From Spartinivicinus ruber (GTDB lineage: Bacteria > Pseudomonadota > Gammaproteobacteria > Pseudomonadales > Zooshikellaceae): DNA of 64,000 nt. The notes under the pieces were generated by a model. It did not search any database. It was not told where the DNA came from and was given only the letters and a program-made list of their open reading frames with translations. Location of the stretch: positions 2,393,001 through 2,457,000 of the forward strand of contig NZ_CP048878.1 in the NCBI RefSeq assembly GCF_011009015.1, given 5' to 3'. The translations under genes were made by a program, and so were the position numbers. Positions 1 through 64,000 of this stretch are shown here, piece after piece. The first letter of the stretch is position 1. Each line of letters begins with the position of its first letter.

Positions 1-329
1 AAAAAGTAGAGGATGTTTTTCACTTATTTCTTGCCCAATATAGTCATTGAATCAAATTAACTTGATTTATCTTATTTCCTCGACGATAGGCAAGTTTGTC
101 AATCGTCAATTTTTCTCTTATTGCTTACCCCTTTAATTGCCAAATTATTGGTATAGCCTGAGTTTTTATTTCTATAATTTTTTAAGCAGATCTGAAGATC
201 GTTGTCAAAGTAAAGGAGTTACCATTTTTTTGTAGCAATCAATGAATTCAAGGGCATGGCATTTGCATCTGTACCATTAACATTTGATTTCAAATCACAA
301 TAAATGTTGGATTATTGACGGGTAAGGGA
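1..329. other. AT-rich non-coding leader upstream of fliL
   Basis: I see no credible gene in this stretch. It is AT-rich and precedes the fliL-flhB operon, so it probably holds the operon promoter. I looked for a sigma-54 GG-N10-GC element and for a sigma-28 element and could not place either convincingly. Confidence 0.5.
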
Positions 330-839
330 ATGGCTGACGATAAAGAGCAGGAACAGGCTCAAGAAGAAGAAAAGGAAACGGGTGGTAACAAAAAGTTAAT
401 ACTGTTTATTGTTATTGCTTTACTGCTGGTGGGTATTTCAATAGGTGTTACGGTTTTTTTGATGTTGGGCGAGGAGGAAAACGGTGGTGAAACGGAACAA
501 CCGACAGAACCTGTCAAACAGCCTGCAGTTTATCAGTCTTTGGATCCACCTTTCGTGATTGATTTTAATGTAGGAGGCAGACAACGATTTTTGCAGGTGA
601 GTTTAACGGTAATGGGGCGTGATCCTGGAGCCCTTGATGGGTTGACCAAGCACATGCCGTTAATTCGCAATAATCTGGTGCTACTCATAGGTGGCTTTGA
701 CTATCACTCTTTGCAAAAAGAAGAAGGCAAAGAAAAGCTTAGAGAAGCGTTGACTAAATCAATCCAGGAAGTATTGGAAAAGGAAATTGGTAAACCCGGT
801 ATTGAACAAGTGTTGTTTACTAATTTTGTTATGCAATAA
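330..839 (+). CDS. fliL: Flagellar basal body-associated protein FliL
   Basis: FliL is an inner-membrane protein that sits around the stator and supports motor torque. The protein has a short acidic/basic cytoplasmic N-terminus, one transmembrane helix at about residues 20-45 (LILFIVIALLLVGISIGV), an acidic linker and a periplasmic SPFH-like domain ending in TNFVMQ, which is typical of the family. A TTG lies 15 bases upstream in frame, but I choose the ATG because it gives the usual MADD-type start behind a purine-rich stretch (GGTAAGGGA). It is first in a fliL-M-N-O-P-Q-R-flhB run with short gaps, the order found in Pseudomonas and Vibrio. Function from family knowledge; identity is secure. 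Confidence 0.93.
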   Translation: MADDKEQEQAQEEEKETGGNKKLILFIVIALLLVGISIGVTVFLMLGEEENGGETEQPTEPVKQPAVYQSLDPPFVIDFNVGGRQRFLQVSLTVMGRDPGALDGLTKHMPLIRNNLVLLIGGFDYHSLQKEEGKEKLREALTKSIQEVLEKEIGKPGIEQVLFTNFVMQ

Positions 840-895
840 CTGGCTTAAGCAACAACTGTTGTTTACTTCAGTAGGAATGCGGTGAGTGGTGTACT

Positions 896-1861
896 ATGCA
901 AGACTTACTGTCACAAGACGAGATTGATGCCCTATTACATGGTGTCGATGACGGTGCCGTCGAAACGGAGGGTGATGAAAGCCCGGATGGCGTGGCATCC
1001 TATGACCTGACTAGTCAGGATAGGATTGTGCGGGGCAGAATGCCCACACTGGAAATGATTAACGAACGGTTTGCCCGTTATACCCGGATTAGTATGTTTA
1101 ATATGCTAAGGCGGACAGCGGATGTTGCGGTAGGTGGCGTTCAAGTCATGAAGTTTGGTGAGTATGTACATACGTTATATGTACCTACCAGCTTAAACTT
1201 AGTAAAAATTAAACCTTTACGCGGCACTGCTTTATTCATTCTGGATGCCAAACTTGTCTATAAGCTAGTTGATAATTTTTTTGGTGGTGAAGGACTGCAC
1301 GCCAAAATTGAGGGACGGGAGTTTACCCCAACGGAAAACCGGGTGGTGCAGATGGTACTTAACCAGGTCTTTGTGGATTTAAAAGAAGCCTGGAATCCGG
1401 TGATGAAAGTCATATTTGAATATATCAACTCAGAGGTTAACCCTGCTTTAGCCAATATTGTCAGCCCAAGTGAAGTGGTAGTGGTCAGTACTTTCCATAT
1501 TGAATTGGAAGGTGGCGGGGGTGATATGCATATTACGATTCCTTATTCAATGATTGAGCCCATTCGAGAAGTTTTAGATGCTGGTGTACAAAGTGATGTG
1601 GATGATCGAGATGAACGTTGGGTACGCTCACTTAGGCAAGAAGTGTTGGGTATTAATGTTGAACTGAGCGCCACTATTTTGAAGCAAGAATTAAAACTAA
1701 GGGATATTTTAAATTTAGAGGAAGGGGATGTGATTCCTGCTGAAATGCCCCCTTATATAGTGTTAACGGCCAATCAAATTCCTATTTTTAAAACGCGCTT
1801 AGGAGTATCACGGGAAAATCTGGCACTGCAGGTTCTTTCGTCGATTTCAAGACCTAAATAA
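896..1861 (+). CDS. fliM: Flagellar motor switch protein FliM
   Basis: FliM is the middle protein of the C-ring switch. It binds phosphorylated CheY and sets the rotation sense. The N-terminus carries the CheY-binding signature (LLSQDEIDALL at residues 4-14), followed by the FliM middle domain with the GGEG segment and a C-terminal SpoA/surface-presentation domain. The 321-residue length is normal. It starts 56 bases after fliL and is followed by fliN, its C-ring partner, 44 bases downstream. Confidence 0.97.
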   Translation: MQDLLSQDEIDALLHGVDDGAVETEGDESPDGVASYDLTSQDRIVRGRMPTLEMINERFARYTRISMFNMLRRTADVAVGGVQVMKFGEYVHTLYVPTSLNLVKIKPLRGTALFILDAKLVYKLVDNFFGGEGLHAKIEGREFTPTENRVVQMVLNQVFVDLKEAWNPVMKVIFEYINSEVNPALANIVSPSEVVVVSTFHIELEGGGGDMHITIPYSMIEPIREVLDAGVQSDVDDRDERWVRSLRQEVLGINVELSATILKQELKLRDILNLEEGDVIPAEMPPYIVLTANQIPIFKTRLGVSRENLALQVLSSISRPK

Positions 1862-1905
1862 GTTTCAACTAATAATAGGTAGGTAAGGAGGCAAAGCAGA
1901 TTACT

Positions 1906-2427
1906 ATGGCAGATCCTGAAGAGCCGAATGAAGAGACTAATGGCGAAGCGAATCCAGAGGACTCACTCGAGGATGAGCTAGGCACGAACCAGGATGACGC
2001 AGACTTGGCAGCGGAGTGGGCTGCAGCACTTGAAGAATCGGGTGATGGCAGCCAGGAAGATATTGATGCCTTAATGAATCAGGCAGATGGCGGTGATGAA
2101 GATGATTCACAGCCAATGGTGATGGATGAGTTTGCTGGCATCGAAAGTTTTGGCGAAGGTGACGAAGGACCCAGCTTAGATGTTATCTTAGATATTCCGG
2201 TTATTATCACTATGGAAGTGGGTGGCACAGAAATTACAATACGTAATCTGTTGCAGTTAAACCAGGGATCAGTAATTGAGTTGGATCGCCTGGCAGGGGA
2301 ACCATTGGATGTAAAAGTGAATGGGACCTTAATTGCGCATGGTGAAGTGGTTGTGGTCAATGAAAAATTTGGTATTCGGTTAACTGATGTTATTAGTCCA
2401 ACAGAACGTATTAAAAAACTTCGTTAA
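1906..2427 (+). CDS. fliN: Flagellar motor switch protein FliN
   Basis: FliN forms the base of the C-ring and helps dock export substrates. The C-terminal 80 residues are a SpoA domain (DIPVIITMEVGGTEI, then LNQGSVIELDRLAGEPLDV and the ending RIKKLR). The first 90 residues are a long acidic stretch containing an EDIDALM motif like that of FliM and FliY. At 173 residues it is longer than the enteric protein because of this stretch. A strong AAGGAGG-type ribosome binding site lies about 13 bases before the ATG. Its end overlaps the likely start of fliO. Confidence 0.95.
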   Translation: MADPEEPNEETNGEANPEDSLEDELGTNQDDADLAAEWAAALEESGDGSQEDIDALMNQADGGDEDDSQPMVMDEFAGIESFGEGDEGPSLDVILDIPVIITMEVGGTEITIRNLLQLNQGSVIELDRLAGEPLDVKVNGTLIAHGEVVVVNEKFGIRLTDVISPTERIKKLR

Positions 2428-2836
2428 TTTTTCGGTTATTTCCTTGAGCTGTTTTTTGGGGCAGTGGGGATGGGCTGCGGAAAAAACTAAACCTGACGAC
2501 GGATTGGGTGTTTCAGCATTGGCCCAAGTGGCATTGTCATTACTATTAGTGATTGCGGCTATTGCTGGCTTAGCCTGGTTAGTGAAAAAAATGCAGCACT
2601 TTCAGCCTATGTCTCAGTCATCCATGCGAGTGGTGGCAAGTTTGGCTTTAGGCCCGAGAGATCGGGTATTACTGGTTCAGGTGGGTGAACAACAAGTGTT
2701 GCTTGGTGCATCACCTGGTCGCATTAATATGCTACATGTGTTTGCAGAACCAGTGATTGAAGCGGATACTGCCACCACAACAGGGGCAGATTTTTCCAAC
2801 ACACTAGCAAAATTATTAAAGCAAAAATCATCATGA
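2387..2836 (+). CDS. fliO: Flagellar biosynthesis protein FliO
   Basis: FliO is a small membrane protein that stabilises FliP during assembly of the export gate. The product has a hydrophobic N-terminal segment, then a transmembrane helix ([18 protein letters not shown]) followed by the family pattern of a basic MQ region and a beta-rich tail ([25 protein letters not shown]). The ATG at 2387 lies 41 bases inside fliN, so the two genes overlap; I see no better start. The end overlaps fliP by 4 bases (ATGA), which supports translational coupling. Confidence 0.88.
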
Positions 2837-3606
2837 AGCAGTGGTTACCTGATCAGTGCAATTTCTGGCTATGGCTGTTGGGTGTTGGCTTGTTTATTTG
2901 TCAACCTGCAGTTGCCGTTGATTTAGGAATTCCTGCACTTAAGGTAACCACGCAGCCGGATGGTCAACAAGAATATACCGTGACCATCCAAATTTTAGCC
3001 ATTATGACAGCATTGACGCTGTTGCCAGCTATCGTAATGATGATGACTTCTTTTACCCGAATTATTGTGGTATTGGCTATTTTACGCCAGGCGTTGGGGT
3101 TGCAGCAGACACCATCAAATCAAATAATGGTGGGCTTAGCGTTATTTTTAACTTTTTTTATCATGACGCCAGTTCTGCAAGAAGCTAATAAAGTGGGATT
3201 GCAACCTTATTTAAACGAACAATTGACTTCAGCAGAAGCATTGGATAAAGCCAGCGAGCCTTTTCATGCATTTATGTTAGCCCAAACCCGTGAGTCTGAT
3301 TTAGATTTATTTATTCGCATTGCAGATGAGAAAAAATTCAATACTCCACAAGATGTGCCTTTCTCTATTTTAGTACCGGCCTTTGTAACCAGTGAATTAA
3401 AAACTGCTTTTCAAATCGGTTTTTTATTGTTTATCCCTTTTTTAATGATTGATTTAGTTGTTGCCAGCGTATTAATGGCAATGGGGATGATGATGCTTTC
3501 ACCATTAATTGTGTCATTGCCATTTAAAATTATGTTATTTGTGATGGTAGATGGTTGGGCAATGATTATGGGTACGTTAGCTGCTAGTTTTGGTGCAAGT
3601 ATTTAG
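2833..3606 (+). CDS. fliP: Flagellar export gate protein FliP
   Basis: FliP forms the pentameric core of the flagellar type III export gate with FliQ and FliR. The sequence has a cleavable signal peptide (about residues 1-28), then the family hallmarks: the [19 protein letters not shown] segment, the [21 protein letters not shown] helix, the [17 protein letters not shown] segment and a C-terminal helix ending MGTLAASFG. The length of 257 is normal. The start overlaps the fliO stop by 4 bases. Confidence 0.97.
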
Positions 3607-3641
3607 GTATACAAAATGAGTATCTATAGCCAAAACGAATG

Positions 3642-3682
3642 ATTATTAGGGGCTAGCTGACTAAAAATCATTTGAGAAGGGT
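3642..3682. repeat. Possible degenerate copy of the intergenic repeat
   Basis: The gap between fliP and fliQ holds AATGATTATTAGGGG followed by CTAAAAATCATTTGAGAAGG. This resembles one end of the repeat at 23278-23379 (CTAAAAATCATTCGCGAAGA). The match is short and imperfect, so kinship is a suggestion only. Confidence 0.3.
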
Positions 3683-3687
3683 ATGTT

Positions 3688-3957
3688 ATGGAACCGGCCT
3701 CTGTAAATGATATCTTCCGCGAAGCACTTTTTATCATTGTACAAATGGTAGCAGTGATTATTACTCCAAGTTTAATTGTCGGTCTGGTGGTGAGTGTATT
3801 TCAAGCTGCTACTCAAATTAATGAGCAAACTTTAAGTTTTTTACCTCGATTATTAGTCACTCTACTGGCCGTTTTGTTTACGGGGCCTTGGTTATTAAGA
3901 AAACTGCAGGAGTTTTTTGAAAACCTTTTGTTTGAAATACCGAATTTAATCGGCTGA
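3688..3957 (+). CDS. fliQ: Flagellar export gate protein FliQ
   Basis: FliQ is a two-helix membrane subunit of the FliPQR export gate. The 89-residue product shows two transmembrane helices (around residues 15-40 and 52-75) and the family signature GLVVSVFQAATQINEQTLSFLP. It lies 81 bases after fliP and 18 bases before fliR. Assignment is secure from length, motif and position. Confidence 0.96.
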   Translation: MEPASVNDIFREALFIIVQMVAVIITPSLIVGLVVSVFQAATQINEQTLSFLPRLLVTLLAVLFTGPWLLRKLQEFFENLLFEIPNLIG

Positions 3958-3975
3958 CTCTTTGAGGAATGGAGG

Positions 3976-4752
3976 TTGATTCACTACCAACTAGCAGACA
4001 TCCAGTTTTTACTGGCACAAATACTCTGGCCATTATTTCGCGTTGCAGGCATTTTAATGGTTATGCCGATTTTTGGTACTCAGTTAGTGCCTATGCGGGT
4101 GCGAGGTTTTTTTGCAATATTAGTAACGCTATTGATTGCGCCGGTTATTCCTCCAGGCCCGAAAATTGATCTGCTTTCAATACCCAGTATGGTGATCATT
4201 GCTCAACAGGTGCTAATAGGGGTATTGATGGGGTTTGCCTTACAGTTATTTTTTCATCTGTTTGCGATAGCAGGGCAAATGATTTCTATGCAAATGGGGC
4301 TTGGGTTTGCTTCCCTTAATGACCCTGCCAATGGGGTTAATGTAGCTGCTGTGGGACAGTTTTTTTTAATTCTCTGTTCGCTCTTGTTTTTATCCATGAA
4401 TGGCCATCATGTGGTATTTGAGGTTTTAGTAGAAAGTTTTCACACCATTCCTATTGGTAGTTTTATGCCATTTCATCATTTAATTGAACTAGTGATGTGG
4501 TTTAGCTGGATTTTTGCTAGTGCTTTGCTGATTGCACTGCCTGTAGTAATAGCCATGTTAATCGTTAATATTGCTTTTGGTGTAATGACCAAAGCTGCAC
4601 CGCAATTGAACGTTTTTTCCCTGGGTTTTCCTATTTCGATGATCTTTGGCTTGTTTGTCACTTGGGTAGGAGTAAGTAGTGGTTTGTTAGCGCAATACAG
4701 TCGTTTTACTGAAGCGGCATTGTTTATGCTTAGAGGTTTAGTACAGGCATAA
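3976..4752 (+). CDS. fliR: Flagellar export gate protein FliR
   Basis: FliR completes the FliPQR export gate. The 258-residue protein has several transmembrane helices and the family patterns MPIFG near the N-terminus and QMGLGFASLNDP in the middle. The start is a TTG: the usual FliR N-terminus (QLADIQFLLAQILWPLFRVA) is in frame with it, and a GAGGA ribosome binding site sits 8 bases upstream. An ATG at 3969 is in another frame and opens only a short spurious reading frame. The next gene, flhB, starts 18 bases after the stop. Confidence 0.95.
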   Translation: MIHYQLADIQFLLAQILWPLFRVAGILMVMPIFGTQLVPMRVRGFFAILVTLLIAPVIPPGPKIDLLSIPSMVIIAQQVLIGVLMGFALQLFFHLFAIAGQMISMQMGLGFASLNDPANGVNVAAVGQFFLILCSLLFLSMNGHHVVFEVLVESFHTIPIGSFMPFHHLIELVMWFSWIFASALLIALPVVIAMLIVNIAFGVMTKAAPQLNVFSLGFPISMIFGLFVTWVGVSSGLLAQYSRFTEAALFMLRGLVQA

Positions 4753-4770
4753 ACAGGTTTTTTTGACAGT

Positions 4771-5904
4771 ATGGCAGAGGATAAAGACAACAGTCAGGAA
4801 AAGACGGAGGAGCCTACCCAGAAACGCTTACAGGATGCCCGTAAAGAAGGGCAGGTGGCTCGTTCAAAAGAGCTGTCAACCATGGCGTTGTTAATGTTAG
4901 GTGTGTCCAGCTTGTTTCTATCAGGCCACTTTTTAGCTTCTAAATTGGCAAGTGTCATGCAGCTAAATTTTGCGTTGGAAAGGGAAATTGTTTTTGATAC
5001 CACACGGATGTTTCATTATCTAGCTGAATCCATTGCAGTTGTGACATTTGCTTTATTACCTTTATTTATCACCTTGTTATTAGTAGGCTTAGCATCCCCT
5101 ATTTTGGTGGGAGGCTGGATCTTTAGTGGTAAATCATTACAACCTAAATTAAGCCGAATTGACCCACTGAGTGGGCTCAAGCGTATGTTTTCCTTAAAGT
5201 CATTGGTGGAGTTAATTAAAGCTATTGCGAAAGTGCTAGTAGTTGCGGCTGTTGTATTACTGGTGTTGTTTGTTCGGCAAGATGATTTACTTGCATTGGG
5301 TAAAGAAAATATTGCGCAGGCCATTGTTCACGGCAGTTGGATTTTAGGCTGGGCTTGTGTGGCAATTTGCTCCAGTTTGATTTTGATTGCATTCATTGAT
5401 GTACCTTTTCAAGTTTGGGAGCACCAGAGAAAACTAAAAATGACCAAACAGGAAGTCAAAGACGAATTTAAAGATACAGAAGGTAAGCCGGAAGTTAAGA
5501 GTCGTATTCGACAGTTGCAACGTGATTTAGCTCAACAACGAATGATGGCTGAAGTGCCCAAGGCAGATGTGGTCATTACTAACCCTACCCATTTCTCGGT
5601 TGCCTTAAAATATAATCCAGAGCAAGCTGATGCACCGTATTTAGTTGCCAAAGGGGTTGATGAGGTGGCGCTCAAAATTAGAGAGATAGCCAAAGAACAT
5701 GAAGTGGTGATGTTGGAAGCACCGCCTTTGTCTCGTGCAATTTATTACAATACGAAAATTAATCAGCAAATTCCTACGGCGCTATATATGGCTGTTGCTC
5801 AAGTGTTGGCTTATGTTTATCAGCTTAAACAATACCGTAATGGCCAAGGTCAAAAACCTGGGCCTGTGCCTAAGGTAAATGTGCCTGAAGACTTGCAAAA
5901 GTAA
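4771..5904 (+). CDS. flhB: Flagellar export switch protein FlhB
   Basis: FlhB is the membrane protein whose self-cleavage switches the exporter from rod/hook to filament substrates. The N-terminus (DNSQEKTEEPTQKRLQDARK) is typical, four transmembrane helices follow, and the cytoplasmic domain carries the self-cleavage site NPTH within ADVVITNPTHFSVALKY. The length of 377 is normal. flhA, which usually follows closely, is displaced to 48475, so this gene marks the left border of a large accessory block. Confidence 0.97.
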   Translation: MAEDKDNSQEKTEEPTQKRLQDARKEGQVARSKELSTMALLMLGVSSLFLSGHFLASKLASVMQLNFALEREIVFDTTRMFHYLAESIAVVTFALLPLFITLLLVGLASPILVGGWIFSGKSLQPKLSRIDPLSGLKRMFSLKSLVELIKAIAKVLVVAAVVLLVLFVRQDDLLALGKENIAQAIVHGSWILGWACVAICSSLILIAFIDVPFQVWEHQRKLKMTKQEVKDEFKDTEGKPEVKSRIRQLQRDLAQQRMMAEVPKADVVITNPTHFSVALKYNPEQADAPYLVAKGVDEVALKIREIAKEHEVVMLEAPPLSRAIYYNTKINQQIPTALYMAVAQVLAYVYQLKQYRNGQGQKPGPVPKVNVPEDLQK

Positions 5905-6257
5905 CAATTCATTAGGAGCATTTCAAAAAATAGTAGTTCTAAGAGGAAGCCTAAAGAAATTAGTTGAAAAGGTGTACTTAGTTTTAAGTAACTGGGTATT
6001 TTGTCAAATAAGTTTACAAGTCATTTCTTTTTTTCTTTGAGCTTGCAATAAGTAACCAGAGTATTATGCGCTTTCGAGATGATGGTATGCCTTTTGCTTA
6101 CAAGAAAATCTAGTAGCAATATGGTCGTAAAACAGAAAAGGAAGCGTCATATCATGATTGCACCCATCTTCGACAGGGTTAGTTCTACCTTTATCCAACA
6201 GCGGTATCACCTCCCAGTTTTTACAATCAAAAAATTATTGTTGCGCGATATAGGTTA

Positions 6258-6365
6258 ACCTGCTGACTTGTTCTGTTAACTCATACTCAAATTACTGGCT
6301 TTTTCCCATATACCGAATGAGAGAAAATTACTTATTCATTTTGAAACTTTTCAAAGTCAGCAGGT
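6258..6365. repeat. 108-bp segment bounded by 12-bp perfect inverted repeats
   Basis: ACCTGCTGACTT at 6258-6269 is the exact reverse complement of AAGTCAGCAGGT at 6354-6365. The segment between them has no reading frame. It could be a tiny non-autonomous element or a long-range RNA hairpin. No clear target-site duplication flanks it. Confidence 0.45.
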
Positions 6366-6431
6366 AATTTTGGTTATACGTACAACAAAAAATAGACTAT
6401 GAATAACTTATAAAAGAATTATTTATGAATG

Positions 6432-6456
6432 ACTACATGTGGTGAATGCATGTAGT
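6432..6456 (+). promoter_or_regulatory. 8-bp perfect hairpin upstream of the cytochrome operon
   Basis: ACTACATG (6432-6439) and CATGTAGT (6449-6456) are perfect inverted repeats around a 9-base loop, about 80 bases before the first cytochrome start. There is no following T-run, so it is more likely an operator or 5'-leader hairpin than a terminator. Confidence 0.4.
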
Positions 6457-6537
6457 GATTAGGTCAATAATAAATCGTTGTTAGCTGGTGCCAATATAGT
6501 ATGTGGCCGATATTAAGATGTGGAGAGTAGTTGGATA

Positions 6538-8520
6538 ATGACAAGATGGATAAGTTTCCTGTGTTGTCTACTGGTCTTGGGACAGGAAACTGTAAATGCT
6601 GCCCCGTTAACAAAAGCAGAAAAGCGGTTATCTGAGGCAAACCGAGCCCACCAAACTTTATTTAATGGCGAAAAGCGATTTGTTTCAGCAAAAGAATGTG
6701 GCGCTTGTCACCCGAAGCAGTATCGTGAATGGTCAGTATCGCCCCATGCATACGCACAATTAAGCCCTATTTTTAATGCGATGCATGCCAAAACAGTCAA
6801 ACTGACGAATGGCACTACCGGTGATTTTTGTATTCGTTGTCATACCCCTGTCGGAATGGCCATGAAAGAGCCCATTTTTACCGAAAATAAATATCGCCAC
6901 CCCATTTCTCGAGAAGGTGTCACCTGTGTTGCTTGCCACCGGGTAAATCAGGCTTACGGTAAATTCAGCGGTCGAATTAGTTTAGAAGAAGGTGACTTAA
7001 CGAAACCAATCAGTGGGCCAAGAGCGACAGAAAATAAAGATTTTGAAAAACTGTTGAAAAACCCTGAAGTGGGTTTGACTGCGGAATTTCAAGCACCGGG
7101 TATTGAAGTACACGGCAAAATTGAACCTTTTTTTGATTTGGTAAAACCACAATTTTGTGGAACCTGTCACGATGTAAACTCTATGACTCAGTTGCGGCTA
7201 GAAGAAGCTTACTCTGAATATCGGGCTTCTCCTGCAGCGAAAAAAGGGATTACTTGCCAGGACTGCCATATGGGTAAAGAGCCGGGGGTGAATGCTGGTT
7301 ACGCACAAGGCTCTGCAGCTACCTTCGAAAAAGCACATGGTTCTACTTATCATTCGCCCTCTCGACGTTTAACTGACCACAGTTTTATTGGTCCAGACTA
7401 CTCTATTATTCACCCTGGCGTTTTTCCCCATAATCCAGCTGCAGACCGGTTTATCAACAAACGCTTTCGTAAATATGCAAGAGGCTGTCATGATGGCAGT
7501 GAAAAACAACGGAAAAAAAGCCAAAAGCGTAAGAAAACTTGTTTAACTGGCATCGATATCTGGAATATGTTCAACCTGGCTGATGGTTGGGGGACTCAAG
7601 CTTTTGAAAAAGCGATTCCTGATAATTATCGCTTCCCTAAAGTTTGGTCGAAAAGTAAAGATCGAATTATGGCTTGGCAGGAAGTGATTCAGCCAAACTT
7701 ACAGTTACTAACTGAGGCCCATGAAAAGCGACTCACTGTCTTACAAAATGGCTATCAGTTAGGTGCTGCTGAAGTTAGTCGTAGCTGGCTAGGTGACCCC
7801 ATTCTCAAAGTGGAGTTGGTCAATGGTACGGATGGCCATATGGTACCAACTGGCTTCATAGGCGAGCGTTTGGTTTATCTCAACGTCAAAGTGCAGGATG
7901 AGTCTGGCGAGGTGGTATTTGAGTCAGGCGATCTTGATCCTAATGGTGATGTGAGAGACCAGCACTCTTTATATGTGCATGATGGTAAATTACCACTAGA
8001 TGATCAGTTACATAACTTGCAGGCACGCTTCTTAACCAGAAATTTACGGGGTAGTGAGCAAGAAGCAATTTTACCTATTAATCATTCTCAAACGGCTTTG
8101 CCTTTCTTGCGCCCAGCCACTTCGCCTACGACATTACAGGGGAGCCCACAGGGTGCACGTATCCATAAGCGCAGCCTCCCTCCTAATGGGCGGCGTTGGG
8201 TGGAATACAAAATACCCAAAAATAAAATTAAACCAGGTCAGCGCTATACTGCCAAAGTCAACCTGTATGCCCAAATGGTACCAGCTAACCTAGTGCATAC
8301 CATTGCTGATGTGGGGTTTGATTATCAAATGACTACTAAGCAAGTGACTAAGCAGTTGGTGGCAGGCAAATTATTACTTTGGCAGCAGCAGGTCGATCTA
8401 GGCCGACCAGGTAAACATAAAGGGGTGGCGAAGCGGATGGTGTTGCCAGAAAACCACCTTTATACACCAGCGTTTTACCAGCAAAGTAAGCAAGCACAAG
8501 GAGGGCTGCAAAATGACTAG
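6538..8520 (+). CDS. Pentaheme c-type cytochrome, c554-like, with C-terminal beta domain
   Basis: This is a predicted exported electron-transfer protein. A signal peptide (MTRWISFLCCLLVLGQETVNA) is followed by five CXXCH heme motifs in the first third (CGACH, CIRCH, CVACH, CGTCH, CQDCH). The first lies in the cytochrome c554-type context C-x2-CHPKQYREWSVSPHA. A lone GCHDG near residue 320 looks like a lost or atypical heme site. The C-terminal half is heme-free and beta-rich. A GTG at 6520 gives a longer frame, but GGAG at 6521-6524 precedes the ATG at 6538 and only that start gives a clean signal peptide. It overlaps the following porin gene by 8 bases. The substrate or redox partner cannot be told from sequence. 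Confidence 0.82.
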   Translation: MTRWISFLCCLLVLGQETVNAAPLTKAEKRLSEANRAHQTLFNGEKRFVSAKECGACHPKQYREWSVSPHAYAQLSPIFNAMHAKTVKLTNGTTGDFCIRCHTPVGMAMKEPIFTENKYRHPISREGVTCVACHRVNQAYGKFSGRISLEEGDLTKPISGPRATENKDFEKLLKNPEVGLTAEFQAPGIEVHGKIEPFFDLVKPQFCGTCHDVNSMTQLRLEEAYSEYRASPAAKKGITCQDCHMGKEPGVNAGYAQGSAATFEKAHGSTYHSPSRRLTDHSFIGPDYSIIHPGVFPHNPAADRFINKRFRKYARGCHDGSEKQRKKSQKRKKTCLTGIDIWNMFNLADGWGTQAFEKAIPDNYRFPKVWSKSKDRIMAWQEVIQPNLQLLTEAHEKRLTVLQNGYQLGAAEVSRSWLGDPILKVELVNGTDGHMVPTGFIGERLVYLNVKVQDESGEVVFESGDLDPNGDVRDQHSLYVHDGKLPLDDQLHNLQARFLTRNLRGSEQEAILPINHSQTALPFLRPATSPTTLQGSPQGARIHKRSLPPNGRRWVEYKIPKNKIKPGQRYTAKVNLYAQMVPANLVHTIADVGFDYQMTTKQVTKQLVAGKLLLWQQQVDLGRPGKHKGVAKRMVLPENHLYTPAFYQQSKQAQGGLQND

Positions 8521-9892
8521 AGTAATGGCATTAGGAGTAGGCATCGCTCTTAGTTGTGTTGCTGAACTGACATTGGCTACAGATACTGAAAGCCAAGATA
8601 GTAATGATGCCAGGACCGCAGGTGGGCTTGCTATTTTGCCTGAACGGCCAGCCCCTTTGTTGGAGCTGAATGAACCCTTCCTGGCTCCGTCAACATTATC
8701 AAGGGGGTGGGAAATACCAACAGGTGCTGTTTGGCGACCAAGTTTATGGGTATTTGGTCGTTATCAATCAGCATTACAGTATTTTGATAATGGCGAAAAT
8801 GATCAAGCTGAGTGGGCTAATCGGCTTGATCTGTTTTTTAATCTTCGGCTCACCGGTACTGAACGAATTTTGGTTGGCTTCCGTCCCCTTGATCGTGATG
8901 GTCGGCAGTATGCGGGTTATACTTTTAAACCTAATGAGAATGAAGGCTGGGCTGGTGATTTTGACACTGATGTCAGTGTTGCTTTTTTTGAGGGGGATAT
9001 TGGTGAAATATTCCCAGTACTTTCTGAGAAGGGTTATCAAGCTGCTGATATAGGTTTTGCTATTGGCCGACAGCCGCTTAATATTCAAAATGGTATTTTA
9101 ATTAATGATACTTTGGATGGTATTGGAGTTACTAAAAACACGCTATTTTTAGGTGGATTAGCCACTAATTTCCAGGTTACTGGTTTTTATGGTTGGGGCA
9201 ATATTAATGACTACAACCAGGAGCCAATTGGCGGTACGAAAATTTATGGCTTATTTTCGTCTTGGGATACCTATTCAACCACTATGGAGTTGGATCTCGC
9301 TTATCGGGAGTCAGATGATAGTCATGATGGCTATTGGCTAGGTCTAGGCAGTACTCGACGCTTTGGCCATCTCAATACTACTTTTCGTTTTAATTATTCA
9401 GATGCCACTGATATACCTGAAGACAATCAAGTAGATAACACCCAACGGGAAGGTTATTTATTGTCTGCTGAACTATCCCTTACACCTGCTGCTACCAATG
9501 ACTTGGCTTATTTAAACTTGTTTCACAGTGAAAAAAATTATGTGTCATTAGCGCGTGATCGAGGCAATGGTGGTCCGCTTGCTTCAATGGGAATTTTATT
9601 TGCGGGTGCAGGCATTGGTAACTATGGCGCAGCCCTTGACCCTACAGCGAATAAAACGTCAGGTTTTGCAATGGGCTATCAGTGGCAATTGGCTAAAAGA
9701 CGCCAGTTGACGTTGGAACTAGGCGGCCGCTACAGCCATTTAACTCAAGAACAAAGTGCCATAGCAGTAGGGATGCGCTATCAGCAACCGATCGGCAACC
9801 GTACCTTGGTACAGCTGGATATGTTTCATTCAGCACAGAAGCGTCGAGATGATGCCAATGGGATACGGGTAGGGGTGCAAGTTAATTTTTAA
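8513..9892 (+). CDS. Outer-membrane beta-barrel (porin-like) protein
   Basis: The 459-residue product begins with a signal peptide (MTRVMALGVGIALSCVAELTLA) and then shows alternating amphipathic strands rich in Gly, Tyr, Trp and Asn, with short turns such as LARDRGNGGP. It ends in Phe (VGVQVNF), the outer-membrane barrel C-terminal signature. It overlaps the upstream cytochrome gene by 8 bases, so the two are probably translated together. In this context the barrel could sheath a cytochrome across the outer membrane, as MtrB does for MtrA, or it could import a substrate. It lacks an obvious MtrB-type N-terminal CXXC. It also recalls alginate-export-type barrels, so family membership stays open. 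Confidence 0.75.
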   Translation: MTRVMALGVGIALSCVAELTLATDTESQDSNDARTAGGLAILPERPAPLLELNEPFLAPSTLSRGWEIPTGAVWRPSLWVFGRYQSALQYFDNGENDQAEWANRLDLFFNLRLTGTERILVGFRPLDRDGRQYAGYTFKPNENEGWAGDFDTDVSVAFFEGDIGEIFPVLSEKGYQAADIGFAIGRQPLNIQNGILINDTLDGIGVTKNTLFLGGLATNFQVTGFYGWGNINDYNQEPIGGTKIYGLFSSWDTYSTTMELDLAYRESDDSHDGYWLGLGSTRRFGHLNTTFRFNYSDATDIPEDNQVDNTQREGYLLSAELSLTPAATNDLAYLNLFHSEKNYVSLARDRGNGGPLASMGILFAGAGIGNYGAALDPTANKTSGFAMGYQWQLAKRRQLTLELGGRYSHLTQEQSAIAVGMRYQQPIGNRTLVQLDMFHSAQKRRDDANGIRVGVQVNF

Positions 9893-9925
9893 AAAAATAA
9901 ATAAGGAAGTAGTTAAGTTAGTCAA

Positions 9926-11197
9926 ATGAAGTGGTTAATTGTCTTGATGCTGACTCTGTTAGTATGTAGTTATATCGCCTGGTTAGCATACAGTGAGTGG
10001 TTGCAGTATCGCGCTCAGTACGCACAGCGTGGTTTAGCAGTTGATAACTGGCAGCAACGTTGTCAAGAGGTCGGCTATCAATTAGTAGAGCAAAGTCACT
10101 GGCAGGGGTTTCGTGATTTTGTTGTCACTAGGCGAGTAGTTGAAAATGCTGTTGGCGATATTATCTCGTTTTATCTTCGCCCTCGTGATGGTTTACCGGT
10201 ATCCCCTTTTTTAGCGGGTCAGCATGTGACGGTTAGGCTGCCTATAGGCTCCAGGGTATATACGCGTTGTTACTCACTTTCAACATCTTATAATCCTGAT
10301 TACTATCGGATTAGTGTGAAACGGCAGGATGCGCTAGCAGCAACCAGCCACCCTGCAGGCAAGGTTTCCAGCTACCTTCACCAAGAAGTGTATGAAGGAG
10401 CTGTCATAGAGATTCGTGAGCCACAGGGTAGTTTTGTGGTATCTGAAAAAAGTATTGACCCCTTAGTCTTTTTAGTCGCCGGGGTTGGTTATACGCCTGT
10501 ACTCAGTATGTTGAAGGAATTAGTCAACCAGCCATTTCCACCGCCAATTGTCGTATTTTATTGTGTCAGAAATGGCTCCCACCATGCTGCGAAGGATGAG
10601 CTTGAAGAACTGCAAGATAAATATCAAGGGCTGCATTTGTATGTCTCCTATAGTCATCCTCGGCCTGCTCTAGACTGGCCTGAAATAGATTACCACCTTG
10701 GCAGCCGACTTAATGGGCAAATTTGTCTGGATGTGTTAGCTGAGCTGTCCCTTCAGCCACAACAGTGCCAATACTACTTCTGTGGCCCAGAAAACTTTAT
10801 GACTAAGCTGCAGCAAGAGCTAGCCGCCAACGGTATTAATTCTGATCATTTTCATGATGAGTGCTTCAGTTCCACAGTGACTCACCAGACACCTCTCCTA
10901 GATGCGCCTGAGCTGGCAGAAGTTGTGTTTTCTTCTTCGGGCAGACGGGCTGAATGGTTACAAGGTGAAGATCGCTGGCTGCTCAATTTGTCAGAAGAAG
11001 AAGGAGTAACTATCAATAGTAGCTGCCGGAAGGGATCCTGTGGCTCGTGTATGACTGAAATATTGGAAGGTGAAGTGGGCTATCTCAAAGAGCCTGAGTA
11101 TCTCAATCAAAAACAGGCGAGCCAAGTTGACCAGTCCCGTTATTGTTTACCCTGTGTTTGTTATCCAAAAAGTAATCGTGTAGTGCTGAATGTTTAA
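9926..11197 (+). CDS. Membrane-anchored ferredoxin reductase with C-terminal [2Fe-2S] domain
   Basis: This protein should pass electrons between NAD(P)H and a one-electron carrier. It has an N-terminal transmembrane helix (residues 1-20), a ferredoxin-reductase FAD domain with the flavin motif RCYSLS (around residue 113), an NAD(P)-binding domain with GVGYTPVLSML and a CGPENFM segment, and a plant-type ferredoxin domain with CRKGSCGSC followed by a fourth Cys near the C-terminus. The domain order matches the Hcr/benzoate-dioxygenase-reductase type. It sits between the porin and a tetraheme cytochrome gene, with gaps of 33 and 68 bases. The anchor suggests it works at the inner membrane and could feed the b-type membrane protein or the Fe-S protein encoded downstream. 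Confidence 0.82.
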   Translation: MKWLIVLMLTLLVCSYIAWLAYSEWLQYRAQYAQRGLAVDNWQQRCQEVGYQLVEQSHWQGFRDFVVTRRVVENAVGDIISFYLRPRDGLPVSPFLAGQHVTVRLPIGSRVYTRCYSLSTSYNPDYYRISVKRQDALAATSHPAGKVSSYLHQEVYEGAVIEIREPQGSFVVSEKSIDPLVFLVAGVGYTPVLSMLKELVNQPFPPPIVVFYCVRNGSHHAAKDELEELQDKYQGLHLYVSYSHPRPALDWPEIDYHLGSRLNGQICLDVLAELSLQPQQCQYYFCGPENFMTKLQQELAANGINSDHFHDECFSSTVTHQTPLLDAPELAEVVFSSSGRRAEWLQGEDRWLLNLSEEEGVTINSSCRKGSCGSCMTEILEGEVGYLKEPEYLNQKQASQVDQSRYCLPCVCYPKSNRVVLNV

Positions 11198-11265
11198 CAG
11201 TCGAGCAATCGATGCAAAATTAACTAGGATTATATAATAAAGTGCTTAGTAGTAGGAGTTTGATA

Positions 11266-12207
11266 GTGAAAGCATGGGTCTGGTGTATTTTTTTGGGGGT
11301 TGTCACTGCAACCAGTCAGGCAGCCGACTTGCTGTCTGACTGGCAGCCTTCAATGGTAGTGGGGCCTGGTAAGTGTCAAAAATGTCATAAACCACAGTAT
11401 AAAGTATGGGAAAACTCCCCTCATAATATAGGGTTTCTTGATGAAGAATTTGATAGTGAAGAAATTGCTGAAAAAATGGGAGTAGAAGACCCAGAAAGTA
11501 GTTCAGCACTTTGCTCACAATGTCATTTTACTCGAGGAGCTAAACTTCATGGAGAGTTAGCCACAGTTTCTTGTGAGTCTTGCCATAACCCTGCTAAAAA
11601 CTGGCTTGAAACCCACGGTACCTATCGGAATGCAGCGGGTAAGAAAGTAAATAAAAAAGAGCAGGAGGCTCCGGCCCAACGTCAGAAGCGTTTAGCTGCG
11701 GCCGATAGGGCTGGAATGGTACGACCTGGCCATGCTTATCGACTAGCTAAAAACTGTTTAAGTTGTCACTTGGTGCCTAATCAAAAACTGATTAACCAAG
11801 GGGGGCATCCCTCTAAGCTAGGGTTTGAATTACTGAGTTGGTCTCAAGGTGAGCAAATTCGCCATAACTTTAGCCTAGGTAATCATAACCCTCCTGTATC
11901 TAAACCTCGTCAACGGTTGTTGTATGTCATGGGCCAGATGGTTCAGTTTGAACTGTTGTTAAAAATGACCCAAGGTGCCACAGGCAAATATGCTCAGGTA
12001 CAAAAGGAAAAATTACAGCAAACCCAAGGTCGGCTTAAGCAAATTCAAGCAAAACTGGGTGATCCTCTGGTTGCAAAGGTAGCATCAGCTACTAGTGCTG
12101 AGCAGGCTGCGCAGGCAGCTAAAGCCTTTGCTAGCAAGTATGCACAGGGAATCAACTCAACTGCTGTTGATGCTTTAATGCCTGCTGCCAATACCTTTAA
12201 AAATTAA
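11266..12207 (+). CDS. Tetraheme c-type cytochrome, c554-like
   Basis: A periplasmic electron carrier is predicted. After a signal peptide (MKAWVWCIFLGVVTATSQA) come four CXXCH motifs (CQKCH, CSQCH, CESCH, CLSCH). The first lies in the context C-x2-CHKPQYKVWENSPH, which closely resembles the first heme of the pentaheme protein encoded upstream and marks both as cytochrome c554-like. The C-terminal third is heme-free, Ala/Gln/Lys-rich and helical. I choose the GTG at 11266 because AGGAG lies 7 bases before it; an upstream GTG at 11242 has no such site. Confidence 0.8.
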   Translation: MKAWVWCIFLGVVTATSQAADLLSDWQPSMVVGPGKCQKCHKPQYKVWENSPHNIGFLDEEFDSEEIAEKMGVEDPESSSALCSQCHFTRGAKLHGELATVSCESCHNPAKNWLETHGTYRNAAGKKVNKKEQEAPAQRQKRLAAADRAGMVRPGHAYRLAKNCLSCHLVPNQKLINQGGHPSKLGFELLSWSQGEQIRHNFSLGNHNPPVSKPRQRLLYVMGQMVQFELLLKMTQGATGKYAQVQKEKLQQTQGRLKQIQAKLGDPLVAKVASATSAEQAAQAAKAFASKYAQGINSTAVDALMPAANTFKN

Positions 12208-12264
12208 TGTTGTTAGTGTCTGTTAATTATTAACTACCAAATTAGCAGGCACTAGATAGAGGTA

Positions 12265-14244
12265 TTGAGCGACTCTGCGATGGTAGATGACCGAATTAAA
12301 TCAACTGACAGCCCCTGGCAGCTTGATGCAACCCTATTGGTGTTTGAGCCATTTCGTACCATGGTTTATCACCATATGCAGCAGCGATTACGTAAGTTGC
12401 GTGGGCGCTATGAAAGAAACCTGACCAAGCTTGGGTGGTTGTCAAAAAATCAGTTGCCATTACAGCCACAATCTGTTGCGGACCTCACTCAGGGCCTTAA
12501 CTGTCTCTGGCAGGATATTCAGTACTTAATTCACTGGCTTAACAATGAGGCTGACAATGAATGGCTAAAGGCCTTTTTAGGTAAAACAGCTGACGATGAG
12601 GCTCATCAGCTTGCTCAAAAAGAGCTTCAGCCCTTGTTATCGATTCTGTTACATCATGCCTCTATTCGTGTTATGGAAAAAAGTGCTGTGGTGGTGCGGC
12701 AGAATGAGCATGCGGGCAGTGCTTATTTGCTGTTAGCTGGTCAAGCTTGTGCGTTACAAGTGAAAGAGAAAGCCTTATTTCGGCAGCGCCCTGAGCAGCA
12801 TCCTTGGTATCGACGCCTTAAACAAAACCTATTCCCCTGCCAGTGGGTAGAGCGACGCGATACCCGACGTTATGATGCTGCACAGCAAGTTACTGTTTCG
12901 CAGGGGAGAGACAGTTACTTGCGCATTCCAGACCTAGCCGAAGCTCGTGAACCAGACACCCCAGAACCTAAGCCGCTGGAGGCGGGGGAGTTGTTTGGTG
13001 CTGTCGCGGCCCTGCAACACAGCCCACACTATCGCACGATAGTAGTGACCAGTGAGCAGGCCACTTTGTTGGAAGTGCGTTGGCAAGGCGTCAGGCAGCT
13101 GGCCCGTTTTGACCGTGGGTTTCGTCAGTTTTTAGATCAACAGTACCGGCGTCATCGACTACCCGCATTATTACAACAGCAACCGATTTTATTAGGATTA
13201 AACAAATCTCAGTTAGAGCACTTGGCTGCTATTGCGGAGCTAGATAGTTTTGGCACGATGGACTGGAAGTCAACCACTGACCAAAACTCAGATCAACGTA
13301 AAAGTCGTATTGAGCAGTCAGAACCGCTGATCATTAAAGAAGGGGAATATGCCAATGCGGTAATTTTTATTCGTGCAGGCTATGCCCGTAAAAGTAAAGC
13401 CTATGGACACAGTGAGCGGGCGCTGGATTATTTACGCCAGGGCGATTGCTACGGTTTTCAAGAAATATTAGGGGGGATTCAGCTGCGAGGTCAGCAAGTG
13501 AGCGAGTTAACCGAAGCCCACCTACCTCGCTACAGCTGTACTATTCGAGCCGTAGGTTATACAGATATTGTCAGAATTCCTGCCAGAGAGCTGGAAAAGG
13601 TCTTAGCTGCTAACAAGCAGCCTATTTCACCAGAAACCTCTCAACCAGCAGCCATGTCTTCAACTGTACTACCATCCAGTCAGCAGCATGAGCTGTTAGT
13701 ACATGAGGCATCTGATTTACTGGAGTTTTTTATTGATCAGCGCTTCATTTATGGCACCCAAACTATGCTGATCAATCTTGATCGATGTACAGGCTGTGAT
13801 GACTGTGTCAGAGCCTGTGCCACAGTACATGATCAAAATCCACGGTTTATTCGTCATGGCCATCAACATGGCGGCTTTATGGTAGCTAATGCTTGTATGC
13901 AATGTAGTGATCCGCTGTGCTTGGACGGTTGCCCCACGGGTGCGATCTACATGAACAATGCTGGCACAGTGGTAATAAACGACGATATCTGTGTTGGCTG
14001 TAGTACCTGTGCAGATAACTGCCCGTTTGACAATATTCAGATGGTGAAAATAGTGGATGAACATGGTAAGCCAGTTCATACCAGTGATCAGCAAGGCAAG
14101 CTGGTTCCTCAGTTAAAAGCCACCAAATGCGATATGTGTACCGGACAATTAAGCGGGCCTGCCTGTGAGAAGGCATGTCCTCATGATGCCCTGAGACGAG
14201 TTGATATTCATCAAGTAGAAAAAATTAGAGATTGGCTAGCATGA
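12265..14244 (+). CDS. Cyclic-nucleotide-binding-domain / four-[4Fe-4S] ferredoxin fusion protein
   Basis: This 659-residue cytoplasmic protein joins two kinds of module. Residues about 110-480 contain two CNB/Crp-like beta-roll segments (VRQNEHAGSAYLLLAGQA, and IIKEGEYANAVIFIRAGYARK with YLRQGDCYGFQEILGG). Residues about 505-640 are a DmsB/NrfC-like ferredoxin domain with four Cys clusters: CTGCDDCVRAC, CMQCSDPLCLDGCP, CVGCSTCADNCP and CDMCTGQ...CEKACP. No helix-turn-helix is evident. It probably relays electrons to the membrane protein encoded 13 bases downstream, with activity gated by a ligand; the gating is inference. The start is a TTG close behind AGAGG; an ATG at 12280 is an alternative. 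Confidence 0.8.
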   Translation: MSDSAMVDDRIKSTDSPWQLDATLLVFEPFRTMVYHHMQQRLRKLRGRYERNLTKLGWLSKNQLPLQPQSVADLTQGLNCLWQDIQYLIHWLNNEADNEWLKAFLGKTADDEAHQLAQKELQPLLSILLHHASIRVMEKSAVVVRQNEHAGSAYLLLAGQACALQVKEKALFRQRPEQHPWYRRLKQNLFPCQWVERRDTRRYDAAQQVTVSQGRDSYLRIPDLAEAREPDTPEPKPLEAGELFGAVAALQHSPHYRTIVVTSEQATLLEVRWQGVRQLARFDRGFRQFLDQQYRRHRLPALLQQQPILLGLNKSQLEHLAAIAELDSFGTMDWKSTTDQNSDQRKSRIEQSEPLIIKEGEYANAVIFIRAGYARKSKAYGHSERALDYLRQGDCYGFQEILGGIQLRGQQVSELTEAHLPRYSCTIRAVGYTDIVRIPARELEKVLAANKQPISPETSQPAAMSSTVLPSSQQHELLVHEASDLLEFFIDQRFIYGTQTMLINLDRCTGCDDCVRACATVHDQNPRFIRHGHQHGGFMVANACMQCSDPLCLDGCPTGAIYMNNAGTVVINDDICVGCSTCADNCPFDNIQMVKIVDEHGKPVHTSDQQGKLVPQLKATKCDMCTGQLSGPACEKACPHDALRRVDIHQVEKIRDWLA

Positions 14245-14257
14245 CAGGCAGTAAAAA

Positions 14258-15079
14258 ATGAACCTCTATGTTGTAAGACGACGACTTGCTTATTTATTAG
14301 TCTTGGGGTTGCTGTTAGCGGGGACTCAACTTGTATTGAGCTATGTTAGTTTAGCCATGGCCAGTCAGGTTTATTGTACTGGTTGGGTATTACTTGCCGT
14401 AATGGGGTTGCTGGTTAGCTATCACTGGCGCAAAAAACTGCTATTTCTCAATTTAGGGGGGGTTCGTTACTGGCTGCGATTACATGTTTTACTGGGGGGG
14501 TATGGGCTGGCCTTATTTTTTTTTCATATTGAATTTAGCTGGCCTAAAGGTTTGTTTAACCAATTGATTGCAGTCATGTTTTTATTGGAGGTTGGCTCTG
14601 GGATGATGGGTCTTTATTTATCTCGCAGTATGCCTCCACGGATGACTTGGTTGGGGGAACGGTTATTGTATGAAAAAATGCCAGAGTATTATCAACAGCT
14701 GCGTCAACAGGCAGAAGATTTGGCTATCCAGGTTGCAGCAGAGCATCGCTCTGACACCTTAGTGAAATTTTACAATCGTAATTTGCAAAACTTTTTACAA
14801 GGGGCTGCTAATTTTTGGTTGCATGTGTTTAACAGTGGTCAGGTGCGTAGCCGCTGGGCCCTGAAATTTGAAGGATTACAGCGCTACTTGGTAGAAGAAG
14901 AGCTACCAGCCGTAACGGAGCTAAGAATATTGATATTCCGTAAAATTGAACTGGATAAACAATATGCCATTCAAGGCTTATTACGGCGCTGGCTATTTCT
15001 GCATATCCCACTTGCTTATGCATTATTTGTTTTTGTCTTGGCTCATGTAATGGTGATTCATAGCTTTTCTGGGGTATAG
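14258..15079 (+). CDS. b-type-cytochrome-like integral membrane protein
   Basis: The 273-residue product has two N-terminal helices, a pair of helices with His residues (LRLHVLLGGYGLALFFFHIEF and the next), a soluble loop of about 110 residues, and a last helix with further His (LHIPLAYALFVFVLAHVMVIH). Paired His at helix spacing suggests two bis-His hemes b, as in ferric-reductase-like or NapC/cytochrome-b type quinol proteins. It follows the Fe-S fusion gene by 13 bases and precedes the decaheme gene by 6. This suggests it carries electrons across the inner membrane between the cytoplasmic Fe-S protein and periplasmic hemes. I do not recognise a named family with certainty. Confidence 0.65.
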   Translation: MNLYVVRRRLAYLLVLGLLLAGTQLVLSYVSLAMASQVYCTGWVLLAVMGLLVSYHWRKKLLFLNLGGVRYWLRLHVLLGGYGLALFFFHIEFSWPKGLFNQLIAVMFLLEVGSGMMGLYLSRSMPPRMTWLGERLLYEKMPEYYQQLRQQAEDLAIQVAAEHRSDTLVKFYNRNLQNFLQGAANFWLHVFNSGQVRSRWALKFEGLQRYLVEEELPAVTELRILIFRKIELDKQYAIQGLLRRWLFLHIPLAYALFVFVLAHVMVIHSFSGV

Positions 15080-15085
15080 GTTGAA

Positions 15086-16819
15086 ATGAAAGGCGAGCGC
15101 ATTCAACCTATTTCCCATCGTCTCAGTCGCTATGTAAGGCCCAATCAAGAAGGTGCTCTTACTCGTTTGAAACGAAGTCGGCTGGCATTTGTCTTGTTTT
15201 TACTGATTTTATTAGGGCTATTTAGCATCCTCACTCATACCCCCTGGCGCCAGCAGTTACTTTTTCCTGGGGCTTTAAGCAGTCAACATGGTAGCCAACA
15301 GGATCAGTGTATCAGTTGTCATGTCAGGGCGAATGATCCAGTAATGTCTTGGTTGTGGCATACCACTCAGCCTCTGACAGTTGAACAACAGAGCCAAGGC
15401 TGTATGAGTTGTCATCGTCATAAACATCAAAAAGGAGTAGTTGCCCACGGGCTGAGTGAGCAAGCCATACGTACCTTGTTACCAAGAGAGATTGACCTGA
15501 AGCAGGCCGATCGCCATTTAACAGAACTGGCCAGCCGTAAACCACTGGGGTGTTTTAATTGTCATACTGAACATCAAGGTACAGGGGGAGAGCTTACAAA
15601 ACTGTCGGATACTGAGTGCGACAGTTGTCACTTAAAATCACAACAGGGTTTTGCGAAGCAACACAGTGACTTTTCCCTGGCTCGTCACACGGGTATTCAG
15701 TTTAATCATGACCGTCATCAGGGAATATTTTCAGAGCAGGGGAAGGCATTTCAATGTCAGCAATGTCATGGTGATAAGGCTGAGCCAATATTTCCAAAAT
15801 TTGATCAACAGTGTTTAAGCTGCCATGAAGAAACAATCGAAAAACCTGTGGTATTACTTGCTTTACCGCGTGTAGCGACAAAAACCCCAGGCATTGGGGA
15901 GTGGCCCAAGCAACGTGGCAATAAAAAATTATCTGCAGCAATGCAAGCATTATTGATCGAGTACGGTGTACCGGATAAACCAGCAGATAAATCAAAACAG
16001 GCTAAACAGAGTTATCAACAGCAGCTTGCCAAAGGTTATAAACAATTGCTTCAAGATGTTATGCAAGATAATTTACAGGAAGCAACCCTATTAAAAGTAC
16101 AAGGCAAATTGATGGCTGCTGGCTTGTTTAAGGAGGCAGATGCCGTACGTTTATTGTTGTATGACTGCAAAGCGTTAATTCCTTTACTGACTGACCTGCA
16201 AGAACAGTGGTTTCCTAATTTATTAGTTGCACCAGAGGAAACCAATGATTCGGATCAACCTGAAAAAACATCAAGAAAGTCTCTGAAGCCAACGCAGCAA
16301 TGGGGAACGATGGGTAATTGGCAATTAACCCGAAAAGGATCCGTGGTGGTGGCAGTTAATCATCACGCACGCGTGAGTGAAATTAAGCGGATTGAAAAAC
16401 AATTGGCAAAAGGAGAGTTAACAGCTGAGGACTCAAAGACTGGTTGTTTGTTGTGTCACCAAATACAGGATAAAAAAGTAGTTTGGCAATATCAGCCAAA
16501 ACCACCCATGCCCACTTTTAAATTTAAGCATCAACCTCACTTGGTAGGCCAGCCCGAAACAGTATGCTTAAACTGCCATACCCGCTCAGCACGCAAAAAA
16601 GTTGTAGTGGATAAACAGTTGGATGGTAGTGAAGCATTAGCTGCTGAAAATACCACAGAACAAGAGACATCTAGTTGGCTGTTTTCTCCAGTGACTAAAC
16701 AACCTTGTGTCAGTTGCCACAAAGAAGAAGGAGTTGGCGAAGACTGTCTGCTTTGTCATAACTATCATTTTGAAGAAGCGCCTTGGGCCAAGGCGCTGTT
16801 AAACTCAGTTGATAATTAA
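15086..16819 (+). CDS. Membrane-anchored decaheme c-type cytochrome
   Basis: Ten CXXCH motifs are visible: CISCH, CMSCH, CFNCH, CDSCH, CQQCH and CLSCH in the first 260 residues, then CLLCH, CLNCH, CVSCH and CLLCH in the last 130. About 200 heme-free, Lys/Gln-rich residues separate the two groups. An uncleaved transmembrane helix (LAFVLFLLILLGLFSILTH, about residues 33-51) should tether the heme domain to the periplasmic face of the inner membrane. It is the last gene of the operon, 6 bases after the b-type-like protein. The 10-heme count matches MtrA-type conduits, but the anchor and the split arrangement do not, so I treat it as a distinct periplasmic electron collector. Confidence 0.82.
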   Translation: MKGERIQPISHRLSRYVRPNQEGALTRLKRSRLAFVLFLLILLGLFSILTHTPWRQQLLFPGALSSQHGSQQDQCISCHVRANDPVMSWLWHTTQPLTVEQQSQGCMSCHRHKHQKGVVAHGLSEQAIRTLLPREIDLKQADRHLTELASRKPLGCFNCHTEHQGTGGELTKLSDTECDSCHLKSQQGFAKQHSDFSLARHTGIQFNHDRHQGIFSEQGKAFQCQQCHGDKAEPIFPKFDQQCLSCHEETIEKPVVLLALPRVATKTPGIGEWPKQRGNKKLSAAMQALLIEYGVPDKPADKSKQAKQSYQQQLAKGYKQLLQDVMQDNLQEATLLKVQGKLMAAGLFKEADAVRLLLYDCKALIPLLTDLQEQWFPNLLVAPEETNDSDQPEKTSRKSLKPTQQWGTMGNWQLTRKGSVVVAVNHHARVSEIKRIEKQLAKGELTAEDSKTGCLLCHQIQDKKVVWQYQPKPPMPTFKFKHQPHLVGQPETVCLNCHTRSARKKVVVDKQLDGSEALAAENTTEQETSSWLFSPVTKQPCVSCHKEEGVGEDCLLCHNYHFEEAPWAKALLNSVDN

Positions 16820-16822
16820 AAC

Positions 16823-18433
16823 TTAAAGACAAATTTTTGCATCAGAAAAATGTATGCCAGATACACAACGAGCGCCGGACTGACAATGTTCATCAGTCTG
16901 GCAGTAACACTCGCCTCGGGCATTACAGCCTGGACTTAAATAATTAATTAATGGGTCTTGATTACTGACACGTTCCCAGAAGGGGTTGGTAAAAAGATTA
17001 TAGGGGTCAATTTCTTTTTTTAAGCTAACGAATTCATCCCATTTAGGGTAACGAAATGGCATATCTTCAAAAATGGCAATAGAGTTTTTACCCCAGTGTG
17101 GTCTAGCTTGGTATTTACGTAAAGACATTTGCTCAATTTCTAAATTAACAAAATAGTTCTTAGGCACAGCTTCCCCTTTTTGTCGTAAAGTATATTCGGT
17201 GCTTATATAAGCAGAATCACGGCCAGCATTCATTCCTAAATAACTGGGTGAGGCTTTGCCAAAGCGGAAGTAAATACCATTTAATGGAAAACAAGTACGC
17301 GGATGTTTAGCGATGATTTGTTTGACATCTTTAATCCAGTTAGGAAGTTGTTCAATAGGAATAGTGACTTCTTGTAAAGCAATAGGTAAACGATCCCAAA
17401 TACACTGATCGGGTTTTTTACATTGAAAGTATTGCATCCGATCGGAATGGCCTATTGGACTTTTCAGTTTTTTGCCAGTGTCAATATCCCGGTAATAGGA
17501 ACTGGCTCTGGCATTATAGCGAACACTAGCTGCTAGGCATTGTAAGCTAGAGCCAGGAAACTCATGCAGGGCATTAAACAATAATCCATACATATATTCC
17601 TGAAAGTCTGATACATCAGCCTGAGCATTGTAAGCATTACCTGGCGTTTCCAGTGGTACCGGGTTATAAGTAGTGACGGTATAATGTCCAAGCCCTGGAA
17701 ACCAGGCAATATTGGCTGAATAATTTTCTTTGGCTATGGTTAAGACTTTCTCTTCCAACCCATTATCGTTTTTATAGCCTTTTACATCAGCTTTAACTTT
17801 AAAAGCAGGCTCTAGTTGAATGGTAACTTCAACCACAACACCTAATACACCTAAATTTACTCTGGCAGCATTAAGGGCTTCTCCAGTTAAAACTCTGACT
17901 TCCCCTTGACCATCAACAATTTTTAATTCAGTTACGTAGTCAGCAATCATATTGCTTTTTTTATGTAGGGTAGAACCATGGGTGCCACTACCTAGCATTC
18001 CACCAATAGTGAAAGTGCCAAGTTCAGTAACCATATTAACAGCCAGTTCTTGGACCCGTAAAAAGTCGTTTAGTTTATTGAAGCGCATGCCTGCTTGGAC
18101 TGTAATAGTTTTACTTGCGGCATCAAAATTAATGACTTTATCCATGTTCTTAAGAGTTATTTGTACTTCTCCATCTTTGGTGCAAGCAGCATCAATTTGG
18201 CTGGCGAACTTACGATTGCCTGTCATGATTTTTCTGTTTTCAGTTATTGCTTGTCGTACAATTTCCTGAACTTCTTCTATTGATTTAGGGTCATAAATAA
18301 CTCCAGGCTTACACTCAAAACTACCTTGATAATTGGTAAGTGTTTCTTGACTGCTTTCAAACCAAGCCAGGGCAACTTTTGAAATAATAGCAATCAATAT
18401 TGCTGAACTAAAAATAATAATTTTTCGTTTCAC
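16823..18433 (-). CDS. FAD-linked oxidase, plant-type L-gulonolactone-oxidase-like
   Basis: A flavoprotein oxidase of the vanillyl-alcohol-oxidase fold is predicted. It has an N-terminal signal or anchor (KIIIFSSAILIAIISKVALA), an FAD-binding domain at about residues 45-215 with the segment GTFTIGGMLGSGTHGSTLHKK, and a substrate domain ending DPYNLFTNPFWERV. The usual GHS position that carries covalent FAD in many relatives reads GNRKFAS here, so FAD is probably not bound through that His. The last 35 residues hold six Cys (GCN...ECYC...HC...RC...IC), a tail I associate with plant gulonolactone-oxidase-like proteins. It starts at GTG with AAGGAG 7 bases upstream. Its 3' end meets the decaheme gene with only 3 bases between. 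Substrate unknown. Confidence 0.75.
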   Translation of the reverse strand: MKRKIIIFSSAILIAIISKVALAWFESSQETLTNYQGSFECKPGVIYDPKSIEEVQEIVRQAITENRKIMTGNRKFASQIDAACTKDGEVQITLKNMDKVINFDAASKTITVQAGMRFNKLNDFLRVQELAVNMVTELGTFTIGGMLGSGTHGSTLHKKSNMIADYVTELKIVDGQGEVRVLTGEALNAARVNLGVLGVVVEVTIQLEPAFKVKADVKGYKNDNGLEEKVLTIAKENYSANIAWFPGLGHYTVTTYNPVPLETPGNAYNAQADVSDFQEYMYGLLFNALHEFPGSSLQCLAASVRYNARASSYYRDIDTGKKLKSPIGHSDRMQYFQCKKPDQCIWDRLPIALQEVTIPIEQLPNWIKDVKQIIAKHPRTCFPLNGIYFRFGKASPSYLGMNAGRDSAYISTEYTLRQKGEAVPKNYFVNLEIEQMSLRKYQARPHWGKNSIAIFEDMPFRYPKWDEFVSLKKEIDPYNLFTNPFWERVSNQDPLINYLSPGCNARGECYCQTDEHCQSGARCVSGIHFSDAKICL

Positions 18434-18524
18434 ACTTAGTCTCCTTGTGTAATGGTGTTGCTAGTCAACTCCTTACATATGTAGTATTTTTCTAGCTATA
18501 ACATAAACAACTCAATCACTGGTA

Positions 18525-20369
18525 TTAACTAAACCGGGGTAAAATGTAGCGTTTTATTGCTTGTTGCACTTGTTGTGAATGTGAAGGCAACTTTTCTTTA
18601 AAGTAACCAGCTATATCTGCTTTATAGGCATTATTTGGGCGTTGGCTAATTTGAGGTACCCAGAGAGCGTGATTGGTAGTAGCAAAATGGAGCCTTTTGC
18701 TTGCTAAAATGCAAATAGGTCCTTGAGCAAGGTTTTTTCCATCAAATATCCAATATTCTTTTCCATTAGAGTTTTCATGAGAAGGGTGTTTACGGACGAC
18801 AGTTGTAATAATATAACCATCATTTTGATCATAGGAATTGTTTTTTTCCATAAATTGGGGAGTACGCATAACGCAGTCTTCTGGAAACTGATAAACATTT
18901 GCGATTTTCATTTGCTCGCAATCCATATGAATTAAAGCAGAGGGGATAGCAAAATTGGGTAATTGTTGGTTGTTAAATAGTCGGTTTGGATAATCATCAT
19001 AGGCACTAGCAATCCGTTTAACCACATGCTCTGGTCGATAGCCAATAGCGGCCCAATATATATGTTTAATTTGATCGGGAAATTGATAGTGCCCTCGGTA
19101 AGCAGGATCATTCATATCCCAGCAGACCGCTTGATCTCGGATTAACCGGAAGTCGTTAGTAATTTCTCTTGCAGAATGCTCTAATACCTGAATTCTTGCT
19201 CGAACAAGACCTCCCACATCAACAGGTGCAACAGGGTAACCGGAAGTTTCTGATGAAACATAGCCTCCAAACCACAGTTTTTCATTATGAAACTGTTGTT
19301 CTGATTTATCCATGGCACTTAGGTATTGACCATATAAGGTAATTTCACCAGCGTAATCATCGTAATCACATACAATATCTGAGGTATCAAAATTTAATTC
19401 AACTTTATCTGCGATTACCTGATGCTGATTAGAGTTCAAGTCTTGCTTGCGAATAATCCAGGCTGAGGTAGAGTGGCGTTGTGGTGTAACATCTTTGAAG
19501 CCTAGTATTCGGGTATTTTCAATTCGAGTAGCAGTTTCAAAGATAATGATATGATTTTGGGTGACACCTAAAGAATGAGAGGTGGCTGCAATGTAAATAT
19601 TTTTCCCCAGTCTGTCAGTAATTGTCCAAATTTTGAAGCGGCCTTTCATATCCCAGTTTATCAATCTGACAAAACCATGACGGGTACCGGTAGTACCCAT
19701 ATTTCCTCCGTAATTAATGGTATAACATTCCCCTGTTCTAAAGTCGAAGTACGGATGAGCAGTAGTTCTAACTTGAGGAAATAGCCATTTATCAGGAGCA
19801 AATGCTTCTGCGATAGGAGGAAGACTGGATTTCCATTCATCTACTTCTCCAATCGGGGTAATTAAATCAAGAGTGGTTCCATCAAATTCATAATGGATTC
19901 CTCCCTCATAACTTAAAGCAAAGCGATTGTCACCCATATAAATTGGGGCAGTATTACAGTAATTCATAAAACCTAAATTAGGACTAAAGTATACGGTCCC
20001 CCCTAATAAATAAAATGGGTCCAATAACCCACTGAGTTTGTCTTGTAAAATGGCTGAAGGCGTTTCAATCATCTTGCGGGTAAACTGGGCTTGCCCATGA
20101 CTAAAGTCAACTCGGGTTAAGGCACCTTTACCGTTTGGTGAAAGATGATTTTTCTCTAATGGTATGCCTTCAGCAATAAAAACATGACCGTATAAGTCAG
20201 CAGGAAGTGAACCCATAACAATGTCTAGAGGGCCTGAAGTTGGTTTTAAACTGCTTTGCATAATTATATCGGGAAAAGACGAAGGAGGAATTAACGTTTG
20301 ATTTGATAAGGTAATACCAGGCATCAAACCAGCCACGCCTGCCGCTTTAATAAAATCCCTTCTTTTCAT
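18525..20369 (-). CDS. Carotenoid-cleavage/lignostilbene-type dioxygenase with Tat signal
   Basis: The product belongs to the RPE65/carotenoid oxygenase superfamily, non-heme Fe(II) enzymes that split C=C bonds of apocarotenoids or stilbenes. Family features are the seven-bladed-propeller layout, the motif GHVFIAEG in the N-terminal part, HPYFDFRTGECYTINYG with a candidate iron His, SHSLGVTQNHIIIFE, and DDYPNRLF. The N-terminus MKRRDFIKAAGVAGLMPG is a twin-arginine-type signal, so it is probably exported folded, which is unusual for the family. I choose the ATG at 20369, 6 bases after AGGAG, over a GTG at 20375. It lies 91 bases upstream of the gulonolactone-oxidase-like gene and probably shares its transcript. 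Confidence 0.8.
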   Translation of the reverse strand: MKRRDFIKAAGVAGLMPGITLSNQTLIPPSSFPDIIMQSSLKPTSGPLDIVMGSLPADLYGHVFIAEGIPLEKNHLSPNGKGALTRVDFSHGQAQFTRKMIETPSAILQDKLSGLLDPFYLLGGTVYFSPNLGFMNYCNTAPIYMGDNRFALSYEGGIHYEFDGTTLDLITPIGEVDEWKSSLPPIAEAFAPDKWLFPQVRTTAHPYFDFRTGECYTINYGGNMGTTGTRHGFVRLINWDMKGRFKIWTITDRLGKNIYIAATSHSLGVTQNHIIIFETATRIENTRILGFKDVTPQRHSTSAWIIRKQDLNSNQHQVIADKVELNFDTSDIVCDYDDYAGEITLYGQYLSAMDKSEQQFHNEKLWFGGYVSSETSGYPVAPVDVGGLVRARIQVLEHSAREITNDFRLIRDQAVCWDMNDPAYRGHYQFPDQIKHIYWAAIGYRPEHVVKRIASAYDDYPNRLFNNQQLPNFAIPSALIHMDCEQMKIANVYQFPEDCVMRTPQFMEKNNSYDQNDGYIITTVVRKHPSHENSNGKEYWIFDGKNLAQGPICILASKRLHFATTNHALWVPQISQRPNNAYKADIAGYFKEKLPSHSQQVQQAIKRYILPRFS

Positions 20370-20562
20370 AAGCACTCCTATCCATTTGAGTTAACAATGC
20401 AGGCAACCCTGTTAGGTATATTATTATATTTATAATTAATTTTTATGACAGCTTACATAAATCTAGGCGATCTCAGCATATTACAATAAATTGAAGGATG
20501 GCAATAAAAATTTACACTTTAAAAATAAAAGGGAGTGATAGAAAGTGCTATACCCTTTGAGA

Positions 20563-20591
20563 ATAGCTTTTAGGTTGTCACTAAAAGCTAT
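20563..20591. promoter_or_regulatory. 11-bp perfect hairpin
   Basis: ATAGCTTTTAG (20563-20573) and CTAAAAGCTAT (20581-20591) are perfect inverted repeats around a 7-base loop. The site lies between the dioxygenase start and the insertion sequence. Neither strand has a following T-run, so an operator is more likely than a terminator. Confidence 0.4.
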
Positions 20592-20645
20592 AATACTATC
20601 AAAATGAGTCAGAAAATGAATTAAACCGCTTAGAGTGAATTCTTA

Positions 20646-20653
20646 TAATTATT
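20646..20653. repeat. 8-bp target-site duplication, left copy
   Basis: TAATTATT directly abuts the left end of the insertion sequence and is repeated exactly at 21685-21692. Eight bases is the size expected for IS1595-family insertion. Confidence 0.85.
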
Positions 20654-20676
20654 CCTAATTATCACTATACCTAAGC
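20654..20676 (+). repeat. IS left terminal inverted repeat
   Basis: 23-bp end beginning CCTAATTATCA and ending ATACCTAAGC. It pairs with 21662-21684 with two adjacent mismatches (positions 12-13). Confidence 0.85.
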
Positions 20677-20731
20677 CATTAGCTGCTGTATATTTGAACA
20701 GCATGGAAACTTAATTGAGAAGGTATAAATA

Positions 20732-21667
20732 ATGGCTATCAACAAAGTTCAATTTCAAAAAGGCCTGAGTTTAAACGAGTTTCTCAAACAATATGGTACA
20801 GAAGAACAATGCTTTAATACCTTATACAAATTGCGATGGCCAGAAGGTTTTCAGTGCCCCAATTGTGGATACGACAAATGCTGTCAACTCACTACTAGAA
20901 AGCTTCAGCAGTGCTATAAATGTCACCAGCAAACATCTGTAACTGCAGGTACTATCTTTGAATCAACCAAATTACCATTAAAGACTTGGTTCCAAGGGAT
21001 GTATTTGATCTCCCAAGACAAAAAAGGTATATCAGCCATAGAATTACATCGCCATTTAGGTATTTCCTATCAAGCTGCCTGGAGAATGAAACATAAGCTC
21101 ATGAAAGTGATGCAAGAAAGAGAAGGCACCAAGCAATTGTCGGGTTTTATTGAAATTGATGATGCCTATCTTGGTGGTGAGCGTACAGGTTGCAAAAGAG
21201 GTAGGGGAGCAGATGGGAAAATACCTTTTGTAGCAGCCGTAGAAACAACAAAACAAGGTCAACCGACACGAATTAAACTGAGCATTTTAAAAGGGTTTAA
21301 TAAAGAAGAGATAACGGCTTGGAGTAGGCAGAATTTGGCCAAGGGCAGTACCGTAATCTCCGATGGACTGGCCTGTTTTAATGGTGTCATAGAAGCAGGT
21401 TGTCTTCATGATAAAATTGTATGCGGTGGTGGTCGTGCATCAGTAGAGGAACCTGAATTTTATTGGGTTAACACCATCCTTGGAAACTTAAAAAGTGCTT
21501 TACGTAGTACTTATCATGCTATTCGCGCTAAATATGCACAACGTTATCTTGCTGAATTTCAGTATCGATTTAATCGAAGATTTAGCTTAGTAGAATTTAT
21601 TCCTAGGCTAGCATTTGTAGCACTGAGAACACCTCCACTACCAGGTAAGCTACTAAATATAGCTTAG
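20732..21667 (+). CDS. IS1595-family transposase (ISXO2-like)
   Basis: The 311-residue transposase has an N-terminal zinc ribbon (CPNCGYDKCCQLTTRK...CYKC, about residues 47-72), a helix-turn-helix-like region (GISAIELHRHLGISYQAAWRMKHKLM) and an ISXO2-like DDE domain with FIEIDDAYLGGE (first Asp), STVISDGLACF (second Asp) and WVNTILGNLKSAL near the third acidic position or its replacement. This combination defines the IS1595 group. The frame is uninterrupted from ATG to stop, consistent with an active element. Confidence 0.92.
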   Translation: MAINKVQFQKGLSLNEFLKQYGTEEQCFNTLYKLRWPEGFQCPNCGYDKCCQLTTRKLQQCYKCHQQTSVTAGTIFESTKLPLKTWFQGMYLISQDKKGISAIELHRHLGISYQAAWRMKHKLMKVMQEREGTKQLSGFIEIDDAYLGGERTGCKRGRGADGKIPFVAAVETTKQGQPTRIKLSILKGFNKEEITAWSRQNLAKGSTVISDGLACFNGVIEAGCLHDKIVCGGGRASVEEPEFYWVNTILGNLKSALRSTYHAIRAKYAQRYLAEFQYRFNRRFSLVEFIPRLAFVALRTPPLPGKLLNIA

Positions 21668-21684
21668 GTATGATGATAATTAGG
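21662..21684 (-). repeat. IS right terminal inverted repeat
   Basis: 23-bp end whose reverse complement matches the left end at 21 of 23 positions. It includes the TAG stop of the transposase (21665-21667). Confidence 0.85.
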
Positions 21685-21692
21685 TAATTATT
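21685..21692. repeat. 8-bp target-site duplication, right copy
   Basis: TAATTATT, identical to 20646-20653, directly after the right end of the insertion sequence. Confidence 0.85.
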
Positions 21693-21735
21693 TATATTCA
21701 GAGAAACATCTTACTTTGATGTCGGTAGTTCAGAA

Positions 21736-23208
21736 TTACTGAAAAATCCCTCTACCTGGACCCAGGATTAATTTCGGGTCATACCAATGTTTAAGGGTTT
21801 TAATCAAGCGCCATTTGCGATTATAGTGTGCTTTCCAATCATCTGAGGTCATTGGGATACCGCCAACTGGATATTGAGCCCCACCAATAGCTTTTACTTG
21901 CTCATATAACTGTTTATTGGTTTGCATCAGTTCTAAAGCACGTTCATTGGTTGGTGGTGTGGCATTTCTCATCAGAGACAAATAAAAAAAGTAATGGCCT
22001 TTGGGAATTTGAAATAATGGACATTTAAAAGGGGGACAAGAGTATGCCGAAAGTAGAATAGGGCCACCACCCAAATCAGCTGGGTTTAAATTTAAGAGTG
22101 TATCAGAAATAAATGATTCAGCTTGAATACCAGGGACTAATAGAGGACACCAAGGGTGAGGATAGTACCAAGCACCTATTTTTTTTAATTGTTCAACAAT
22201 AGGAGCTAGCCTATTTAAGTAAGCGAAAAAAGGTAAGCTCTGAATAATTGTAGTGTCTATATTGTAGCTGAGGTCATTTAATAAAATATCATCATCAGGC
22301 TCATTACCTGTTTCGAAGTATTTAGTGGTTTGCAAGCTGAATGTCCAGCCACCTGAATTATTAGGCTCTGCTCCTCCTTGAACGGTATCAAAGCGTTTAT
22401 CAGTAATGAGCTGGAGATTGTCTTTCATAAAGAGTGACAAGTCATCGTAATAAAGCTGATAAAGTCTAACTTGAGAAGGAGCTGGCACAATTTTGAGACG
22501 AGCTTCAACAATAATACCAAACTGACCTAACCCTGATCGCAGGGAGTGAAATAATGAAGGGTTTCTGGTTGGTGAGCAGTTAATTAATTCACCTTTACCA
22601 GTAATTGCTGTCAATTCCAATACATTATCAGCTAATGTGCCAAATTGGAAAGACTGAGATCCAAAGCCGCCAACGGAAATAGTACCGCCGACAGTTAACT
22701 CGAGAAAATCTGGCACTGTGGGGAGAGTTTGTTTGCTAGTTAATGTGTGTTCTAATACAGTTAGCCAGCTAGCGCCTGCTTCAACTGAGACACTTGATGT
22801 ATTAACTGTTTTAATGGCGGCTAAAGTGGCCATATCGATGACGACTCCTGCTTCAGCTTGGGTTTCACCTGTTGTAGAAAAGCCTTGGCCGCGAGCAGCG
22901 ACATCAATCTGATGGTGCATGGCAAATTTAACCATTTTGCTAATGTCTTGCACTGAAGCAGGTTTTAGCACGGCTTTGGGGATATGATGAATGATATGGC
23001 CAAAGTCATCAGATGCTTTTTGCAGTGAATCGCTATCTGTAAGTAGTTCACCTTCAAAGTCGGGAAAATCCTTAGCCAATGTAATTGACTGGGTATTGAA
23101 AAGAGTATCTGCTGTTGCCCAGCTGCGTGTTTGTAAATTGAAGCCAATGATAACCCCTGCTGTGATGAATTCCTTAATGGCGCTTCTACGAGTGAGTGTT
23201 TTTGTCAA
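21736..23208 (-). CDS. FAD-linked oxidase, cytokinin-dehydrogenase-like, Tat-exported
   Basis: The protein has an FAD-binding domain (LEL TVGGTISVGGFGSQS region) and a C-terminal domain with the cytokinin-dehydrogenase-type segments WYYPHPWCPLLVPG and GGGPILLSAYSCPPF. In plant relatives FAD is attached to the His of a GHS motif. Here the aligned segment reads RGQGFSTTGE, with Phe in place of His, so the flavin is probably non-covalent. The start is a TTG behind AAGGAG (6-7 bases), giving MTKTLTRRSAIKEF, a twin-arginine-type signal; an upstream in-frame TTG at 23235 has no good binding site. With the dioxygenase it makes two Tat-exported oxidoreductases in this block. The true substrate is unknown; cytokinin oxidation is only one possibility. 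Confidence 0.72.
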   Translation of the reverse strand: MTKTLTRRSAIKEFITAGVIIGFNLQTRSWATADTLFNTQSITLAKDFPDFEGELLTDSDSLQKASDDFGHIIHHIPKAVLKPASVQDISKMVKFAMHHQIDVAARGQGFSTTGETQAEAGVVIDMATLAAIKTVNTSSVSVEAGASWLTVLEHTLTSKQTLPTVPDFLELTVGGTISVGGFGSQSFQFGTLADNVLELTAITGKGELINCSPTRNPSLFHSLRSGLGQFGIIVEARLKIVPAPSQVRLYQLYYDDLSLFMKDNLQLITDKRFDTVQGGAEPNNSGGWTFSLQTTKYFETGNEPDDDILLNDLSYNIDTTIIQSLPFFAYLNRLAPIVEQLKKIGAWYYPHPWCPLLVPGIQAESFISDTLLNLNPADLGGGPILLSAYSCPPFKCPLFQIPKGHYFFYLSLMRNATPPTNERALELMQTNKQLYEQVKAIGGAQYPVGGIPMTSDDWKAHYNRKWRLIKTLKHWYDPKLILGPGRGIFQ

Positions 23209-23277
23209 CTGTATTCTCCTTAATTTATTCAACAACAGATTTATATAGTTAAAGTGAATAGTTTTTATACCCTAAAG

Positions 23278-23379
23278 GGTACAAGGGTGCGGCTGTCGAG
23301 TGATGAAGCCCCAATTTAATAAATGATTAGGGTGAAGAATGACGACAGCAAACCCTAAAAATCATTCGCGAAGAGTATA
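23278..23379 (-). repeat. Intergenic repeat copy A
   Basis: Read on the minus strand this begins TATACTCTTCGCGAATGATTT and ends CACTCGACAGCCGCACCCTTG. Both ends match copy B at 29039-29198, which lies in the opposite orientation. The middle is diverged and shorter than in copy B. It has no reading frame and sits just downstream of the VOC gene. Confidence 0.6.
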
Positions 23380-23390
23380 CCAAGTCACTT

Positions 23391-23930
23391 TTAAGCTTTA
23401 CTTAAATCTTGTTTGGATGGCAGGTTGCGAATCATTTCTTTAGCTGGGTGGTTTTTTCCCTTTTGTTTGAGTGCTTTCAGGGTTTTCAGAATACTCCAGG
23501 GCGTAGGGATGCTTGGAATATGTGCTAGCTCCCAGCGAATACCAGTAGGATCAGTAAAAAAGACGGCATAATAGCCTGGTGCATAGATTGGGTATTCAGC
23601 AGGAGTATCGGTGACAGTAACGCCTTCTTTTAATAGGAATTCGTCATAAAATTGATTGATTTCTTTTTTGCCTTTTCCCCATAAGGCAATATGGTGAATC
23701 CCGGTAGCGTGTTCATTAGGTGTTAATTTTGCACCTGCTTCTGCCGGTTGGATACCTATATAACTATGAGGGAATGGGTACCGAGCCACATAATAGGTAG
23801 AGCAATAACCCAAATTCATTGTCCAAAAACTGTTATACCCTAGCCAGCCAAACATTCGATCATAAAACTTTATTGATTCTTCATAATTAAGTACCGAAAA
23901 CTCTACATGACTAATGCCTTTGAATCTCAT
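23391..23930 (-). CDS. VOC-superfamily (glyoxalase/bleomycin-resistance-like) protein
   Basis: The 179-residue product has two beta-alpha-beta-beta-beta modules typical of the vicinal-oxygen-chelate fold. The start ISHVEFSVLNYEESIKFYDRMFGWLGY has the usual first metal-ligand His, GIHHIALW supplies another, and FFTDPTGIRWELAHIP is the closing strand with a Glu ligand. It lies 60 bases after pigE on the same strand, so it is probably the last gene of the pigB-E transcript. No VOC protein belongs to the classical Serratia pathway. A role in tailoring, aldehyde detoxification or pigment binding is possible but not shown. Confidence 0.75.
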   Translation of the reverse strand: MRFKGISHVEFSVLNYEESIKFYDRMFGWLGYNSFWTMNLGYCSTYYVARYPFPHSYIGIQPAEAGAKLTPNEHATGIHHIALWGKGKKEINQFYDEFLLKEGVTVTDTPAEYPIYAPGYYAVFFTDPTGIRWELAHIPSIPTPWSILKTLKALKQKGKNHPAKEMIRNLPSKQDLSKA

Positions 23931-23990
23931 GGTAATATCCTTACTAAAAACGTTCTATTCTCAGCATCATGCAGAGTGATAGAAAATGGG

Positions 23991-26537
23991 TTAATCCATA
24001 AACGTTGACATCTCCTTGCAGACGGTGGCAAAGGATTCAACAAAGTAATCAATTTCTTGTTTAGTGATAATGAGTGGTGGCTGTATCCGCATTACTGTAG
24101 AACTATTGGCGGTAACGAAGGTTAATATTTGATGATCATTACCCAGTTTTGTTACAAAACGCATACAAAACATTTCGGCTAATGATTTTTCCATTTCTTT
24201 GATGACTCCGGTCATATGAGACTTTAGTTCATCTGGTAAAAACTGGTAAGTACGGAACCAATCGCCAGGAAACCGGGTTGCTAATTCATGGGCACAAGCC
24301 TCTATAGCGCCTTCAAAGTTTTGTTTGAACTGGATACCAAGCATTAACCCTTTACCACGAATTTCAGATATAAAAGGATAAGTAGCTGCAATCTGCTCCA
24401 GTGATTGTTTTAAATAATTACCTAGGGATTCTGCGCGCTGTGCCAGTTTTTGCTCTACTATAGCATCAATTGCAGCGATTGCTGCAGTAGCTGCAAGGTT
24501 TCCACCGCCAAATGTTGATGTATGCAGTAAAAAACGGCCACTGGAACCATAAGCAGCATCCCACACATCTACTGTACTAAGTGTGGCGCCAATGGGAATT
24601 AATCCCCCTGAAAGGGATTTTGCTAGAATAAGTATATCTGGCGTGATGTTTTCCCATTCACCGGCAAATAGTTTACCTGTTCTGCCAAGTCCTGTTTGAA
24701 TTTCGTCAACAATAAAAAGTGTTCCTGTTTTTTGGCAAATGGCTTGTGCTGCACTTAAATAACCTGGGGGGGGGACATGTACTCCCCCCTCACCTTGGAT
24801 AGGTTCAACAATAAAAGCGGAGACGGTTTGAGAAGTTAATACTTCTGTTAAAGCATCAATATCGCCAAAAGGAACATTGATACAACCAGGTAATAAAGGT
24901 CGAAAGTGTTTACAGTGCTTTTCACGACCAGTAATGGATAAAGCTCCCAGTGTTTTGCCATGGTAGCTGTTGTCTGCATAAACCAACTGTGGACGCCCAT
25001 TAGCTGCTTTAGCGAGTTTTATTGCTGCTTCAACAGCTTCTGCCCCAGAATTACTGAAAAAGACTCTTTTTAGTTGACCAGGGGCAATTTCACATAGCCG
25101 CTCAGCTAACAAAGAGGTTTGTTGAGGAATAGAAATATATTGAATGAAATTAGGTAATGAATTTTGTAAAAACTGTTGTGTTGTCTTAATGACTTCAGTG
25201 GGGTTATGGCCCAGGTTTAAACAACCGTAACCGGCAACCATATCAAGAAATTTTCGACTGTTGGTATCAGTAAGCGTACATTTTTCCGCATGTTCAAATA
25301 CCCGATCACAATGTTGCATTTGGAGAAAATCAGCCATCATTGGGTTTATATGACTACGAAATCGATGCAAAGTTGCAGCGTGAGTATCAGTTTGGGTTGA
25401 GTTGAACGATGTTAAGTTGTCAAAGGGCTTTATGCCGATACTATTGTCAGCGAAGTGAGTTTGGTGAAACCGACGTAAGCTATAAACAGTTTCTTTACTT
25501 ATGCGCTGACCATAAGACGCTAGCGGTAAAGTAGTGAAACCATGTTGTTCAGCAAGTTTACCAATTTCCAGTACTTTTTCTGGAGCTAAGGTACGACCAA
25601 TAGAAAAGCATTCGGCCCGTTCTTCAAGTGCTAGAACCATTGTTTCAGCCAGGCAGCCATTCAGTTGTTGTTTTATACCTAAATGTAGTGACTCGCCGCC
25701 CAGTTTAATTTGTTCAGATGCTGTGACACAGCCACCGTCAATAAGCAAAATATCATTGCGTGATTGTTTGGGCTTTTTAACATCTCTTGGTAAGGCAATA
25801 TCGACGACAATTGAGCCGGGTTGAAGCTGTTGTGGATCAATAATGTCGCCAGATGAAGTGGCAGTGGCATAAATTAAATTACGCCGATAACAGTCTTCAA
25901 TCTTATCAGTTACTGTGATTTTTTCATGCCACTTTATTGGAATATCTTCTAAAATTTCTGATTTGTTGGCATCACGTGTCCTATGGACTAAGTCAAGCCG
26001 GCAACCTAGCATTAGTAGTAGTTTGGCTAGTGATAAACAAATTGAACCAGGATAACCTACAATGGCTATGCTTATTTCATCTGGCTTAAGCTGCAGCCAG
26101 TCTATTAGTTGACATATGACTTTATAGCCAGCATAGGTTGTAAGTGAATTACCACTTGTAACCGGTAATTTAGCCTGTTTAGCTGTTTCTAGACCACGTT
26201 TGCCTATAATGGAAGTAAACCCGCCCAGGCCTATTAAGCTGGCACCCATTCTTTCCATTGCAGATATGCCATCGAAAATACGTTGTTGTACAGTACGCGC
26301 TGACGCTAGCATTTCTTCAGCAGTCATTGGCAAATAATGTACAACACCTTCACAGGTAGCACCTGTAGCTGATTGAATTTGCCCAAAGTCAACAAAAGGA
26401 ACCAAATTTCGGTGGCTCCATAACTGTCGGTCATAGCCACTATGTAAATCCTGTGTGGCTCTGTCGAACAAATCAAGCATTTTTACGTAGCGTTTGAGCT
26501 CGATAGATGTTGGGTGTGCAATAAATCCAAATTTCAT
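23991..26537 (-). CDS. pigE: PigE: acyl-ACP-reductase-like / class III aminotransferase fusion
   Basis: PigE converts 3-acetyloctanal to the pyrroline H2MAP in the monopyrrole branch. The N-terminal 370 residues look like cyanobacterial acyl-ACP reductase: FGFIAHPTSIE, LGGFTSI, TSGNSLTTYAGYKV, a dinucleotide-binding VGYPGSICLSLAK, and NGCLAETMVLALE, whose Cys falls at residue 295 from the chosen start and aligns with the catalytic Cys of that family. The C-terminal half is a class III aminotransferase with IVDEIQTGLGRTG and the PLP Lys in LAKSLSGGLIPIG. I choose the ATG at 26537, with AAAGG 9 bases upstream; the TTG at 26561 overlaps pigD. Assignment rests on the fusion architecture and on pigD next door. 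Confidence 0.88.
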   Translation of the reverse strand: MKFGFIAHPTSIELKRYVKMLDLFDRATQDLHSGYDRQLWSHRNLVPFVDFGQIQSATGATCEGVVHYLPMTAEEMLASARTVQQRIFDGISAMERMGASLIGLGGFTSIIGKRGLETAKQAKLPVTSGNSLTTYAGYKVICQLIDWLQLKPDEISIAIVGYPGSICLSLAKLLLMLGCRLDLVHRTRDANKSEILEDIPIKWHEKITVTDKIEDCYRRNLIYATATSSGDIIDPQQLQPGSIVVDIALPRDVKKPKQSRNDILLIDGGCVTASEQIKLGGESLHLGIKQQLNGCLAETMVLALEERAECFSIGRTLAPEKVLEIGKLAEQHGFTTLPLASYGQRISKETVYSLRRFHQTHFADNSIGIKPFDNLTSFNSTQTDTHAATLHRFRSHINPMMADFLQMQHCDRVFEHAEKCTLTDTNSRKFLDMVAGYGCLNLGHNPTEVIKTTQQFLQNSLPNFIQYISIPQQTSLLAERLCEIAPGQLKRVFFSNSGAEAVEAAIKLAKAANGRPQLVYADNSYHGKTLGALSITGREKHCKHFRPLLPGCINVPFGDIDALTEVLTSQTVSAFIVEPIQGEGGVHVPPPGYLSAAQAICQKTGTLFIVDEIQTGLGRTGKLFAGEWENITPDILILAKSLSGGLIPIGATLSTVDVWDAAYGSSGRFLLHTSTFGGGNLAATAAIAAIDAIVEQKLAQRAESLGNYLKQSLEQIAATYPFISEIRGKGLMLGIQFKQNFEGAIEACAHELATRFPGDWFRTYQFLPDELKSHMTGVIKEMEKSLAEMFCMRFVTKLGNDHQILTFVTANSSTVMRIQPPLIITKQEIDYFVESFATVCKEMSTFMD

Positions 26538-26550
26538 CGTAGAACTACCT

Positions 26551-29004
26551 TTATGCTTCAATTAAAGAAGAGGGCTCTTGGGTAATGACTGATTCCCTTG
26601 TGGTCGCTTCGTCGCGTTGCCATCCAGTAGCTGTTGCTAGACTGAGTCCATCTCCCTCATTATTATGTGATACAACAACAGAAAATAGGTTAAGGCGACC
26701 TGGTTCTAGTAAAGCGCTGGCAAGCATTTGGTGGTCAAAGGTTTCTAATGTTTGTGATTTAACTTTTAAACCACAAATATTTTCTTCCCAGTCTGGTAGT
26801 TGAATATTCACTAGTCGCATTTGTCGAGAGGTTTTTTTAAAGAGAATTCTTTCCTGGTAAGTATTAATAACGGAATGGCCACCATTTAAAAAATAAAAAA
26901 TAGTGATATTTTTTTTCAACTTGCCTGGATGAGCAAGAGCATTTTCTATCAAGCTTGGTAAAATATCAGGTACTACGCCCTTAGCACCATCACCAATAAA
27001 TGCCAATATGTTGGTTGGGCAAGTATAAGCTATACCTAAAGTAGCTAATAAAGCGTCGCCCATTAATGCTCTACCATACCAGCCGGAAAAACCTCTTCTG
27101 GTTTTAGCCAAATTTCTTATTGCAGAGATCCCACAACGGCCAACATCAAAAAGCCCTGTATAATCATAGTGGTGTTCAATGATAAGTCGCTCAATTAAGC
27201 CATTTAATTTAGCAAAAAAGAAATTAGGGCTCATTGGTCGTTTGGGGAGTTTATTGATAACATCAGAGGGCGTATCAGATAATGAGGTAATGATACGATT
27301 GCGTTTAGTACGTAGTGAATCTGCAACAGCCAGATGTTTATCAACATATTCAAGAAAACTACGGTAATTCATTACTAATGGATAGTCAGTAAAAGGTGCA
27401 ATATGCTCTTTTTTCTTTGTCAGCTGAACAATATTCAATTTTCTTTCCAGCCTGCCTTCAGGGAATGGAGTAGCAATCTGTGCAAGTTTGCTTTTTAAGA
27501 AGAACAGGCATTGCTCTGTAGTTGAGTTTAACTTGTTATTTGTATGAAGAAAATTGTAAACACGTGGTGTATAACCGTAAATGCTTAAAGTACCTAAATA
27601 ATTTGGGTTACGCTTGCCTTGATAGAATTTAGGAACAACACCTGGGTAAGTCAGTGAGTCAACCAGTGCAATGCCGGCACGATCGGCAATGGAAAGGGTC
27701 AATTCCAATTCATCTTGTTCCATTGGCCCGCATTGCCATAATAATTTTTCTGGGCCCTGGTTAATAATATCCATTACAGCATCTAAATTAGCCTGAGTAG
27801 TTGAGTTGTATGAAGAAGTAAATTTGTTATCGGCTGGCTCAGGAAAGCTAAGATTTATATGATTAGTGGCATCGAGTACAGCTTGGGTTACTAGTAGTAC
27901 TACTGGACCTTGTTCAGCATCATATAATTCTATCGCTGTTAATAAATCTTTTTGTACATTATCAATATTCTCCATGTATACATAGGGAATGCGATAGGCT
28001 GTTAAAACATCACGGGTATCTTCATCTTTTGAAATGGTACCTTGAAATGCAAACCATTGACTGGCTCTGTTTTCTGCACAAACAATAATACCTTTGGCTC
28101 TGGCTTCACGCAGGTTAGCTAGGGTTCCTTTAAACTCATCAATCATGCCGCTTGTAACGACAATGATGAAAGGCTTTTGATAAAGTTGCCAATTAGCCAT
28201 AGCCCCACAGGCCAAACTATGTTCACTTGGTCCACGAAGGGTTGGAATATCATTCTGGCTAGTGAAAGACTCAATGTAGTTAATAAGTGATGAAACAATA
28301 GAACCAGTAAAATAAAAAAATAACCAGTTAAAGCCAGCTCTGCTGGATAACAGATTGACTAATTGTTCGCCCAACATATTATCATGCACACCCTTGATTA
28401 CTGGTTTCACCCGGCGGTTTGCATAACTCATTTCGAAAAAATCCATCCATAAACAGATTAGCTCTGTTTGTAAAATAGGGCGCTCTGTGGGTAAGACACA
28501 TTCGATGTAATGCATGGGCTGATAGCGTATTTTGCTGCTATTGGGATTCGTAAAAGCTGCTACAGAAAAAGAGGAATAATAGGAAGGAACATCTGATGCT
28601 TTTATTTGGCTATAGAAGTCAACAAGTTGTTGATCAATAATTTGTGGGGTTAATGCATCCGTTGCAGAAGAGCTGTAATCAATATATATCATACCTATTT
28701 GCAGTTGGCTGTTCTGTTGCTCAATAGGTGTATGAATAATTTTTGTCGCAGCACGAGCAAGCGAGTTTGCTTGGATTATCTTGACATGGATATGATCTTT
28801 CCGTTTATTCAGAAACTGAATCGCTTTAGTTTTGGCTTCATTATATACTGGATGAGGAGTAGATGGGATAACTTTATAATTAATATCTGCATCAATTGTA
28901 ACATGCTGGATAACTTTCCCCTGCATGTCACTTAGTGCACTAAGTCCGGTTTCAAAAAAATAGTTACTTTCTGTAATGACAACAATCCCAATAGTAATAT
29001 CCAT
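26551..29004 (-). CDS. pigD: PigD: thiamine-diphosphate-dependent 3-acetyloctanal synthase
   Basis: PigD adds an acetyl unit from decarboxylated pyruvate to 2-octenal, the first step of the MAP branch. The 817-residue protein shows a central NAD/FAD-like domain and a C-terminal ThDP domain with the motif GDGAKGVV followed about 30 residues later by FLNGGHS. An N-terminal extension of about 200 residues is usual for PigD/MenD-like enzymes. It sits just upstream of pigE (stop and start 13 bases apart) and is separated from pigC by an intergenic repeat. Identity rests on cluster context plus the ThDP motif. Confidence 0.88.
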   Translation of the reverse strand: MDITIGIVVITESNYFFETGLSALSDMQGKVIQHVTIDADINYKVIPSTPHPVYNEAKTKAIQFLNKRKDHIHVKIIQANSLARAATKIIHTPIEQQNSQLQIGMIYIDYSSSATDALTPQIIDQQLVDFYSQIKASDVPSYYSSFSVAAFTNPNSSKIRYQPMHYIECVLPTERPILQTELICLWMDFFEMSYANRRVKPVIKGVHDNMLGEQLVNLLSSRAGFNWLFFYFTGSIVSSLINYIESFTSQNDIPTLRGPSEHSLACGAMANWQLYQKPFIIVVTSGMIDEFKGTLANLREARAKGIIVCAENRASQWFAFQGTISKDEDTRDVLTAYRIPYVYMENIDNVQKDLLTAIELYDAEQGPVVLLVTQAVLDATNHINLSFPEPADNKFTSSYNSTTQANLDAVMDIINQGPEKLLWQCGPMEQDELELTLSIADRAGIALVDSLTYPGVVPKFYQGKRNPNYLGTLSIYGYTPRVYNFLHTNNKLNSTTEQCLFFLKSKLAQIATPFPEGRLERKLNIVQLTKKKEHIAPFTDYPLVMNYRSFLEYVDKHLAVADSLRTKRNRIITSLSDTPSDVINKLPKRPMSPNFFFAKLNGLIERLIIEHHYDYTGLFDVGRCGISAIRNLAKTRRGFSGWYGRALMGDALLATLGIAYTCPTNILAFIGDGAKGVVPDILPSLIENALAHPGKLKKNITIFYFLNGGHSVINTYQERILFKKTSRQMRLVNIQLPDWEENICGLKVKSQTLETFDHQMLASALLEPGRLNLFSVVVSHNNEGDGLSLATATGWQRDEATTRESVITQEPSSLIEA

Positions 29005-29038
29005 ATTATTTTCTGCCTATTGATGGGTTAGCCTGGTC

Positions 29039-29198
29039 TATACTCTTCGTGAATAATTTTATTTATACCCTAAAGGGCATAAATCGTCGCTCTTGACCAC
29101 CAAGGAAGGTGGAAATGCAGTTAATGCGTGTCATCCTAGTCATTTATAAAAACATAAGCTTATAGGGCTTTATCACTCGACGGTCGCCCCCTTGTGCC
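29039..29198 (+). repeat. Intergenic repeat copy B
   Basis: It begins TATACTCTTCGTGAATAATTT and ends CACTCGACGGTCGCCCCCTTG. Both ends match copy A in inverted orientation, and the middle (CAT..TAGTCATTTAT) also corresponds in part. It fills most of the 262-base gap between pigC and pigD and so could affect read-through between them. Confidence 0.6.
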
Positions 29199-29266
29199 AA
29201 AAACCATTTGCTTTGATTATATGCAGCTCTATAAATACCTTTTAGAAATTTTTAAACTCATGCACA

Positions 29267-31969
29267 TCAGGGGGTGTTTTGATTTTTTTCTTCAATTCGA
29301 ATAATTCCAGTATCCCCATCTAAATAAAGTAAATCACCTGTCTTTATTTGTTGCGTCGCAATCATGGTATTAACAACAGCAGGTATACCAAATTCTCTGG
29401 ATACAATAGAGCTATGGGATAACATTGAGCCAATATCAGATATCACACCAGCTGCTAGAGCGAATAAAGGAGTCCAGGAAGCATCAGTAAACTTTGCCAC
29501 CAGAATTTCACCTTGTTGAAAGGTTTCTGCTTGTTGATTTAAGTCTGTAATTACTCGTGCTCGCGCTAAAACTGTACCAGGACTTGCTCCAAATCCTTGA
29601 ATACTACTATCATCTACTATGACAGACTGATTTGCTCTTTTGGGAGTGTAAGCACCAATTAAAGCCATTGGTGGTTCTTGGACACGTTGGTTTGCTAAAT
29701 GGTCATGCCTATTTTGGTTAATCTTTTCTCTTGGAAAAGCGTCATCTGCTGATTTTCTACCAGCAATATAGTCACGTAAATCGTTAAAGTCGATGTAAGG
29801 TATATCATCTGACTTTAAAGTACCTTGTTTTTCTAAACGACTTGCTACTTCATAGATGATTTTACGATAGAACCAGGTTTCAGCAATATAAGTGGGACGA
29901 GTGGCTTCTCTTCGTTCAGCCATTTTGCCATAGGCTGCAATGACCAATTTTAGTTTTAACCTGGCTGTCCACGGGAGTTTTGATAAGAGTTGTCGAGTAT
30001 CTGCTGCTCGTAGTTGGTTAACATGATCAAGCCGTGAATCAAGCTCTATCTCATTACTAAGATACATCCTAATTACCTGAAGAAGATAATTAGGGTCATC
30101 ATTCCAGCGAGGAATGGTTAATTCGAATTCTTGATGACCTCTCGAACCAAAGTCCATTAAGAAGTTTGCAAATGTCTCATACCAAAATTTTCGACCTTTA
30201 TTATCCTGCTTTAGCACCTCGGGTAAGTCAACAACGGGTGTATTAAGAAATAACTTGGTTAAATGAGGCGACTGTTTGACTTCGTTGGCTAAGTTTGCAA
30301 TGCTTTTCGTCACTTCAATCGTTCTAAGACCATTCATTGAGGCCTTAATACGGTTCTGCAAACCATTAGCGGTGTCACCTAGCCACTTTTCACATGATTC
30401 CTTAAGTAAATCATATAAGGCAAATGATTGTAGAAAGAAAGGCATATAGGCTGCACAAGCCTCTAAAAAATACTTATCAATACGTTGCAATTCTTGATTT
30501 AAATCGGCTAGGTTCATTGAGCTTAAATCAAGTTTGTGAAAGCGTTGGGTTTCTTGTTTTCTTAATTCCACCATTTTTTTCACAATAGCACCTGCAGATG
30601 CCATATTTCTAATTTGACAGCCAAACCAGTAAAGACTGCTTTTTAGGTATTTTACACCACTCACAGGACTACCATAAGGATTTACATAGTGACTGAAGTC
30701 CACCGAATCTGTTGCGTAGCGGGTTGTAAACTTCATTGGATCATGGGTGGGTGGACACTGGGTAAGCAATTGTGCTGATGCTGATATATTCAAATACACA
30801 TGACCTTGTATATAACCCATATAATGTTGTGAATGACCGATATCAAGTAACCCCATGGTTTTTACTGCAGGGCCATGAATATTATGTTGATAAAAGCGAC
30901 AGAATGATAAACCAAGAGGAGACATTAACCCGGTGACGATTTCTCCGGTATCCATTCTGGAGAACATTGTATTGTTACGAATAAAGTCACTAGTTTCTGC
31001 AGTATCGGCATAAAGCTTTTTTGTTTGTTTTGCTGTGGTTACCGGTCTTGCTTGTAAAATCCAGATGTTGTCATCTTTTATTGCCCATTCAATGTCAAGC
31101 TCTTGATTATAATGTTGGCGTATTGCAAGAGCTTGTTTTGCTAGTCTTTGTACTTGTTCATCAGTAAGGGTTGGTTTTTCTATATTATTTTCAGGAACGT
31201 CGAGTAACTCTATTGCTCCTTGCTTAGAGTAACCCGACCTTACCAGTTTTTGACGAATAACACGGTGCGCTATTTTAAAGTTATCTTTAGTGACGACAAA
31301 AGTATCTGTTGTGACCTGACCAGAGACAACGCCTTCACCTAACCCCCAACACGCTTCAATGACAATACAACTGGTATCATCGTTAATGGGGTCAGTAGTA
31401 AACAGGACACCTGCAATATCTGCATCAACCATCTCCTGAATAACAACAGCAATCCCCCGATTTTTTAAGTCTTTCAGTGAAAAGTCCTGGGTATTAGTGA
31501 CCTGGTAAGTGTGGGCTCTGTCAGTCCAAATTGATCCCCAGCAGCGTTTTACACAATCGGTAACGGATTGGTCACCTTCAATATGTAAATAGGTGTCGTA
31601 TTGGCCTGCATAGGAGTTGGCGATACCATCTTCATTAGTTGCGGAGGATCGTATCGCAACCCGTTGACTACCAATTTTTTTATAAGCATCAATAATCTTG
31701 GTATGTAAAGATACAGGTAATGTTGTTTGTTGGATTTTATTACGAATTTCTGCACATGTATCAGCATCAATGGTATCTTGATTGCTAATCCAAGTATCAA
31801 GTCCTGATTCAGATAAAAAAGAGTGGTAAGCTGACACAGTGACACAATAGGCGGCTGGTACGGGAAAGCCGGCATTTATTAATTTACTTAATGAGCTTGC
31901 TTTACCACCTAATTGTTTACTGTTTTCACTATTACCTACAACTTCTATAAATTGAGGTTGGCTGTTCAT
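29267..31969 (-). CDS. pigC: PigC: prodigiosin-condensing enzyme (MAP + MBC ligase)
   Basis: PigC joins MAP and MBC in an ATP-dependent condensation that yields prodigiosin. The protein has the PEP-synthase/PPDK layout. The N-terminal ATP-grasp domain carries LGGKASSLSKLINAGFPVP and VAIRSSATNEDG, a long central region follows, and the C-terminal swivelling phosphohistidine domain has FGASPGTVLARARVI and the catalytic-His segment LSHSSIVSREFGIPAV. It is about 900 residues, as in Serratia PigC. The start may be the ATG at 31969 or a TTG at 31984; AAAGG precedes the former closely. It follows pigB by about 35 bases. Confidence 0.92.
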   Translation of the reverse strand: MNSQPQFIEVVGNSENSKQLGGKASSLSKLINAGFPVPAAYCVTVSAYHSFLSESGLDTWISNQDTIDADTCAEIRNKIQQTTLPVSLHTKIIDAYKKIGSQRVAIRSSATNEDGIANSYAGQYDTYLHIEGDQSVTDCVKRCWGSIWTDRAHTYQVTNTQDFSLKDLKNRGIAVVIQEMVDADIAGVLFTTDPINDDTSCIVIEACWGLGEGVVSGQVTTDTFVVTKDNFKIAHRVIRQKLVRSGYSKQGAIELLDVPENNIEKPTLTDEQVQRLAKQALAIRQHYNQELDIEWAIKDDNIWILQARPVTTAKQTKKLYADTAETSDFIRNNTMFSRMDTGEIVTGLMSPLGLSFCRFYQHNIHGPAVKTMGLLDIGHSQHYMGYIQGHVYLNISASAQLLTQCPPTHDPMKFTTRYATDSVDFSHYVNPYGSPVSGVKYLKSSLYWFGCQIRNMASAGAIVKKMVELRKQETQRFHKLDLSSMNLADLNQELQRIDKYFLEACAAYMPFFLQSFALYDLLKESCEKWLGDTANGLQNRIKASMNGLRTIEVTKSIANLANEVKQSPHLTKLFLNTPVVDLPEVLKQDNKGRKFWYETFANFLMDFGSRGHQEFELTIPRWNDDPNYLLQVIRMYLSNEIELDSRLDHVNQLRAADTRQLLSKLPWTARLKLKLVIAAYGKMAERREATRPTYIAETWFYRKIIYEVASRLEKQGTLKSDDIPYIDFNDLRDYIAGRKSADDAFPREKINQNRHDHLANQRVQEPPMALIGAYTPKRANQSVIVDDSSIQGFGASPGTVLARARVITDLNQQAETFQQGEILVAKFTDASWTPLFALAAGVISDIGSMLSHSSIVSREFGIPAVVNTMIATQQIKTGDLLYLDGDTGIIRIEEKNQNTP

Positions 31970-32005
31970 TACCTTTATATCCAAATATATCAGTGAAAAA
32001 ATACA

Positions 32006-33709
32006 TCAAATAGCTTGTTTATTACTTAGAGATGAAGCTGAATACCATTGATCTAAATAGGCCTTGGTATCATTTGCAGTGTGTTGGCCGGAAAATACGG
32101 CTGATTCGAGATTGCCTATTCCAACACTATCCTGATTAGCAAAAAAAATCCCACCATAGGGTCGTGATGCCTGGTTAAATACTTCACTCTTAAGTTGCCC
32201 AATTTCAGCAGCTACTAACCCTTTATTCCAACGCCAAAGCTTAATATCGGTAATTAAATTTGCTGATACACCAGCTGCAGCTATAATATCACTTGCTTCT
32301 TGGTACGCTGATTTTTGTAGTTCAGTGAAACTTACCTTTTGTAGTTTTCCTTGATCATCAGGAAGAGCAACTGGCTTTAAAAGTGTGAATATGCCTGTTT
32401 GGCTTGAACAGCCGGGATCTTGCCAGTTTGCCACTATGCAAGCACCTGTGCGGCACCAACTATTTTGATAAAGCTGTTGTATAGAATCCTCTATTAAATA
32501 ACCCCCAAAGTTTTCTGGCCAGACAGGTTGTTTAAGAAATACAGCTGCAACACAATAATCGTGATGTTTTATTTTTTTTATTGCTGTTTTTTGTTTCTCA
32601 GGTAAGTTGTTTACTGCACTGAGGGCGCTAAATTTAGGAGCAGCCCAAATCACTGCTTTTGTATGTACTTCATATAGTCGATTTTCTTGTTCATAGCGTA
32701 CCAGATAACCTTTATTATCAGAAGTTATAGAAAGCACACTTGACTGACAGTGCTGCTGGTAGTTAGCTAATTTATTTAAGCGATTACCTAACCGTTGAGA
32801 GATAAAACCATTCCCACCAGGAAAAGCAACTAAGGTACCATAAAGGTAACCAACTAAGAAATAAAGTCCGACATAAGCTGAAACAGTTTTGCTAGATAAA
32901 CATTCTACTCGAAGGGTCGTATCGATAGCATTAAGTACTAATGAGCTCAGTTTAATTTTTGGCAAAAGGGTTTTGGGAAGTTTAGCTTGAACTTGAGGGT
33001 TACAGAATAAATCATACAAAGAAATAGAGTCAAACAGTTCCATCTCAGCTCTTGTCCATTTACATCGCTCATGCCAAGGGACTTCAGGGTACTTTTCAGT
33101 CACTGTAAATTGTTTTAGATAGGAGAATAAAGGAGAAAATACTGGGTTACCTAAATGCTTGGAAGCAGCAATATAACGTTGTTGTTTAAATGTACCTGAG
33201 ATTAGATTGCTTGTTAGTTTTAAAAGTGCTGGGTTTAATAAAGCTACTGGTTGTTTTAAAAATGATAGGGATATTTCCCCCAAACTATTGATTAACCGCT
33301 TTCTATCAAATAGTACGAGTGTATCTTGCTCTGTTTCCTGCCACTGGTTCCACAGTTCTAAATCAGTTAATAATTGACCTACATGGCTATCTAAAGAAGG
33401 CTTTTGAAAGCAAGTACCAGCAGTAGAGTAGCGCAAGCCATGGTAGTTATTTGAACAGGCATTTCCTCCTAATTGATCTGCTTTTTCTAGTAGTAGAATA
33501 GAACCAGTAATGTGCTTTTTTAGCTGCCATGCTGCAGTTAGTCCAGACAAACCTCCACCTACAATAACGACTTCATACGTTTTGGTATTTATTATTGGCT
33601 TATGATTAAGTTTTGGTAATGAGGTTGCCATAGACTCATATTGGCTGCTAGGAAATGTTGGAAAAACAACACTATTTCTATGGGAAGATATTCTGATTTT
33701 ATTTGTCAT
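32006..33709 (-). CDS. pigB: PigB: FAD-dependent H2MAP oxidase
   Basis: PigB oxidises H2MAP to the pyrrole MAP (2-methyl-3-n-amylpyrrole). An N-terminal Rossmann FAD motif (VVIVGGGLSGLTAAWQLKK, about residues 47-65, with LLLEKADQLGGNA) and a C-terminal flavin segment (GGIFFANQDSVGIGNLESAV) mark an amine-oxidase-type flavoprotein. The first 45 residues are an unstructured extension, so translation might start at the Met near residue 27. It lies immediately before pigC. Identity is by architecture and cluster order. Confidence 0.87.
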   Translation of the reverse strand: MTNKIRISSHRNSVVFPTFPSSQYESMATSLPKLNHKPIINTKTYEVVIVGGGLSGLTAAWQLKKHITGSILLLEKADQLGGNACSNNYHGLRYSTAGTCFQKPSLDSHVGQLLTDLELWNQWQETEQDTLVLFDRKRLINSLGEISLSFLKQPVALLNPALLKLTSNLISGTFKQQRYIAASKHLGNPVFSPLFSYLKQFTVTEKYPEVPWHERCKWTRAEMELFDSISLYDLFCNPQVQAKLPKTLLPKIKLSSLVLNAIDTTLRVECLSSKTVSAYVGLYFLVGYLYGTLVAFPGGNGFISQRLGNRLNKLANYQQHCQSSVLSITSDNKGYLVRYEQENRLYEVHTKAVIWAAPKFSALSAVNNLPEKQKTAIKKIKHHDYCVAAVFLKQPVWPENFGGYLIEDSIQQLYQNSWCRTGACIVANWQDPGCSSQTGIFTLLKPVALPDDQGKLQKVSFTELQKSAYQEASDIIAAAGVSANLITDIKLWRWNKGLVAAEIGQLKSEVFNQASRPYGGIFFANQDSVGIGNLESAVFSGQHTANDTKAYLDQWYSASSLSNKQAI

Positions 33710-33877
33710 TTGACGCTGCTTTGGATTAAATTTTATATTGGTTTTATCTGTTTTTAATGCTTCACTTGATCAGAGATGGTTTCACATAATCCAGTGAGGT
33801 TTGTTTATTTCGCTTATCGTTACATATCTAAGTTTATTTAGTCATCGTTTTTATAATTAGCTAATAATATATTTAGA

Positions 33878-34318
33878 CTAAAGAGTTTGTAAATTTCTTT
33901 GTTTTTTATCTTTGAATGATGGTGTTAGCTGATTTAGTAATAAAATGAGAGCAATGAAAAATAAAACTCCATCTATTATAAATATTTGCCAATAGGCTTT
34001 ATGTAAAATAGTTATGAAACAGATTAGCATTAGTATTTGTCCAATAATGGCTGCTTTTACCAGTGACTTGTTTATTAGTAATACTAGCCCTGAAGAAAAT
34101 AATGCTATCCCAACAAAAATGTTGATAAATGCTGAGTTTAAATATAACCATTCACTGACCCCCTCAAGAATGGTATTTTGATTAGCTAGTAAGGCATTAT
34201 GCAATACTTCACTCACATTCTCCAATTGGGGAAATGCTTTACCCAAGCCTGCTAATACATAGATAATTCCTACTATTTTCTGTAAAATCTTCATTTTTTC
34301 ACGCTTTATAAATTTCAT
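33878..34318 (-). CDS. DoxX-like small integral membrane protein
   Basis: The 146-residue product is a four-helix membrane protein (MKILQKIVGIIYVLAGLGKAF; FINIFVGIALFSSGLVLLI; AAIIGQILMLICFITIL; IFIIDGVLFFIALILLL) resembling the DoxX/DoxD group. It lies between pigA and pigB on the same strand, 90 bases after pigA. I know no counterpart in the Serratia pathway. Given hydrophobic intermediates and a membrane-associated assembly line, a supporting role at the membrane or in redox is possible. Start either at 34318 or at the Met nine codons in. Confidence 0.65.
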   Translation of the reverse strand: MKFIKREKMKILQKIVGIIYVLAGLGKAFPQLENVSEVLHNALLANQNTILEGVSEWLYLNSAFINIFVGIALFSSGLVLLINKSLVKAAIIGQILMLICFITILHKAYWQIFIIDGVLFFIALILLLNQLTPSFKDKKQRNLQTL

Positions 34319-34408
34319 GGTGTTTTTGATGGTTTTAATAGGTGTTAAAGTAAAATAAGCTATATAAATCGATATTGAGATGATAATATCGTCATTACAT
34401 AGCCCTGT

Positions 34409-35563
34409 TTACCGAAGTCCTATATGTCTGGCAATTAATTCTCTTTGTATGTCTGATGTACCAGAAAAAATACGAGCAGGTAAGGCATCAAGTAATAATT
34501 TATCGATCCCAACTTCTTTAGACACTCCCATCCCACCAAAAATTTGAATAGCATCCAAGCCTGTTTGTACTGCATTTTCTGATATCCATAATTTACTGAG
34601 AGCAACATCTAACTCATTAGGTTTTCCTTGATCTGCTTGCCAGCCTACTTTATAGAGTAATAAACGGGATGTTTCTAAACGAACTTTAATATCAACAATA
34701 CGGTTAGATATCGCTTGATTATGGCCAATAGGTTTACCAAACTGTTTTCGCTCTTTGGAAAAAACGATACATTGGTTAAGTACTCGTTCCATTGCACCCA
34801 CATAAGCAGCGAATAAGCAACTGCGCTCCCATATCATTGACTCGTGGAATATTGCTGCTCCTGTTCCTATAGAGCCTAGTAGCTGGTTTGATGGGACCTT
34901 ACAGTCGTTTAGATAAATATCAGCCCAAGGAGTTGTAGCGAGCCCTGTTTTTTGCCTGTTAGAACTAACCTGTAAACCAGGAGTATTGCGGTCAATGATA
35001 AAACAGCTAACGCCTAAGAATGAATGAGAAGTATCTGTTTTGGCATATACTAGAAATAAGTCTGCAACAGGAGCATTAGTGATAAAACATTTTTCACCGT
35101 TTAAATAAAAGTAATCACCTTTAGCTGAAGGTATTGCTGTAGTATTCATACTATAAACATCTGATCCAGAGCCAGGCTCTGTAATTGCATTTGCTGCAAT
35201 TAATTTTCCTTGAGCTAAATCAGTAAGATACTTTTCCTTCAGATACTCTGAGCCATGTTTCCAAAGAGGCACTGTAGAGGCGAACATATGTGCACATAAT
35301 GAGAATATGAGTCCCATATCTATACAGGTTTTACCAAATGTTTCTACCATGAGCATGGTATCTAAGACATTTAAGCCGGAGCCACCCCATTGCTCAGGAA
35401 TAGGCAATCCTGTAAAACCAAACTCTGCAGCTTGTTTCCAATTTTTTTCATTAAAATCAGAGCTACTAATAGATTGTACGTTTATTGATCCAAACGTTTT
35501 TTCTGAAAACTTAACAACACTCTCTATGTAAGCTTGTTGTTCACTGGTTAACCCTAAATCCAT
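34409..35563 (-). CDS. pigA: PigA: L-prolyl-S-PCP dehydrogenase
   Basis: PigA is an acyl-CoA-dehydrogenase-fold flavoenzyme that oxidises prolyl-S-PigG to pyrrolyl-2-carboxyl-S-PigG. The sequence shows the family hallmarks: NAITEPGSGSD, the FLNGEKCFITNAPVADLFLVYAKT region, the catalytic-base region and the C-terminal IFGGMGVSKEVGIDKLLLDA...IFSGTSDIQRELIARHIG. The length of 384 is normal. AAGGTG sits 6 bases before the ATG. It is divergent to pigG, its carrier-protein substrate, across a 250-base regulatory gap. Confidence 0.92.
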   Translation of the reverse strand: MDLGLTSEQQAYIESVVKFSEKTFGSINVQSISSSDFNEKNWKQAAEFGFTGLPIPEQWGGSGLNVLDTMLMVETFGKTCIDMGLIFSLCAHMFASTVPLWKHGSEYLKEKYLTDLAQGKLIAANAITEPGSGSDVYSMNTTAIPSAKGDYFYLNGEKCFITNAPVADLFLVYAKTDTSHSFLGVSCFIIDRNTPGLQVSSNRQKTGLATTPWADIYLNDCKVPSNQLLGSIGTGAAIFHESMIWERSCLFAAYVGAMERVLNQCIVFSKERKQFGKPIGHNQAISNRIVDIKVRLETSRLLLYKVGWQADQGKPNELDVALSKLWISENAVQTGLDAIQIFGGMGVSKEVGIDKLLLDALPARIFSGTSDIQRELIARHIGLR

Positions 35564-35813
35564 TTAAACACCTTTTCTGTAGGTTGGTTTATAATCCCTA
35601 ACCTGTTGTAATATGATTTACTAGGTACTCAATGACTTATCGTTATGGTTATAACATGATTATGTCTTTAATGATAAGGATAGAAAGCTGTCCCAAAGTA
35701 CAGGTTGATTTAAATGCTTTGAATATAGGAGTATAAAATTATCAGTTGTTATTCTAGGGATGTTATCAGATTTGTTCAAGGTTCACTAAAAAATATATTA
35801 ATAAGCATGGTGG
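35564..35813. promoter_or_regulatory. Divergent promoter region between pigA and pigG
   Basis: Both arms of the pigment cluster start here, so this 250-base AT-rich gap should hold two outward promoters. An imperfect palindrome at 35601-35626 (ACCT...GTAA-N6-TTAC...AGGT) and a short perfect one at 35642-35655 (GTTAT-N4-ATAAC) are candidate operator sites. Which regulator binds is not visible; the LuxR-type protein at the far end of the cluster is the obvious candidate. Confidence 0.5.
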
Positions 35814-36095
35814 ATGGAAATTATGATTGTAGATCAAGTGGTAATTGATCAAAATATAATAAAGCAAAAAATAAAAAGTTATATTTGTTCTTTAAGAGAT
35901 ATTGGTGGTATTAAATTAGATGACGATTTACCATTACTTAAACTAAATATACTTGACTCAATATCGCTTTTTGAACTTATAGCTTATTTACAGCAGGAAT
36001 TTGGTATGCTTATTCCAATGGAAAGTATAAAGCCAGAAAACTTTCATTCAATATCAGCAATTTGCCATATGGTACAGGATTATCTTGAACAATAA
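35814..36095 (+). CDS. pigG: PigG: peptidyl carrier protein
   Basis: PigG carries the prolyl/pyrrolyl group on a phosphopantetheine arm. The 93-residue protein has the carrier-protein fold with Ser49 in NILDSISLFELIAYL as the attachment site. PigI loads it and PigA oxidises the cargo. An ATG three codons further in (35823) is an equally possible start. It opens the right-hand arm and is followed after 78 bases by pigH. Confidence 0.9.
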   Translation: MEIMIVDQVVIDQNIIKQKIKSYICSLRDIGGIKLDDDLPLLKLNILDSISLFELIAYLQQEFGMLIPMESIKPENFHSISAICHMVQDYLEQ

Positions 36096-36173
36096 ATTTA
36101 AATATATACTGTTGATCATGATATATAAATTTTTTTCCTGAAGCGAAACATTACAACGTTACTGGAGTTGTGA

Positions 36174-37982
36174 ATGGATAATTCAATTTCTGAACAATAT
36201 GTCATAAACATACTGGTAAAGCATACTGGCTATGATAAGTCCACTCTAGCTCTGGATTCAGAGTTGGAAGCTCAGTTAGGAATTGATTCGATTACTTTAC
36301 ATGGTGTGTTAACAGAAATAGATAAAACCCTTAATTCAAAGTTGATTTCAAATATCCATAATTGTGTTGTAGTAAGTGATATTATTGATGGCGTACTGCC
36401 ATTTTCAGATAAGATACCCCAATTATCAACAGTTAACAGCTCTAGAAATACCCAATCTACTGTTACAGAGAATAATGTTACAGAAAATGCTAGCCAGGAT
36501 TCCACCAATTCTTGGTACCAGAAAATTGCTCAAGCATTTGATCTTTCATTAAGTGGAGACCAATATTTAGCAAGTCGTTTAACAGCTCATGAATGTGACC
36601 AAATCAAAAGTTATGCAGTTAAACTTGCAAAAGGGAAGTCAACAATTAGTATTGATGACTGCCAGTCTCTAGATGACATTACCGCCTTTATGAAAATAGT
36701 TGTTGGTGAACCAAAGCCAATAACTGAAAATATTGAACAATTAACCATGAAGGATTTTCATGAATATCGAAGTCCTGATTTATTTGCTAAAGCACACCGA
36801 TTTAATGACTTTTATCAAGCCAAGACTACAGATGGTAGTTATTGGTATGGAATGCCAATGCTGAGTCGTAGTAATGGACGCGTTTTAATTTATGATGAAA
36901 TCAGGCAAGAGAAACGCGAATTTATTATGATGGCTTCAAATAATTATTTAGGATTAGCAAACCACCCTAAAGTACTTGAAGCAATTGAAACCACTGTTCG
37001 TAAATACGGTGCTACCCATACAGGTAGTCGTATTATTGGGGGCACAAACCATCTTCATAAAGAGTTAGAACAACGCTTAGCAGATTTTAAAGGTACTGAA
37101 GATGCTATTGTTTTTCCTTCAGGTTACTCTGCAAATGTTGGGACTATCTCTGCTTTAGTTAGAAAATACGACGCTATAATAGTTGATAAGCTTAATCACA
37201 TGTCCATTATGGATGGGGCAAAGTTATCTGGTGGAGCCGTTAAAATTTATCGTCATAATGACATGGGGCACTTAGAAACAGTATTGAGTGATCATTGTAA
37301 GGATATTGAAGGCAAACTTATTGTTATTGACGGTGTTTTCAGTATGCACGGTAATCTTTGTGATTTACCAAATATCGTACGTCTTGCCAAGCAATATAAT
37401 GCTAAAGTAATGGTAGATGATGCCCATGCAACAGGTGTGCTTGGTGAAACTGGTAGTGGCACTGCAGAACATTTTGGATTAAAAGGTCAGATTGATTTAG
37501 AGTTAGGGACATTTAGTAAAGCACTATCAGGGGTTGGTGGTTTTGTTTGTGGGTGTTCAGAAGTCATTCAGTACTTACGTTTTTTTGCTAATGCTTATGT
37601 TTTTGCTGCAACCATTCCTGCCCATGTGGCTGCTGGTTTAATTGCATCACTAGAGGTGATGCAGTCAGAACCTGAGCGGTTACAACAATTATGGAAAAAT
37701 ATTAATTATTTCAAAGCAGAGCTTAATAGACTTGGGTTTGATACAGAGCATAGTGAAAGTGCTGTTATTCCTATTGTGATTAAAGATCAAAAGCTTACCC
37801 TAGCATTTGGGAAAAAAGTGCGTGAAGCAGGTGTTTATTGCCAAACAGTTGTTTATCCAGGAGTAAGTAATGGAGATGAACGCTTAAGAATTAGTATTAG
37901 TTCTGAACATTCAGATGTTGATTTAAATCAAGCGTTAGATGTATTTGCAACAGCAGGTCGTGACCTTGGTATTATTCATTAA
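36174..37982 (+). CDS. pigH: PigH: carrier protein / KAPA-synthase-like fusion
   Basis: PigH accepts the chain extended from pyrrolyl by PigJ and condenses it with serine to give the bipyrrole HBM. The N-terminal ~80 residues are a carrier domain with Ser39 in LGIDSITLHGVL. From about residue 230 it is an alpha-oxoamine synthase with NNYLGLANHP, TGSRIIGGT, VDDAHATGVLG and the PLP Lys (about residue 449) in GTFSKALSGVGGF. Family members normally carry two carrier domains. Here the stretch at residues 110-175 occupies the place of the second but shows no recognisable Ser attachment motif. A good GGAG site precedes the ATG. Confidence 0.9.
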   Translation: MDNSISEQYVINILVKHTGYDKSTLALDSELEAQLGIDSITLHGVLTEIDKTLNSKLISNIHNCVVVSDIIDGVLPFSDKIPQLSTVNSSRNTQSTVTENNVTENASQDSTNSWYQKIAQAFDLSLSGDQYLASRLTAHECDQIKSYAVKLAKGKSTISIDDCQSLDDITAFMKIVVGEPKPITENIEQLTMKDFHEYRSPDLFAKAHRFNDFYQAKTTDGSYWYGMPMLSRSNGRVLIYDEIRQEKREFIMMASNNYLGLANHPKVLEAIETTVRKYGATHTGSRIIGGTNHLHKELEQRLADFKGTEDAIVFPSGYSANVGTISALVRKYDAIIVDKLNHMSIMDGAKLSGGAVKIYRHNDMGHLETVLSDHCKDIEGKLIVIDGVFSMHGNLCDLPNIVRLAKQYNAKVMVDDAHATGVLGETGSGTAEHFGLKGQIDLELGTFSKALSGVGGFVCGCSEVIQYLRFFANAYVFAATIPAHVAAGLIASLEVMQSEPERLQQLWKNINYFKAELNRLGFDTEHSESAVIPIVIKDQKLTLAFGKKVREAGVYCQTVVYPGVSNGDERLRISISSEHSDVDLNQALDVFATAGRDLGIIH

Positions 37983-38015
37983 ATTTTTCGTAACTATATT
38001 ATTACTGGAGTAATT

Positions 38016-38327
38016 ATGTTAATAATCCATAAAATAAAATTAAAAGATGGGGTGACATCGCTGGATTTTGAAAATTGGGTTAAAGAAAAAGATTATATAG
38101 CTTGTAGTTCTCTCAAAGGAGTTAACCGTTTTGCGGTACATCGTGTTCAGGGAAATTCTGATGGAGTTGACTATGTCGAAATAATTTTTGTAAATAATCT
38201 AAATCGTTTTGAACAAGATATGCAAACAACATTATTTAAATCTTTAGAAAATGATTTTTTTGCTTTGGCGGTGGTGGTTGAAGAAGTTAAACTAGATTTA
38301 GTATCGCCAGGTTATAATTGGATTTAA
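38016..38327 (+). CDS. pigK: PigK-like small protein
   Basis: This 103-residue protein matches PigK/RedY in size, position (right after pigH) and apparent dimeric alpha-beta-barrel pattern: MLIIHKIKLKDG, FAVHRVQG, VDYVEIIFVNNL. PigK is implicated in formation of the bipyrrole; whether it is a catalyst or a helper is not settled from sequence. CTGGAG lies 7 bases before the ATG. Confidence 0.75.
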   Translation: MLIIHKIKLKDGVTSLDFENWVKEKDYIACSSLKGVNRFAVHRVQGNSDGVDYVEIIFVNNLNRFEQDMQTTLFKSLENDFFALAVVVEEVKLDLVSPGYNWI

Positions 38328-38420
38328 TTGAATTAAAATTTTATATTCTTAATTTTAAATTTAATCAGTCTCTATAGGAAAATAATAGTTGATTGATGAA
38401 ATTTCAGGCTGTGTATATCA

Positions 38421-39590
38421 ATGAAGAAAGGAATAAAAGAAACTTTCCATAATCATTTGATGGACTGTGTCGATATTGCTAAGTGGTCTCCTTCATCGCA
38501 TAATAGTCAGCCTTGGTTCTGTCTATTAGTAGAAGGTGATGCTCATAAAAAACAGCTGTTTAAGTTAGAGGTAAGTAATTCATTTCTGGAAGAGCCTGGC
38601 TATCATGTGATTTTATTAGGAGTAGATCGCAAACGCTGTTTGAAAAGTCTGATGGCGCACCAGCATGAAATGTATTTATCATTAGGCGCTTTCTGTCAAG
38701 TTTTACTGCGTTTATTACATCTGACTGGTTGTTTAATTGTAGAAAAACAATATTATGAAAAAACACCATTGCTGACTTGGGTTGATGATACTAAAGAACC
38801 CAGGTTAGCAGTGATTGTTAAGTTCAATCCTGACATATCAAAAAAATCAGAGCAATTTACTTTACAGTCATTGTATACTCGTTTCGTTGATTTAGTAAGG
38901 GCTCGAAAAACTAATCGGGGGCATTATTTACCACTGTCTTTTCAAGATTTGAATATTAATAATGAAAATGTCTTACAATATGCCAAGCTATATGATCAAC
39001 AAAATAATCAGATAATTAATTTTAATCAATCCTGGCAGATTCGAACAATTACTGATTTAGTGGAGCAATATGCAGGGTTAGATTTTAAACACAACCAAGC
39101 CTGGTCAGAAACTTATCGGTATATCCATTTTTTATCTACTAACAAGCCTGTTGGGTTTTCTATTGAAAGTTTATTTGGGCCTTGTAGTTTCATTCGACGA
39201 TTAGGGTTGGCTATTTTATTTAACCCAGTTGTCATTTTTATTCTGAATTATTTTAGTTTTCATCAACACATTGCTAATCAAATGGCGGCACTGGTAAAAA
39301 ATGGTAACTTGTGTGTTGGTATTGTTATTGATGATAATCCCTCCGTCAAACAAACAATTATAGCTGGTGCTAGTGTGGTTGATAGTTGGTTAGCTGCAAC
39401 AGCAAATGGCTTATCATATCACCCATTAAGTATTTTACTGCAACATGATCATGTACGTAAGCAGATGGAAAAGCGTTTGGGGATTAAAGGGCAACTTGTT
39501 TTTATTGCTCGAGTAGGCCTGGCAACATCATCCTTTCAAAATACGTCGCGAGTTGCAAAAAATCAGTTGCTTATCAAAGATACTATTTAG
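38421..39590 (+). CDS. pigM: PigM: HBM oxidase, nitroreductase-like
   Basis: PigM oxidises the alcohol HBM to the aldehyde HBC in the bipyrrole branch. The 389-residue protein shows the nitroreductase-like FMN-binding start (AKWSPSSHNSQPWFCLL, residues about 20-36), a second RARKTNRGHY segment and a C-terminal half predicted to hold a membrane-associated hydrophobic stretch (LAILFNPVVIFILNYF). No strong ribosome binding site is visible. Assignment follows from the SxxNSQPW motif and its place between pigK and pigI. Confidence 0.82.
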   Translation: MKKGIKETFHNHLMDCVDIAKWSPSSHNSQPWFCLLVEGDAHKKQLFKLEVSNSFLEEPGYHVILLGVDRKRCLKSLMAHQHEMYLSLGAFCQVLLRLLHLTGCLIVEKQYYEKTPLLTWVDDTKEPRLAVIVKFNPDISKKSEQFTLQSLYTRFVDLVRARKTNRGHYLPLSFQDLNINNENVLQYAKLYDQQNNQIINFNQSWQIRTITDLVEQYAGLDFKHNQAWSETYRYIHFLSTNKPVGFSIESLFGPCSFIRRLGLAILFNPVVIFILNYFSFHQHIANQMAALVKNGNLCVGIVIDDNPSVKQTIIAGASVVDSWLAATANGLSYHPLSILLQHDHVRKQMEKRLGIKGQLVFIARVGLATSSFQNTSRVAKNQLLIKDTI

Positions 39591-39606
39591 TCGAATTATA
39601 TAAAAC

Positions 39607-41181
39607 ATGGTCAATACTGTTATGCAAAATTTTACCTCTCTTCGTGATTTAGTTTCGATAGGGATTAACCATAATCAACAGCGGCCTGCATTAATTAGTA
39701 ATGGTACCAAATTAAACTATCAGGAGTATGGTCAGGCGATCAATCAAATGATAGTAGAATTACAAAAAAATGGATTGCGAAAAGGGGATAGAGTTGCTAT
39801 TGCTTTACCTAAATCAGTAGAGTCATTGATTGCTGTAATGGCTGCTATTCAATTGGGTGCTGTTTATGTTCCTATTGATATTTCACAACCTGGATCTAGA
39901 GCTATTTATATAATTGATAATTGTCAGTGCAAGCTGGTGGTAACATCCTCGGAGTGGTTAAAAAAAGTTAATAAGGAAAGTAAATTAGATAACAGCTTAA
40001 AGTGGTTAGAAGTTTGTTACGAAAAATTATCAGTAAATCAACGAGAAAATTTTATAGTAAGTTGTAATGTAAATATTGTACCTGATGATTTGTTGTGTAT
40101 TTTATATACATCAGGATCAACAGGAAATCCAAAAGGTGTTAAGATTACCCATCGCAACTTACTCAATTTCATTAACTGGGCACTTACTACCTTTAAGGTA
40201 AATGAACAAGATGTGTTTGCCTGGCATGCAAAACTTAATTTTGATATTTCAACATTTGATATTTTTGTATCGTTGGCCGTAGGGGCAAGTCTCGTTGTAT
40301 TCGATGAGTTGGCGATGACTAATCCTTATGATTTAGCGGAAAAAATTAGTCAGCATAAGATAACAGTTTGGTATTCAGTACCCTCAATTTTACAATTAAT
40401 GGTTAAAACAAATGTAATTCAATATTTTGACTGTCATTCATTAAGGTGGATATTATTTGCTGGGGAAGTTTTCCCTCCTAAGTCATTAAGACAGCTTACT
40501 ATAGCGTTGCCACAAGCAAGTTTCTTTAATTTATATGGTCCTACTGAAACTAATGTTTGTACTTGTTTTTCTGTCAATGTAGAAGAGTTAGATGAAACAA
40601 AACCATTACCGATAGGTTTTTGTTTACCAAATGTTGTTGCAGAAGTCTATGATGAATGGGGAAATCGAATGGAAGAGGGAGAAAAAGGCGAGTTAGTGAT
40701 TAGTGGCCCTTGTGTGACACCAGGATATTGGCAAATTAATGACCTTATTCATACCCGACGACATGCTAATAATTGTCACTATACAGGTGATTTGGTACAT
40801 CAAATAGGTGGTTGTTTTTATTATCATGGTCGTCTGGATAATATGATAAAAATTAATGGTCATCGTGTTGAGTTAGAAGAAATTGAGCATGTGGTCAGTC
40901 AATTTGATGAAATAATCGAAGTAGCTGTTGTGGCACTTAATAAAGAAGAAACACTACAGTTAATTATTTGTTATAAGTCAGAATCTGACCCTATTGACTT
41001 AATTGTCTTAAAACAACACTGTGCTCAATATTTACCTAAATATATGATTCCCCATAAAGCAGTAAAAGTGAATCAAATACCTTTGAACCATAATGGAAAA
41101 ATAGATAGACGTTGCCTGGTTACACTATTATCTCAGCCAGAACAAAGATCAGCAGCTACAACTATTGCTTTGGAGGTGTAA
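39607..41181 (+). CDS. pigI: PigI: L-prolyl-AMP ligase (adenylation enzyme)
   Basis: PigI activates L-proline and loads it onto PigG. The 524-residue protein has the standard adenylation motifs: LYTSGSTGNPKGVK, NLYGPTETNVC, HYTGDLV, GRLDNMIKINGHRVELEEIE and PLNHNGKIDRR with the catalytic Lys. The stop overlaps the start of pigJ by one base (TAATG), indicating translational coupling. Confidence 0.92.
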   Translation: MVNTVMQNFTSLRDLVSIGINHNQQRPALISNGTKLNYQEYGQAINQMIVELQKNGLRKGDRVAIALPKSVESLIAVMAAIQLGAVYVPIDISQPGSRAIYIIDNCQCKLVVTSSEWLKKVNKESKLDNSLKWLEVCYEKLSVNQRENFIVSCNVNIVPDDLLCILYTSGSTGNPKGVKITHRNLLNFINWALTTFKVNEQDVFAWHAKLNFDISTFDIFVSLAVGASLVVFDELAMTNPYDLAEKISQHKITVWYSVPSILQLMVKTNVIQYFDCHSLRWILFAGEVFPPKSLRQLTIALPQASFFNLYGPTETNVCTCFSVNVEELDETKPLPIGFCLPNVVAEVYDEWGNRMEEGEKGELVISGPCVTPGYWQINDLIHTRRHANNCHYTGDLVHQIGGCFYYHGRLDNMIKINGHRVELEEIEHVVSQFDEIIEVAVVALNKEETLQLIICYKSESDPIDLIVLKQHCAQYLPKYMIPHKAVKVNQIPLNHNGKIDRRCLVTLLSQPEQRSAATTIALEV

Positions 41182-43781
41182 TGGCTACTGAGCCTATTGC
41201 TATTGTTGGTATTGCTGGTTGCTACGCTGGTTACAGGAGCCTTCCTGAGTGGTGGCAGGCAATAGGAGTGACTACAAAACCAGATTCCTCACAATCTATT
41301 TTTAAATTATCGCCAGTTGATTTACCTGGGCTAATTAAGCAATTTCGAATTCCCCCTATCTATCTTAATACTTTACCTGATGTTTTATTGCGTGTATTAG
41401 CTGTAGTTGAGGATGCTATTTTGCATGCTGAAAAAGGAGGACCAATTGATACTCACTATAGTGATGTTTACTTTGCTGGGGGACAGCCATTTGCCAATGT
41501 ATGTTTGAATGCCTTACGAATAAATGCAGTAGAATTTGCCGCAACATTACCGCCTGCAGAGCGTCATTTGTTTATGGAGGCAGTTGCAAGTTTGCCGACA
41601 AATTTTAACGATAAGTTGTACGAGTTGTCAGCATCTATTGCGAGTCAAATAGCAGCTCAGTTTAAGTTTCAAGGCCGGACAATTTCTTTTGATGGTAGTG
41701 ATTTATCATCAATTTGGGCATTAGAGGCGGCGATTAATAATTTACGTGCGCATCAGACCAATTTAGCTTTAGTATGTGCAGGCCAACTATATGACTCACC
41801 TTTAATACCCAGTTTGTTGGCGCAGGCAAGATTAACTGATGATAACCAATTGAAATTAGGGGAGGGGATTGGGGCATTGGTGTTAATGCGTCAAAGTGAT
41901 GCAATTAAACAACAGCGACCTATTTTAGCAGCATTAACAGGTATGAGTGTTTGGCAACAACCAGGGAAAGGTGTATTTCGATATAATGTACAACAGTCTC
42001 AACAAGTAAAAGTGATTAGGAGAGCTTTAGCACAAAGTGATAAGCTGTCACTAAAAGCAGTAAAGCATGTTCTGTTGAGTAGCATACCAGCTAATTGGCA
42101 AGAAGAGTCTCAGGTATTATCTACGATTTACCAACAATCCTTACAACCAGTTAGTTATGCATCAACTGTTGCATCAATTGGTCATACTTTTGCCTGTGCT
42201 CCCATAGCGGCAATCAGCTATGCTGTACAGGCAATGCAACATGAGCAATGGCCTGCCATCAATCCTTTGAAGAAAGATGCAGCAATGCAGTGGCAGAATG
42301 AGCCTGTTATGGCTGTGGGAATAAATACGATAGGTATTGGTGGTGCCTGCGCCCATTTACTATTGGAAGCCCATAAATCTGTTCAGTCAGTCTCTGTAGC
42401 AACCCCCAGCTTTTCTCCAATCGCTGTTGTGGGAGTAGGAGTTAATTTTGCCTTAGGTAACTCCATTGATCAATTTTGGCATAATAACTTGCAAGGTAAA
42501 AATACTTTGCAACCAGTAACGGAAGATACTTTAGATGGTAGTTTGTTAACTAAAGATGGACATTATGATGTTAATCGAAGTTATACGGCACTAGCTTCTC
42601 AAATTAAGCTACCCAATATGACGTGTCCTGTTGGTGTGTTACCCCATCGTTGGTTGGCACTGGACCCTGCCCAAAAGTTGGCAATTTGGTTGACTCAGCA
42701 AGCTGTTCAGGATTGGCAATCTAATCAAGCAGCTTTGAGTAAGAAAAAGCCTCATATGGGTGTTTATTGGGGCACTAACCAGATTAATCAAACAGCGCGG
42801 GAGCATGGTGCAAGTTGTTATAATCAATGGCAATTTTCAAAATTATTGGATCAACTAAAGGTTCCTAAGGCATTACAACAACAATGGCAACGTTGGCTTG
42901 TAAAACAATTAGGGGAATCAAACCAGTTTACTTTTGATAGCACTTTAGCTACCGGGATTGCATTAGCTACATTGCAGCTTTTTGATTTTGCAGGAAAGGC
43001 AACAGCTGTTCAAGCTGCTTGTGCATCCTCCTTAGCAGCACTTGAACTCGCTTGTCGAGCGTTACAGCAGGGAGAGATTGATGTGGCATTGGCTGGTGGG
43101 ATAGAGTTAGGAGTAAATCGTTATGAGCTTGTTTTGTGTTCGAGAATGCAACTACTGTCTCCTAGTATCATTACTCCATTTGATGTTCAAGCCGATGGAT
43201 TTTCAGTTGGTGAAGGTGGAGCATTATTTGTTTTAAAACGACTTGATGACAGTATTCGGGATGGTGATCGAATTTATGGCGTGATTCGGGGTATTGGTGC
43301 TTCTAATGATGCTGTTTCTATGATGGCTCCATCGGATCAAGGGCAGGCGCTAGCAATAGAAAGAGCATTTCGTCAGGTAGACTTTTTACCAAGTGAAGTT
43401 GAGTATATTGAAATGCATGGTACTGGAACGACTAAAGGCGACGTCATTGAAACCAGAGCATTGTCTAATAGTTATGGTGTTTATAAACGCCAAAGCCCAC
43501 TTTATTTAGCTTCAGTAAAATCCATGATTGGTCATACCATGGCAGCAGCTGGTGCAGCAGGCTTTTTGCGAGCTTTATTGGCGGTTTATCATGGCACAAT
43601 TCCTTTTACGATTAATATTTCTCAGCAGAACCCAGCCTTGGTATTAGCAGAAAATCTACAAGCTGTTATACCCACTCAGCCACGCCCTTGGCATAACTTG
43701 CAACTACCAAGAAGAGCCGGGGTAAATGCTTTTGGTACGGGAGGGATTAACTATCACTTGTTGGTTGAACAGTACCTATAA
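41181..43781 (+). CDS. pigJ: PigJ: double ketosynthase, first domain without active-site Cys
   Basis: PigJ condenses pyrrolyl with malonyl on PigH to extend the bipyrrole. Two ketosynthase domains are present. The second (from about residue 415) has the full catalytic set: Cys614 in QAACASSLAALE, His in EMHGTGTTKGD and His in MIGHTMAAAGAAG. The first has DGSD (residues 171-174) where the Cys motif should be and so resembles a chain-length-factor partner, as known for this family. The ATG at 41181 has GGAGG 4 bases before it and overlaps the pigI stop; a Met 23 codons upstream lies inside pigI and is rejected. 866 residues. Confidence 0.92.
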   Translation: MATEPIAIVGIAGCYAGYRSLPEWWQAIGVTTKPDSSQSIFKLSPVDLPGLIKQFRIPPIYLNTLPDVLLRVLAVVEDAILHAEKGGPIDTHYSDVYFAGGQPFANVCLNALRINAVEFAATLPPAERHLFMEAVASLPTNFNDKLYELSASIASQIAAQFKFQGRTISFDGSDLSSIWALEAAINNLRAHQTNLALVCAGQLYDSPLIPSLLAQARLTDDNQLKLGEGIGALVLMRQSDAIKQQRPILAALTGMSVWQQPGKGVFRYNVQQSQQVKVIRRALAQSDKLSLKAVKHVLLSSIPANWQEESQVLSTIYQQSLQPVSYASTVASIGHTFACAPIAAISYAVQAMQHEQWPAINPLKKDAAMQWQNEPVMAVGINTIGIGGACAHLLLEAHKSVQSVSVATPSFSPIAVVGVGVNFALGNSIDQFWHNNLQGKNTLQPVTEDTLDGSLLTKDGHYDVNRSYTALASQIKLPNMTCPVGVLPHRWLALDPAQKLAIWLTQQAVQDWQSNQAALSKKKPHMGVYWGTNQINQTAREHGASCYNQWQFSKLLDQLKVPKALQQQWQRWLVKQLGESNQFTFDSTLATGIALATLQLFDFAGKATAVQAACASSLAALELACRALQQGEIDVALAGGIELGVNRYELVLCSRMQLLSPSIITPFDVQADGFSVGEGGALFVLKRLDDSIRDGDRIYGVIRGIGASNDAVSMMAPSDQGQALAIERAFRQVDFLPSEVEYIEMHGTGTTKGDVIETRALSNSYGVYKRQSPLYLASVKSMIGHTMAAAGAAGFLRALLAVYHGTIPFTINISQQNPALVLAENLQAVIPTQPRPWHNLQLPRRAGVNAFGTGGINYHLLVEQYL

Positions 43782-43791
43782 ATAATTAATT

Positions 43792-44466
43792 ATGTTCATA
43801 GGGAATAGTATTGATATGATTTCACAAGAACAAATAGAAACAGGCCAGGAAGTCTACTCTCCCAATATACTGAAAATATATGATATTTTAGTATTGAGTC
43901 TGTCAAATCGGTTTATCTGGAAAAGCAAGAAAAAACTAACTCAGGATTTTTTTAATGAGTCTGTAAGTGCTAATCATTTGGATGTTGGTGTTGGTACAGG
44001 TTATTTTTTAGATAATTGTCAATGGCAGCAAAAGCCTCGTATCGGGTTAATGGATTTAAATGAAAACTGTCTTCAAGAAGCCAAAAAACGACTAATACGC
44101 TATAATCCTGAGCTTTATTGTTGGGACGTGTTTCAGCCGATTGAATTAGAAAACAAGTTTGATAGTTGTAGTATGAACTTTCTCCTGCATTGTTTACCAG
44201 GCACTATGGAAGAAAAGCTAGCAATTATTGATAACTTGAAAGGTGCATTAAACCCTGGAAGCAGTATTTTTGGTACAACAGTGCTTTATGAGGGAGGGGA
44301 TAAGTCTGCATTTGCTGAAAAATTATTGAGCTTTTATAACAAAAAAGGCATTTTTTCAAACTACGGTGACTCCTGGTCTGCAATGCAACGTTGTTTGCCA
44401 AAATTAGGTAAGGTGGAGCAGCTTAAAGTTAATGGTTGTGTCTGCTTTTTTAAACTGAGAGTTTAG
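43792..44466 (+). CDS. Class I SAM methyltransferase at the PigF position
   Basis: The 224-residue protein has the SAM-binding glycine motif HLDVGVGTGYFLDNC (about residues 63-77), an acidic post-I segment (GLMDLNENCLQEA) and the motif-IV region FDSCSMNFLLHCLPG. In the pathway HBC must be O-methylated to MBC, and no other methyltransferase is present in the cluster, so this is the likely enzyme. To my knowledge Serratia PigF is longer (about 340 residues) with an N-terminal dimerisation domain, which is absent here. I therefore leave the symbol blank. It begins 10 bases after pigJ. Confidence 0.75.
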   Translation: MFIGNSIDMISQEQIETGQEVYSPNILKIYDILVLSLSNRFIWKSKKKLTQDFFNESVSANHLDVGVGTGYFLDNCQWQQKPRIGLMDLNENCLQEAKKRLIRYNPELYCWDVFQPIELENKFDSCSMNFLLHCLPGTMEEKLAIIDNLKGALNPGSSIFGTTVLYEGGDKSAFAEKLLSFYNKKGIFSNYGDSWSAMQRCLPKLGKVEQLKVNGCVCFFKLRV

Positions 44467-44498
44467 TTTTACTAGCATTTAATGAAAAGGAGGAATTT

Positions 44499-45227
44499 AT
44501 GGAACTATGGATTACCCTTGTTATTGTTATCGGTATTTTGTCAGTTTGTATAGTGGTAAGTGCTAAAAAATCTGCTGATATGCGTATGCCTTTTATTTGG
44601 GGGTTCAATACCTTGTTGCCTGTTGCACTGGTTTATTGTTATTTTGGTGAGGGTGACTGGCCTCATAAAGCATTAATCATCAGCTTTGTGGTGATTTACT
44701 TATTGAGGATGAACGTTGTACTCACTGCTTGGTATGAAAATACGGCTGCAGCAAAATTGAATGAAATAATTAATCCCGCAAAGTTTGCTGGGTTGTCAAT
44801 ATTACTGGTTAATATATTTGGTTGGATTTATTGTTTGCCTTTTTACTGGGCTGCAGATTTAGCTGGTCCTTTTTCTTATTTAGAATATTCAGCTGTAGCC
44901 GTTTATATTGTAGGAACGATTTGGCACTTTGGTAGTGATTATCAAAAGCGTAAATTTAAACAAGATCCAACTAATAAAGGAAAAATCATAAGTACTGGTT
45001 TTTGGAGATATTCGCGTCATCCTAATTATTTTGGTGATTTTTTGATATTTGTCAGTTTTGGTTTATTAGCTGGCAACTGGTGGGGAATAGTAGCACCATT
45101 AGCAAACTTGATGCAGTACCTCAGTGATGCCATCCCAAAAAGTGAAGCAATGGCTAAGAAACGCTATGGTAATGCCTGGCTAGAGTATCAGAGGAATGTT
45201 AAATGTTTTATTCCAGGAGTGTACTAG
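44499..45227 (+). CDS. pigN: PigN-like integral membrane protein (DUF1295/ICMT-like)
   Basis: The 242-residue membrane protein has about six hydrophobic segments and the DUF1295/steroid-5-alpha-reductase-like C-terminal signature GFWRYSRHPNYFGDFLIFVSFG followed by KRYGNAWLEYQRNVKCFIPG. In Serratia, PigN is required with PigF for the HBC-to-MBC methylation step. Its position directly after the methyltransferase gene fits that pairing. A strong AAGGAGG site lies 5 bases before the ATG. The family identity is clear; the PigN equivalence rests on context and memory of that protein. Confidence 0.72.
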   Translation: MELWITLVIVIGILSVCIVVSAKKSADMRMPFIWGFNTLLPVALVYCYFGEGDWPHKALIISFVVIYLLRMNVVLTAWYENTAAAKLNEIINPAKFAGLSILLVNIFGWIYCLPFYWAADLAGPFSYLEYSAVAVYIVGTIWHFGSDYQKRKFKQDPTNKGKIISTGFWRYSRHPNYFGDFLIFVSFGLLAGNWWGIVAPLANLMQYLSDAIPKSEAMAKKRYGNAWLEYQRNVKCFIPGVY

Positions 45228-45538
45228 TGCTTCAACCAAAAAGTTCTTTCACTACTCAAGGCAACAGGTGATGCCTGTCTGCTTTGATATACAGGCTCAT
45301 TCTTAGAGATACAGCATAAGTCAAGGTGAAAAAACTTTATTGTTAGACTACTAGTAGACTATGCGTAAAATAAGGTAGCAACTTCTTCTCTATTTATCTT
45401 CTGGCAGTGTTACTTTTTTTGAGGTCCACTGTGCCTGTAAAGAAATGCCTTGCCAGAAAATAAATAGCTTTACAGGTTGTTACCCAACTTTATGCATGTA
45501 CCACTAGCCACAATATTGACTACTGTAAGGATATAAAA
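45228..45538. other. Non-coding gap with interleaved inverted repeats
   Basis: No gene is seen. Two perfect inverted-repeat pairs interlock: TTCTGGCA (45399-45406) with TGCCAGAA (45451-45458), and CCTGTAAAG (45434-45442) with CTTTACAGG (45468-45476). The A-B-A'-B' order is that of an RNA pseudoknot or of two alternative hairpins. The second pair ends 63 bases before the di-iron enzyme gene, so a leader-RNA role is possible. Confidence 0.5.
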
Positions 45539-46816
45539 ATGGATATAGAGTTTCATGAAATTATTCTCTATACACTGCCATCATTATTTCTTCCTCTTTT
45601 CTTTGACGCAGGCATTGACTATATAAAGAAGACACATAGATATCGGTTGAATGATACAATAACCAATTTATCTATCAGTTTAGCAAATTTAGGTGCTTCA
45701 TTTATTATCCTTACTGCTGTACTTGCTGTGTATAGCTATACCTACAGTAATTTTTCCCAGTTTCAACTGAATCAAACAGAGTTATCAACCTGGTTATTAG
45801 CTTTTATACTTTATGATTTTTGTTATTACTGGAATCACAGATTACACCATAAAATAGGAATACTATGGGCAGATCACATAGTTCATCATTCTGGCGAGGA
45901 AATGAATTTTGGTGTATCTATTCGCCAGAGTTTTCTTACTGAGTTAACTATGTGGCCTTTGTTCTTATTAATGGCGCTTGTTGGTATTTCAATAGAAGTA
46001 TTTTTGATTACCAGCTATATTCAGGCAACATGGGCATTTCTGATTCACACCAAATGTTTGAAAAATACTAGATGGCTAGACAATATCTTGAATACTCCTT
46101 CTTTACATCGAGTCCATCATGCGACTAACCAAATGTATATTGATAAAAACTTTGGTGGTATCCTAGTTGTCTGGGATCAAATTTTTGGAACATACCAGAA
46201 TGAGCTGGCTGATAGCCCAGTTAAATACGGTATTATGGAGTCTTTTGCCAGTTTTAGTCCTGTCAGTATTAATCTTCAATATTATAAAGTTATATTGAAG
46301 AAAATAGCTTATAGCCATTCTATTAGTGAAATGCTTAAGTCTATATTTGCATCTCCAGGCTGGGTTCCCAAGGCAATTTCTGCCAAGAAATTTTATGCTG
46401 AGATTTCCAATTTATCAGCAAGGCAGCATGTATCCTCTCGTGGAGAGATTAGTGTAAATGCAAGAAAATCTTGTATTATACGGTTTATTTTAACATTAAG
46501 TGTATTTATATTGTTAATGTGGAACTTTGCATTACTGGGTTGGTGGCAGATAGCAAATCTAGCAGTGTTATTTTTCTGGTTATGTCATTATAATGGCCTT
46601 GCTTTTGACGGTGTTAAACTGACTTGGAAAATAGAGGCTATCAGTCAGTTTTTAATTATTCTTGTAGGGGGAGTCGTTGTTTATAATAACCAACCAGGAC
46701 ATTTATTAATATTGGTGTTAATAGCTTCCATTACTTCTTTAAGTTGCTATATTGTCTACCAGAATCCTCCCATTAAACCAGAAACGGATGCTTTAACAAA
46801 AGCGTTAGTTGAATAG
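45539..46816 (+). CDS. Alkylglycerol-monooxygenase-like membrane di-iron oxygenase
   Basis: This 425-residue protein belongs to the fatty-acid-hydroxylase/sterol-desaturase superfamily. The di-iron His boxes are clear: HRLHH, HIVHH and LHRVHHATN. Flanking transmembrane helices lie at both ends, with a C-terminal multi-helix extension. This layout is like alkylglycerol monooxygenase. A protein of that type (PRUB680 of Pseudoalteromonas rubra) cyclises prodigiosin to cycloprodigiosin, so the position next to a pig cluster suggests the same role. That role is inference; lipid hydroxylation is the alternative. GTAAGGA precedes the ATG. Confidence 0.82.
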   Translation: MDIEFHEIILYTLPSLFLPLFFDAGIDYIKKTHRYRLNDTITNLSISLANLGASFIILTAVLAVYSYTYSNFSQFQLNQTELSTWLLAFILYDFCYYWNHRLHHKIGILWADHIVHHSGEEMNFGVSIRQSFLTELTMWPLFLLMALVGISIEVFLITSYIQATWAFLIHTKCLKNTRWLDNILNTPSLHRVHHATNQMYIDKNFGGILVVWDQIFGTYQNELADSPVKYGIMESFASFSPVSINLQYYKVILKKIAYSHSISEMLKSIFASPGWVPKAISAKKFYAEISNLSARQHVSSRGEISVNARKSCIIRFILTLSVFILLMWNFALLGWWQIANLAVLFFWLCHYNGLAFDGVKLTWKIEAISQFLIILVGGVVVYNNQPGHLLILVLIASITSLSCYIVYQNPPIKPETDALTKALVE

Positions 46817-46855
46817 TATTAGTTTATTATATAACAACGGCCCTTGATTCGAGTA

Positions 46856-46901
46856 CTTCACCTGACAGCAATGATTTTAAGATTTATGTAGTCTGGTGAA
46901 G
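46856..46901. terminator. Hairpin between convergent genes, candidate bidirectional terminator
   Basis: CTTCACCTGAC (46856-46866) pairs with GTCTGGTGAAG (46891-46901) at 10 of 11 positions across a 24-base loop. It lies between the convergent ends of the di-iron oxygenase and LuxR-type genes. There is no strong T-run, so termination is likely but not certain. Confidence 0.45.
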
Positions 46902-47105
46902 GTTAAACTCTGATTAAAAAAGCTATTTTTGTAATACTATTGATTAGTGATATAGATGTTTTTCATTAGAAAGACCGTTTGTAATGAAATAGATTTAATA
47001 ATCGAAGTAAATATTAATCCATATTATATTGTTTTATTTAAGGATGCTATGCCTTAGTAGGTGATATCCGAATTATTTATTCAATTTATCTGTAGTGTTT
47101 TTTGT

Positions 47106-47849
47106 TTAGTAATAGTTGTGAAGTTGAATAAGGTTTAAATTTAATGCTTTACTAATGGCTTGCACTCGATTAACAACATCCAGTTTTTTGAAAATATTTG
47201 AAATATGGAACTTAACAGTTCTTTCAGATATAGCTAAAATTTTACTAATATCCCAAGTGGACTTGCCTTGGATAATCCAAAAAAGAATCTCCTGTTCTCT
47301 TTTGGTTAAACTAGGTGCATTATCTTGTTTTAAACATTGATCTCGTAAGTGAAAGAACAAATTGTTTAAGTGGGGCAAGGTATAATAAAGAATTCGTTCA
47401 ACAGAATTATACTCTATGTTGTCCTGACAGCCTACAATGATCACGACTATTGAGTCATCCAGTTTATTAGAAGACTCTATAAAGTGTGCTCCTAATAAAC
47501 CAAACTCTTTCATCAGTTCATTGGTTTTCAACGTACGGCAGCAGTCAGGTTTTGCTAATGTATTTTTTATAATTTTATGCTGGTTACTATTAATAATGGT
47601 TTTTTGTGGTACGATGGTGTTATTGTTGTGGTTGTAAATAAACCAAAATGGTGAACTTTTACCAATATGTTTGGTGTTTCTATCTGAATAGACAATAAAT
47701 TCATCACACCGTGTAAGGGAAAGAAAATGACGGGTAATTTCTGAAAGATTATCAGAACCATTAATATTACGAATACAACTATTAATTAATTCAATGATTT
47801 CTATCAGGCTACTTTTTCGTAGGCGCTCACTCTTTCGGCTGGTACCCAT
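47106..47849 (-). CDS. LuxR-type transcriptional regulator
   Basis: The last ~65 residues form a LuxR/GerE helix-turn-helix (LTKREQEILFWIIQGKSTWDISKILAISERTVKFHISNIFKKL, about residues 178-220). The N-terminal 170 residues look like a small sensor domain but do not show the conserved Trp/Tyr/Asp set of acyl-homoserine-lactone binders that I would expect, so quorum-sensing is uncertain. It lies at the right edge of the pigment region, convergent with the di-iron enzyme gene, which makes it the best local candidate for pathway control. AAGGATG precedes the ATG. Confidence 0.8.
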   Translation of the reverse strand: MGTSRKSERLRKSSLIEIIELINSCIRNINGSDNLSEITRHFLSLTRCDEFIVYSDRNTKHIGKSSPFWFIYNHNNNTIVPQKTIINSNQHKIIKNTLAKPDCCRTLKTNELMKEFGLLGAHFIESSNKLDDSIVVIIVGCQDNIEYNSVERILYYTLPHLNNLFFHLRDQCLKQDNAPSLTKREQEILFWIIQGKSTWDISKILAISERTVKFHISNIFKKLDVVNRVQAISKALNLNLIQLHNYY

Positions 47850-48474
47850 TTTTCATCCTTGTGATATAATAAAATGGCCTTGCTTAATTAGATTTATTAT
47901 CTGCAAGGCTATTATTGTTTTTTGGTTTTATGTTATTTGTTGTGTATTTATTTTTAACTATTTGTGACGGTTTTTATGTTGTTCTAGGTGTAGGTATAGT
48001 TTTGGTTGATTATTGTTATAGTAATGTTTTTCTGAATATGGTTGTCTTTTTTTGTTGAATAAGAGCTGTCCTGCAGTTTTTATGTAATATTATTTATGAA
48101 TAAAATTCATAGTTTAATTAAACTGGCTTCAGATGGTGATAGATATAAAGTGTCCTGGAATGAATTTCCAGTCAAATAAATGACTGATAATTCATTTGTT
48201 TTACTGTCGTAATAATAGTTACTGTTTAATCTGAATGTACCTACTAATCTAAGAACAGGTTAGAATTTTCACCTGGATCTTTCTAACTCCTTCAGTATTT
48301 TTATCCCGTCAAAATTGTCCCAGGCCTGTTTAGCTAGGATCTGTCGAACTATTAGTATCTGGTAAAATATTCAGGTTAAATTTTCCAGGATTAGTTTTTG
48401 CATAAAAGAGTATTGTTGTAAAAAAATTGGCAGTTCCAAAGTATAAGATTTAAAACAAAAGGTATCCTGAGTAG
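47850..48474. other. Non-coding gap between the LuxR-type gene and flhA
   Basis: About 625 AT-rich bases without a credible gene. It must hold the promoters of the divergent luxR-type and flhA genes. A 7-bp inverted repeat (GCCTTGC 47877-47883, GCAAGGC 47903-47909) lies about 28 bases from the luxR-type start and may be an operator. The region marks the right border of the accessory block inside the flagellar locus. Confidence 0.5.
47877..47909. promoter_or_regulatory. Inverted repeat upstream of the LuxR-type gene
   Basis: GCCTTGC and GCAAGGC are perfect inverted repeats separated by 19 bases, close to the regulator's start. It could be an autoregulatory operator. Confidence 0.35.
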
Positions 48475-50616
48475 ATGGACAAAGCGGCAGTCGTTGAAGG
48501 TCTTAAAGGGGTAGGCCGCGGTAGTTTTGGGGTGCCGCTGCTGTTGTTAGCGCTGCTGGCGATGATGACATTGCCCGTTCCTCCCTTTATTTTGGATGTG
48601 CTCTTTACCTTTAATATCACCTTATCGTTAGTGGTTTTATTAGTTAGTGTTTATACCTTACGGCCATTGGATTTTGCGGTTTTTCCTACCATTTTACTCG
48701 TCGCTACTTTATTACGTTTAGCATTAAATGTTGCTTCTACTCGGGTGGTGTTACTTCGTGGTCATGAAGGTGGGGATGCGGCGGGAAAGGTTATTCAAGC
48801 ATTTGGTGAGGTGGTAATTGGTGGTAATTATGTAGTTGGTTTGGTGGTCTTTGCCATTTTAATGATCATCAATTTCGTGGTAGTCACCAAAGGGGCAGGA
48901 CGGATTTCTGAGGTCAGTGCAAGATTTACCTTGGACGCCATGCCAGGTAAACAAATGGCTATTGATGCCGATTTAAATGCCGGTTTGATTAATCAGGATG
49001 AAGCGCGTAATCGGCGGACAGAAGTAGGGCAGGAAGCAGACTTTTATGGCTCGATGGATGGTGCCAGCAAATTTGTTCGGGGTGATGCTGTTGCTGGATT
49101 ACTGATTTTATTTATTAATATTATTGGTGGCCTTAGTATTGGGATGATCCAACATGACTTGGCATTTCCTGTCGCCATGCAGAACTATTCGCTACTAACC
49201 ATTGGTGATGGGTTAGTCGCACAAATTCCTTCCTTATTATTATCAACCGCTGCTGCCATTATTGTGACTCGGGTATCTGATGCCAAAGACATGGGGCACC
49301 AGGTGATTCAGCAAATGTTTGCAACACCCAAAGCACTGGGAGTTGCTGCAGCTATTTTGATGGTGATGGGCGCTATCCCTGGGATGCCTCACTTGGCCTT
49401 TTTAGGGCTAGGCGTGCTAGCGGCCGGTGGTGCCTTTTGGATTTATCATCGCACCCAACAACAAATAAAAGCTACAGGAGAAGGGCAATTACCAGCTGTA
49501 GCTGGTAAAGAAGCGGCTGCATCTGCTGAAGCGCCAGCGGCAACAGCCCCTGAAGTTAAAGAGTTAGGGTGGGATGATGTTACGCCAGTGGATATGATTG
49601 GCCTGGAAGTGGGGTATCGGTTAATTCCTTTAGTCGACAAAACCCAAGGAGGGGAGTTGTTAAGTCGAATCAAAGGGGTTAGAAAAAAGCTGTCACAGGA
49701 GCTGGGGTTTTTGATGCCTTCGGTGCATATTCGCGACAATCTGGATTTATTACCCAACGCTTACCGGATAACTTTGATGGGGGTAACCATTAGTGAAGCT
49801 GAAGTACATCCTGATCGTGAACTGGCGATTAACCCTGGTCAAGTTTTTGGCTCATTGCAAGGGATTGAAGCAAAGGATCCAGCGTTTGGTTTAGATGCGA
49901 TTTGGATTGAACCTAATTTAAAAGAACAGGCCCAAACGTTAGGCTATACGGTGGTGGATGCCTCAACTGTGGTGGCTACTCATTTAAACCAGATTATTCA
50001 TAAACATGCCCATGAATTATTAGGCCATGAAGAAGTTCAACAAATGTTGGACTTGTTGGCTAAGCAGTCACCGAAATTAGCTGAAGATTTAGTGCCTAAT
50101 AAACTAACCATCAGTTTATTATTGAAAGTCCTGCAAAATTTACTACTGGAAAAAGTCCCCGTTCGGGATATTCGTACCATAGCCGAAGCTTTGGCGGAAA
50201 CAGCAATGGTCAGTCAAGATCCTGCCACACTGACCGCCGCTGCCAGAGAGGCTTTAGCAAGATCTATCGTCCAAGGGTTGGTAGGGACTGACTTGCAAAT
50301 CCCCGTAGTGACGTTAGCCCCGCAATTGGAACAAATGTTGCTGCAGTCAGTTCAGCAGGCCAAGCAGTCAGGTGCGACAACGGTAGACTCTCTGGTACTA
50401 GAACCTGGTATGGCAGAGAAGTTACAACAGTCATTGGCTGAAGCTTGTCAGCGGCAAGAGCTGGCCGGAAAACCTGCCATTTTATTAGTGGCAGCGCCAA
50501 TCCGGCCATTCTTAGCTCGATTTGCTCGGTTTGGTGTGCCTAATTTGCATGTACTTTCCTATCAGGAGGTGCCTGATAATAAGCAGGTCACCATTGAAGC
50601 GACCGTAGGTCAGTAA
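48475..50616 (+). CDS. flhA: Flagellar export apparatus protein FlhA
   Basis: FlhA forms the nonameric export ring that couples proton flow to substrate entry. The 713-residue protein has eight N-terminal transmembrane helices, the FHIPEP-type cytoplasmic loop (GQEADFYGSMDGASKFVRGDAVAG) and a C-terminal soluble domain with PNAYRITLMGV and APIRPFLARFARF. It would normally sit beside flhB, which is 42.5 kb upstream here. flhF and flhG follow, as in Pseudomonas. Confidence 0.97.
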   Translation: MDKAAVVEGLKGVGRGSFGVPLLLLALLAMMTLPVPPFILDVLFTFNITLSLVVLLVSVYTLRPLDFAVFPTILLVATLLRLALNVASTRVVLLRGHEGGDAAGKVIQAFGEVVIGGNYVVGLVVFAILMIINFVVVTKGAGRISEVSARFTLDAMPGKQMAIDADLNAGLINQDEARNRRTEVGQEADFYGSMDGASKFVRGDAVAGLLILFINIIGGLSIGMIQHDLAFPVAMQNYSLLTIGDGLVAQIPSLLLSTAAAIIVTRVSDAKDMGHQVIQQMFATPKALGVAAAILMVMGAIPGMPHLAFLGLGVLAAGGAFWIYHRTQQQIKATGEGQLPAVAGKEAAASAEAPAATAPEVKELGWDDVTPVDMIGLEVGYRLIPLVDKTQGGELLSRIKGVRKKLSQELGFLMPSVHIRDNLDLLPNAYRITLMGVTISEAEVHPDRELAINPGQVFGSLQGIEAKDPAFGLDAIWIEPNLKEQAQTLGYTVVDASTVVATHLNQIIHKHAHELLGHEEVQQMLDLLAKQSPKLAEDLVPNKLTISLLLKVLQNLLLEKVPVRDIRTIAEALAETAMVSQDPATLTAAAREALARSIVQGLVGTDLQIPVVTLAPQLEQMLLQSVQQAKQSGATTVDSLVLEPGMAEKLQQSLAEACQRQELAGKPAILLVAAPIRPFLARFARFGVPNLHVLSYQEVPDNKQVTIEATVGQ

Positions 50617-50720
50617 ATAAATTAGGTGAAGTGAAATCGCTCAACACAATATAACGGCGTCAAAATGCTTAATTTGTAGGATTTTGGTTAAGTTATTTGA
50701 ATGCGCAGGGGTTAAGTGGC

Positions 50721-52046
50721 ATGACAATAAAACGTTATTTTGCAGCGGATATGCGACAGGCCATGCGGCTGGTGAAAAATGATTTAGGAGTTGATGCCAC
50801 CATTCTAAATCAGCAAAAAGTCGCAGGGGGGGTTGAAGTAATAGCTACCTTGGAGCTACCACAACCGACTAAACCACCTCGTCCAATGGCCGAGCCACTA
50901 TTCAATGAAGACCAACAACAACTCCGTACGGCACTTAATCAAGCGAAGCAAGCAATTAACAGAGCCCAGCTGGGCGGTGCTGCAGCGAATGATGTTAATT
51001 TGCAGTTAAGGTCAAGAGCTTCGACAACTGTAGCCAATCATGCGGCCTCAAAACAGTCAACGGCAACTGTATTACAGCCTAACTTCAGTGATCATCAGTT
51101 TAGTGCACTACAAAATGAGGTCAGTGGGATGCGGGCTTTATTAGAGCAGCAGCTTGGCCAGTTGGGTTGGTTAAAATATTGTAAGCAAAGCCCTGCCAAA
51201 GCACAGTTATGGAAAAAGCTGCAGGCCATTGGCTTTAGCGGACCCTATTGTCAGCAACTATTAGCGAATTTACCCGCTGAGCAACAAGGTGTGGATGCTT
51301 GGCGTCATTTATTAGCCAGTATTGTAAAAAAACTGCCAGTGACTTCCAAAGATATCGTTGATCAAGGGGGAATATTTGCTTGTGTCGGGCCAACAGGTGC
51401 AGGAAAAACCACCACCATTGGCAAGCTGGCTACTCGTTATGCCTTAAACCATGGTACTAGTCAGCTGGCATTAGTAACGATGGATACCTACCGAATTGGG
51501 GCGACAGACCAAATAAAAACCTTAGGTAAAATATTAAATGTGCCAGTTAAAATAGTTGGGAATGGACACCAGTTACAAATGGCGTTAGATAGTTTCCAGA
51601 AAAAATCCTTGGTCCTCATTGATACGGCTGGGCTAAACCACCAAGACCCTAAATTGCAGCTACAATTATCTATATTAAATCAGGTACGCCCAATGGTGAG
51701 AGGGTTGCTTGTGTTATCGACAACTAGTCAGCAACAAGTGCTACAAGTGGCTTATAACACTTATAGCCAGACTCGGTTGGTAGGTGGTGTATTAACGAAG
51801 TTGGATGAAGCTTCCAGCCTGGGTGAGACGGTTGAGCTACTAATGGATAAACATCTTGCGGTTTCTTATATCACTGATGGACAACGAATTCCGGATGATA
51901 TTCATCAAGCTCGGGCTCACCAAGTGATCAGTCGCGCGGTGGCACTCAGCCAACATGCTGAATTAGCAGACAGTGAATTAATGTCTGCTTATATGCAGGC
52001 TAACCCAATGGCAGCAACAAGCCCTGTGCAAGCAAATGTGGGTTAG
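50721..52046 (+). CDS. flhF: Flagellar biosynthesis GTPase FlhF
   Basis: FlhF is an SRP-type GTPase that places and licenses polar flagella. The start MTIKRYFAADMRQAMRLVKNDLGVDA matches the family N-terminus. A Gln-rich variable B domain follows, then the NG domain with the P-loop GPTGAGKTTTIGKLA, DTYRIGATDQIKTLGKIL, LIDTAGL and LTKLDEA. I choose the ATG at 50721, behind AGGGG, over a TTG at 50697. Its presence with flhG predicts polar flagellation. Confidence 0.95.
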   Translation: MTIKRYFAADMRQAMRLVKNDLGVDATILNQQKVAGGVEVIATLELPQPTKPPRPMAEPLFNEDQQQLRTALNQAKQAINRAQLGGAAANDVNLQLRSRASTTVANHAASKQSTATVLQPNFSDHQFSALQNEVSGMRALLEQQLGQLGWLKYCKQSPAKAQLWKKLQAIGFSGPYCQQLLANLPAEQQGVDAWRHLLASIVKKLPVTSKDIVDQGGIFACVGPTGAGKTTTIGKLATRYALNHGTSQLALVTMDTYRIGATDQIKTLGKILNVPVKIVGNGHQLQMALDSFQKKSLVLIDTAGLNHQDPKLQLQLSILNQVRPMVRGLLVLSTTSQQQVLQVAYNTYSQTRLVGGVLTKLDEASSLGETVELLMDKHLAVSYITDGQRIPDDIHQARAHQVISRAVALSQHAELADSELMSAYMQANPMAATSPVQANVG

Positions 52047-52257
52047 TGTCCATTTGTATTTAGTGGGGTCCTCTAAAGTAAAGGATATGACAATAATAAT
52101 TACGGAGCTGAGAGGGGTAGTTCACCGTTAACCTTTGTTAAGCTATTCCTTATTTAACTGTATTCGACAGTTGTAGAGTACAGCCAAGGTGAATCGGCTG
52201 TTGTTGAACTAATCTCAAAGCCATTCATTAAGGAGATAAACCAGGATTAATCTTCAT

Positions 52258-53079
52258 ATGATCAGACATCCAGTACAAGTCGTAGCGGTGACAGGAGCAA
52301 AAGGGGGCGTAGGTAAAACAAATGTAGCGGTAAATTTAAGTATTGCGTTGGCTGAACTAGGGCGTCGGGTGATGTTATTGGATGCCGATTTAGGGCTGGC
52401 AAATGTGGACATTTTACTGGGATTATCGCCTACTCGAAATATGGCTGATGTATTGGAAGGCCGCTGTGATTTAAAAGATATTATTCTCCCTGGCCCTGGT
52501 GGCGTACGTATTATTCCTGCTTCTTCTGGTACCCAAAAAATGACTGAATTGAGTTCGCAAGAACATGCAGGGATGATTTCTGCGTTCAGTGAGCTTAGCC
52601 ATCAGTTGGACATGCTAATTATTGATACCGCTGCGGGTATTTCTGACACGGTTATTAGCTTTGTGCGGGCTGCGCAAGAACTCATTATTGTCGTTACCGA
52701 TGAACCCACTTCCATAACTGATGCTTATGCCATGATTAAGCTATTGCACCGTGATTATGGCTTATTGCGGTTTCGAATCGTGGCCAATATGGTGAGATCC
52801 CAGCAGGAGGGCCATAATATATTTAATAAACTGGTCAATGTAACCGACCGATTTTTAGAAGTGGCGCTGCAATATTTGGGTGCTATACCGTGGGATGAGG
52901 CTGTACGGAAAGCGGTCTTGCGCCAACGCGCGGTTATCGATGCTTATCCTCGCTCTAAAGCGGCCGTGGCAATTAGAGCACTGGCACAAAAAGTGGACGC
53001 CTTTCCCCTTCCGTCATCTCCTCGTGGGCATTTAGAATTTTTTATTGAAAACCTGGTGGCTGGTGAGGCTGGTCGATAG
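52258..53079 (+). CDS. flhG: Flagellar number regulator FlhG (FleN)
   Basis: FlhG/FleN is a MinD-like ATPase that limits flagellar number, acting with FlhF and the master regulator. The deviant Walker A VTGAKGGVGKTNVAVNLS, the LLDADLGLANVDILLG switch and LIIDTAAGISD are all present. A hydrophobic/basic C-terminal region probably acts as a membrane-targeting helix. The length of 273 is normal. fliA follows 11 bases later. Confidence 0.95.
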   Translation: MIRHPVQVVAVTGAKGGVGKTNVAVNLSIALAELGRRVMLLDADLGLANVDILLGLSPTRNMADVLEGRCDLKDIILPGPGGVRIIPASSGTQKMTELSSQEHAGMISAFSELSHQLDMLIIDTAAGISDTVISFVRAAQELIIVVTDEPTSITDAYAMIKLLHRDYGLLRFRIVANMVRSQQEGHNIFNKLVNVTDRFLEVALQYLGAIPWDEAVRKAVLRQRAVIDAYPRSKAAVAIRALAQKVDAFPLPSSPRGHLEFFIENLVAGEAGR

Positions 53080-53090
53080 TAGGCAATTAT

Positions 53091-53828
53091 ATGGCGTCGA
53101 ATGAAGCAGGTTTGTATTCAAAGTCAGGACAACAATTTAACCAGCAATTAATTGAGCAGTATACTGGTTTAGTGAAGCGAATTGCCCATCATTTGGCAGC
53201 ACGATTACCTTCGCAGGTGCAGTTGGATGATTTATTACAAGCGGGCATGATCGGCCTGTTAGAAGCTGCCAAAAAATACGATGGGAGCAAAGGTGCGACC
53301 TTTGAAACCTATGCTGGAATTCGAGTTCGTGGTGCGATGTTGGATGAAATTCGCAAAGGAGATTGGGTACCACGTTCTGTTCATCGTAATAGTCGACGGA
53401 TTACTGAAGCGATCAGTGCTTTAGAAGCAAGGTTGGGACGAGACGCAAAAGATTCTGAAATTGCAGAAGAATTAGGATTAGGCTTAACTGAATACCATCA
53501 GCTGTTAAGTGATACAGCTTCAAGTCGGCTATTTAGTTTTGAAGAGTTACTGAGTAGCCAAGATGGAAGACATACTTGGGTAGCGGATCAACAACAATCG
53601 TCGCCGCCAACCAAGCATCAAACTGAGCAGTTTAAAAAAGCACTGGCTAATGCCATTGCCACGCTACCGGAACGAGAGCAATTATTGCTTTCTCTTTATT
53701 ATGACGAAGAGCTTAACCTCAAGGAAATTGGCATGGTATTGGGGGTGAGTGAGTCTCGCGTCAGTCAGCTTCACAGTCAAGCAGCCGCTCGACTTCGAGC
53801 TCGCCTGAATGACTGGGCAGTTGAATAG
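53091..53828 (+). CDS. fliA: Flagellar sigma factor sigma-28 FliA
   Basis: FliA directs RNA polymerase to late flagellar and chemotaxis genes. The 245-residue protein has sigma region 2 (LDDLLQAGMIGLLEAAKKYDGSKGATFETYAGIRVRGAMLDEIRKGDW), region 3 and a region-4 helix-turn-helix (LNLKEIGMVLGVSESRVSQLHSQA). It lies between flhG and cheY, as in Pseudomonas. Confidence 0.97.
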   Translation: MASNEAGLYSKSGQQFNQQLIEQYTGLVKRIAHHLAARLPSQVQLDDLLQAGMIGLLEAAKKYDGSKGATFETYAGIRVRGAMLDEIRKGDWVPRSVHRNSRRITEAISALEARLGRDAKDSEIAEELGLGLTEYHQLLSDTASSRLFSFEELLSSQDGRHTWVADQQQSSPPTKHQTEQFKKALANAIATLPEREQLLLSLYYDEELNLKEIGMVLGVSESRVSQLHSQAAARLRARLNDWAVE

Positions 53829-53909
53829 ACTGGCACCCTCTTAATGACCTACTAGACTAGTAAGTTAGATGTTCAGCACAAACATCAATGTGGCTTGATG
53901 GAGGTCGCT

Positions 53910-54302
53910 TTGGACAAAAATATGAAAATTCTAATCGTAGATGATTTTTCTACGATGAGGCGGATCATAAAAAATCTGCTTCGTGACTTGGGTTTTACAA
54001 ATACGTCAGAAGCAGATGATGGGCAAACCGCTCTACCGATGTTGCAAAGTGGTGGTTTTGATTTTCTGGTGACTGACTGGAATATGCCAGGTATGACTGG
54101 CATTGATTTACTTAAAGCAGTTAGAGCAGACCCAAAATTAAATTCACTGCCTGTTTTAATGGTAACTGCCGAGGCCAAGCGGGATCAAATTATTGAAGCA
54201 GCTCAGGCAGGTGTGAATGGCTATGTAGTAAAACCTTTTACTGCTGCAGTGTTAAAGGAGAAAATCGAAAAGATTTTTGAGCGTGTTGAAGCAGGTGGTT
54301 AA
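53910..54302 (+). CDS. cheY: Chemotaxis response regulator CheY
   Basis: CheY, phosphorylated by CheA, binds FliM to switch rotation. The receiver domain shows the acidic pair DD, the phosphorylation Asp in LVTDWNMPG, Thr in MVTAEAKRD and Lys in YVVKPFT. I choose the TTG at 53910: GGAGG sits 5 bases upstream and the product then starts [14 protein letters not shown], matching Pseudomonas CheY. An ATG at 53898 overlaps this ribosome binding site. Confidence 0.95.
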
Positions 54303-54311
54303 GAGGTATAT

Positions 54312-55100
54312 ATGTCGCTGCTCGATAAATTAAAAGACCATGCGCCCACTGAGTTTGAAGTGAGCCTGAAAGAACAGGCTCAAAAAATGGTGGAGCATTT
54401 GGAAAAAGGCAATTTAAAAGATGCCATCGAAATCATCCATGAAATTAATGAAGTTAGAGATAAAAGCCTGTATCAGGAAGTAGGTCGGCTGACGAGAGCA
54501 CTACATGAATCCATCCGAAATTTTCATGTGGAGGCAGGATTAGCAGGTGATGATAAAGAAGCGATGTCTGACATGGTTGATGCTTCTGACCGTTTAGAAT
54601 ACGTAACAAAAATGACCGAGACAGCGGCAAATACCACCATGGATTTGGTTGATAACTGTATGCCGATTGTTGATGAATTAAAATCAGATGCTCACAGTTT
54701 AAGGGATGAATGGACTAAAATTCGCAAGCGGCAAATGAATCCTGATGAATTTAGAAAACTCTATAAACAAATGGATGAATTTTTAGATCGCAGTGAAAAA
54801 CAAGTTAATGAAGTCCATAGTAATTTAACCGAAATTTTAGTTGCACAAAACTATCAGGATTTAACTGGACAAGTTATTAAAAAAGTCGTTGAGCTTGTTC
54901 AACAAGTAGAAGACAGTTTGGTTGATTTAGTTAGAATGGCTGGTCAGGTAGATAAACTGACGGGTACTGAGCATGAAATATCCGCAATCAAAGAAGATTC
55001 TATTGCTGCCGAAGGCCCACAAATAAAAGCAGAGGAACGGGTCGATGTTGTATCAGGCCAAGATGATGTTGATGACTTGCTTTCTAGTTTGGGGTTTTAG
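54312..55100 (+). CDS. cheZ: CheY phosphatase CheZ
   Basis: CheZ removes the phosphate from CheY-P. The 262-residue, mostly helical protein carries the catalytic region VAQNYQDLTGQVIKKVVELVQ with the conserved Gln and ends in a CheY-binding tail (QDDVDDLLSSLGF). It begins 10 bases after cheY. Confidence 0.95.
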   Translation: MSLLDKLKDHAPTEFEVSLKEQAQKMVEHLEKGNLKDAIEIIHEINEVRDKSLYQEVGRLTRALHESIRNFHVEAGLAGDDKEAMSDMVDASDRLEYVTKMTETAANTTMDLVDNCMPIVDELKSDAHSLRDEWTKIRKRQMNPDEFRKLYKQMDEFLDRSEKQVNEVHSNLTEILVAQNYQDLTGQVIKKVVELVQQVEDSLVDLVRMAGQVDKLTGTEHEISAIKEDSIAAEGPQIKAEERVDVVSGQDDVDDLLSSLGF

Positions 55101-55112
55101 GGGAGCTGTCTC

Positions 55113-57458
55113 ATGAGTTTTGAGGCTGATGAAGACATCCTACAGGACTTTTTGGTTGAAGCTGGAGAAATCTTAGAACTGCTGTCAGAACAGCTGGTCG
55201 ATCTGGAAAATCGACCTGATGATATGGACTTACTAAATGCCATTTTCCGTGGGTTTCATACTGTTAAAGGAGGGGCTGGTTTTCTTCAGTTGAATAATCT
55301 TGTTGATTGCTGTCATGTTGCAGAAAATGTTTTCGATATTTTACGTAATGGTCAACGGTCAGTTTCTACGGAATTAATGGATGTTGTTTTACAGGCACTT
55401 GATACCATCAACGAAATGTTCAGCCAGGTACGTGACCGGGTTGAGCCTACACCTGCTGACCCTCAGTTATTAAAAGCGCTGGCTGATTTAGCTCAACCTG
55501 AAGGTGCTGCACCTGCTGCAGAGGCCCCTGCACCAGAGCCTCCTCCACCTCAACCAGCAGCCCCTGCGCCAACCGCTGCACCTTCGGAATCACCGGCAGC
55601 TGGGGGGGAGGGGGAAGATATTACGGATGCGGAGTTTGAAAAACTGTTGAATGCGGTGGCAGAAGAGCCTACAGCCACTGCCAAAGAGTCTGCAAAGCCA
55701 GCAGCTTCAGTGGCTGGGGGTGATGAAATCACGGAAGATGAGTTTGAAGCATTACTAGATCAATTGCATGGTAGTGGCCCGGTGAGTACTCCAGGAGCCC
55801 CAGCCCAACCAGAAGTATCTGAAACACCTCCTCCTGCACCAGAACCTACATCAGCCAAATCACCTCCCAGTGGCAGTGATGAAATTACTGAGGATGAGTT
55901 TGAAGCACTGCTCGATGAGCTGCATGGTGGTAAACCTCCGGGTGGTGGTGCAGAGGCGGTACCACCACCAGCAGTAAAGCAGCCAGCTGCACCTGAGTCG
56001 GCAGCTCCTGCGGCGGCTGCCAAACCAGAAAGTGACCTAATCACTGAAGCGGAATTTGAAAGCTTGCTGGATGAGCTGCAAGGAAAAACTCCAGCGGCGG
56101 CTGCACCTCAACCTGAAGCAGCAAAGCCATCAGCAGCACCTCCTCAACCTCAGCCGGCCGCTGCTGCAGCCAAGCCAGAGCCACCTGCTGCTCCACCACC
56201 ATCACCTCCTAGGCAACCACCACCAGCTGCACCTGAAGCCCGTCAACCAGCAGCAGGTGGTGGTAAACCTGCACAGGCCAAAGAGGCACCTGCCGCAGAG
56301 GCAACGGTAAGGGTGGATACGGCCCGGTTAGATGACATCATGAATATGGTAGGTGAGCTGGTTTTGGTGAGAAACCGGCTGGTCAGGTTAGGCAATAAAA
56401 GCGGGGATGAAGTGTTATCTAAAGCAGTGGCTAATTTGGATGTGGTGACCGGTGACTTGCAGCTATCGGTAATGAAAACCAGGATGCAACCGATTAAGAA
56501 AGTGTTTGGTCGCTTTCCTCGAGTCGTACGTGACTTGGCTAGAAGTTTAAAAAAAGAAATTAACTTAGAGCTTGAAGGGGAAGAAACTGACTTAGATAAA
56601 AACTTGGTAGAGGCCCTCGCTGACCCGTTAGTGCATTTGGTAAGAAATGCTGTGGATCATGGTATTGAGTCTCCAGAAGATCGAGAAAAATCAGGTAAAT
56701 CACGCAAAGGTACCGTGGTGTTATCGGCTCAACAGGAGGGTGATCATATTTTACTTTCCATTGCAGATGACGGCGCTGGAATGGACCCAGACAAATTAAG
56801 AGGGATTGCTGTATCACGAGGATTGTACGAACAAGATGCTGCTGATCGATTATCTGATAACGAGTGCTATAACTTAATTTTTGCCCCTGGCTTTTCAACA
56901 AAAACAGAAATCACTGATATTTCTGGCCGTGGGGTAGGTATGGATGTTGTTAAAAATAAAATTTCCCAATTAAATGGCACCATTAATATTGATTCAGTTA
57001 AAGGTGAAGGATCAAAACTTGTCATCAAAGTGCCATTGACCCTGGCAATTATGCCAACCTTAATGGTAATGCTGGAAAATCAGGCATTTGCCTTACCTCT
57101 GGTGAGTGTGAATGAAATTTTTCATTTGGATTTATCAAAAACCAATGTCGTGGATGGTCAAGAAGTAGTGATTGTTAGAGAAAAAGCTTTACCTTTATTT
57201 CACTTAAAACGTTGGTTAATTAATGGCAGTCGGTTTGATGATGGAGGGAAAACGGAGGCGCATGTGGTTGTCGTATCTGTAGGCACACAGCGAGTAGGGT
57301 TTGTTGTTGACCAATTAATCGGCCAGGAAGAAGTTGTGATTAAACCTTTGGGGCAGACGTTGCAGGGAACACCTGGCATGGCTGGTGCCACCATTACGGG
57401 TGATGGACGAATCGCATTAATTTTGGATGTTCCTAGTCTACTAAAAGAGTATGCATAA
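55113..57458 (+). CDS. cheA: Chemotaxis histidine kinase CheA with repeated linker motifs
   Basis: CheA is the core kinase that phosphorylates CheY and CheB. The N-terminal Hpt domain has the phospho-His in RGFHTVKGGAGFL. Dimerisation (RLDDIMNMVGELVLVRNRL), ATPase (LVHLVRNAVDHGIE, DDGAGMD, GRGVGMDVV) and CheW-like P5 domains follow. The linker between Hpt and P3 is long and Pro/Ala-rich and carries four copies of an acidic motif: ITDAEFEKLL, ITEDEFEALLDQLHG, ITEDEFEALLDELHG and ITEAEFESLLDELQG. These are probably docking helices for CheY/CheB or for a pole-targeting partner; that role is inference. 781 residues. Confidence 0.96.
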   Translation: MSFEADEDILQDFLVEAGEILELLSEQLVDLENRPDDMDLLNAIFRGFHTVKGGAGFLQLNNLVDCCHVAENVFDILRNGQRSVSTELMDVVLQALDTINEMFSQVRDRVEPTPADPQLLKALADLAQPEGAAPAAEAPAPEPPPPQPAAPAPTAAPSESPAAGGEGEDITDAEFEKLLNAVAEEPTATAKESAKPAASVAGGDEITEDEFEALLDQLHGSGPVSTPGAPAQPEVSETPPPAPEPTSAKSPPSGSDEITEDEFEALLDELHGGKPPGGGAEAVPPPAVKQPAAPESAAPAAAAKPESDLITEAEFESLLDELQGKTPAAAAPQPEAAKPSAAPPQPQPAAAAAKPEPPAAPPPSPPRQPPPAAPEARQPAAGGGKPAQAKEAPAAEATVRVDTARLDDIMNMVGELVLVRNRLVRLGNKSGDEVLSKAVANLDVVTGDLQLSVMKTRMQPIKKVFGRFPRVVRDLARSLKKEINLELEGEETDLDKNLVEALADPLVHLVRNAVDHGIESPEDREKSGKSRKGTVVLSAQQEGDHILLSIADDGAGMDPDKLRGIAVSRGLYEQDAADRLSDNECYNLIFAPGFSTKTEITDISGRGVGMDVVKNKISQLNGTINIDSVKGEGSKLVIKVPLTLAIMPTLMVMLENQAFALPLVSVNEIFHLDLSKTNVVDGQEVVIVREKALPLFHLKRWLINGSRFDDGGKTEAHVVVVSVGTQRVGFVVDQLIGQEEVVIKPLGQTLQGTPGMAGATITGDGRIALILDVPSLLKEYA

Positions 57459-57500
57459 ACGTGGTATTGACTTCATTAGCCAAAAAACAGGAGCGACTGG

Positions 57501-58634
57501 GTGGCCATTAGAGTGCTAATTGTCGATGATTCTGGTTTTTTTCGTCGTCGGGTGAGTGAGATATTAAAAACCGATCCCCAAATACAGGTGGTAGGCACAG
57601 CTGATAATGGCAGGGAAGCGGTAGAAAAAAACCTGGAGCTTAAACCTGATGTCATCACCATGGATTATGAAATGCCGGTAATGGATGGTATTACCGCGAT
57701 GGTTAAAATTATGGAAACCCACCCAACCCCGGTATTGATGTTTTCTTCTTTGACCCATGAAGGAGCGCGAGTGACTCTTGATGCATTGGAAGCGGGTGCT
57801 GTCGATTATTTACCGAAAAATTTTGAAGATATTTCCAGAAATAGTGCGGAATTACGAAAAACTCTCTGTGACCGGGTAAAAGCAGTAGCACGTAGTCATA
57901 TCCAAGGTAAACCCAAGCTAGCTGAACCTGCTTCTGCACCAGCAGCACCAACTGCGCCTACTGCACCAACACCAACGCCGGCAGCTGCGAAGTCGAAAAA
58001 AATTATCCATAACTTGGCATCTACAGACGCAGTAGCCGGTAAAGTTGTGAGTTATAATCGGGGGGCTGCTCGACATAAGCTGGTGGCGATTGGTACTTCA
58101 ACGGGTGGGCCTGTGGCATTACAGAAAGTGCTGACAGCGTTACCTGGTAATTTTCCTGCACCTATTTTACTGGTTCAGCATATGCCTGGCACTTTTACTA
58201 GAGCGTTTGCTGAGCGGCTGCATCGATTGTGTCAGATTAATGTTAAAGAGGCTGAAGATGGTGATCAGTTAAAGCCAGGAGTTGCCTTGTTAGCACCTGG
58301 TGGGAAACAGTTGATGGTGGATAGTCGGGGGGGAGGAACTGTCCGGGTATTGGAAGGTGATGAGCGGTTGAATTATAAGCCCTGTGTGGATGTAACCTTT
58401 GGTTCAGCGGCAAAAGCATTTGGTGATAAAGTGTTAGCAGTTGTCTTAACCGGGATGGGGGCAGATGGCAGGGAAGGGGCACGGATGTTAAAAGCCAAAG
58501 GTTCTAAAATATGGGCGCAGGATCAGGAAAGCTGTGTCATTTTTGGGATGCCAATGGCAGTAATTAATGCTAATTTGGCCGATGAAGTGGTTAATTTGGA
58601 TAACCTTAGCCAACGGTTAGTGGAAGCTATCTAA
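57501..58634 (+). CDS. cheB: Chemotaxis methylesterase CheB
   Basis: CheB demethylates receptors during adaptation. An N-terminal receiver domain (DD, Asp in ITMDYEMPVMDG) and a C-terminal methylesterase with the catalytic Ser in GTSTGGP, His in LVQHMPGTF and Asp in LTGMGADGREG are joined by a Pro/Ala/Thr linker. The start is GTG, about 6 bases after a GGAG-type site. Confidence 0.96.
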   Translation: MAIRVLIVDDSGFFRRRVSEILKTDPQIQVVGTADNGREAVEKNLELKPDVITMDYEMPVMDGITAMVKIMETHPTPVLMFSSLTHEGARVTLDALEAGAVDYLPKNFEDISRNSAELRKTLCDRVKAVARSHIQGKPKLAEPASAPAAPTAPTAPTPTPAAAKSKKIIHNLASTDAVAGKVVSYNRGAARHKLVAIGTSTGGPVALQKVLTALPGNFPAPILLVQHMPGTFTRAFAERLHRLCQINVKEAEDGDQLKPGVALLAPGGKQLMVDSRGGGTVRVLEGDERLNYKPCVDVTFGSAAKAFGDKVLAVVLTGMGADGREGARMLKAKGSKIWAQDQESCVIFGMPMAVINANLADEVVNLDNLSQRLVEAI

Positions 58635-58827
58635 GCGCTAATAGTCTAGTTAAGTTAGTCAGTTACCTGCAGTGATTTTTCTTTTGGAGGAAAGGGATTA
58701 CACCTGTCTTCGTAAATAATATTTTGCCAGTTCACAGGGTCGATTAGCAAGGCATCTTAATAAAGTAACAAAAAATAAATACTGGCAATATATTCACTCA
58801 ATAAATATAAGGATACTGCACTCATAT

Positions 58828-59568
58828 ATGGATGTGTTAAGTGTGGTGGGGGTTATCCTCGCTATTTTAGCCATTATAGGTGGTAATTACCTGGAAGGGG
58901 GACATGTATCCGCATTAGTGAATGGACCTGCGGCAATAATTGTATTTGGTGGCACGCTGGGCGCTGCTTTTATTCAAACCTCTGCCATCAGCTTTAAGCG
59001 GGCCATGCAAATGTTTTTATGGATATTTATTCCACCGCAGTTTGAAATTCAGGAAGGCATCAGTAAAGTGGTGACTTGGAGTATGACTGCACGTAAGGAA
59101 GGACTACTAGGGTTAGAAGCAATAGCGGATGCGGAAGTAGATGATTTTGCCCGAAAAGGGTTGCAGTTGTTAGTTGATGGCAGTGAGCCTGATGTGTTGA
59201 GAAATGTCATGGAGGTGGACTTATATGCGGTAGAAACCCGTGATATGCAGGCTGCAAAGGTATTTGAAAGTATGGGGGGGTATTCACCAACGATTGGTAT
59301 CATTGGCGCTGTAATGGGGTTAATCCATGTTATGGGTAACTTGGCAGATCCTTCTCAGTTAGGCTCCGGTATTGCCACGGCATTTGTTGCTACAATTTAT
59401 GGTGTGGCCTTTGCCAACTTGTTTTTATTACCGGCAGCGAATAAATTAAAGTTTTGCATTCACCGCCAAAGTCTTTACCGGGAAATGATGATTGAAGGGA
59501 TATTATCGATAGCAGATGGTGAAAATCCACGGGCTATTGAATTAAAGTTACAAGGTTTTACTAACTAA
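58828..59568 (+). CDS. motC: Flagellar stator protein MotC (PomA/MotA family)
   Basis: This is the ion-channel subunit of a flagellar stator. The 246-residue protein has four transmembrane helices (VVGVILAILAIIGGNYLEGG; FGGTLGAAFIQTS; PTIGIIGAVMGLIHVM; IATAFVATIYGVAFANLFLLP) and a cytoplasmic loop that contacts FliG. It is paired with motD 103 bases downstream, as in Pseudomonas motCD. The coupling ion, H+ or Na+, cannot be told from sequence alone. Confidence 0.93.
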   Translation: MDVLSVVGVILAILAIIGGNYLEGGHVSALVNGPAAIIVFGGTLGAAFIQTSAISFKRAMQMFLWIFIPPQFEIQEGISKVVTWSMTARKEGLLGLEAIADAEVDDFARKGLQLLVDGSEPDVLRNVMEVDLYAVETRDMQAAKVFESMGGYSPTIGIIGAVMGLIHVMGNLADPSQLGSGIATAFVATIYGVAFANLFLLPAANKLKFCIHRQSLYREMMIEGILSIADGENPRAIELKLQGFTN

Positions 59569-59671
59569 GGAACTCTCAAGACTTAATTTTTTAAGTTACT
59601 TTTCAAGTGTTCCTAAGTTTTCGTTATCTATTATTCGTGTATTTGGAGTTAATGGAAATAACGATTGAATT

Positions 59672-60487
59672 ATGACAAGACGTAGACTTCGAGAAGAGCA
59701 CGAAAATCATGAGCGTTGGTTAGTTTCTTATGCTGATTTTATAACCCTGCTATTTGCTTTTTTTGTGGTGATGTATTCTATTTCTTCCGTGAATGAAGGC
59801 AAGTATCGTATTTTATCTGAAACCTTGGTAGGAGTATTTAGTGAGCCGGATCGTTCATTGAAGCCAATTCAAGTAGGTGATGTTACCCAACGTTTTCCTG
59901 ATAAGCCAGTAGATATTATTCAAGTGCCTGATGCCTATGATATGACGTTGGATGACAGTGAAACTGAACAGCCTAAAGATGACAGCCTTGCTCAATTGCA
60001 AAGTCAGTTTAGTGAAACTTTTTCAGATTTAATTAGTAAAGATTTATTGACTATTACTGGGAATGAGCTGTGGGTGGAAATAGAGTTAAAAAGTAATTTG
60101 TTGTTTGTCAGTGGTGATTCAATCCCTTCTAATGCGGCTTTTGATATTATAAAGCAGGTGGCTAATATACTTAAAAATTACCAAAATCCGCTGCATGTTG
60201 AGGGCTTTACTGACAATATGCCCATTAATACCAATCAATTTCCTACTAACTGGGAACTTTCAGCCTCAAGGGCGGCGGCGGTTGTGAGATTGTTAGCCAG
60301 TTATGGTGTAGACCCAAGGCGGATGGCGGCTGTGGGGTATGGTCAATTTCAACCGATTGCTTCTAATGAAACCCTAGAAGGACGGCGACAAAATCGCCGG
60401 GTAGTGTTAGTGATTTCAAAAAATCTAGATACCAGACATGGAGTGAATACTGCGGGGGGGCGTAATAACCCTACCAGCATTCAGTAA
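59672..60487 (+). CDS. motD: Flagellar stator protein MotD (MotB family)
   Basis: MotD anchors the stator to peptidoglycan and carries the channel Asp. The single transmembrane helix contains SYADFITLLFAFFVVMYSISS with the ion-binding Asp, followed by a plug/linker and a C-terminal OmpA-like domain (VEGFTDNMPI, NWELSASRAAAVVRLL, VGYGQFQP, GRRQNRRVVL). 271 residues. Confidence 0.94.
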   Translation: MTRRRLREEHENHERWLVSYADFITLLFAFFVVMYSISSVNEGKYRILSETLVGVFSEPDRSLKPIQVGDVTQRFPDKPVDIIQVPDAYDMTLDDSETEQPKDDSLAQLQSQFSETFSDLISKDLLTITGNELWVEIELKSNLLFVSGDSIPSNAAFDIIKQVANILKNYQNPLHVEGFTDNMPINTNQFPTNWELSASRAAAVVRLLASYGVDPRRMAAVGYGQFQPIASNETLEGRRQNRRVVLVISKNLDTRHGVNTAGGRNNPTSIQ

Positions 60488-60657
60488 TGTCATGCTTTAT
60501 GGTGTTTGCTTCACTAAAAGGCGCTTCCACTAAAGCCGTCTACCCCAAACAATAGCTATACTTTAATTGTGTTGTTTGGCTTAATCTTTGCGTCATTTAT
60601 CCTTCGGCTTTTCTGTAATGATCTAGGAATCCTGGTTAGTGGACATGGGAGTGAAGT

Positions 60658-61455
60658 GTGAGAGTGTGGGCGGTATCTAATCAAAAGGGGGGCGTGGGGA
60701 AAACCACCACGGTTGTGACCCTTGGAGGCTTATTAGGTAGCTTAAATAAAAAAGTTTTACTAGTTGATTTAGATCCTCATGCCTCATTAACCTGTTACTT
60801 TAAGTATGACCCTGATCACCTAGAGCATAGTGTGTTCGACTTATTCCAATATCAAGGGAATGTGCCAGAAAGCTTGCCTGGTCAGCTGGTGTTGGAAACT
60901 AATCATCCCAATGTCAATTTTTTGCCTGCCACTACAGCTATTGCGACGTTAGAGCGAAAGCTTGCGGGGGAAGGTGGATATGGATTAGTGCTTTCAAAGG
61001 CATTAGCCCATCTATGGGATCACTTTGACTTTGTTTTAATTGATACTCCCCCCCAGTTAGGAGTGCTGATGGTCAATGCCTTGGCTGCTAGTGAACGACT
61101 GTTGATTCCAGTTCAAACTGAGTTTTTAGCCATTAAAGGATTAGAGAGAATGATGCATACCCTGGATATGATTAATCATTCCAGGAAAACGCAACTCCCT
61201 TACTTAATTGTGCCCACGCTCTTTGATCGGCGCACCCATGCCAGTATTGCGGCATTAAGAACATTGCGGTCAAATTACGCCGAGCATGTTTGGCAATCTA
61301 TTATTCCAGTGGATACCAAGTTTCGTGATGCTAGTGAACAAGGTATTGCTGTGCATGAATTAGATAACCATACTCGTGGTGTAAAGGCATATCGACATTT
61401 ATTAAAAGATTTACTGAAGTTGCAAACCAAGGTGATATCAAAGGCGGTGAGTTAA
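60658..61455 (+). CDS. ParA/Soj-family ATPase of the chemotaxis cluster
   Basis: A MinD/ParA-type ATPase with the deviant Walker A SNQKGGVGKTTTVV, LLVDLDPHAS and LIDTPPQLGVL. In Vibrio and Pseudomonas the homologue encoded beside cheW (ParC or PA1462) places chemotaxis arrays at the cell pole. The same neighbourhood here (motD upstream, cheW-like gene 4 bases downstream) supports that job. The start is GTG. It is distinct from the flhG product, which is also in the window. Confidence 0.88.
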   Translation: MRVWAVSNQKGGVGKTTTVVTLGGLLGSLNKKVLLVDLDPHASLTCYFKYDPDHLEHSVFDLFQYQGNVPESLPGQLVLETNHPNVNFLPATTAIATLERKLAGEGGYGLVLSKALAHLWDHFDFVLIDTPPQLGVLMVNALAASERLLIPVQTEFLAIKGLERMMHTLDMINHSRKTQLPYLIVPTLFDRRTHASIAALRTLRSNYAEHVWQSIIPVDTKFRDASEQGIAVHELDNHTRGVKAYRHLLKDLLKLQTKVISKAVS

Positions 61456-61459
61456 GTTT

Positions 61460-62350
61460 ATGAAACCGTTAGAAGGATCTAATCATTCAGCACATGAAGC
61501 ATTGTCCGATTATTTGAGTGACTTGTTGCTTGATAATGATGAGCCTGCTGATCTTGCTCAAGCACAATCATCACAGCAACAACAGCGTCCACCAGTTACA
61601 CCAGGGACGGATAAAAAAGCTGATGAGAAAGAAAAGTTAGTTGCTGATGCTCAACCGTACTCTCAGGAAAAGCCTGTCGTTGTCACTACCACCCGGCAGC
61701 TCCCGGAAGTGTTACTGCCACAAAGTGTCTTAACGCCTGTACGGGAAGAACTGCAAAAAAGCTTAGCAACGCCAGAGCTGACTCATGAAACTCGGCTGCA
61801 GAAGTTACAAAAAGCTTCTTTGGTCGAAGCTATTATCTCCGGAGCGCAAAAGGCTCCACCGGTAACGGCTGTTGATCATGGAAGACCAGGTTGGGCTGAG
61901 AGTCCTTTTGAGTGCTTGTTATTTCAGGTGGCTGGATTAAAGCTGGCTGTTCCTTTGGTTAGCTTAGGTGGGGTATACCTTTTTAATCATTCAGTAACAC
62001 CACTGGTTGGCCAACCAGAATGGCAGTTAGGACTTTATAAGAACCATGATCAGTCGCTTTCAATTGTTGATACTGCCTGGTGGGTAATGCCGGAACAAGG
62101 TGCACGACAAACGGATGACAACTATCACTATATTATCAGTATTGAAGGAACGCTTTGGGGAATAGCTGTGCATGATTTGGCAAATGCGGTCAGGATTAGC
62201 CCTGATGCTGTTAAATGGCGAACGCAGCGAACCAAGCGCCCCTGGTTGGCGGGTATTGTGATTGATGAAATGTGTGCTTTACTGGATATAGCTAAACTGG
62301 CAAAGCTGTTTGATAGTCAGGCAAAAAACCAGCGCTCCCCTAAAAAGTAA
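61460..62350 (+). CDS. CheW-domain protein, ParP-like
   Basis: The 296-residue protein has an N-terminal disordered, Gln/Pro-rich half and a C-terminal CheW-like domain (ECLLFQVAGLKLAVPLVSLGGVYLFNHSVTPLVGQPEW...). Its start lies 4 bases after the ParA gene. This layout corresponds to ParP/PA1463, which links ParC to CheA arrays. The function is inferred from position and domain. Confidence 0.82.
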   Translation: MKPLEGSNHSAHEALSDYLSDLLLDNDEPADLAQAQSSQQQQRPPVTPGTDKKADEKEKLVADAQPYSQEKPVVVTTTRQLPEVLLPQSVLTPVREELQKSLATPELTHETRLQKLQKASLVEAIISGAQKAPPVTAVDHGRPGWAESPFECLLFQVAGLKLAVPLVSLGGVYLFNHSVTPLVGQPEWQLGLYKNHDQSLSIVDTAWWVMPEQGARQTDDNYHYIISIEGTLWGIAVHDLANAVRISPDAVKWRTQRTKRPWLAGIVIDEMCALLDIAKLAKLFDSQAKNQRSPKK

Positions 62351-62419
62351 GCATTTTGAGAGCCCTATATTATAGTTAAAGATGCAAACCGGGGATTATA
62401 AGTTGGAAGAGAGCAGTTT

Positions 62420-62905
62420 ATGGCAACTCATACTACACAAAGTCAAAGTTCGGAAGACCCGATTCTACAATGGGTAACCTTTCGTTTAGATGATGAAACT
62501 TATGGTATTAATGTAATGCAAGTGCAAGAAGTATTGCGTTACACCGAGATTGCTCCCGTACCTGGCGCACCCACTTATGTTTTAGGCATTATTAATTTGC
62601 GGGGAAATGTCGTAACTGTAATTGATACCCGCCAGCGCTTTGGTTTGCATCCTGCAGAAGTGACGGATAATACCCGAATTGTCATTATTGAGGCTGAAAA
62701 ACAAGTCGTGGGGATTTTGGTCGATAGCGTGGCGGAAGTGGTTTATTTAAGGCAGTCAGAAATTGAAACAGCGCCAAACGTAGGTAATGAAGAAACGGCT
62801 AAGTTCATTCAGGGCGTTTGTAATAAAAATAATGAATTATTAATTCTTGTTGAGCTAGATAAATTAATGTCAGAAGGTGAATGGGCCGAAATAGGTGAGT
62901 TATAA
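62420..62905 (+). CDS. cheW: Chemotaxis adaptor protein CheW
   Basis: CheW couples receptors to CheA. The 161-residue protein has the full CheW fold with WVTFRLDDETYGINVMQVQEVLRY, APTYVLGIINLRGNVVTVIDTRQRFGL and VDSVAEVVYL. It lies directly after the ParP-like gene. Confidence 0.96.
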   Translation: MATHTTQSQSSEDPILQWVTFRLDDETYGINVMQVQEVLRYTEIAPVPGAPTYVLGIINLRGNVVTVIDTRQRFGLHPAEVTDNTRIVIIEAEKQVVGILVDSVAEVVYLRQSEIETAPNVGNEETAKFIQGVCNKNNELLILVELDKLMSEGEWAEIGEL

Positions 62906-62932
62906 TAGGAAAATGGCCCTAATAATAAATAT

Positions 62933-63340
62933 ATGAGTGAAATAGCTGGGGCTTATCTGCTTGCTATTGTCAGTTGTGGAATTGCTATTGCTGTATTGTT
63001 TTATTGTTGGCGGCTAAGAATAACGATAAAAAACCTGCATCTCAAAATTCAGCAATTACAACAGGATATTAAAGCCGTTGGGGCTGGTGCCATAGGGGTC
63101 GGGCAACGCTTACAGGTGGTAGAAACAAAATTAGCAAAAACCATTGATCAGCAAGAATTGCTTGAACAGCGTGACGCAGAACAACTGTCGTATACACAAG
63201 CTAATAAATTATGTGCAATGGGTGCATCGGTAGAAGAAATAATGGATGCTTGTGGGCTATCCAAAGCAGAAGCTGAGCTGATAGCACTGGTACATCGTCC
63301 TTCTCCTCATTCGTCCTGGTCAGGTAAAAAAGGCAGTTGA
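62933..63340 (+). CDS. DUF2802-type small membrane protein
   Basis: The 135-residue product has one N-terminal transmembrane helix (AYLLAIVSCGIAIAVLFYCWRL), a coiled-coil stretch and a C-terminal helix-turn-helix-like segment (YTQANKLCAMGASVEEIMDACGLSKAEAELIAL). This matches the DUF2802 family encoded after cheW in Pseudomonas-type clusters. Function unknown. Its 3' end overlaps the convergent FhlB-like gene by 34 bases. Confidence 0.8.
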   Translation: MSEIAGAYLLAIVSCGIAIAVLFYCWRLRITIKNLHLKIQQLQQDIKAVGAGAIGVGQRLQVVETKLAKTIDQQELLEQRDAEQLSYTQANKLCAMGASVEEIMDACGLSKAEAELIALVHRPSPHSSWSGKKGS

Positions 63341-63663
63341 TCTGTATTCGTGTCATTATAATCACTACTTGTTTGACTATCTTTGGTAGTATCCTGCCAT
63401 CCTTTCGGATATTTTCCTTGGAGCTTATAAGCAAAGGCAATTATTTCGGCAATGGTAAAATATAAGGCTTCGGGTATTTCTTCGCCTAATTCTAGGGCGG
63501 CAAGTAAATGCACTAATTCTTTATTTTGATACAGTGGCACCTCGCATGCCATGGCAATGGCAATAATTTCTTCAGCAATTTCATTACTTCCCTTGGCTGT
63601 CACTTTGGGTGCTGTTTCGCCGTCATAAAATAAGGCAACGGCTGTTTGTTGTGTGTTATCCAT
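63307..63663 (-). CDS. FhlB-like export switch C-terminal-domain protein
   Basis: This short protein corresponds to the cytoplasmic C-terminal domain of FlhB (DNTQQTAVALFYDGETAPKV, VPLYQNKELVHLLAALELGEEIPEALYFTIAEIIAFAYKL) without the membrane part and without an NPTH cleavage site. Such stand-alone FhlB proteins occur beside fliK-like genes. The ATG overlaps the stop of the upstream FliK-like gene (TGATG), so they are translationally coupled. Confidence 0.82.
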   Translation of the reverse strand: MDNTQQTAVALFYDGETAPKVTAKGSNEIAEEIIAIAMACEVPLYQNKELVHLLAALELGEEIPEALYFTIAEIIAFAYKLQGKYPKGWQDTTKDSQTSSDYNDTNTDQLPFLPDQDE

Positions 63664-64000
63664 CAGGTTTTAATATCAATTAAATGTTGTTCGATAAAGG
63701 TGTTTTGTCTAGCAGGTGAGCCTTGTTGGCAAGAAAGGGTATCAACAAGAATACCTCGATTTTGTAATGCCTGCTGAAGCTCATCAAAATGTTGGTTTAT
63801 GGCATGATAGGTGGGTTGCTGCTCTGCCCAGAATGTAGCACTTACCCGGTTGCCTTGTAATTTGACTCTGGCATATAACGGTCCAATCGGGGGTAAATCA
63901 AAGCTGAGTTGAAATTGCCAGAGGGTTTCCTGTTCTTCTGTTGGTGATGTCTGCTCCTGGTCACGCTGCTTTTGGAGTTCTAACTGAATACTCTGCCACT
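63663..64000 (-). CDS. fliK: FliK-like flagellar hook-length control protein, C-terminal part
   Basis: The frame runs on the minus strand from the window edge to a TGA at 63663-63665. The readable C-terminus has the Flg_hook pattern: WQFQLSFDLPPIGPLYARV, LQGNRVSATFWAEQQPTY, then a helix (INQHFDELQQALQNRGI). FliK senses hook length and triggers the FlhB switch, which fits its coupling to the FhlB-like gene. The rest lies beyond the window. It could be a second FliK-like paralogue rather than the main one. Confidence 0.75.
   Translation of the reverse strand, partial: WQSIQLELQKQRDQEQTSPTEEQETLWQFQLSFDLPPIGPLYARVKLQGNRVSATFWAEQQPTYHAINQHFDELQQALQNRGILVDTLSCQQGSPARQNTFIEQHLIDIKT

Follow-up and report, generated by a model that had tools for sequence, protein, structure and literature searches.

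PRUB680 of Pseudoalteromonas rubra, described by de Rond in 2017, reportedly acts at C4′ of the pentyl chain of its substrate and closes a six-membered ring. It belongs to a family of membrane oxygenases resembling alkylglycerol monooxygenase (AGMO, EC 1.14.16.5), and, to our knowledge, the electron supplier of the bacterial AGMO-like enzymes is unsettled. AGMO itself catalyzes the tetrahydrobiopterin-dependent cleavage of ether lipids and has eight essential histidines and a ninth (PMC7911779), while PRUB680 has been found to cyclise prodigiosin (PMC6667630, PMC7484904). In Streptomyces, the oxidative cyclisation of prodiginine side chains is instead carried out by RedG, McpG, and MarG, Rieske oxygenases from another protein family. 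Spartinivicinus ruber S2-4-1H, a strain described in 2020 (PMC7484904, Huang 2020), is reported to produce heptylprodigiosin ([M+H]+ 352.23) and cycloheptylprodigiosin (350.22) with the former about 1.5 times as abundant as the latter, whose seven-membered ring carries an ethyl group (PMC7484904). The same authors found 48.1% similarity between gene2310 and PRUB680, presumed that gene2310 cyclises the pigment, and gave the LuxR gene gene2311 as its neighbour (PMC7484904). The presumed cyclase role of gene2310 and the cyclic product of the strain have thus been in print since 2020, and the main idea of an earlier note on this locus, which proposed a prodiginine cyclase from the DNA letters, is not new, given that PMC7484904 contains the gene, its similarity to PRUB680, and its presumed role. 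The products named in that note, cycloprodigiosin (m/z 322) and prodigiosin, have to be replaced, since the published major pigments are found at m/z 352.2 and 350.2 instead (PMC7484904).

The DNA analysed here, which we call the window, is a stretch of 64 kb (64,000 nucleotides) of the S. ruber genome, and the open reading frame at 45539..46816 (+) encodes a predicted prodiginine cyclase of 425 amino acids. We equate it with gene2310 because the published order of gene2310 and gene2311 matches the window, in which the cyclase is followed by a convergent LuxR-type regulator gene at 47106..47849 (−), recognised by its reading frame, its domain, and the legend of Fig. 5 in PMC7484904. The frame is complete, with an ATG start and AAGGA 7 nt 5′ of it. 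A scan for promoters and terminators around the gene gave the same counts as shuffled sequences, and scans of the window for Rfam families (gathering cut-offs) and tRNAs came back empty. In agreement with the AGMO-like di-iron family proposed in the earlier note, PF04116 (FA_hydroxylase) was found at residues 85-218 with an E of 9.6e-27, together with nine histidines of the AGMO type, and hydropathy indicates several membrane segments, as the note had also read from the sequence. PF04116 was the sole Pfam family at E ≤ 0.001, with no Rieske [2Fe-2S] domain at that threshold. The enzyme would share with RedG, McpG, and MarG the reaction, in which a prodiginine side chain is cyclised oxidatively, but not the protein family.

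The three histidine boxes were located exactly as the earlier note had spelled them, with HRLHH at residues 100-104 (45836..45850, +), HIVHH at residues 113-117 (45875..45889, +), and HRVHH at residues 190-194 (46106..46120, +). H100, H104, H113, H116, H117, H170, H190, H193, and H194 are invariant in all six members of the clade described below, three of which are 94-99% identical to each other, and in 80 of 80 other homologues (the best 80 of 162 relatives), and this invariance far exceeds chance. H170 (46046..46048, +) is probably the ninth conserved histidine, as nine are essential in AGMO (PMC7911779). The likeness to AGMO in family, in the nine histidines, and in being a membrane protein comes from an alignment with bacterial homologues rather than with animal AGMO. 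What the cyclase clade has in addition is H103, which is found in 6/6 members and is replaced by glycine in all of the 80 other homologues (again the best 80 of 162 relatives). It adjoins H104 and, like D112, is one of 52 clade-distinguishing positions, defined as those that are invariant in the six members and whose residue is shared by no more than 5% of the 80 other homologues, with another residue there in at least 60%. Searches of the PDB by sequence for cyclase relatives gave none at E ≤ 1 and none at E ≤ 0.1. An AlphaFold2 model built from 31 sequences had a pLDDT of 75, falling below 50 at residues 185-206, the third histidine region; with this low-confidence model, Foldseek gave no match at E ≤ 0.001, and the top rows of VIA-align were helical bundles matching the C-terminal part.

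Close relatives of the cyclase are rare. Of the 390 genomes searched in the order, three gave matches at E ≤ 1e-70 (S. ruber itself, G003 from its own family, and G017), as did three of 395 from the Paraglaciecola arctica family (G329, G366, and G385; Alteromonadaceae), with identities to the S. ruber protein of 52% for G003, 53% for G017, and 47-48% for the three Alteromonadaceae. In the 28 near genomes, the next relatives beyond these reach an E of 1.7e-60 and 33% identity. A scan of genome contigs for further clade members found none among the best 80 of 162 relatives (31-39% identity), and a plasmid collection yielded 198 records with generic relatives only, none covering 80% of the cyclase. 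We built one tree from 40 rows hand-picked from 107 proteins and another from 33 rows, from which seven were omitted for being long or distant (L001, L004, L091, L093-L096); both represent the three near-identical Alteromonadaceae copies by two rows and cover relatives other than animal AGMO and the sterol or fatty-acid hydroxylases of known function. In both, the six cyclases (five rows) form a clade with 100/100 support, whose long stem measures 2.9-3.4 changes per column across the two trees, and the S. ruber protein is the earliest branch within it. A grouping of S. ruber with G003 was rejected with a p of 0.017 for a pair chosen after the tree was seen. The gene tree thus departs from the species tree, which makes equal function of the members less direct. 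The lower pairwise identities of the S. ruber copy might point to accelerated evolution, but we rejected this idea, as the copy is the earliest branch of the clade and not its longest path in both trees.

Two of the three Alteromonadaceae proteins have 48.07% identity to the S. ruber cyclase, against the published 48.1% for PRUB680. Because the 47-48% of all three equals the published value, G329, G366, and G385 probably represent P. rubra or a near relative, and this match suggests that their proteins are probably PRUB680 or close kin. The assignment to the PRUB680 type made in the earlier note is supported by a fully supported clade with like proteins from pig-bearing genomes, in which PRUB680 itself would fall by the agreement between these two identity values. 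The S. ruber enzyme resembles PRUB680 in its family, in coming from a prodiginine producer, and in the closure of a side-chain ring, which is presumed for S. ruber, and, if these genomes are indeed P. rubra or its kin, also in length, in the nine histidines, and in belonging to the same clade. They differ in that they are only 48% identical, in that the S. ruber gene adjoins the pig cluster whereas PRUB680 lies away from it, and in that PRUB680 closes a six-membered ring on a pentyl substrate, while a heptyl substrate and a seven-membered ring are reported for S. ruber.

The pig cluster next to the cyclase was confirmed by its best-defined members, as PigE (23991..26561, −; 1423.6 bits, cut-off 850), PigD (26551..29004, −; 1407.3 bits, cut-off 950), the prodigiosin ligase PigC (29267..31984, −; 1542.8 bits, cut-off 1300), and PigA (34409..35563, −; 675.6 bits, cut-off 500) all exceed their NCBIfam equivalog cut-offs. 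PigB is split in two genes (window 32006-34318), one for its N-terminal part (DUF6041; 33878..34318, −; positions 2-123 of the 659-position model) and one for the rest (32006..33709, −; model positions 122-657, 580.6 bits), and two pieces are likewise found in G001, G003, and G004. On the opposite strand, the gene at 36174..37982 (+) is presumably pigH, a name that we give by position, and the nitroreductase-fold protein at 38421..39590 (+), detected in domain and NCBIfam searches, is one that we take to be PigM-like. The presumed PigH is a PLP-dependent acyltransferase/aminotransferase (8-amino-7-oxononanoate synthase-like), and such a gene is listed in PMC7484904, which also names PigI, the L-prolyl-AMP ligase, here an AMP-binding protein at 39607..41181 (+). 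A PigJ-like ketosynthase (41112..43781, +) of uncertain start overlaps pigI and reaches 264 bits with the PigJ model, below its cut-off of 900. It is followed by a SAM methyltransferase recognised by its Methyltransf_12 domain (43792..44466, +), which is also found in G001 (83%). The pig clusters of G003 and G004 each include a PigF-like O-methyltransferase (56-57%), and a G017 query of this type gave no matches in the S. ruber genome at E ≤ 0.001; because the pigment has a methoxy group, the Methyltransf_12 protein may replace this enzyme. By pigE, at 18525-23930, there are genes for an RPE65/carotenoid-oxygenase-like protein, a cytokinin-dehydrogenase-like flavoprotein, and a glyoxalase-like protein. 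Their G001 counterparts have 72-93% identity and an unchanged order, and the three could possibly be pathway members, for instance for the enal precursor. An IS1595-family transposase gene (20732-21667) lies between the RPE65-like and cytokinin-dehydrogenase-like genes, and a multihaem cytochrome c gene with a weak MtrC/MtrF-like match (15086-16819) is found just upstream of the pig region.

We used PigD as a marker for the pathway. In the order, eight of the 390 genomes matched it at E ≤ 1e-70, five of them with a close copy (at least 53% identity); in the Paraglaciecola family, six of 395 matched it at E ≤ 1e-100, three of them with a close copy by the same measure. All six genomes of the cyclase clade fall within the eight with a close PigD (Fisher p 9e-14, which becomes 1e-9 when the near-identical trio is taken as a single genome; both values are uncorrected for kinship). 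The genomes with a close PigD and no cyclase are G001, from the same genus, and G004, from the same family. More distant PigD-like proteins (36-41% identity) occur in G092, G155, G126, G544, G541, and G754 (L116, L117, L118, L126, L127, and L128), which have no clade cyclase at E ≤ 1e-70. In G001, a sister Spartinivicinus, we compared 18 window genes that run from the RPE65-like gene through flhA, leaving aside small reading frames (pigG and the RedY gene among them). Seventeen of the 18 lie in the same order on one contig and only the cyclase is missing, with an unrelated spacer of 188 bases at its position between the DUF1295 and LuxR genes. In G004, the sequence common with G003 stops 23 bases past the DUF1295 stop codon, the contig end resembles by eye a transposase fragment, and no cyclase match was found in the search of the 28 near genomes; loss of the gene is likely there, with an assembly gap as the alternative.

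The position of the cyclase relative to the pig genes is less constant than its presence. In G017, it is surrounded by pig genes, with the end of a PigM-like gene 25 bases ahead of it and an NAD(P)-binding gene immediately following it. In G003 and the three Alteromonadaceae, the cyclase and PigD are on separate contigs of draft assemblies, so that the distances between them are not given by the assembly, and only DUF1295 of the 18 window genes is found near the cyclase (8-11 kb on each side). Linkage to the pathway, from which the earlier note had derived its prediction, is thus a weak predictor on its own, as these four genomes bear pig genes though the cyclase is not near them.

The DUF1295 gene of S. 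ruber (44499..45227, +; PF06966) encodes a membrane protein whose C-terminus resembles sterol reductases, with a better match to Δ(14)-sterol reductase (4quv, E 6.6e-7) than to isoprenylcysteine methyltransferase (4a2n, E 0.0016). It adjoins the cyclase in 5/6 clade genomes (of which the three near-identical ones represent one arrangement), even without nearby pig genes. It lies 311 bases 5′ of the cyclase in S. ruber and 301 bases 5′ of it in G003, whereas it lies 3′ in the three Alteromonadaceae copies, 24 to 44 bases away depending on the start chosen, where the encoded protein has 35% identity over 119 residues to that of S. ruber. G017 has no DUF1295 gene by the cyclase, and the one match in this genome is weak and lies on a different contig; the NAD(P)-binding NmrA/SDR-like gene right after its cyclase stop codon (L106:14792-15667), where other genomes have DUF1295 nearby, is a different candidate redox partner. 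In the family of S. ruber, DUF1295 is present in 4/4 PigD carriers with 77-81% identity and absent from G002, the sole PigD-free genome, and across the order 30 of 322 genomes match at E ≤ 1e-15, with 42% as the next best identity after the family. As judged from these sequences, DUF1295 is a candidate for an accessory role, either with the cyclase or in the pathway, and as such a lead only. A role purely bound to the cyclase is disfavoured because DUF1295 stays in G001 and G004, which lack it. Its identity as the missing O-methyltransferase was set aside, since G003 and G004 have both the PigF-like gene and DUF1295. The open-licence PMC literature contained no paper combining prodigiosin with DUF1295.

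Taken together, the sequence family, the clade, the histidines, the co-occurrence, the genomic context, and the published pigments make it very probable that this is the gene for the S. ruber prodiginine cyclase, a PRUB680-type oxygenase integral to the membrane, with a di-iron centre bound by histidines. In such an enzyme, O2 and two electrons would generate a high-valent di-iron oxidant, which could abstract hydrogen from heptylprodigiosin at C5′ of its heptyl chain; the resulting carbon radical would attack the adjoining free position of pyrrole ring C, and the loss of a second electron and a proton would restore aromaticity. The expected product is cycloheptylprodigiosin, with a change from 352 to 350 that corresponds to minus 2 H and no oxygen retained. 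We infer the link from gene to product, the order of these steps, and the control of ring size by the enzyme and not by chain length alone, and we are less sure of the ring size than of the cyclase role. The S. ruber copy is the deepest branch of its clade, and this may be connected with the size of the ring. A five-term search of the open-licence PMC literature on prodiginine cyclisation since 2018 returned no paper.

An enzyme of the same type could also close a six-membered ring bearing a propyl group, in which case the published seven-membered assignment would be wrong. The CH, CH2, and CH3 counts are equal for both rings, and PRUB680 is said to act at C4′. Nevertheless, we consider this variant of the cyclase explanation improbable, because two observations reported in PMC7484904 fit, in our interpretation, an ethyl group, namely an HMBC correlation that links the terminal methyl with the ring CH, and a methyl carbon at 12 ppm. 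It is less probable still that the gene encodes a general AGMO-like or lipid or sterol hydroxylase that lies by chance next to the pig cluster while something else cyclises the pigment. The only recognised domain, PF04116, does define a broad family that includes lipid hydroxylases, and the ornithine lipid hydroxylase OlsE has this domain in common with the cyclase, but the score with the OlsE model NF052566 is a weak 88.3 bits, far under the cut-off of 475. Furthermore, such a hydroxylase would hardly be expected to form a separate clade on so long a stem, with a close PigD in every one of its six genomes and with all other relatives (the best 80 of 162, plus those of the near genomes) below 40% identity in the matched part.

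The least probable explanation, to which we give very little credence, is that cycloheptylprodigiosin is formed as in Streptomyces, by a RedG-like Rieske oxygenase encoded elsewhere in the genome. The genome has seven Rieske matches, including two VanA_C-type proteins of 331 and 340 amino acids, which gives this proposal some material to work with, but none of the seven is inside the window, and two of the four longest are glycine betaine monooxygenase-like, one above and one below the family cut-off. The two VanA_C proteins, compared with NCBIfam families and not with RedG, exceed the cut-off of none, and nothing links them to the pathway. In addition, the published name (PMC7484904) describes an ortho-fused ring, like that of cycloprodigiosin, and not a meta-bridged one. 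We retain the PRUB680-type cyclase as the probable source of the cyclic pigment. An extension of this explanation, which we regard as tentative and unlikely in its full form, is that Gram-negative prodiginine cyclases are two-gene membrane modules, in which a di-iron oxygenase is accompanied by a DUF1295 protein that would provide reducing power from NADPH or a reduced cofactor, or have some other function in the pathway, with the S. ruber enzyme built for C5′ and a seven-membered ring and its sisters for C4′ and a six-membered one.

The points of interest beyond the published work are the difference in ring size between the S. ruber product and that of PRUB680, the clade-specific H103, the sister locus without a cyclase, and the association with DUF1295. 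Ring closure at unactivated C-H bonds is hard to achieve by chemistry, and two enzymes that are 48% identical and have different ring sizes, one reported and one presumed, offer a compact system for the study of regiochemistry and electron supply in AGMO-like enzymes. If the three Alteromonadaceae genomes are P. rubra or its kin, both of these enzymes adjoin a DUF1295 gene, and G001, with the cluster and no cyclase, would serve as a natural control.
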